DNA from: a virus
Length of the DNA stretch: 22,667 nucleotides
Virus record (IMG/VR): IMGVR_UViG_3300043436_000235
Location: 1-22,667 of that record
Strand: one strand, 5' to 3'
Shown: piece by piece, positions 1-22,667 of the stretch
Layout: every line of letters begins with the position of its first letter
Position numbering within the stretch: the stretch's first letter is position 1
Notes under the pieces: model-generated
Database searches by the model: none
What the model saw: the letters and a program-made list of their open reading frames with translations, nothing else
Told to the model about the DNA's origin: nothing
Program-made: the position numbers and the translations under genes

Positions 1-3000
1 TCCACCTTCTAGTAGAATTACTGGAACTACTGTAACGTTGCTGACTGTTTCTAATACACGCATAGATGCTATTGTTGCAGAAGAATTTGAATCAATCTGA
101 GAAATAGTATCTCCTATGTTTGCACTGATATTTGCAGTTAAGAATATCTTATAGCTGATATCATCAGTGACAGTATAGGCTGTGTTAACGGACAACGTAA
201 CATTTTCAGTTACTGTGTCTGGCACTACTTGTTGTAATCCGGCGTCAACCACTCTTGAATCCACTGATTGTATAGTTGACGGTGCTGTACCATCAACAGC
301 ACGTCTGATTTGAGTCAGTATATTGACGTTTGCCAATTGTTTAACATTAGCTGAGATGTTGGCAAAGTTTTGAGTATATACGTTACCTAGTGTTAGGTAG
401 GTATTGCTGCTGTAAGTAATCAGTTCACCGACTGATACCAGCAAATTGCTAGACCATGGTGTTGGAGTTTCCAACGCATAATTTCTATAGTATGTGATTT
501 TTTCACCATTGATAAAAATCACGCCCGGACTTGCAATTTCTCTGTTTGGATTAGTTAATACGCTAGCATCATCGACATAAATGTTAGTGTCGCTCAGAGC
601 CAAGTTTCCGGATAACACGGTTGTGTTGGCCGCTGCAATTCGATAGTAACTTAATGCATCGCCTGTGTTGCCAAAAATCTTAAATGCTAAATTGCTAGTA
701 TCAAATACCGATAAACTTAAAGAATTTAACATTCTGCCAGGAATCAGTTCTTGTGGTGCGTGACTCTCAAATGTGTCAACATACTCACCGCCGTCGATAT
801 AGATAGTACTAGGACGAACTCCCAAGTCATCTGTGTACAGACTTTGTATAATACTGTCTAATTCTGTTCCAACATAACTGCTAACGTTTGCATCAGTAAT
901 AGAAGTATTGCCATCAACTATAACTCCGGGATAGTCAATGCCATCTTGAGTCAATGACAGGTCAATATTACCGTTAAAGGCAGTGATCCTATCGTTGGCG
1001 CTATCAAATATGTTGGCATTAATACCAGAAACATTGCTTGTTGGGAATGTAACATTGGCATCGATGACATAAGTATTTGCTAACTTAAATAAGCTACCAG
1101 ACAGCAGTATGATTGTATTGGCTGCAATAGTTTCTCCGACATTGGATGTAGTTAAATCAGTCCAGTTAACAAATACATTTGATGTAGTATAAGATACTCT
1201 GTCAAATTTCATATTTGTTTTAATGCTTCTAACTACGTTATGCCCGGTGTCTGCACCATCGTTAATGTTACGCAGAACTGCGCGACCTGTTGCACCAGTG
1301 CCGGTGCCATTGATAATAATATCTGGGAAAGTTGTATATCCAGATCCGCTTTCAATGATATAGATGTTGGCAATGCCGCCGCTGCTGTTGATAGTAGCGT
1401 ATGCTGTGGCTCCAGTTCCCCCGCCACCACTGATGGTAATTTGTGGTGCAAACAAATAATCTTGTCCAGCATTTTCTACAACTACATCAACCACTTGGTA
1501 CTTATAGTTGCTGTTCCACTGAGAGTAAACACCTTGTGTCCATAAAGTAGAATCGTATGTCTGCTCGCCGCTGGGGCTACGGTAAACCTGTAAGTTTGCG
1601 TCCCAGTAGGGAGGCAAATCAAAGTCTGTTATATCTGCGCCGTAATTATCATTTCGTTCGTAGTTGACAACAAACTCTCTAAGTACAGTTCTGTAAGGTT
1701 TAACCTCGTTAATATATTCGCGATAATAATCTTGATTATCGGCAATGTAAGCAGGGAATTGTTCCAGTTTTCTAATATATTGTGTAGCTGTTAGGAAACT
1801 GGTTTTAAATACCCAATCAAGATTCTTTTGCTCTGTCAATGCGTACTTGATGATTGCAAAGAATATTTGATTATATTCGTATTCTAAGTCGTCAATGAAA
1901 ATTTCGTTTTGCATTGACAACATAATTTGTCGCATTTCCTTAGCAGGAATTGTGTCTGTGGAAATCTGAATAGTTCCGTTTTCGATTCCCACTACAGTTA
2001 AACTTAGATCGGATTCAACGTAATAGATAATAAACTGATTATCAGCATCGTGAACAACTTTAACATATTGGTCAGCAACTAGAGTTAATTTACCTAGCTC
2101 AATGTTATTGGCAACAGTAACGTCCGGTGCTCTGGTGTAATCGTAGCCAGCTTCGTACCAACTTGAATTGGTCCAATACAATGTAGTCTTGTAACTTTGT
2201 ACTCTAGACAATATCCATTCAGTACCTGACCAAGAATAAATTGACCATTTGGTATCTTGTGACGAGTCATCAATTACTAAAACTTTATATCCAGATGCAA
2301 AAGAATCTGTGTTTAGGTAACTTAGTTCTTCTTCAGTGTTAACAACCTGATCATATTCTTGAGTATTTTCGTTGGGTATTGGCTCGCTGCTGTTTAATAA
2401 ATTTAAAACGCGACGCACAGTAACAGGATAATCTTGCAAATAGGTGTTAACAATGCTAAGGTAGTTGTCCCACGCTAACTGTCTGTCAATGAACATTGTT
2501 TGACGGGGACGAACACCAATTCCGTACCGCTGTGCAGGAGTAAGCACTGGATCCGGAACTACATTTCCCAGCTGATCTTGTCCAGCCAAACTGTCAATCA
2601 TTTTACTTTCGATAAACGGAGGAATTCTACTTGCTGGATTTTTTTCTTGTACCAGTGCATATTCGCTGTGTATTAATCCGGCATTTGCAGCCTTGCTACC
2701 AATATGTAAAATAGTATTTTGCCCTGTCAGCTGATTGTTGATATTGTAAATTGCAATAGTGTCGTTGCGAGGAACCACTGCGTATGTAACCCCTTGACTG
2801 CCGGGATTGTCGATTGCCGCAGTGATACTGTAGACGCTGTTATTCTTTCCAGGGGCAATAGTATCTTTGTTTACTACCCAGAAATAATATTTTATTTTTA
2901 CAGCACCCGATTGATCAACATACCCATATGTACTATAAGCAGAATTGTTAGCAAATACCGGAGTTCCGGTGCCAGTGTAGGCACTGGGTAGGCTCATACT

Positions 3001-6000
3001 TTCGACCCACTCGTATACTTGAATTTGGCTTCCCGGAAATTGTTCTCCCCAGTGTGTTATTCTGTATATTAAAGAATCTTGTTCGTAATCAATATATCTG
3101 ACAGAATTCAAATCCCACCAAATTGTGCCAACCTGTTCAGGTCCCCAATGATAGTCAACAGAGACTGTACCGGAGCCGGCATTATAGTATGCTGGATCAT
3201 TGTTACGCTGATAATCAATATCTTGCAATACTGAATTTAGTACTTTTCCTTTAGCAGGGTCTATGTAGTCAACTGTTGATAAAATATTGTCGTTTGTTTT
3301 ATTATAAACAAATATTCTATTGATACTGTTAATATCCACACGAGGCTCTTGTTGTCTAGTCAAACTCCAGGCCTGACTGTTTATATCGTTAACAAATACG
3401 TGTGCAGATCCAATAGCAGATGTTTTAATTTCATTATTAGCCCATCGTTCGTCTGTCCCAGGGGCACCTGCTATAACTAAACTATCAGTTAGATCAATGC
3501 TGTATCCAAATTCGTCGCCTGATTGTACCTGTACTGCAATTTCCTGTACATAGCTGTATACGTTTGAGTTATTGGTCAAATCTGTTATCAATTCAAATAC
3601 GTAAACTGCTCCGCTGTTTGTTATGTAGTCAACAAATTGAGTAGTGTTTGTATCAATGATTGTAGTTGTTTCGTCAAATGTTGTTGTTTCATCTGCCGGG
3701 CTACCTTTGCTGCCAACTGCAAGAGTTTGCGCATCACCGGTTACACGTACACTAGTACCAAACGATCCAGTTGCACCCTGTGGATTTACCAAATGTTCTT
3801 TGTACACATACGAACTGCCATTGTGTACCCAACGCTCGATTACGCCATTTGAATAAGTCAATAATTTGCTGCCAGGGACACCAACAAATAGGTTTGTTCC
3901 TGTTGCATCTGTGTCTAAGCTATAACCAAATTGTGCCCCAACATTTGAGCTGGTTGCTGTTGTAATTGTTTGCGCTAAACTAAATGTGTTTGCTGATCTA
4001 TTATAGATGTAAACATTTCCATTTTCGTTTACTGTATTGTCTGCGTCTGACGCAGATACTATTAATACTGATCCTGTGCTGTTGGTTTTTATTGCTTGAC
4101 CAAATAAGCTACCAACTGTACCGGATTGCTTCTTAACCCAACTATAGCTTGGTAACACAACGTTGGCTGTATAGTAGGCCTCAAACATATCGTTGTCGGC
4201 ACCGCCAACATACAACCAGTGCCGGTCTGCACTTAGGCTAACACTTGATACTGCGGTAATATTAGCAGATGCAATAGTTTGCACCCAGGCCGGAGTTATA
4301 CTGTTGGTATGGCGATATACCTGTACAGTATCAGCAGACCCAACAATTAATAAATTACCTTGCGCATCCAACACCTGACCAAATTGTGCGTTGGTATTGG
4401 CCACAGTTACGTTCGCTGAATAATCGTCCAGAGAATAAACTTTAACCTGCGATTGTCCCGGATTTCCAACATAGAAATATGATTCGCCAATACGTACAGC
4501 AGATCCAAATCGACTATTAGTCGTAACGGTGTTTGCAGTTAGTTGAGTATCTGAATCGTTATTCCACGGGAATGTAAATGAATATACTCCCCAACCTTCG
4601 CTGGTAGCACGGTTAACCCATAGGCGATCATTATTTTCCCAGTGTCCTGCTGGTCGTACGCTGTTAACATCGGTTATTGAATTAACAATCGCAGAAGTTA
4701 ACTTGTATATTATACCACTGCTTTCTGTTCTACTGCTAGTGGCGATCAGATCCAATGGATTCTGTAGTATGATTGTTACACTGGTTGCAGTAGGAACACT
4801 AACCACTCGGTATAAGCCGTCATATTTTTCGTCAAAGTCTGCAAGTATAAAATAATCATTGCGCACAAATGTATGCTGAATATCAAATGTCAGTTTAGCA
4901 AAAGAATCTAGTGCATATACCAGTGTTGTTGCTTCTAAATTAGTAATGGATATTCTAAATACATTCCATTGGTCATTGTAATCTTTTGCTACCCATACTT
5001 TCTTACCGTCCCCGGGACTGGGTATTGATGTAACATTCTTGATGTCAAAATACGTATAGTCAATATCTTGTACGTTTACAAAGCCCGCGGTCGGCAAATC
5101 AGTTGTATAATTTGTTTGTGTTCTATTATCATACAAGCTAGTAGAAACATTTAAAATATTTCCAGCCGAGTATACGTTTGAAGTAATATTGCCTGTATAG
5201 GAATATGTATTCACCGCTAAGTTAGCAATAATATTGCCAGTGCTAAATGTATTGGCAGTTAATGTAAACGCAACAGGATCGTTTAAGAATTCACTTTGAT
5301 CTAAAACAAACTCTGTGTACTGATTGCCATTTAGGTCACCGTATGTGCCAACGTGAAACGCCCATTCTTCGTATGTCTTAATGTTACCGGACACGTTATT
5401 AAATGTGGCTCGTGTTAGTGCTTCTACAGCATTTGCTGTGCCTTTTTGTTTGATATACCCTTGATAAAACTTGGTCTGAGTAGGAATAGACATTCCCAAG
5501 TCCGTTAGGTAAGGTCTTTCTCTAAATCCAATTAGACCAGAACTGAATGCTTGTAAAGTTTCATCTTGGGGCGGCAAATCTACATCGTAAATTCTTTCAA
5601 ACGTTTGTGCCTGTGTACCAAGACTTGGTAATAGACCAGATCGTTCGTCAATACTAGACGCCACAGTCCAAAGAGAAAAGTTAAATGTTTGGCTAGCCGG
5701 AACATTATTAGCCGTTGCTGTATAGTATATTCCGTTATACTCTATTAGATCACCGCGTCTATAATCTTGTCCAGTTTTCCAGGCACTGATATCTAAGTTA
5801 CTGTAAATATATCCGGCTGCACTTAATGCACCAGTCCACGCACCAGTTTTAAATCCAGTTACTTTTAATCTAAACTGACGTGTTCCTTGAGAAGGAACGT
5901 ATATAACATCGCCGAAGTCACTGGCATTATCAAATATCAATACACTTTCGCTTTGTATCAAATTGAATCTAGCAAATCCGATGCTGGCGCCATTGAGAGC

Positions 6001-9000
6001 AGTAATTTGAAAGAAATTCTGTTCTGGTGATTCTGTTCGTAAAATATTAAATTGATTGCTTTTAATTGGAACAAAATTTTGATCCAGAATCATACCTTTG
6101 TTAGGTAGGTTAGAAATTTCGTCTACCATTGATCCGTTGGATGAGAAGCTCAGTTTAGCAGCCATTGGATTCAATACCAATAATGTGCCAGAATCCCAGC
6201 CTTGCTGTGCCCAATATAAAAATTCACGAACGCTCAGAGTCCAATTTCTTGGTAATCCCAAATCTGGATCTACCGTAGTAAATAAGAACCCGCTGGCTGT
6301 TAGCTGTCTTTCGTAACTGATCAAAAAGTCTGCCAATTGTTGTGGCGTTGCAAACGTTGCCCCATAAGGAATTGAAGTTACTGTTGTGCTGCTAGATTGA
6401 TAAATCTTAACTGATAAATTGTTAACTGTAACTACCGCAGGGGCACTAGTATTAACTACGCTGGGTAATATATCAAAAAATGGTTGGTTGATGTTGTACC
6501 CAGACACGCTGTATCCAGCCTGTGTTTTTTCAACAATAACTGCGCTATAGGTAACGGTAGTAACTGGAACAGATTTCCCGAGATAAACATCATAATTGTT
6601 ATCTGGTAGCACTACGCTTGAATTGGTACTACCCGGACTTGTTTGCTCTGCAGAAACTGTAAGTATGTTTTTGTCTGTGAATCCTGCGGTTTTATATGCC
6701 AAGTTAACATTTAAGTTTTGTAGATAAGAATTGATTTTAACCACAGGATCAATTCCTAGATTTTTTAAATAATCTCCAATCCAGTTAACATATCCGCTGG
6801 TACGCAACACAGTACCCGGTACAGTGGTAGTATCACCGTTTACTCTAAGAGCTGACGGAGTTACTTTTTTATTGTCTATATTAGAAAATTGCCCTGTTAT
6901 TGCATTTTCAAAGAAACGACTTGTATCTATTTGTGTAGCAAAATACTCTGCAGGTCTAGCCAATGATAATGCTAATTGTAAAGCATAAGGAAAATCGCTG
7001 CTGCGTCTCCACGCTACTTCGCTAGGAGATTGTTCACCCACACTAAAGTTGCTTGACGCACTTGTTATGTTATATTGCTTAACTAAATTTGCATCAGTTG
7101 GCGATAATAAATTACCAGCTGCATCAGTTGGTATAAAATCTTTAAGATTGGGTCTAACAAATCTAGCATCAGTATACGACTGCCCATTGTTCCACACATA
7201 GCCAGCAGCTAAATCGTCCCATAGTGTAGTGTTTCCATTTGTATATGGACCGGGGCCGTAACGATCTTCCCACCAACTTGGCTCAATGTCAAATCCTAAC
7301 ATTTTCCAAGGAGTTGTATTTGGTGTATCTGTGTCAAACCAATATTGATAAATTGCTCTCCAGGATCCTTGTAAGAATGATCCGTCAACTATATCAACAA
7401 ATTTATTGTAGTTCCAGGTCCAGGAATCATTGGCATCATACCATTCATTGTTGGTGTAATCAATATTGTTTACGCCAACCCAGTTTAAAAAGTTTTGGCT
7501 TAACAATTGATTCCATTCGTTCAATGAGTAGTCAGTTGTTCTAAATCTACCTGGTATAACATCTTCTGGATCTATTATATTGTTTTCGTAGTTGGACTTA
7601 ATATTATTATAAATTCTACGTTCAATTTCTAATAGATAGTCGTCGCGGAAATCACCAAACGCAGGTGTCAATGATCCATCGTGACCACGTATTACATCTA
7701 TGGGAGTTCTATAACTATCATCTGTGTAAATCTCAGGAGAGAACTTTGAGTATAACCCCAACTTGGTTGGAGTCTCAGGTATATAATTACCGTCAGTGTT
7801 GGCGTAGTCTCGTATGACTAAGGTGTCCCCAAAAGTCAATTGTTTTAATATAGTAACTGCCGGCACAGTTGAACTAAAGGTATAATCAACACCTTTGGTC
7901 AATTGCGAACCGTTATGGTATACTAATACTGCACGATTTCCCAGTGCTGTGTCGTCAAATATTGACGAAATTTCGTACTGAGTCTGTCTAGCATTTAAAA
8001 TGCTGTAGGATATCGAAGTGTACTCTGATCCGTAAGGGACCATATCGCTGTAATACCAAGGAAAGCTGCTGTTTTTTACCGAGTTGATACTAGATAGAAT
8101 TAAATCAACCCCTGTTACAGGATCATTATAATCTAATGTAGTCAGTGTTACGCAGGCCTGTAAAAACTTATTTTTAAAGCGTTGATATTCTTTACGTGCC
8201 AAAGATATACCGTCAACAAAATTTAATTGTTGATCATTTAAAAAAGTCATTGCATACAGCAGAGGTCCGCTATGTTGCAATAGTGTACCACCTTGTGCTT
8301 TTACATATTGGTCCTGAATTGGTATATCGTTGTTAGATGTATTTTCAATTAATTTATTGTAATGAGTACGTATTTGTCCGAGTGTAATAGTGTCAAAAGT
8401 TTCATTAAGTGGATTATAATCTAAGTTTTCAGGAACAACATAGTATCCTGTTTTGCTAATGGTGTTGCTGTATACCGCCACATCTATCTTGGCACCAATA
8501 TTAGGTAACGTGGTTAGTAATACAACATCATAAATTCCCACTTTAGTAACAGTATAATCAGTGTCGGGGTCAAGTAATGCATTATCTAAGAAGACTTTGA
8601 TGTAGGGAACGGTTGCTTGATCCACAGGCAATATATCTATTTGCACAAACGCATATTGTTGACCGGAGACTGTTACCACTAGCCCGTCATAAAACTTTGA
8701 GAACATTTGGTACTGATCGCTTATTTCTACGCTGTTGACCCAATTGTTAAGTTTTACAGAGGTAGTTAATCCTGAGTTTTTAACTATATAACCAGTACTG
8801 CATTTAACTGGTGCAGAAGCTCCTGTGTAAGTAAAAGACTCTACATCGTAATAGTTCTTAAAGACTATATCGCCAATGTTATTAAAGTTCTGATACTTTA
8901 ACGGAAACCCCAGTAGTAGGTCATTATTGCCTGTGCCTACATCGTAACCAAAGAACTTTGTGCCTGTAAAAGTTGAAGCAGGATAAACGGTAGTATCTGA

Positions 9001-11079
9001 AAAACTATACCCATCTGTGTCTACTAGATCAAACAATGGAGCTTGATTAAATGCTGTTTTATTTTGGCATTCACTCCACTCAGTTCCATCAAAGTAAAAA
9101 GTTTTATTTGCATACGTGCCTTGTGTTACTAGTACATTTTCGTAAGGCAGCACCGGATCATCAGTTGTTTCAATCAGTCTGATAAAAAACTGATTATTAA
9201 TTGTTTGTACATCCACTAGCCAAATTTTATTTGTGACATTAACATCGTAATCGTTAGCAAAAACAATTCGCTGCCCAGTTACTAGTTTGATGCCTTGTAT
9301 GTACGCTTCAATTTGCCCAGCATATTCATTGAAAGCATCAGTTGCTGTAAATACAATCAGATTGATATTGTCTTTGGCCGACTTACCAAAATTAAACAAT
9401 TGTAGGCTTGATTCAAATTCAATGATAGGACGCCGTCCTGCAATATTGGGTCCATAGTCTACTTCTGTTTTATTGTATTCAGCGACAGCATTTAATACAT
9501 CAACGTGGAACCAACGATTTGTGCGGCTCCAAGGATTATGATCTTGACTGGTACGGTTAACAGTAATATAGTCCGCTGTTGTTTCTATTAGAGATGTGAA
9601 AGCTGCGGGCACAGTCAGCTGACTGACTGCAATCAATTGAATTGAGGTACCCACACCTTCTACATACCACTGACTGTTGGCATAGGAGCTAGGAACAACC
9701 AAGCTGTCAAATTGGATTTTTAGTCCATTGGTGAATTTTATACCGTTTGGACTAGTATATCCTATTTTACCAAGTATATCGCTGTTTACATCAATCGGCA
9801 CACTGGCATTGTCGACTATTTTAATTTGACCCACAAATCCTGGATTTGCACTGTCTTGATAAAATAGATAATTTAACGGCGCTGTTATTACCGGAACAAT
9901 ATTGTACTGTTCGTTGTTGTTTAACCAAAATTGTGTGCTGGCATAAAGTGTGCCCGATTTAACAAAAACTTTTTCTTTAATTCCAACTGCGTCAATTGGT
10001 ACTAGTTGTATTAGATAGTCAGTTGTACCGACAGGGCTTAGTGTAATCTTCCAGCTGCCTCGACGATACTGTGTCGGTGCTATGCCAGGTAAGTATCCGC
10101 CCGAGTCAAATGGCATAACGTTATTAAATCCGTTGGTGTCAAATGTTCCTTCTGCTGTCCACAAGTCGTCATCGACATCTGAGTTGATAAAAATTATAGT
10201 TTTGTTTTGTAGTTGTGCATTAAGCCCGTCAATGCCTTCTGGAAATTCTCTCAAGAATTGGCTGAGCAATCTATTTTGTATCTGACTATAACTAAAAGTT
10301 GCTGCTGCATCAACCTGCGTAGCAATTGGCATTCTTACATAAAAATCTTGTGCAGTTGCTAATGGTACATTGAATGTTACCGCACCGCTATCTGTACCAT
10401 TGTTTTTAACTCCAAATATTTCTCTTGTGCCCACTGTGGAGATGTTGGAATCTACTCCCGAAGTACCTACTTCATTTTGTAGCCAAAACTTAAAGCCTGG
10501 CTGATCTACTGTAAATGTGTAACGACCACCTCGTGCTAGTGTTAGTTGTGTATTTGGGTGCGGGCCCACACCGCTAAATGTATACCCGCCTACGTTAGTA
10601 TTGCGTGTTACTACATAGTCTGCTCTTAGAGGAGTATCCCCTGCTGTGACTGATACTGCGGCTGTTCCGTTTGGTAACCAATAATAGTTGTTATAGTTTA
10701 CAAACTTGTCGTAATCTGTATGGCTGTCGTAGTTGTAGGAGTTAGTTCTAAATAGTCGTTGTTGATTGTCCGACTTACCATTATAATTTTCAACGTTCTG
10801 TAACAAATCAGCGTAGGTAGTATTAAAGATTATATCAGCATCTTGATTGCGAATTACAACACTGGGCTCAAGTTGATACTTTGTGCGTTGCTGTGTTGGC
10901 TCAGGTATGTAATTATCCCCTTGCTTGTATGTGGGTGCGAAAGTTCTACCAATGTATCCATTGATCGGCACATTAAAAGAATCTGTCACTAGCTGATCTA
11001 GTGTGCTTCCAAAAAATCGTTGGTTAGTGTCGGATCTAAATACTTCAGGTAAAAAATTTAGGGTGCTAATTAATGCCAT
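1..11079 (-). CDS. Giant baseplate/tail structural protein following gp6 (partial, at least 3693 aa)
   Basis: One uninterrupted frame runs from ATG at 11079 to the left edge without a stop, so the C-terminus is missing. The start has a good ribosome site (AGGA about 8 nt upstream), and the ATG overlaps the gp6 stop (TAATG), implying coupled translation in the late baseplate operon. The protein is rich in Asn, Thr, Ser, Tyr and Val, with no signal peptide or membrane segment, as expected of a beta-rich virion protein. Visible pieces in order are an N-terminal region with YYWLPNG near residue 125, a Trp-dense segment (about 1189-1296), a seven-blade FG-GAP propeller (about 2185-2570), a segment with YINEVKPYRT (about 3115-3125) and tandem Gly-rich repeats (3194-3273). 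Further beta-strand repeats follow to the edge. Its place after gp6 matches T4 gp7 (1032 aa), but this protein is far longer and I cannot show gp7 homology. It is probably a baseplate-peripheral or fibre-like protein; the exact role is unknown. Confidence 0.85.
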   Translation of the reverse strand, partial: MALISTLNFLPEVFRSDTNQRFFGSTLDQLVTDSFNVPINGYIGRTFAPTYKQGDNYIPEPTQQRTKYQLEPSVVIRNQDADIIFNTTYADLLQNVENYNGKSDNQQRLFRTNSYNYDSHTDYDKFVNYNNYYWLPNGTAAVSVTAGDTPLRADYVVTRNTNVGGYTFSGVGPHPNTQLTLARGGRYTFTVDQPGFKFWLQNEVGTSGVDSNISTVGTREIFGVKNNGTDSGAVTFNVPLATAQDFYVRMPIATQVDAAATFSYSQIQNRLLSQFLREFPEGIDGLNAQLQNKTIIFINSDVDDDLWTAEGTFDTNGFNNVMPFDSGGYLPGIAPTQYRRGSWKITLSPVGTTDYLIQLVPIDAVGIKEKVFVKSGTLYASTQFWLNNNEQYNIVPVITAPLNYLFYQDSANPGFVGQIKIVDNASVPIDVNSDILGKIGYTSPNGIKFTNGLKIQFDSLVVPSSYANSQWYVEGVGTSIQLIAVSQLTVPAAFTSLIETTADYITVNRTSQDHNPWSRTNRWFHVDVLNAVAEYNKTEVDYGPNIAGRRPIIEFESSLQLFNFGKSAKDNINLIVFTATDAFNEYAGQIEAYIQGIKLVTGQRIVFANDYDVNVTNKIWLVDVQTINNQFFIRLIETTDDPVLPYENVLVTQGTYANKTFYFDGTEWSECQNKTAFNQAPLFDLVDTDGYSFSDTTVYPASTFTGTKFFGYDVGTGNNDLLLGFPLKYQNFNNIGDIVFKNYYDVESFTYTGASAPVKCSTGYIVKNSGLTTSVKLNNWVNSVEISDQYQMFSKFYDGLVVTVSGQQYAFVQIDILPVDQATVPYIKVFLDNALLDPDTDYTVTKVGIYDVVLLTTLPNIGAKIDVAVYSNTISKTGYYVVPENLDYNPLNETFDTITLGQIRTHYNKLIENTSNNDIPIQDQYVKAQGGTLLQHSGPLLYAMTFLNDQQLNFVDGISLARKEYQRFKNKFLQACVTLTTLDYNDPVTGVDLILSSINSVKNSSFPWYYSDMVPYGSEYTSISYSILNARQTQYEISSIFDDTALGNRAVLVYHNGSQLTKGVDYTFSSTVPAVTILKQLTFGDTLVIRDYANTDGNYIPETPTKLGLYSKFSPEIYTDDSYRTPIDVIRGHDGSLTPAFGDFRDDYLLEIERRIYNNIKSNYENNIIDPEDVIPGRFRTTDYSLNEWNQLLSQNFLNWVGVNNIDYTNNEWYDANDSWTWNYNKFVDIVDGSFLQGSWRAIYQYWFDTDTPNTTPWKMLGFDIEPSWWEDRYGPGPYTNGNTTLWDDLAAGYVWNNGQSYTDARFVRPNLKDFIPTDAAGNLLSPTDANLVKQYNITSASSNFSVGEQSPSEVAWRRSSDFPYALQLALSLARPAEYFATQIDTSRFFENAITGQFSNIDNKKVTPSALRVNGDTTTVPGTVLRTSGYVNWIGDYLKNLGIDPVVKINSYLQNLNVNLAYKTAGFTDKNILTVSAEQTSPGSTNSSVVLPDNNYDVYLGKSVPVTTVTYSAVIVEKTQAGYSVSGYNINQPFFDILPSVVNTSAPAVVTVNNLSVKIYQSSSTTVTSIPYGATFATPQQLADFLISYERQLTASGFLFTTVDPDLGLPRNWTLSVREFLYWAQQGWDSGTLLVLNPMAAKLSFSSNGSMVDEISNLPNKGMILDQNFVPIKSNQFNILRTESPEQNFFQITALNGASIGFARFNLIQSESVLIFDNASDFGDVIYVPSQGTRQFRLKVTGFKTGAWTGALSAAGYIYSNLDISAWKTGQDYRRGDLIEYNGIYYTATANNVPASQTFNFSLWTVASSIDERSGLLPSLGTQAQTFERIYDVDLPPQDETLQAFSSGLIGFRERPYLTDLGMSIPTQTKFYQGYIKQKGTANAVEALTRATFNNVSGNIKTYEEWAFHVGTYGDLNGNQYTEFVLDQSEFLNDPVAFTLTANTFSTGNIIANLAVNTYSYTGNITSNVYSAGNILNVSTSLYDNRTQTNYTTDLPTAGFVNVQDIDYTYFDIKNVTSIPSPGDGKKVWVAKDYNDQWNVFRISITNLEATTLVYALDSFAKLTFDIQHTFVRNDYFILADFDEKYDGLYRVVSVPTATSVTIILQNPLDLIATSSRTESSGIIYKLTSAIVNSITDVNSVRPAGHWENNDRLWVNRATSEGWGVYSFTFPWNNDSDTQLTANTVTTNSRFGSAVRIGESYFYVGNPGQSQVKVYSLDDYSANVTVANTNAQFGQVLDAQGNLLIVGSADTVQVYRHTNSITPAWVQTIASANITAVSSVSLSADRHWLYVGGADNDMFEAYYTANVVLPSYSWVKKQSGTVGSLFGQAIKTNSTGSVLIVSASDADNTVNENGNVYIYNRSANTFSLAQTITTATSSNVGAQFGYSLDTDATGTNLFVGVPGSKLLTYSNGVIERWVHNGSSYVYKEHLVNPQGATGSFGTSVRVTGDAQTLAVGSKGSPADETTTFDETTTIIDTNTTQFVDYITNSGAVYVFELITDLTNNSNVYSYVQEIAVQVQSGDEFGYSIDLTDSLVIAGAPGTDERWANNEIKTSAIGSAHVFVNDINSQAWSLTRQQEPRVDINSINRIFVYNKTNDNILSTVDYIDPAKGKVLNSVLQDIDYQRNNDPAYYNAGSGTVSVDYHWGPEQVGTIWWDLNSVRYIDYEQDSLIYRITHWGEQFPGSQIQVYEWVESMSLPSAYTGTGTPVFANNSAYSTYGYVDQSGAVKIKYYFWVVNKDTIAPGKNNSVYSITAAIDNPGSQGVTYAVVPRNDTIAIYNINNQLTGQNTILHIGSKAANAGLIHSEYALVQEKNPASRIPPFIESKMIDSLAGQDQLGNVVPDPVLTPAQRYGIGVRPRQTMFIDRQLAWDNYLSIVNTYLQDYPVTVRRVLNLLNSSEPIPNENTQEYDQVVNTEEELSYLNTDSFASGYKVLVIDDSSQDTKWSIYSWSGTEWILSRVQSYKTTLYWTNSSWYEAGYDYTRAPDVTVANNIELGKLTLVADQYVKVVHDADNQFIIYYVESDLSLTVVGIENGTIQISTDTIPAKEMRQIMLSMQNEIFIDDLEYEYNQIFFAIIKYALTEQKNLDWVFKTSFLTATQYIRKLEQFPAYIADNQDYYREYINEVKPYRTVLREFVVNYERNDNYGADITDFDLPPYWDANLQVYRSPSGEQTYDSTLWTQGVYSQWNSNYKYQVVDVVVENAGQDYLFAPQITISGGGGTGATAYATINSSGGIANIYIIESGSGYTTFPDIIINGTGTGATGRAVLRNINDGADTGHNVVRSIKTNMKFDRVSYTTSNVFVNWTDLTTSNVGETIAANTIILLSGSLFKLANTYVIDANVTFPTSNVSGINANIFDSANDRITAFNGNIDLSLTQDGIDYPGVIVDGNTSITDANVSSYVGTELDSIIQSLYTDDLGVRPSTIYIDGGEYVDTFESHAPQELIPGRMLNSLSLSVFDTSNLAFKIFGNTGDALSYYRIAAANTTVLSGNLALSDTNIYVDDASVLTNPNREIASPGVIFINGEKITYYRNYALETPTPWSSNLLVSVGELITYSSNTYLTLGNVYTQNFANISANVKQLANVNILTQIRRAVDGTAPSTIQSVDSRVVDAGLQQVVPDTVTENVTLSVNTAYTVTDDISYKIFLTANISANIGDTISQIDSNSSATIASMRVLETVSNVTVVPVILLEGG
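1261..1500 (-). repeat. Tandem Gly-rich structural repeats in the giant protein
   Basis: Two adjacent copies (residues about 3194-3273) follow the pattern V/I-x3-G-x2-Y-x3-P-x-I-x-I-x-G-x-G-T-G-A-x-A. Copy one contains ITISGGGGTGATAYATI and copy two contains IIINGTGTGATGRAVL. Each copy pairs a GxxY turn with a GTGA turn, typical of repetitive beta-structured phage fibre or tail segments. The region may form a small beta-roll or spike segment. Confidence 0.6.
3370..4527 (-). repeat. Seven FG-GAP-type repeats: predicted seven-bladed beta-propeller inside the giant protein
   Basis: Blades open with an F-G (or degenerate) motif followed by a beta strand, then a V-G-x-P/S or equivalent turn. The Phe positions are residues 2191 (RFGSAVRIG), 2233 (QFGQVLD), 2326 (LFGQAIK), 2384 (QFGYSLD), 2440 (SFGTSVR) and 2524 (EFGYSID). 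A degenerate blade without F-G sits at about 2274-2300 (VSLSADRHWLYVGGAD). Each blade then shows a turn such as YVGNPG, IVGSAD, FVGVPGS, AVGSKGS or IAGAPGT, and most close with a V-x-V/I-Y strand. Spacing is 41-84 residues. Seven blades match the closed ring of integrin alpha-type propellers. In other proteins this fold commonly mediates protein or glycan contact; a contact or receptor role here is inference. Confidence 0.8.
7192..7515 (-). other. Tryptophan-dense segment of the giant protein
   Basis: Residues 1189-1296 contain 12 Trp in 108 positions, including WW in a segment reading IEPSWWEDRYGPGPYT and the pieces SWTWNYN and LWDDLAAGYVW. This is about ten times the usual Trp frequency. 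The segment is otherwise Asn-, Asp- and Tyr-rich. The clustering suggests a compact aromatic domain, possibly for interdomain packing or carbohydrate contact. The function is not established from sequence. Confidence 0.6.
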
Positions 11080-14000
11080 TAGTATGTTCCTACTAGGTTG
11101 TTGCCAAGATTAAGTTGTGCTGCGGTTACTGCACCAATGATGTCAATGTCGTTAACTGTTGCTGCACTGGTGATAATTTCCCAAGGTTCGCTGTTGATTT
11201 GAAAGTAATTACCAAATACTAAACTATCGCTAGCTGGTACAATTAAAATACTAGCTATGTTAGGAGCCAATGTTGAGTGCAGGTATGCTGATAACTCTGA
11301 AAAATAGAATGTATCACCAAAATCCCAGTTGCCAACATCAAAGTATCTATTGATTGCTGAAATAACTTGACTCTTTATTTCGTTATCGGTTATATTGACT
11401 GCTGGATTTTTCACTACCTGAAAACGTGCCTGTAATGAAGGGTCTGCTTTTGCGCCGAACAATGGTTTAAATTTGGCAGGATTATAGACTATGCTATCGC
11501 TAACAGTTTTGTAGTTATCTAACTCGCTGTAGTCAATTTCCAATGTACTTGAAGTAGGCGGAGTTGGCTGTGTTAGTGTACCAGTTAAATCTCTAAGCCA
11601 AGCAGCATATGTTCTAGTATACTCCGAAGTTAGAATATACAAATCAATGATGTTAATAGGCGTTGGATCAATTCTATTACGGCTAGGAGAATTGTGTTTG
11701 TATCTAAAATACAAATTGTCTCGGCTAGTGCTCGAACCAGCAGTGGTTGTATATAGATCGGGATCGTCCGGAACTCCCTCAAGGTGTGAACTTGGGGATT
11801 TAACTAATATTTTACTGTCGTCGACATATCCATCCACTGCTGTAATTATATCGTAAACTTGCCAAATTACATCAGTGTCCATTGGTTGTGCGCCACCGGG
11901 CTTGGTATTAATTTTTAATAGTTTAATCGAATCTGTTATGTTCTCACCGCTCAACGAATCATAAACTTTAACAGTTGGATCGTAGTAGAATTTAGTCGAT
12001 CCGGTACTGGAGAAAGTGTATGCCAGTGTCTTGTACTCGATATTATATAGCCCTTGATTGTAATTAAACTTCATCAACCATCCAGAATCTGGTGTTGTGC
12101 CAATGTTCGACGGTGGTATGTTTTTCCATACCTGATTTACTTGATCGTATGTTAATCCAAAATTAGTTTTTGCTGCAATCTGACTAACCATTGTGCTAAT
12201 TAAACTGCTGGATAGATCATTTTTATATGTAGGAATAATACTTGAATTTCCCAATAGCCCAGGGCCAGTTATAACAGCTCCAGTGGGCACTACATTAGCA
12301 AATCTAATTAAGTTTGGTGTGGTTGGATCAGTTGCTGCAACTACACCAGCGACCGCTGAGTAAAAAGTTGAGCTGTTGCTGGTGAACTGCACCGTGGCAC
12401 CGGGTGCAATATATTGAAGGTTACCAGTTACTCCTGTGCCTACTTGCAAGGTATTTCCAGCATACTGTAAGTAGCCACTGCTGCTGACTGTGCTATTTGC
12501 TGTTTGAAAAAACGTTACATTGGCATAAGGACTATTATAACGTTGGTAATTAGCATAATAATAATTACGCATACCAGTTGAATTGATTGCTGGAATTACA
12601 TCATTATAAATTGCATTATAAATGTCGTTAGAAGTCAAAAAGTCAAAATTCAATGACCTGGCAGCGGTATTTGCTGTAATAGTGCCATCTTCGCCAAATA
12701 TGTTTGTGCTACTATAGCTCTTGGTTGGGTCCAATGAATCTAAATATAAACTAATTCCTGAACTAGTTCTGTTGACTGCTTTAACTTTTTGTATGCTGGT
12801 AAATGTAGTCAGCGGAAGAATATTATAATCCTCACCGGTAATCATACGATTTTGTGTATAGTACTGTTGCGGTGCATACGACTTAATAGAATTCAATGAT
12901 TGAGTTGATGTAGCATTAGTAACAGTATATTTCAAACTAGCAGTAACAGTTAATGTTTCTACTGTGTTTTTAGAACTGATATAGCTGAATGCCACACTAA
13001 CTGATGACATATCATCTGGCGTTACGCTATAGTTTGCACCTGTGTTGGTACGGTAATAGAATCTGAAGTTTCCCTGAGGAATATTACTAAAGCTACCGTC
13101 GCCAAATACTAATCCAACTTGATCGTTGCTTAACGAATTAATTTGGTATAAGTTTTTATTTGATTCTTGATTGTAAATTACGTTGACACCGGTTAATGCA
13201 GGAACTGCGCCCCATAGTGTTTGCGTTGAGTTATTTGGGCCAAGTTGGTATAACCAATGGTCATTGTTGTTGATATTATTTGTAGCTATTTGTACAAAGT
13301 TATTTGGGATAGCATTTTGAAAATTAATATCTGTTGCCTGCAGATTGCCTTGTTTAAAATACAAGAACATACCAGTATCATTACTACCGTTACCGTTGTT
13401 ATCATTTCTGTATAAAATGTTAAATCTACCCGATACAGTTGGATCAACTTCGTATATGTAACTTTGCCCAACAGATGTTGCACTAACTGCTTCAAATGGT
13501 AAAGTAGTTGACAATAGATTTACGTTAAACTTGGCCACTGGCAAGCTGTTTGGATTTAGTCTTATACTGTATTCATCTGTTTGAATACCGTTTAATACTT
13601 GGCTATTACCGGGCTTGCCCAGTGCTTGTCTAGAAACCAGTGCAGAATTAATAATTGTAGTAAACTGCTCTAACCAATTATCGTTAGTAAGATCGTTCCA
13701 ATTAACTGTAACACCTGACAGGTTAATTCCGCTGCTGTCAGTTATAGTTTCTGTTGTTTGCACTGAATCAATTTTTACTAATCCAGTTGCACTGCTGCTG
13801 CGAGTTGGATTGTAACTTAGCATACGGGATAGCTTTAAAATACTATCTCTGCGCTGTGCTGTGTCTAAGAAGTTTTCCCGTGCATTTAAATCTGAGCGGA
13901 AAGAAAGGCTTTGCCCCAGGAATGCAATACAATCAATTAGGGCCAAATATTCAGAGCTTTCAATGAAATCATTGAATGTTTCTGGATAATATGTCTTAAT

Positions 14001-14129
14001 GTACTCAATCATACTATTACGAAGTGTTTCAAAATCGTAACTGGTAAAATCAGCATTGCTGAAAGATTGGTATACTTTTGTCCAGTCCTGTTCGACTAGT
14101 AAGTTAGTTTGACGAGTAGTTTGTGCCAT
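11079..14129 (-). CDS. 6: Baseplate wedge protein gp6 (enlarged, 1016 aa)
   Basis: This is a baseplate wedge subunit. In T4, gp6 dimers form the inner ring that ties wedges around the hub and belong to the gpJ-like family. The N-terminal 150 residues carry the gp6 signature: SYDFETLRNSMIEYIKTYYP, then ESSEYLALIDCIAFLGQSLSFR, then SDLNARENFLDTAQRRDSILKLSRMLSYNP. The C-terminal quarter (DNEIKSQVISAINRYFDVGNWDFGDTFYFSEL) is the conserved gp6/gpJ ending. The middle is Asn/Thr/Ser-rich with long beta-type insertions, including a Gly/Thr/Val-rich stretch around residues 560-660. This makes it about 350 residues longer than T4 gp6 (660 aa). The start follows a weak AGGT site and a late-promoter-like AATAAATA. 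It lies 48 bp after gp25, and its stop overlaps the ATG of the giant gene. Confidence 0.93.
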   Translation of the reverse strand: MAQTTRQTNLLVEQDWTKVYQSFSNADFTSYDFETLRNSMIEYIKTYYPETFNDFIESSEYLALIDCIAFLGQSLSFRSDLNARENFLDTAQRRDSILKLSRMLSYNPTRSSSATGLVKIDSVQTTETITDSSGINLSGVTVNWNDLTNDNWLEQFTTIINSALVSRQALGKPGNSQVLNGIQTDEYSIRLNPNSLPVAKFNVNLLSTTLPFEAVSATSVGQSYIYEVDPTVSGRFNILYRNDNNGNGSNDTGMFLYFKQGNLQATDINFQNAIPNNFVQIATNNINNNDHWLYQLGPNNSTQTLWGAVPALTGVNVIYNQESNKNLYQINSLSNDQVGLVFGDGSFSNIPQGNFRFYYRTNTGANYSVTPDDMSSVSVAFSYISSKNTVETLTVTASLKYTVTNATSTQSLNSIKSYAPQQYYTQNRMITGEDYNILPLTTFTSIQKVKAVNRTSSGISLYLDSLDPTKSYSSTNIFGEDGTITANTAARSLNFDFLTSNDIYNAIYNDVIPAINSTGMRNYYYANYQRYNSPYANVTFFQTANSTVSSSGYLQYAGNTLQVGTGVTGNLQYIAPGATVQFTSNSSTFYSAVAGVVAATDPTTPNLIRFANVVPTGAVITGPGLLGNSSIIPTYKNDLSSSLISTMVSQIAAKTNFGLTYDQVNQVWKNIPPSNIGTTPDSGWLMKFNYNQGLYNIEYKTLAYTFSSTGSTKFYYDPTVKVYDSLSGENITDSIKLLKINTKPGGAQPMDTDVIWQVYDIITAVDGYVDDSKILVKSPSSHLEGVPDDPDLYTTTAGSSTSRDNLYFRYKHNSPSRNRIDPTPINIIDLYILTSEYTRTYAAWLRDLTGTLTQPTPPTSSTLEIDYSELDNYKTVSDSIVYNPAKFKPLFGAKADPSLQARFQVVKNPAVNITDNEIKSQVISAINRYFDVGNWDFGDTFYFSELSAYLHSTLAPNIASILIVPASDSLVFGNYFQINSEPWEIITSAATVNDIDIIGAVTAAQLNLGNNLVGTY

Positions 14130-14149
14130 ATGTGTTTACCTATATCATA

Positions 14150-14157
14150 TATTTATT
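14150..14157 (-). promoter_or_regulatory. Candidate late promoter of gp6 (AATAAATA)
   Basis: On the minus strand the gp25-gp6 spacer contains AATAAATA, 7 of 8 matches to the T4 late consensus TATAAATA. A start about 6 nt downstream would give a leader of roughly 15 nt containing AGGT before the gp6 ATG. The spacer is very AT-rich, so a chance match is possible. Confidence 0.4.
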
Positions 14158-14177
14158 TAGGTAAATTATATGGTCAG

Positions 14178-14555
14178 TTAATATGATGATGTTAGGGATC
14201 TTGTGGTTTGATCAAACAATAAGTTGAAAGTTTCAGACTGATCTGTTGGTACATAAGTCAAACTTATTTGTATTTGTAAGCCGTTTGTTTGTTCCGTAAT
14301 TGATACCGATTCTACTGCAAGTCGGGGATCATAACGAACTATACGTTTGACATCGTCTGATATAATCTGTTGGGAATCATCATCCAATGGTTCGAATAAC
14401 ATATCCCATATAATCGTGCCAAAATCAGGATTCATTAATCGAGAACCCTTTCTAGTATTAAAGTAGTTAAATAGATCCTGTTTAGCCAGAGCATAATCCT
14501 CTAAGCTGTACTTTTTCTTGTTAACTAGTGTGCTAAAACCTCTGTATGTTGCCAT
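14178..14555 (-). CDS. 25: Baseplate wedge protein gp25 (GPW/gp25 family)
   Basis: This small baseplate wedge and sheath-initiator protein is conserved across contractile tails and type VI secretion (TssE family). At 125 aa it is close to T4 gp25 (132 aa). Family features visible are an N-terminal basic KKKYSLEDYALAKQDLFNYF, then NTRKGSRLMNPDFGTIIWDMLFEPLDD (residues about 34-60) with the R-x-M-x-P-x-F-G core, then a C-terminal beta section with VRYDPRLAVESVSI. The gene sits between the 221-aa hydrolase-like gene (13-nt gap) and gp6, as expected for a wedge operon. The start is the only ATG that gives the full family length. No Shine-Dalgarno sequence precedes it, and a late-promoter-like box lies only 5 nt upstream. 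Confidence 0.95.
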   Translation of the reverse strand: MATYRGFSTLVNKKKYSLEDYALAKQDLFNYFNTRKGSRLMNPDFGTIIWDMLFEPLDDDSQQIISDDVKRIVRYDPRLAVESVSITEQTNGLQIQISLTYVPTDQSETFNLLFDQTTRSLTSSY

Positions 14556-14560
14556 ATATG

Positions 14561-14568
14561 TATTTATT
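14561..14568 (-). promoter_or_regulatory. Candidate late promoter abutting the gp25 start (AATAAATA)
   Basis: AATAAATA on the minus strand lies between the 221-aa gene's stop and the gp25 ATG. With T4-like geometry (+1 about 6 nt after the box) the transcript would begin at or next to the A of the gp25 ATG at 14555. It is one mismatch from the T4 consensus. Confidence 0.4.
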
Positions 14569-15234
14569 TTAAATTAGTGTTTGTAGAGCATATCTACCAC
14601 TGTTAAAGTTTGCAATTCCGTTGCCTTTGTTGAAAAATCTCCAGGCATATGCGCCTGTTCCCGACGGGTTATTCCTATTAGGCTTTTTACCTACACCCAA
14701 ATCCCAAGCAACGTATACCATTCCGGCTGCAACATCATTGGTGTCGGTATTTTTAATAGCCCCAATATTTTGTAATTCCAAGTAAAGATCGTTTATTCTT
14801 TGATATGCCAAGTGATCTTGCACTACCTGAGCTATCAGAAACGTATCTATATCCGGCACATCATAGAAGTAATAAGCATAAGAATTGGTATTATTTCTAA
14901 TGTATGTGGGTTGCCAGGTGTTACGATAGTTAACTGCATCAGTTCCATATTGATTGATTGCACCGGCTATCAATAGTCCATAACTTTCTAACTGTGCAGG
15001 TGTAATTTGATAGTAGCCAAGCTCATCATTTGCCCCAATCTTAGACAAGTTCCAGCCGCTTTTGTCGTAGGCAATTTGCGATTGTAAGCTTTGTAATTGC
15101 AAATTAGTCAAAGTACCAATATTGGCCCATGACGGCGGTAGTGTAGGTACGTCGGGGCGACCTAGCCAGCTGATTGGCATAGGGTTAGGAATAGCTTGTC
15201 CCACTGCATTTAGAAATCCAAGATCTTGTAACAT
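14569..15234 (-). CDS. Putative tail-associated peptidoglycan hydrolase (lysozyme/transglycosylase-like)
   Basis: This 221-aa protein lies directly behind gp5 (TAA, one base, then ATG) and appears co-translated with it. Residues 51-90 read like the lysozyme-like transglycosylase core: a helix ending IAYDKSGWN, then ANDELGYYQITPAQLESYGLL, where a G-[YK]-YQ-x-TP/TPA-x-L motif is typical. A helical middle (130-160) leads to AAGMVYVAWDLGVG (169-182) and GAYAWRFFNKGNG (194-206), also seen in phage murein hydrolases. There is no signal peptide or membrane span, so it is a virion rather than a lysis protein. It probably supplies the cell-wall-cutting function that T4 carries inside gp5. The usual catalytic Glu of the ES-G motif aligns with Lys58, so activity is uncertain. 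Fold assignment is moderate; a purely structural hub role is possible. Confidence 0.6.
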   Translation of the reverse strand: MLQDLGFLNAVGQAIPNPMPISWLGRPDVPTLPPSWANIGTLTNLQLQSLQSQIAYDKSGWNLSKIGANDELGYYQITPAQLESYGLLIAGAINQYGTDAVNYRNTWQPTYIRNNTNSYAYYFYDVPDIDTFLIAQVVQDHLAYQRINDLYLELQNIGAIKNTDTNDVAAGMVYVAWDLGVGKKPNRNNPSGTGAYAWRFFNKGNGIANFNSGRYALQTLI

Positions 15235-15235
15235 A

Positions 15236-16783
15236 TTATGGGAATCCAGAGCTGGCTATACTAGATGCTGCCGAGGCACCACTTGCAAAATTACTAACAG
15301 CATTACTTATACCAACTCCTAATAATGCTAGAGAACCACCAAGTACTATATTTTTAAGAGCATTATTGCCAGAGCCGTTTGGACCAGGGCGGGTGCCGTC
15401 TGAGTTTTGCCATGGTTCGTGGCCAGGTACCACAGTACAGGTACTGGCCACGGCATCATCTTGCAGTTCCCAGCGTGTGCCACTGAATTGCACATCCGGG
15501 AAATCTTTAGGCATAGTCGGTATCACAGGGATTGGTATTGGAGGTTTGCCGCTGTTTAGTTTCAGCATACCCAATCCAACAATGCTGGTGATACTAGGCG
15601 AACCAATGGTCAATGGGCCGCCTGACGATATTGTTGTTGTTGCCATACCAGTGATACTTAAAAATCCATTGGTCTTTAGAGAGGCTCCAGTCATACCCGA
15701 AATACCAACAGATGCTAAACTAGATATGTTTACACCCTTTGACCCTTGTATGTTTACTGCTCCGCCGCTGTGTATGTTTACTAACGTGTCACTATGTAAA
15801 TTTAATGCCCCCACAGTGCGCAGATTAAATCCTGCATATCCGTACATATTAATCATACCGTTGTTACTAAATTCCATCCAATGGTATCCGCTAGCACTGC
15901 CTATATAGAATACTTGCTCAGTATCGTTCATTAATATCTGATGTCCCGCAGATGTGCGCAGTCTAATCAATTGATCTGTTCCGTCGGCGGCTGCCCCATC
16001 ATCCATAACAAATTGGTGACCACCTTTGCGCATTATAACCTGCTGAGGATTGTCTTTGACTTGATCTGTGGTTGTAGCTTTGCGTCCCGGAGTACTTATA
16101 CCATATACATTACTAGGACTTTCTCTTAGACTACTTGAACTAATAGAACCGCGAATTTTATCTCTATCTAACCCTTGTCCTATTAACAAAGAACTTTGGT
16201 ATTCGTGAAAGTATCTGGGTGTTTTTTCCAAGCCGTCGGCATCAAATGCTTTAGGTGATGCTGTACTGGATTCTACCACTGGTAGTATACTGTCAGGTCC
16301 CAGGTATGGAGTTACTGGACTGTCTGTGGGTGCTGTAGTATTTTCTGAACCACCGATGTTTCTGGCTAGACCGGGAACCATATGGTGTGTTGGGCTGTCA
16401 TAAACACAAGCGAACCAATAACCACGATCTCTCGATCCTGCAACAAATGTAACTAAAACTTGGCACCCAATATCAGGAGGTACAAACCACATACCGTAAC
16501 TTTGACCCACTGTGTTTGCATTATCAGGAAGAAGTTGACTATCTGTTCCGTAGGTTGTTCCATAGAACGGACTTGCATAACTAACTGTAGTTTGCGAATT
16601 TGGATCTTCTAGGTCGTCGCCCCAGTCCGGGATATAAACCAGTAGCTGTCCCATCCTTGAACCTTCAACGTGTTTTACTACCGTTGCCACATACGGGCCT
16701 GGATCAATTGTGGTGCCGGCTTTTTTACTGTCAGCGGTATATGACGTACTGCCTGCCGACGATCGTTCTGCGTTACTTGCCAT
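15236..16783 (-). CDS. 5: Baseplate hub spike gp5: OB-fold plus beta-helix, no lysozyme domain
   Basis: This is the central spike of the baseplate (gp5/VgrG type). Residues about 25-150 form the gp5 OB-fold: YVATVVKHVEGSRMGQLLVYIPDWGDD, then YGMWFVPPDIGCQVLVTFVAGSRDRGYWFACVYD. Residues about 245-420 have the short alternating Gly/Ser/Val/Ile/Asn repeats of a triple-stranded beta-helix (GALNLHSDTLVNIHSGGAVN and following). Unlike T4 gp5 there is no lysozyme domain between these parts. The next gene may provide it. The C-terminus is unusual: after a Pro-rich linker, VVPGHEPW and a GPNGSG spacer, residues 478-510 are a hydrophobic Gly/Ala/Ser segment. The start has CGGAA 9 nt upstream. A 44-bp gap with a late-promoter-like box separates it from the preceding gene. 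Confidence 0.9.
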   Translation of the reverse strand: MASNAERSSAGSTSYTADSKKAGTTIDPGPYVATVVKHVEGSRMGQLLVYIPDWGDDLEDPNSQTTVSYASPFYGTTYGTDSQLLPDNANTVGQSYGMWFVPPDIGCQVLVTFVAGSRDRGYWFACVYDSPTHHMVPGLARNIGGSENTTAPTDSPVTPYLGPDSILPVVESSTASPKAFDADGLEKTPRYFHEYQSSLLIGQGLDRDKIRGSISSSSLRESPSNVYGISTPGRKATTTDQVKDNPQQVIMRKGGHQFVMDDGAAADGTDQLIRLRTSAGHQILMNDTEQVFYIGSASGYHWMEFSNNGMINMYGYAGFNLRTVGALNLHSDTLVNIHSGGAVNIQGSKGVNISSLASVGISGMTGASLKTNGFLSITGMATTTISSGGPLTIGSPSITSIVGLGMLKLNSGKPPIPIPVIPTMPKDFPDVQFSGTRWELQDDAVASTCTVVPGHEPWQNSDGTRPGPNGSGNNALKNIVLGGSLALLGVGISNAVSNFASGASAASSIASSGFP

Positions 16784-16808
16784 TTATGTGTATTCCGTAT
16801 TTTACTTT

Positions 16809-16816
16809 AATTTATA
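16809..16816 (-). promoter_or_regulatory. Candidate late promoter of gp5 (TATAAATT)
   Basis: TATAAATT on the minus strand, one mismatch from TATAAATA, lies in the gap upstream of gp5. A start about 6 nt downstream would give a leader of about 20 nt containing the CGGAA ribosome site. The position is appropriate, but the evidence is sequence match only. Confidence 0.4.
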
Positions 16817-16827
16817 GGGTGCCGGCG

Positions 16828-19053
16828 CTATTCATCTGTTCTTTCGGCTATAGCTGTACTTTGTGCTGGTGCAACAAAATCTGAGTTGATTAGCCTCGAC
16901 ATAGTTAAAACCTGCGTAAATTTACCACTAACAAACTTATTGTCAATATCTCTTATAACATATTGTCCCCCAAACAACGAAGGAGTTACACCAATTGGGG
17001 GGTACACTAGCCCTTGACCTGTGATATCTAAGTCCATATCAATTGGGGTATTAATAATCAAACTAATAGGAACCATACCAGTATCAAATCTTATATGCCC
17101 GTATTTTTCGGCAAATTCAGCTTGGCTAACTCCGCTTATATTATTATAATTTATTGCATCTACAGGGTCGGGGGTATAAAACCAATCATCTTGTTTTAGT
17201 AGTGTAGGGTCGCCAAGTATAGTTAGTTTCACATCAATCATTGCAGCTTCGTTGTATACGCCGCGCCTAATAATATCCATCATTTGTTGTGCGTCAGAAC
17301 TATCAATGATATTCAATCCAGCAGTGGAGTTTTGGTCGCCACGAACTGCTCTTACTCTACTTTCTGATACTGTACCCACTGCTCTAAATGCCGGGATAAG
17401 TGCTTTAAACAGAGACGGTGTTAACATGGGATTGGGCAATAGGCTTTTATATATTGAAAGAGCTGTTGACTTAGAAGCAGTTTGTGCGGCCACTGAATTT
17501 GTGTACTTCATGACTGTAACAAAATAGCTAGTATCAAAGTCTATTTTTAAATCAATTACATCACTGTTGCCACCAGTGTACAAATATTCGTATTTTTTAA
17601 CAGTATGCGGACTAGAATCTACAAACTGCGGCAATGCCGGATGTTCAGTTCTCCAATTATCGTAGGGCCTGATATTAATGATCATTTTTTTAGCGCGGGT
17701 GTTACGCAAAGGATCTACATCTCCTATTTCCATCTTAGCTGTAGTTTTAAATGCTTTAAATACCTGAGTTTGAGTAAGACTATTAATTATCGTCGGAGTT
17801 GTACCTCCTGCTGGCGTTTGATTTGCCAATGCAATAGATAATTGATCATTGAGATATCTGCTATGCGACATTATTTTTGTAATGATTGACGTAATCTTTG
17901 TACCGGCAGGTATGTTAAAAGAAGTTTCCTTAATATTAATTAAATTACTTCCAGGATCACCTCGGCTCAATGATATATTGGTTTCATTGAGTATTTTTGA
18001 ATCACCTATCACTGGATCAATTTTAAATTCAATTTGATCCGGTATTCCCATAAATCGTTTAGCAACTTGTGTTTTCCAGTAATCATTTAAGTTGGTTGCT
18101 AGACTGGTAAAAAATTCATTGACTGTCGACACTCCCTCGACACTGATATCCTTATCCAAGAATCCGTATTCTTTCATATACGACAAGTGAGCATAAGGAG
18201 CAAAGGTAACCTTATACTCGGTTCCTTTATTGCTAAGATTTATCTTTACTTGGTTAAGGATTATAGGAAATCTTTTTCTAAATTTTTTATTAACTGGCAT
18301 CGGCCGACCTGCATCGTCATATCCTTTAAAATCTAACTGAAGTATAAATGGCTGTTCTGTCCAATTTTTAAATTGATATCCGTCGTAACTAGCAGCAACC
18401 AATTGATCAATGAATGTAATTCCAATTGGCTCAATTATTGTCATTGACCCTTGTATTAGATTTGTACTTTCTTGAGACAGGCCGCCTGTAGGGCCTGTCT
18501 TAAAATTAACTTCTTGTATATTATAATTTAATCCCAGAGTTCCGGGTATGCGTCGATTTGGATACAGCCCACTATCTTCAGCAACCACATAACTTTTTGG
18601 GCCAAATTCCCATTCTTGCGCCGTTGATACATCTTTGGCGGCGCCCAGTGTTTTAATTTCATCAACATCAGTCCACCACAAACTCCAGGAGTATGTATAC
18701 GAAGCAAATCTATGTAATGGATTGGGTACTAAATTCGTAGGTTTTTGTTGTTTTAATTGGCCAGGTACTGAGGTCGCTGGTGGCGCAGTATTTGGTGCCG
18801 GCTCTTCGTCAACTGTTAAATCAACTCCACCGGGGTGCATTGGTGCATTTCCGGGTATTGTGATATCGCTAGTAACACTGGTCACTGGCAGAAGCAACGA
18901 CTGGGCCGATATTCGTCCTGCAGGATCAATGATTTGTTGTGTAGTTGAAGTAGTGGTACCGGATGCTTCTGTAACAACTACTGTGCTGGTTACAAGTTGG
19001 CCGCCTGGCCCCAAATCTGGAAGTGGTTGTACTGATTGAGAAAAGGTTGCCAC
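16828..19053 (-). CDS. Probable baseplate hub protein, gp27-like (741 aa)
   Basis: This is a phage structural protein immediately upstream of gp5. In contractile tails the gp5 spike docks onto a gp27/gpD-type hub. Residues 1-110 are Thr/Val/Pro-rich and probably flexible. The folded part starts near NPLHRFASYTYSWSLWW (about 112-128), followed by beta-rich blocks. The C-terminal part holds MIDVKLTILGDPTLLKQDDWFY (about 605-625) and a final SGKFTQVLTMSRL. An I-x-GDP-x-L segment and a G-x-FTQ-x-L-x-M ending are features I associate with gp27/gpD hub proteins. This is recognition by pattern, not alignment. It is nearly twice the length of T4 gp27 (391 aa). The start is GTG at 19053, 3 nt after the gp53 stop, with a distant GGGG about 12 nt upstream. 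It could instead be an unrelated baseplate protein. Confidence 0.55.
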   Translation of the reverse strand: MATFSQSVQPLPDLGPGGQLVTSTVVVTEASGTTTSTTQQIIDPAGRISAQSLLLPVTSVTSDITIPGNAPMHPGGVDLTVDEEPAPNTAPPATSVPGQLKQQKPTNLVPNPLHRFASYTYSWSLWWTDVDEIKTLGAAKDVSTAQEWEFGPKSYVVAEDSGLYPNRRIPGTLGLNYNIQEVNFKTGPTGGLSQESTNLIQGSMTIIEPIGITFIDQLVAASYDGYQFKNWTEQPFILQLDFKGYDDAGRPMPVNKKFRKRFPIILNQVKINLSNKGTEYKVTFAPYAHLSYMKEYGFLDKDISVEGVSTVNEFFTSLATNLNDYWKTQVAKRFMGIPDQIEFKIDPVIGDSKILNETNISLSRGDPGSNLINIKETSFNIPAGTKITSIITKIMSHSRYLNDQLSIALANQTPAGGTTPTIINSLTQTQVFKAFKTTAKMEIGDVDPLRNTRAKKMIINIRPYDNWRTEHPALPQFVDSSPHTVKKYEYLYTGGNSDVIDLKIDFDTSYFVTVMKYTNSVAAQTASKSTALSIYKSLLPNPMLTPSLFKALIPAFRAVGTVSESRVRAVRGDQNSTAGLNIIDSSDAQQMMDIIRRGVYNEAAMIDVKLTILGDPTLLKQDDWFYTPDPVDAINYNNISGVSQAEFAEKYGHIRFDTGMVPISLIINTPIDMDLDITGQGLVYPPIGVTPSLFGGQYVIRDIDNKFVSGKFTQVLTMSRLINSDFVAPAQSTAIAERTDE

Positions 19054-19056
19054 GAA

Positions 19057-19359
19057 TTACAGCCCCAGAGATATTTTTACTACTTCTTTGTTGGGCAAAT
19101 ATATCACCCTCGGGGCAATAAAATCAAACAATGGATCTTTAAGAATATCTGGATTTCTTAAAGTAAATACCCACCAAAGATTAGTATCGCCGTATAAGTC
19201 ATATGCTAAAAGATCTGGGCGACGGTTATATAATGTATCAATTTGATACAAGGCGTCGCTGGGGTCTGGATTTATTGTTTTACCAGCCCACAGGTCCAAA
19301 AATGTGCCCCATAATCCTGTTCCCGAATATAAACTAGTTTTAGAGTATGTAGCTGACAT
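19057..19359 (-). CDS. 53: Baseplate wedge protein gp53
   Basis: This is a baseplate wedge subunit. T4 gp53 clamps neighbouring wedges together and has a LysM-like fold. The 100-aa protein is essentially the conserved core: YSGTGLWGTFLDLWAGKTI, then YNRRPDLLAYDLYGDTNLWW, then RNPDILKDPLFDF and a C-terminal VIYLPNKEVV. The RPDLLAYDLYG...LWWVF...NPD pattern is diagnostic. It is about half the length of T4 gp53 (196 aa), which is common in environmental relatives. I start it at ATG 19359 rather than an in-frame ATG 36 nt further upstream. A strong GGAGGA site lies about 8 nt before 19359, and the resulting TAATG overlap with the preceding gene is a typical coupling arrangement. Confidence 0.9.
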   Translation of the reverse strand: MSATYSKTSLYSGTGLWGTFLDLWAGKTINPDPSDALYQIDTLYNRRPDLLAYDLYGDTNLWWVFTLRNPDILKDPLFDFIAPRVIYLPNKEVVKISLGL

Positions 19360-20357
19360 TAAATAAATCCTCCGGGTCCACCGCCTGTGGTCCATTGACC
19401 ACCTTGGCTAGTTCCATAAACAGTAACTCCGCCATTGGCAAATGGAGAATTAATAAGAGCACCTTTACTAAAGTCCCTGAGACTAAATCCTTGGCTCTGT
19501 GAAAGTCTGCTGTATATTGGCTGCAAGGTTAGTGTGATAGTACTCTTTGTTGGTAATCTTGTGCTATTAAGTCTGTAGCTAACTGATTGCGGGTTATATT
19601 GTGTTCTAGTAGCTGCTGGCTCCGGTACTTCTATATAGTCTACATCTGCTGGCATAGTGTGTGCAAAAGACGTAACAATACAAGATACATTTGGTAGATA
19701 ATATTGACCGTAACCATTTAGATAAACGATAGGGGGCGGTGTTCCAGCATCTGGATCTCCACCAAAAAACATTTTTGTAACACTACGGAAAAAGTGTAGT
19801 GTTGCCAATAGGTATTGTCCCTCGTTCACATTCTGCACAGTAAATTCGCCGGCAATAGATATAGCCTGTACTGCGCTGCTATCGTAAAAATAATTTGTAT
19901 AATTGCTATGTGTTAATTTTTGTTCAGAGTAACTGGCCACGTGTGTTACTGTAATGTTTGGGGTGTAGGGAAATACTACACCTATACGTTTTTTTCCGCT
20001 TAATCCAACTGTGTTAGTTAAACTATTAACAATTTGTCCACCGAGACTGTCACCAATTTGATTAACCAATGGACTTAATAAGAAGTTATTGGGATCTTTA
20101 TAAAAATAGTCTGCGCCCGGTGCTAAACTTATACGTACTCGCCAGTCCTGATTGGCATTGGGATACTTTATTTCTGGAGGACTATTTGTACGATCTACAT
20201 AGCGGAACGCCTGGGATAAAGTTAATCTGCTGCCCGACTGTTCGAGCGTGGATGGCCCAAAAGTAGTGGACTGTGGCGCATAGCCTACTTGGCTCATACG
20301 GGGAGTTCCGGAATCTGTTGCTAGGCCAGATCTTAAAGAATTAGGTAGTACAGGCAT
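19359..20357 (-). CDS. Baseplate tail-tube connector, gp48/gp54-like
   Basis: This 332-aa protein is the first gene of the leftward late operon. Residues 1-60 are Ser/Gly/Thr-rich. The core holds VVFPYTPNITVTHVASYSE (about 127-145), THSNY (149-153) and SIAGEFTVQNVNEGQYLLAT (167-186). It continues with LHFFRSVTKMFFGGDPDAGTPPPIV (187-211), PNVSCIVTSFAHTMPADVDYIE (222-243) and a closing STITLTLQPIYSR. The FPYTP / HFFR-TKMFFG-PPP / DVDY pattern belongs to the tail-tube initiator/cap group (gp48 or gp54; T4 lengths 364 and 320 aa), which joins the tube to the hub. I cannot decide between gp48 and gp54. The C-terminus is Gly-rich (QWTTGGGPGGFI), and its DNA carries the Shine-Dalgarno sequence of gp53. 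A perfect late promoter precedes the gene. Confidence 0.65.
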   Translation of the reverse strand: MPVLPNSLRSGLATDSGTPRMSQVGYAPQSTTFGPSTLEQSGSRLTLSQAFRYVDRTNSPPEIKYPNANQDWRVRISLAPGADYFYKDPNNFLLSPLVNQIGDSLGGQIVNSLTNTVGLSGKKRIGVVFPYTPNITVTHVASYSEQKLTHSNYTNYFYDSSAVQAISIAGEFTVQNVNEGQYLLATLHFFRSVTKMFFGGDPDAGTPPPIVYLNGYGQYYLPNVSCIVTSFAHTMPADVDYIEVPEPAATRTQYNPQSVSYRLNSTRLPTKSTITLTLQPIYSRLSQSQGFSLRDFSKGALINSPFANGGVTVYGTSQGGQWTTGGGPGGFI

Positions 20358-20366
20358 ATGCGTTCC

Positions 20367-20374
20367 AATTTATA
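20367..20374 (-). promoter_or_regulatory. Second late-type box upstream of the connector gene (TATAAATT)
   Basis: TATAAATT on the minus strand is one base from consensus and lies 11 bp downstream of a perfect TATAAATA box. If used, its transcript would have a leader of only about 4 nt. It may instead be an auxiliary or chance match. Confidence 0.35.
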
Positions 20375-20377
20375 TTG

Positions 20378-20385
20378 TATTTATA
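20378..20385 (-). promoter_or_regulatory. T4-type late promoter (TATAAATA) of the leftward baseplate operon
   Basis: A perfect match to the T4 late promoter consensus TATAAATA on the minus strand, 20 bp before the ATG at 20357. The expected start, about 6 nt downstream, gives a short leader of roughly 15 nt that includes GGAA, 5 nt before the ATG. In T4 this box is read by host polymerase carrying gp55. A gp55 homologue is encoded just across this divergent region. Confidence 0.75.
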
Positions 20386-20424
20386 GCAAAAATTATATGC
20401 TAAGATAATGTTTTATAAACTCGG

Positions 20425-20454
20425 TTGACTTGCTAAGTTTAAATATGCTAGTAT
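20425..20454 (+). promoter_or_regulatory. Sigma70-like promoter of gp55 (TTGACT, 18 bp, extended TAGTAT)
   Basis: A -35 hexamer TTGACT (20425-20430) is followed by an 18-bp spacer and -10 TAGTAT (20449-20454), with the extended element TG at 20446-20447. The expected start is near 20461, downstream of the upstream-most ATG of gp55 at 20453. Together with the box on the other strand it makes a 95-bp divergent control region. Confidence 0.5.
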
Positions 20455-21352
20455 GTATCAACTACAAGGATTCCCTAAGGTGAGACACAATTATTTAAAT
20501 AACAAAGATATTCTAAAAGAAATACATAAAAGTAAAAATTCTTATTGTACTTACACTAGTCCCGCAGTAGCAGATTACGATATGATTCTGCCTGATGTTG
20601 GCAAAATTAATAAGAAAAATATACTTCAGGCACGTAAAAATCGTGCAGAAAGACTAGCTAAACTTGCCCACGAAGCTGCTACAGCAGATGGCACTAAACG
20701 TAAGCTAGACGAGTTTGAAATCAAACTCAAAGATGTAGCGGACACCGATGTAGTATTTCGTGTTATGACCTGGGACCACGTTCCAGTTGACGATATTAAA
20801 AGTCGTAAAGCTGCTATTAAGTTAATGGAGGAAGAAGGCGTTCCCCGCAGCGAATATGACGATGACTCGGATATTGACATATCCGGCAGCACAAAATATG
20901 TCAAAGTAAATTTCCCACCATTTGAACACTATCAAGTTGACGCCGATGGTGCCAGCGTGTGTGTTGGCCGTAGCCATTGGGTTGGTGTATTGGATAATGG
21001 TAAGTTTAGCAAAGATCACGGAGCAATGACTCCAAAATTGGCGCATATGTTTATTAAACTGTGCGAACGCTATGCTACTCGCAGCAACTGGCGTGGATAT
21101 ACTTACAACGACGAAATGCGTAGTCAGGCATTATTACAGCTAAGTCAAATTGGGTTACAATTCGACGAATCCAAAAGTCAAAACCCTTTTGCTTACTATA
21201 CGGCTGCAATCACAAACTCATTTACCCGTGTATTAAACATCGAAAAACGTAATCAAAACTTGCGTGATGACATATTAGAAATGAATGGCCTAACTCCCTC
21301 CTACACACGACAAGGTATGGCATCAGGCGGCTATCACGGCGACGACGAGTAA
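20453..21352 (+). CDS. 55: Late-transcription sigma factor gp55
   Basis: gp55 is the sigma-like factor that directs host RNA polymerase to TATAAATA late promoters. Homology to T4 gp55 (185 aa) shows at the N-terminus (HNYLNNKDILKEI, residues 12-24; T4 YNYVNNKELL). It is clearest at residues 204-276: WRGYTYNDEMRSQALLQLSQ, then IGLQFDESKSQNPFAYYTAAI, then TNSFTRVLNIEKRNQN. Relative to T4 there is about 150 aa of extra sequence between these blocks. It includes a basic helical stretch (about 55-85) and an acidic EYDDDSDID run. The C-terminus (MASGGYHGDDE) lacks the hydrophobic clamp-binding tail of T4 gp55. A GTG at 20480 (codon 10), preceded by AAGGA, may be the true start because the predicted promoter overlaps the ATG at 20453. 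Six nt separate it from the next gene. Confidence 0.93.
   Translation: MYQLQGFPKVRHNYLNNKDILKEIHKSKNSYCTYTSPAVADYDMILPDVGKINKKNILQARKNRAERLAKLAHEAATADGTKRKLDEFEIKLKDVADTDVVFRVMTWDHVPVDDIKSRKAAIKLMEEEGVPRSEYDDDSDIDISGSTKYVKVNFPPFEHYQVDADGASVCVGRSHWVGVLDNGKFSKDHGAMTPKLAHMFIKLCERYATRSNWRGYTYNDEMRSQALLQLSQIGLQFDESKSQNPFAYYTAAITNSFTRVLNIEKRNQNLRDDILEMNGLTPSYTRQGMASGGYHGDDE
20454..20467 (+). repeat. 14-bp element TGTATCAACTACAA, copy 1
   Basis: This is identical to 22087-22100. It contains the inverted repeat TGTA-TCAAC-TACA and overlaps the -10/start region of the gp55 promoter, just before the AAGGA ribosome site. It could be an operator or RNA hairpin. Confidence 0.4.
20466..20470 (+). promoter_or_regulatory. 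Ribosome binding site favouring a GTG start for gp55
   Basis: AAGGA lies 9 nt before the in-frame GTG at 20480, while nothing Shine-Dalgarno-like precedes the ATG at 20453. Starting at 20480 gives a protein beginning M-RHNYLNNKDIL, which lines up with the conserved T4 gp55 N-terminus and yields 290 aa. Confidence 0.5.
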
Positions 21353-21358
21353 TAGTCG

Positions 21359-22081
21359 ATGAAAATTTATGTAGTTGGTGACTCGCACGTATATGGAGAT
21401 GAATTAAAGTCTCCATCGACAGATTCTTGGCCAGCATTATTGGCTAGTAAACTTGGTGCCAGCTGTGTCAATGACGGAGTACAATGCGGATCTAATCAGC
21501 GTAATGTGTTTAATACTATCAAGCATTGCGCTGATCTAGATATTGATCTATTCATTATTAGTTGGACTACTACTGCTAAATTTACATTTTACAAGTCGGA
21601 CGACAACATCGAAGGCAATTTTAATCCAAAATTAATAGATTATACCTTTGGTGATAAAGATTTTTACAAAATATGGGGTCGTACCTTATTCCAAGTTTGG
21701 TACAATAGAATGTTTGGATTTAAAAATTGGCTGCAACAAATTGTTTTATTGCAAAGTTACTTAAACACAAATAAAAAACAGTATCTAATGGTCAATAGCC
21801 ACAGTAACGAATTAACTCGATGGCTTTCTCCAAAAGATCGATTTATCGAACAGGTTAAACCATTGATCAACTTTGATATAATGGACGATGATCAAATTTT
21901 TGAAGTACACCGAGAAATACAATTTTATGCTAGTCAAATTGACACTTCGAAGTTTTATCGTTGGCACGATTTTGCTATACGGGATATCCTACCATTATTT
22001 CCGTCCGGACCAAGAGGACACTTCCTAGAAGACGGGCACCAACATATAGCTGAGTTACTTTATAAACACCTGTGTTTTTAA
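21359..22081 (+). CDS. SGNH/GDSL-hydrolase-like protein
   Basis: This 240-aa protein sits between gp55 and gp47. The N-terminus MKIYVVGDSHVYGDEL has the block I G-D-S motif (GDSH, residues 7-10, nucleophile Ser9) directly after a beta strand. NDGVQCGSNQ (38-47) offers a block II-like Gly and a SN pair. Block III is not the classic GxND but IISWTTTAKF (67-75). Near the C-terminus DGHQH (225-229) provides the Asp and His of block V. There is no signal peptide or membrane span, so it acts in the infected cytoplasm or is unsecreted. SGNH enzymes remove acyl or acetyl groups from lipids, glycans or peptides; the substrate here is unknown. The start lies 6 nt after the gp55 stop with only a weak GACGAG before it. 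It is probably cotranscribed with gp55. Confidence 0.7.
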   Translation: MKIYVVGDSHVYGDELKSPSTDSWPALLASKLGASCVNDGVQCGSNQRNVFNTIKHCADLDIDLFIISWTTTAKFTFYKSDDNIEGNFNPKLIDYTFGDKDFYKIWGRTLFQVWYNRMFGFKNWLQQIVLLQSYLNTNKKQYLMVNSHSNELTRWLSPKDRFIEQVKPLINFDIMDDDQIFEVHREIQFYASQIDTSKFYRWHDFAIRDILPLFPSGPRGHFLEDGHQHIAELLYKHLCF

Positions 22082-22082
22082 A

Positions 22083-22103
22083 TATTTGTATCAACTACAA
22101 ATA
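22083..22103 (+). promoter_or_regulatory. Perfect 8-bp inverted repeat, possible hairpin, containing copy 2 of the 14-bp element
   Basis: TATTTGTA, loop TCAAC, TACAAATA begins 1 nt after the stop of the SGNH gene. An AT-rich 8-bp stem without a T-tract is a poor intrinsic terminator. It may be an operator upstream of the gp47 promoter or an mRNA 3'-end stabiliser. Its core (22087-22100) is identical to the element at gp55. Confidence 0.45.
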
Positions 22104-22115
22104 ACACCATTATAT

Positions 22116-22144
22116 TTGATGGAGCAGAATTAACCTGCTATACT
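22116..22144 (+). promoter_or_regulatory. 47: Sigma70-like promoter of gp47 (TTGATG, 17 bp, extended TATACT)
   Basis: A -35 TTGATG (22116-22121), an ideal 17-bp spacer and an extended -10 TG-C-TATACT (22136-22144). The expected start, about 7 nt after the -10, is at or within a base or two of the gp47 ATG at 22151. That would make the mRNA leaderless. Confidence 0.6.
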
Positions 22145-22150
22145 TACACT

Positions 22151-22667
22151 ATGACAAATCTCTTTAAGAAAGCTGCGATATTCACGGACATACACTTTGG
22201 ACTAAAGTCCAATAGTCAGTCCCACAACGATGATTGTTTAAATTTTATTAAATGGGCCACTGCCAAAGCCAAGGAAGAGGGCTGCGAAACAGCTATGTTT
22301 CTAGGCGATTGGCACAATAATAGAGCATCAATAAATATTGTCACGCTGAACTATAGCCTAAGGGCGTTGGAGCATTTAAATGACAACTTTGACCGTGTTT
22401 TCTTTATTCCTGGTAATCATGACTTATATTATCGCGATAAACGGGATGTTCAGAGTGTTGAATGGGCAAAGCATCTTAGTAACATTACTATTGTTAACGA
22501 TTGGTTCACTGACGGAGATGTTACTTTTGCTCCTTGGTTAGTGGGTGACGATCATAAGCGCATTAAGAAGCTGTCGGGCAAATATATGTTTGGACACTTT
22601 GAGCTGCCCGGTTACTTAATGAACGCCATGGTCGCTATGCCCGAGCACGGTGAGCTGAGACGTGATG
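22151..22667 (+). CDS. 47: Recombination nuclease subunit gp47 (SbcD/Mre11-like), 5' part
   Basis: The first 172 residues of a metallophosphoesterase nuclease; the frame runs off the right edge. With gp46 (Rad50-like ATPase), gp47 processes double-strand ends for recombination-dependent phage replication. Metal-binding motifs appear in order: motif I FTDIHFG (Asp13, His15), motif II FLGDWHN (Asp53), motif III IPGNHDLYY (Asn89, His90, Asp91) and motif IV MFGHFELPG (His149). Spacing matches T4 gp47, including the D/G-IHxG start, the GNHDLYY segment and APW before the GH-E motif. No in-frame ATG, GTG or TTG exists upstream between the preceding stop and 22151, so the start is firm. No Shine-Dalgarno sequence precedes it; the only GGAG is about 26 nt away. 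Confidence 0.93.
   Translation, partial: MTNLFKKAAIFTDIHFGLKSNSQSHNDDCLNFIKWATAKAKEEGCETAMFLGDWHNNRASINIVTLNYSLRALEHLNDNFDRVFFIPGNHDLYYRDKRDVQSVEWAKHLSNITIVNDWFTDGDVTFAPWLVGDDHKRIKKLSGKYMFGHFELPGYLMNAMVAMPEHGELRRD

Follow-up and report, generated by a model that had tools for sequence, protein, structure and literature searches.

A single frame of 3693 codons lies directly behind gp6 in a viral baseplate gene cluster, which raises the question of whether it is a real gene and whether its product is a counterpart of the T4 wedge protein gp7, a fusion of several T4 baseplate proteins, or a host-contact protein that merely adjoins gp6. The DNA analysed, hereafter the window, is a virus record of 22,667 bases (IMG/VR IMGVR_UViG_3300043436_000235). 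The frame is best explained as the N-terminal 93% of a giant virion protein of the phrog_10938 family from a jumbo myophage, which probably serves as a wedge scaffold in the gp7 role and carries exchangeable modules.

The minus-strand frame (window 1..11079) runs from an ATG to the left edge of the window without a stop, while each of the other five frames of this region contains 199-368 stops; at local composition so long an open run has an ln P of approximately -257, which excludes a chance origin. An AGGA motif lies 8 bases 5' of the ATG, and the ATG shares one base with the gp6 stop codon (TAATG). The entire gene was recovered on a sister contig of the same virus, IMGVR_UViG_3300042868_005031 (L014), which is identical to the window at 19543 of 19553 overlapping bases. 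In L014 the gene spans 8475-20357, encodes 3960 aa (438 kDa) and shares four bases with the next ORF; the window holds the N-terminal 3693 of these residues (93%), with the 3' end outside it. This confirms the preliminary description of a single frame of at least 3693 residues with a ribosome site, continuing past the window edge, and supplies the leftward extension to the C-terminus that it had proposed. All 10 differences between the two contigs fall at window 127-232, inside 106 bases near the contig end and within the C-terminal tail of the giant, reflecting either strain variation at this spot or an effect of assembly near the edge. The relative L015 has a colinear frame of 3530 aa, with 59% identity to residues 1-2168 and 49% to residues 2543-3960. 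A tandem-repeat search gave one 31-base array, and a sigma-70 promoter scan of 8000-22667 stayed at chance level (51 found against 49.1 expected).

The giant is no artefact, and it is not exceptional either, belonging as a typical member to a widespread family of giant jumbo-phage tail proteins. Its match to phrog_10938, annotated 'virion structural protein' (profile of 3324 positions), covers four stretches with an E value of 0 and 1087 bits, and all 11 members scanned match this profile; the category given by PHROGs is 'head and packaging', not tail. Searching with residues 1-3000 (tblastn) retrieved 60 phage records (21.5-30.4% identity), in which some phages appear under two accessions and of which the last three span only 11-20% of the query, and residues 2194-3693 retrieved 57 phage records. 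Matches with named members are colinear over most of the giant's length. By sequence the PDB yielded only a chance match (E 0.82), and nothing with the A1 profile either. The giants of named phages, each in an annotated record and free of internal stops, have the following lengths:

Phosso (L002): 4555 aa
Atu_ph07 (L006): 4449 aa
PA5oct: 3857 aa
Salicola phage SCTP-2: 3807 aa
Vibrio 2.275.O: 3771 aa
CBB: 3340 aa
RaK2: 3326 aa
121Q: 3323 aa
XacN1: 3313 aa
RAS14: 3138 aa

Scanning viral contigs with the core alignment gave at least 593 confirmed relatives among 599 stretches, of which the best 80 loci were kept, and a scan of genome bins gave 7 loci. The ORF is complete in 56 of 96 loci from viral contigs and metagenome bins (3432-6190 aa, median 4359); these lengths are no random sample because the 80 loci are the best-scoring of at least 593, and the 56 include the window virus itself (L014) as well as duplicates, e.g. 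L015/L016 and L134/L135. The window giant is slightly short within this sample. The longest complete frame among the loci has 6190 aa (L103:3869-22441), and a further one runs on for 6222 residues and still does not reach its stop (L098:3890-22555). Two divergent giants of 3942 and 4024 aa occur in the Gammaproteobacteria bin MED685 (L139, NZGL01000017; L140, NZGL01000008), and their divergence and unlike lengths suggest that two jumbo phages may be binned there. The exceptional length claimed at first is thus not upheld, as the giant belongs to a known family with single frames of approximately 3100-6200 aa in relatives, which is the very observation that the preliminary description had named as speaking against novelty. 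A protein of approximately 3,700 residues in the gp7 position is accordingly not exceptional: jumbo phages have such proteins widely, and they are also known from cyanophages.

Records of homologues point to a place in the virion. PA5oct gp355 is marked 'ESI-MS/MS' in its record, and CBB_236 is listed as a structural protein with values of 21 and 7.72, taken as peptides and % coverage, in the part of PMC5259590 covered here. The covered part of PMC7247149 gives phAPEC6 gp245 as a protein of 381.88 kDa with 17 unique peptides and 7.6% coverage, adjoining gp244, a 'baseplate wedge'; from gene position and mass alone, we infer that gp245 is the orthologue of the giant. Together these suggest that phrog_10938 giants are virion proteins, by mass spectrometry in PA5oct and CBB and by position in phAPEC6, all of them homologues of the window protein.

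The position directly behind gp6, as initially reported, is borne out by the profile matches of the neighbouring gene and by the overlapping stop and start codons. The annotated genes of the window are:

1..11079, minus strand: giant gene (phrog_10938)
11079..14129, minus strand: gp6 (baseplate wedge), 1016 aa (phrog_10646 E 1.6e-277; phrog_219 E 2.3e-24)
14178..14555, minus strand: gp25 (PF04965 E 2.6e-14)
15236..16783, minus strand: gp5-type hub protein with OB domain (PF04717 E 6e-5; phrog_13211 E 4e-26)
16828..19053, minus strand: virion structural protein phrog_11190 (E 4e-35)
19057..19395, minus strand: gp53 (PF11246 E 5.5e-6; phrog_7145 E 7.9e-24)
20453..21352, plus strand: late sigma factor, gp55-like (phrog_12791 E 1.3e-80)

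The gene order is therefore phrog_12050, gp53, phrog_11190, gp5-type hub, a 221-aa ORF, gp25, gp6 and giant, with the late sigma factor divergent. The 221-aa ORF (14569-15234), between the hub gene and gp25, matched nothing in Pfam (E <= 0.1) or PHROGs (E <= 0.01), and a gene matching DUF6071 (E 6.3e-13) adjoins the late sigma factor at 21359-22081 on the plus strand. At E <= 1e-5, homologues of the window gp6 occur in 83 phage records. Each of the 56 complete ORFs is preceded on the same strand by a gp6 homologue, with -1 to 112 bases between the gp6 stop and the earliest start available to the giant, and gp6 adjoins the giant in 9 of 10 named phages inspected. The exception is SCTP-2 (L004, MF360958), with gp6 at 231230-234955 and the giant at 128-139 kb, 92 kb apart. 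The SCTP-2 giant lies behind another giant gene (139271-148561, approximately 3096 aa) that has no annotated function (record region 127770-148561).

The modular composition first suggested by the sequence is evident across the family, in which near-constant blocks alternate with stretches bearing the length variation together with the propeller and CBM5/12-like modules. The alignment comprises 63 distinct sequences, among them those of 10 named phages and of the window virus. Block lengths were taken between six conserved anchor residues in 59 of these 63 members, L131, SCTP-2, XacN1 and RAS14 being dropped as an anchor residue is not kept. From the N-terminus, the minus-strand blocks are:

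10678..11079, minus strand: residues 1-134, N-terminal near-constant block with an LP motif and a Y/W-rich end (132-161 residues in 59 members)
9529..10677, minus strand: residues 135-517, variable stretch 1 (25-723 residues in 59 members)
7360..9528, minus strand: residues 518-1240, mostly conserved with occasional insertions (652-1685 residues)
5440..7359, minus strand: residues 1241-1880, near-constant core block with invariant columns (585-740 residues)
3115..5439, minus strand: residues 1881-2655, variable stretch 2 (346-1679 residues)
1696..3114, minus strand: residues 2656-3128, second core block of mostly constant length (427-939 residues, sd 67)
1..1695, minus strand: residues 3129-3693 in the window, variable C-terminal tail (180-1691 residues in 59 members)

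Residues 1881-2655 account for 51% of the length variance, the C-terminal tail for 23%, and residues 135-517 and 518-1240 for 12% each, with 0-1% contributed by each of the blocks 1-134, 1241-1880 and 2656-3128. This division separates the parts that should be located in a baseplate map from those that are probably equipment of particular lineages. Placed along it are the following segments and modules:

5668..5784, minus strand: residues 1766-1804, CBM5/12-like module (Pfam CBM_5_12 E 0.0028, below Pfam's cut-off)
5365..5496, minus strand: residues 1862-1905, conserved helical 'FY.G.I.QKGT' segment
4690..4959, minus strand: residues 2041-2130, small beta-barrel (AF2 model)
3394..4575, minus strand: residues 2169-2562, FG-GAP beta-propeller (FG-GAP_2 E 2.6e-6 at 2518-2562; seven FG-type repeats by eye)
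1255..1542, minus strand: residues 3180-3275, Gly-rich beta module (phrog_460 E 3.3e-10)
238..627, minus strand: residues 3485-3614, beta module akin to one in cyanophage gp7 (hhalign)

The CBM5/12-like module recurs: of 11 members scanned, 9 match CBM_5_12 at E <= 0.01 (best 1.7e-12). The model of the window copy superposes on chain P1 of 8fqc, the Milano baseplate entry, with an rmsd of 1.3 A over 45 residues (Z 8.2). FG-GAP was found at E <= 0.01 in 5 of the 11 members scanned; among 11 close relatives, 7 align across the propeller and 4 lack it. In VIA-align comparisons the beta-barrel reached Z scores of up to 10.7 with E1 enzymes and 8.4-9.6 with phage endosialidases, while the Gly-rich module gave a weak, noise-level fold match to T4 gp18 (3foa_C, Z 6.2). 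Residues 3485-3614 align with residues 70-166 of the gp7 of cyanophage P-SSM2 at Prob 70 for the whole profile and 89 for the slice, falling to 4.6 and 17, respectively, once the profile includes Melnitz-type sequences. The stretches at approximately 1690-3170 in Phosso and 1660-3150 in Atu_ph07 hold modules of the cyanophage giant and wedge families phrog_701, phrog_19630, phrog_4406 and phrog_708, with phrog_2885 in Phosso only; these common modules suggest exchange between the two lineages.

A gene placed directly behind gp6 in the baseplate cluster is common to T4 gp7 and the window giant, and profile comparisons with T4 gp7 gave no significant similarity. More specifically, the 63-member alignment against 29 T4-type gp7 sequences scored Prob 0.2 and E 0.25 in hhalign, and a T4 gp7 profile found nothing significant in 180-residue windows along the giant. 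The Pfam domains Gp7_helical and Gp7_5th matched neither the whole window protein nor slices of jumbo members, whereas a T4 slice matches both, and window slices (KGT and N-terminal) gave no gp7 match in PHROGs, including phrog_2885, phrog_701 and phrog_4406. As a positive control, a P-SSM2-type N-terminal profile did match T4 gp7 residues 734-813 (hhalign Prob 95.6, E 1.3e-8). A minimal counterpart of gp7 is P2 gpI (Tail_P2_I), whose family has a 'KGT' motif; Tail_P2_I had no match in four jumbo KGT slices or two N-terminal slices, and an alignment of P2 gpI was left out, its 80 loci all being 99-100% identical.

The KGT segment (residues 1862-1905) is a suggestive candidate, by sequence, for the wedge motif of gp7 and P2 gpI. 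It aligns to cyanophage (P-SSM2) gp7 at the sub-significant E values of 0.07 for the whole profile and 0.0023 for the slice, to the very P-SSM2 segment that matches T4 gp7, and it is the best place against the P-SSM2 profile apart from the accessory beta module. It was outside the six best of 64 windows against two other gp7 profiles, the Melnitz N-terminal and the T4 C-terminal one. An AlphaFold model of residues 1081-2170 is helical at approximately 1820-1890, which does not conflict with the match. The two structure models are confident only per domain (pTM 0.44 and 0.38). For neither did Foldseek find anything in the PDB at E <= 0.001, and the VIA-align matches listed held no gp7 chain, which excludes nothing. 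In BFVD there were 32 matches by fold at E <= 0.001; the strong ones include an Atu_ph07 structural protein and proteins of uncultured phages.

In T4, gp7 is a monomer present in six copies per tail, and with gp8 it forms a platform that binds gp6, according to the part of PMC3004832 covered here. We posit that the giant most likely fills this role, as its position suggests. It would be a wedge protein joining gp6 at the periphery, in approximately six copies per tail if like T4, with gp6-contacting and wedge-building surfaces held by the constant blocks. Exchangeable modules (CBM5/12-like, FG-GAP propeller, beta-barrels, Gly-rich beta) would sit in the variable stretches, where they may add to the thickness of the baseplate or serve in docking or touching fibres and the cell surface. 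This reading is supported by family membership, the place behind gp6, the virion records of homologues, the gp7 wedge segment of the giant in the same place in a cyanophage (P-SSM2), the modules that Phosso and Atu_ph07 share with cyanophage families and the concentration of length variance in the variable stretches. It is weakened by the lack of a significant T4 gp7 match, the sub-significant KGT alignment, the empty Foldseek search of the PDB with models confident only per domain, the SCTP-2 placement and the 'head and packaging' category. A more specific form of it is tentative and rather doubtful: the giant could be a gp7 with a split wedge domain, whose LP block (1-134) and KGT helix (1862-1905) come together in space as one domain despite approximately 1700 inserted residues between them, further stretches being docking sites at which propellers and sugar-binding-like modules are exchanged among jumbo phages and cyanophages. 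The covered parts of PMC6102473, PMC5259590, PMC7247149, PMC12619734 and PMC3037559 contain no structural assignment of the giant, though one may be in print elsewhere, and that of PMC3622015 contains nothing on ORF070. The gp7 of PMC10966104, as described in the part covered, is a neck protein and another protein than the giant.

Alternatively, the giant could be a host-contact protein at the periphery, resembling a whisker or fibre and adjoining gp6 in gene order only, with a small unrelated gene providing the wedge part. The prevalence of CBM5/12-like modules (9 of 11 members) and the fold match to a chain of 8fqc, an entry for the Milano baseplate and receptor-binding complex, are consistent with this, as are the whiskers or hairs on CBB and phAPEC6 noted in the covered parts of PMC5259590 and PMC7247149, the SCTP-2 giant away from gp6, and a gp7 homology not demonstrable by profiles. 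We nevertheless consider it unlikely: models show the near-constant blocks with mixed globular folds instead of fibre repeats, the giant follows the gp6 stop closely in 56 of 56 complete ORFs, and tail-fibre-like genes follow the giant separately.

Still less probable is the fusion proposed in the preliminary description, in which one chain combines the functions of T4 gp7, gp8, gp9/10 and gp12. The great length and varied modules of the giant would accord with it, and in other members modules named for such functions are inserted, including the baseplate wedge subunits phrog_708 (L110, Phosso, Atu_ph07) and phrog_438 (Phosso and Atu_ph07), the baseplate hub and tail lysozyme phrog_1922, and the tail fibre phrog_5342 (Phosso), so that accessory baseplate modules do enter the family. 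The window protein, however, matches none of these four, and against T4 gp8, gp9, gp10, gp11 and gp12 it reached at best Prob 0.3 in hhalign (single T4 sequences), with no PHROG match. The recommended comparison with gp7, gp8, gp9, gp10 and gp12, made here by sequence profiles, gave no significant match. Downstream in the window virus, phrog_11259 and ORFs with tail-fibre matches are separate genes, L015 has a separate downstream ORF whose match is of collar type (phrog_1800 E 1.6e-7; Pfam Collar at 21 bits, under the cut-off of 24), and in PA5oct a gene apart from the giant, gp358, carries the note of a T4-like gp10, indicating that peripheral and fibre parts appear to stay separate genes. 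Of the original proposal, a giant tail or baseplate protein in the gp7 position stands, whereas the fusion of wedge, peripheral and host-contact functions is not supported, there being no gp7-gp12 profile match and the fibre genes being separate. A milder form of fusion is conceivable, given the CBM5/12 and propeller modules and the wedge-, hub- and fibre-named insertions in Phosso, Atu_ph07 and L110. An assembly error or missed frameshift joining separate genes, also considered at the outset, can be dismissed: the window consists of one contig that breaks off within the giant gene, and the homologous place is annotated as 2-3 ORFs in the Salmonella phage records SD-1_S14, SD-6_S16 and SD-2_S15, but the second contig L014 agrees with the window and colinear single frames in the 59%-identical L015 and more distant relatives refute this reading.

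Among known systems, T4 gp7 (1032 aa) resembles the window giant in following gp6 directly, with overlapping stop and start, and differs in being a quarter of its length and in sharing no detectable sequence or Pfam-domain similarity. P2 gpI has the 'KGT' motif in common with the giant by eye, whereas Pfam Tail_P2_I is without a match in jumbo slices. The giant gp7 of cyanophages provides a closer parallel. The P-SSM2 protein annotated gp7 has 5195 aa and comes after gp6, and its N-terminus matches three giant PHROGs, phrog_2885 (4179 positions), phrog_701 (6136) and phrog_4406 (3231), which a T4 gp7 slice also matches (E 1.1e-5, 0.0011 and 0.019, respectively); giants in the gp7 position are thus a known kind. 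In P-SSM2 (L022) this gene (77012-92599) has another very long ORF, of approximately 2506 aa (94250-101770), a short distance behind it. Cyanophage gp7 (P-SSM2; phrog_2885, phrog_701 and phrog_4406) and the window giant share the position after gp6, a length of several thousand residues and a similar accessory beta module, and the Phosso and Atu_ph07 giants share further modules with it; cyanophage gp7 has a detectable T4-gp7 wedge segment, with the motif KG[IT], whereas the jumbo family is without one by the tests applied. Most similar are the phrog_10938 proteins of RaK2-, CBB-, 121Q-, PA5oct-, Atu_ph07- and Phosso-type phages, which are colinear with the window giant, of the same length class and placed behind gp6 (9 of 10 named phages), some of them detected in virions, at 21.5-30.4% identity to the window protein. 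They differ in the stretch equivalent to residues 1881-2655, which in the window virus is long (775 residues) and holds the FG-GAP propeller, in RaK2, CBB and 121Q is 346-348 residues and, judged by spacing alone, lacks it, and in Phosso and Atu_ph07 extends to approximately 1670 residues.
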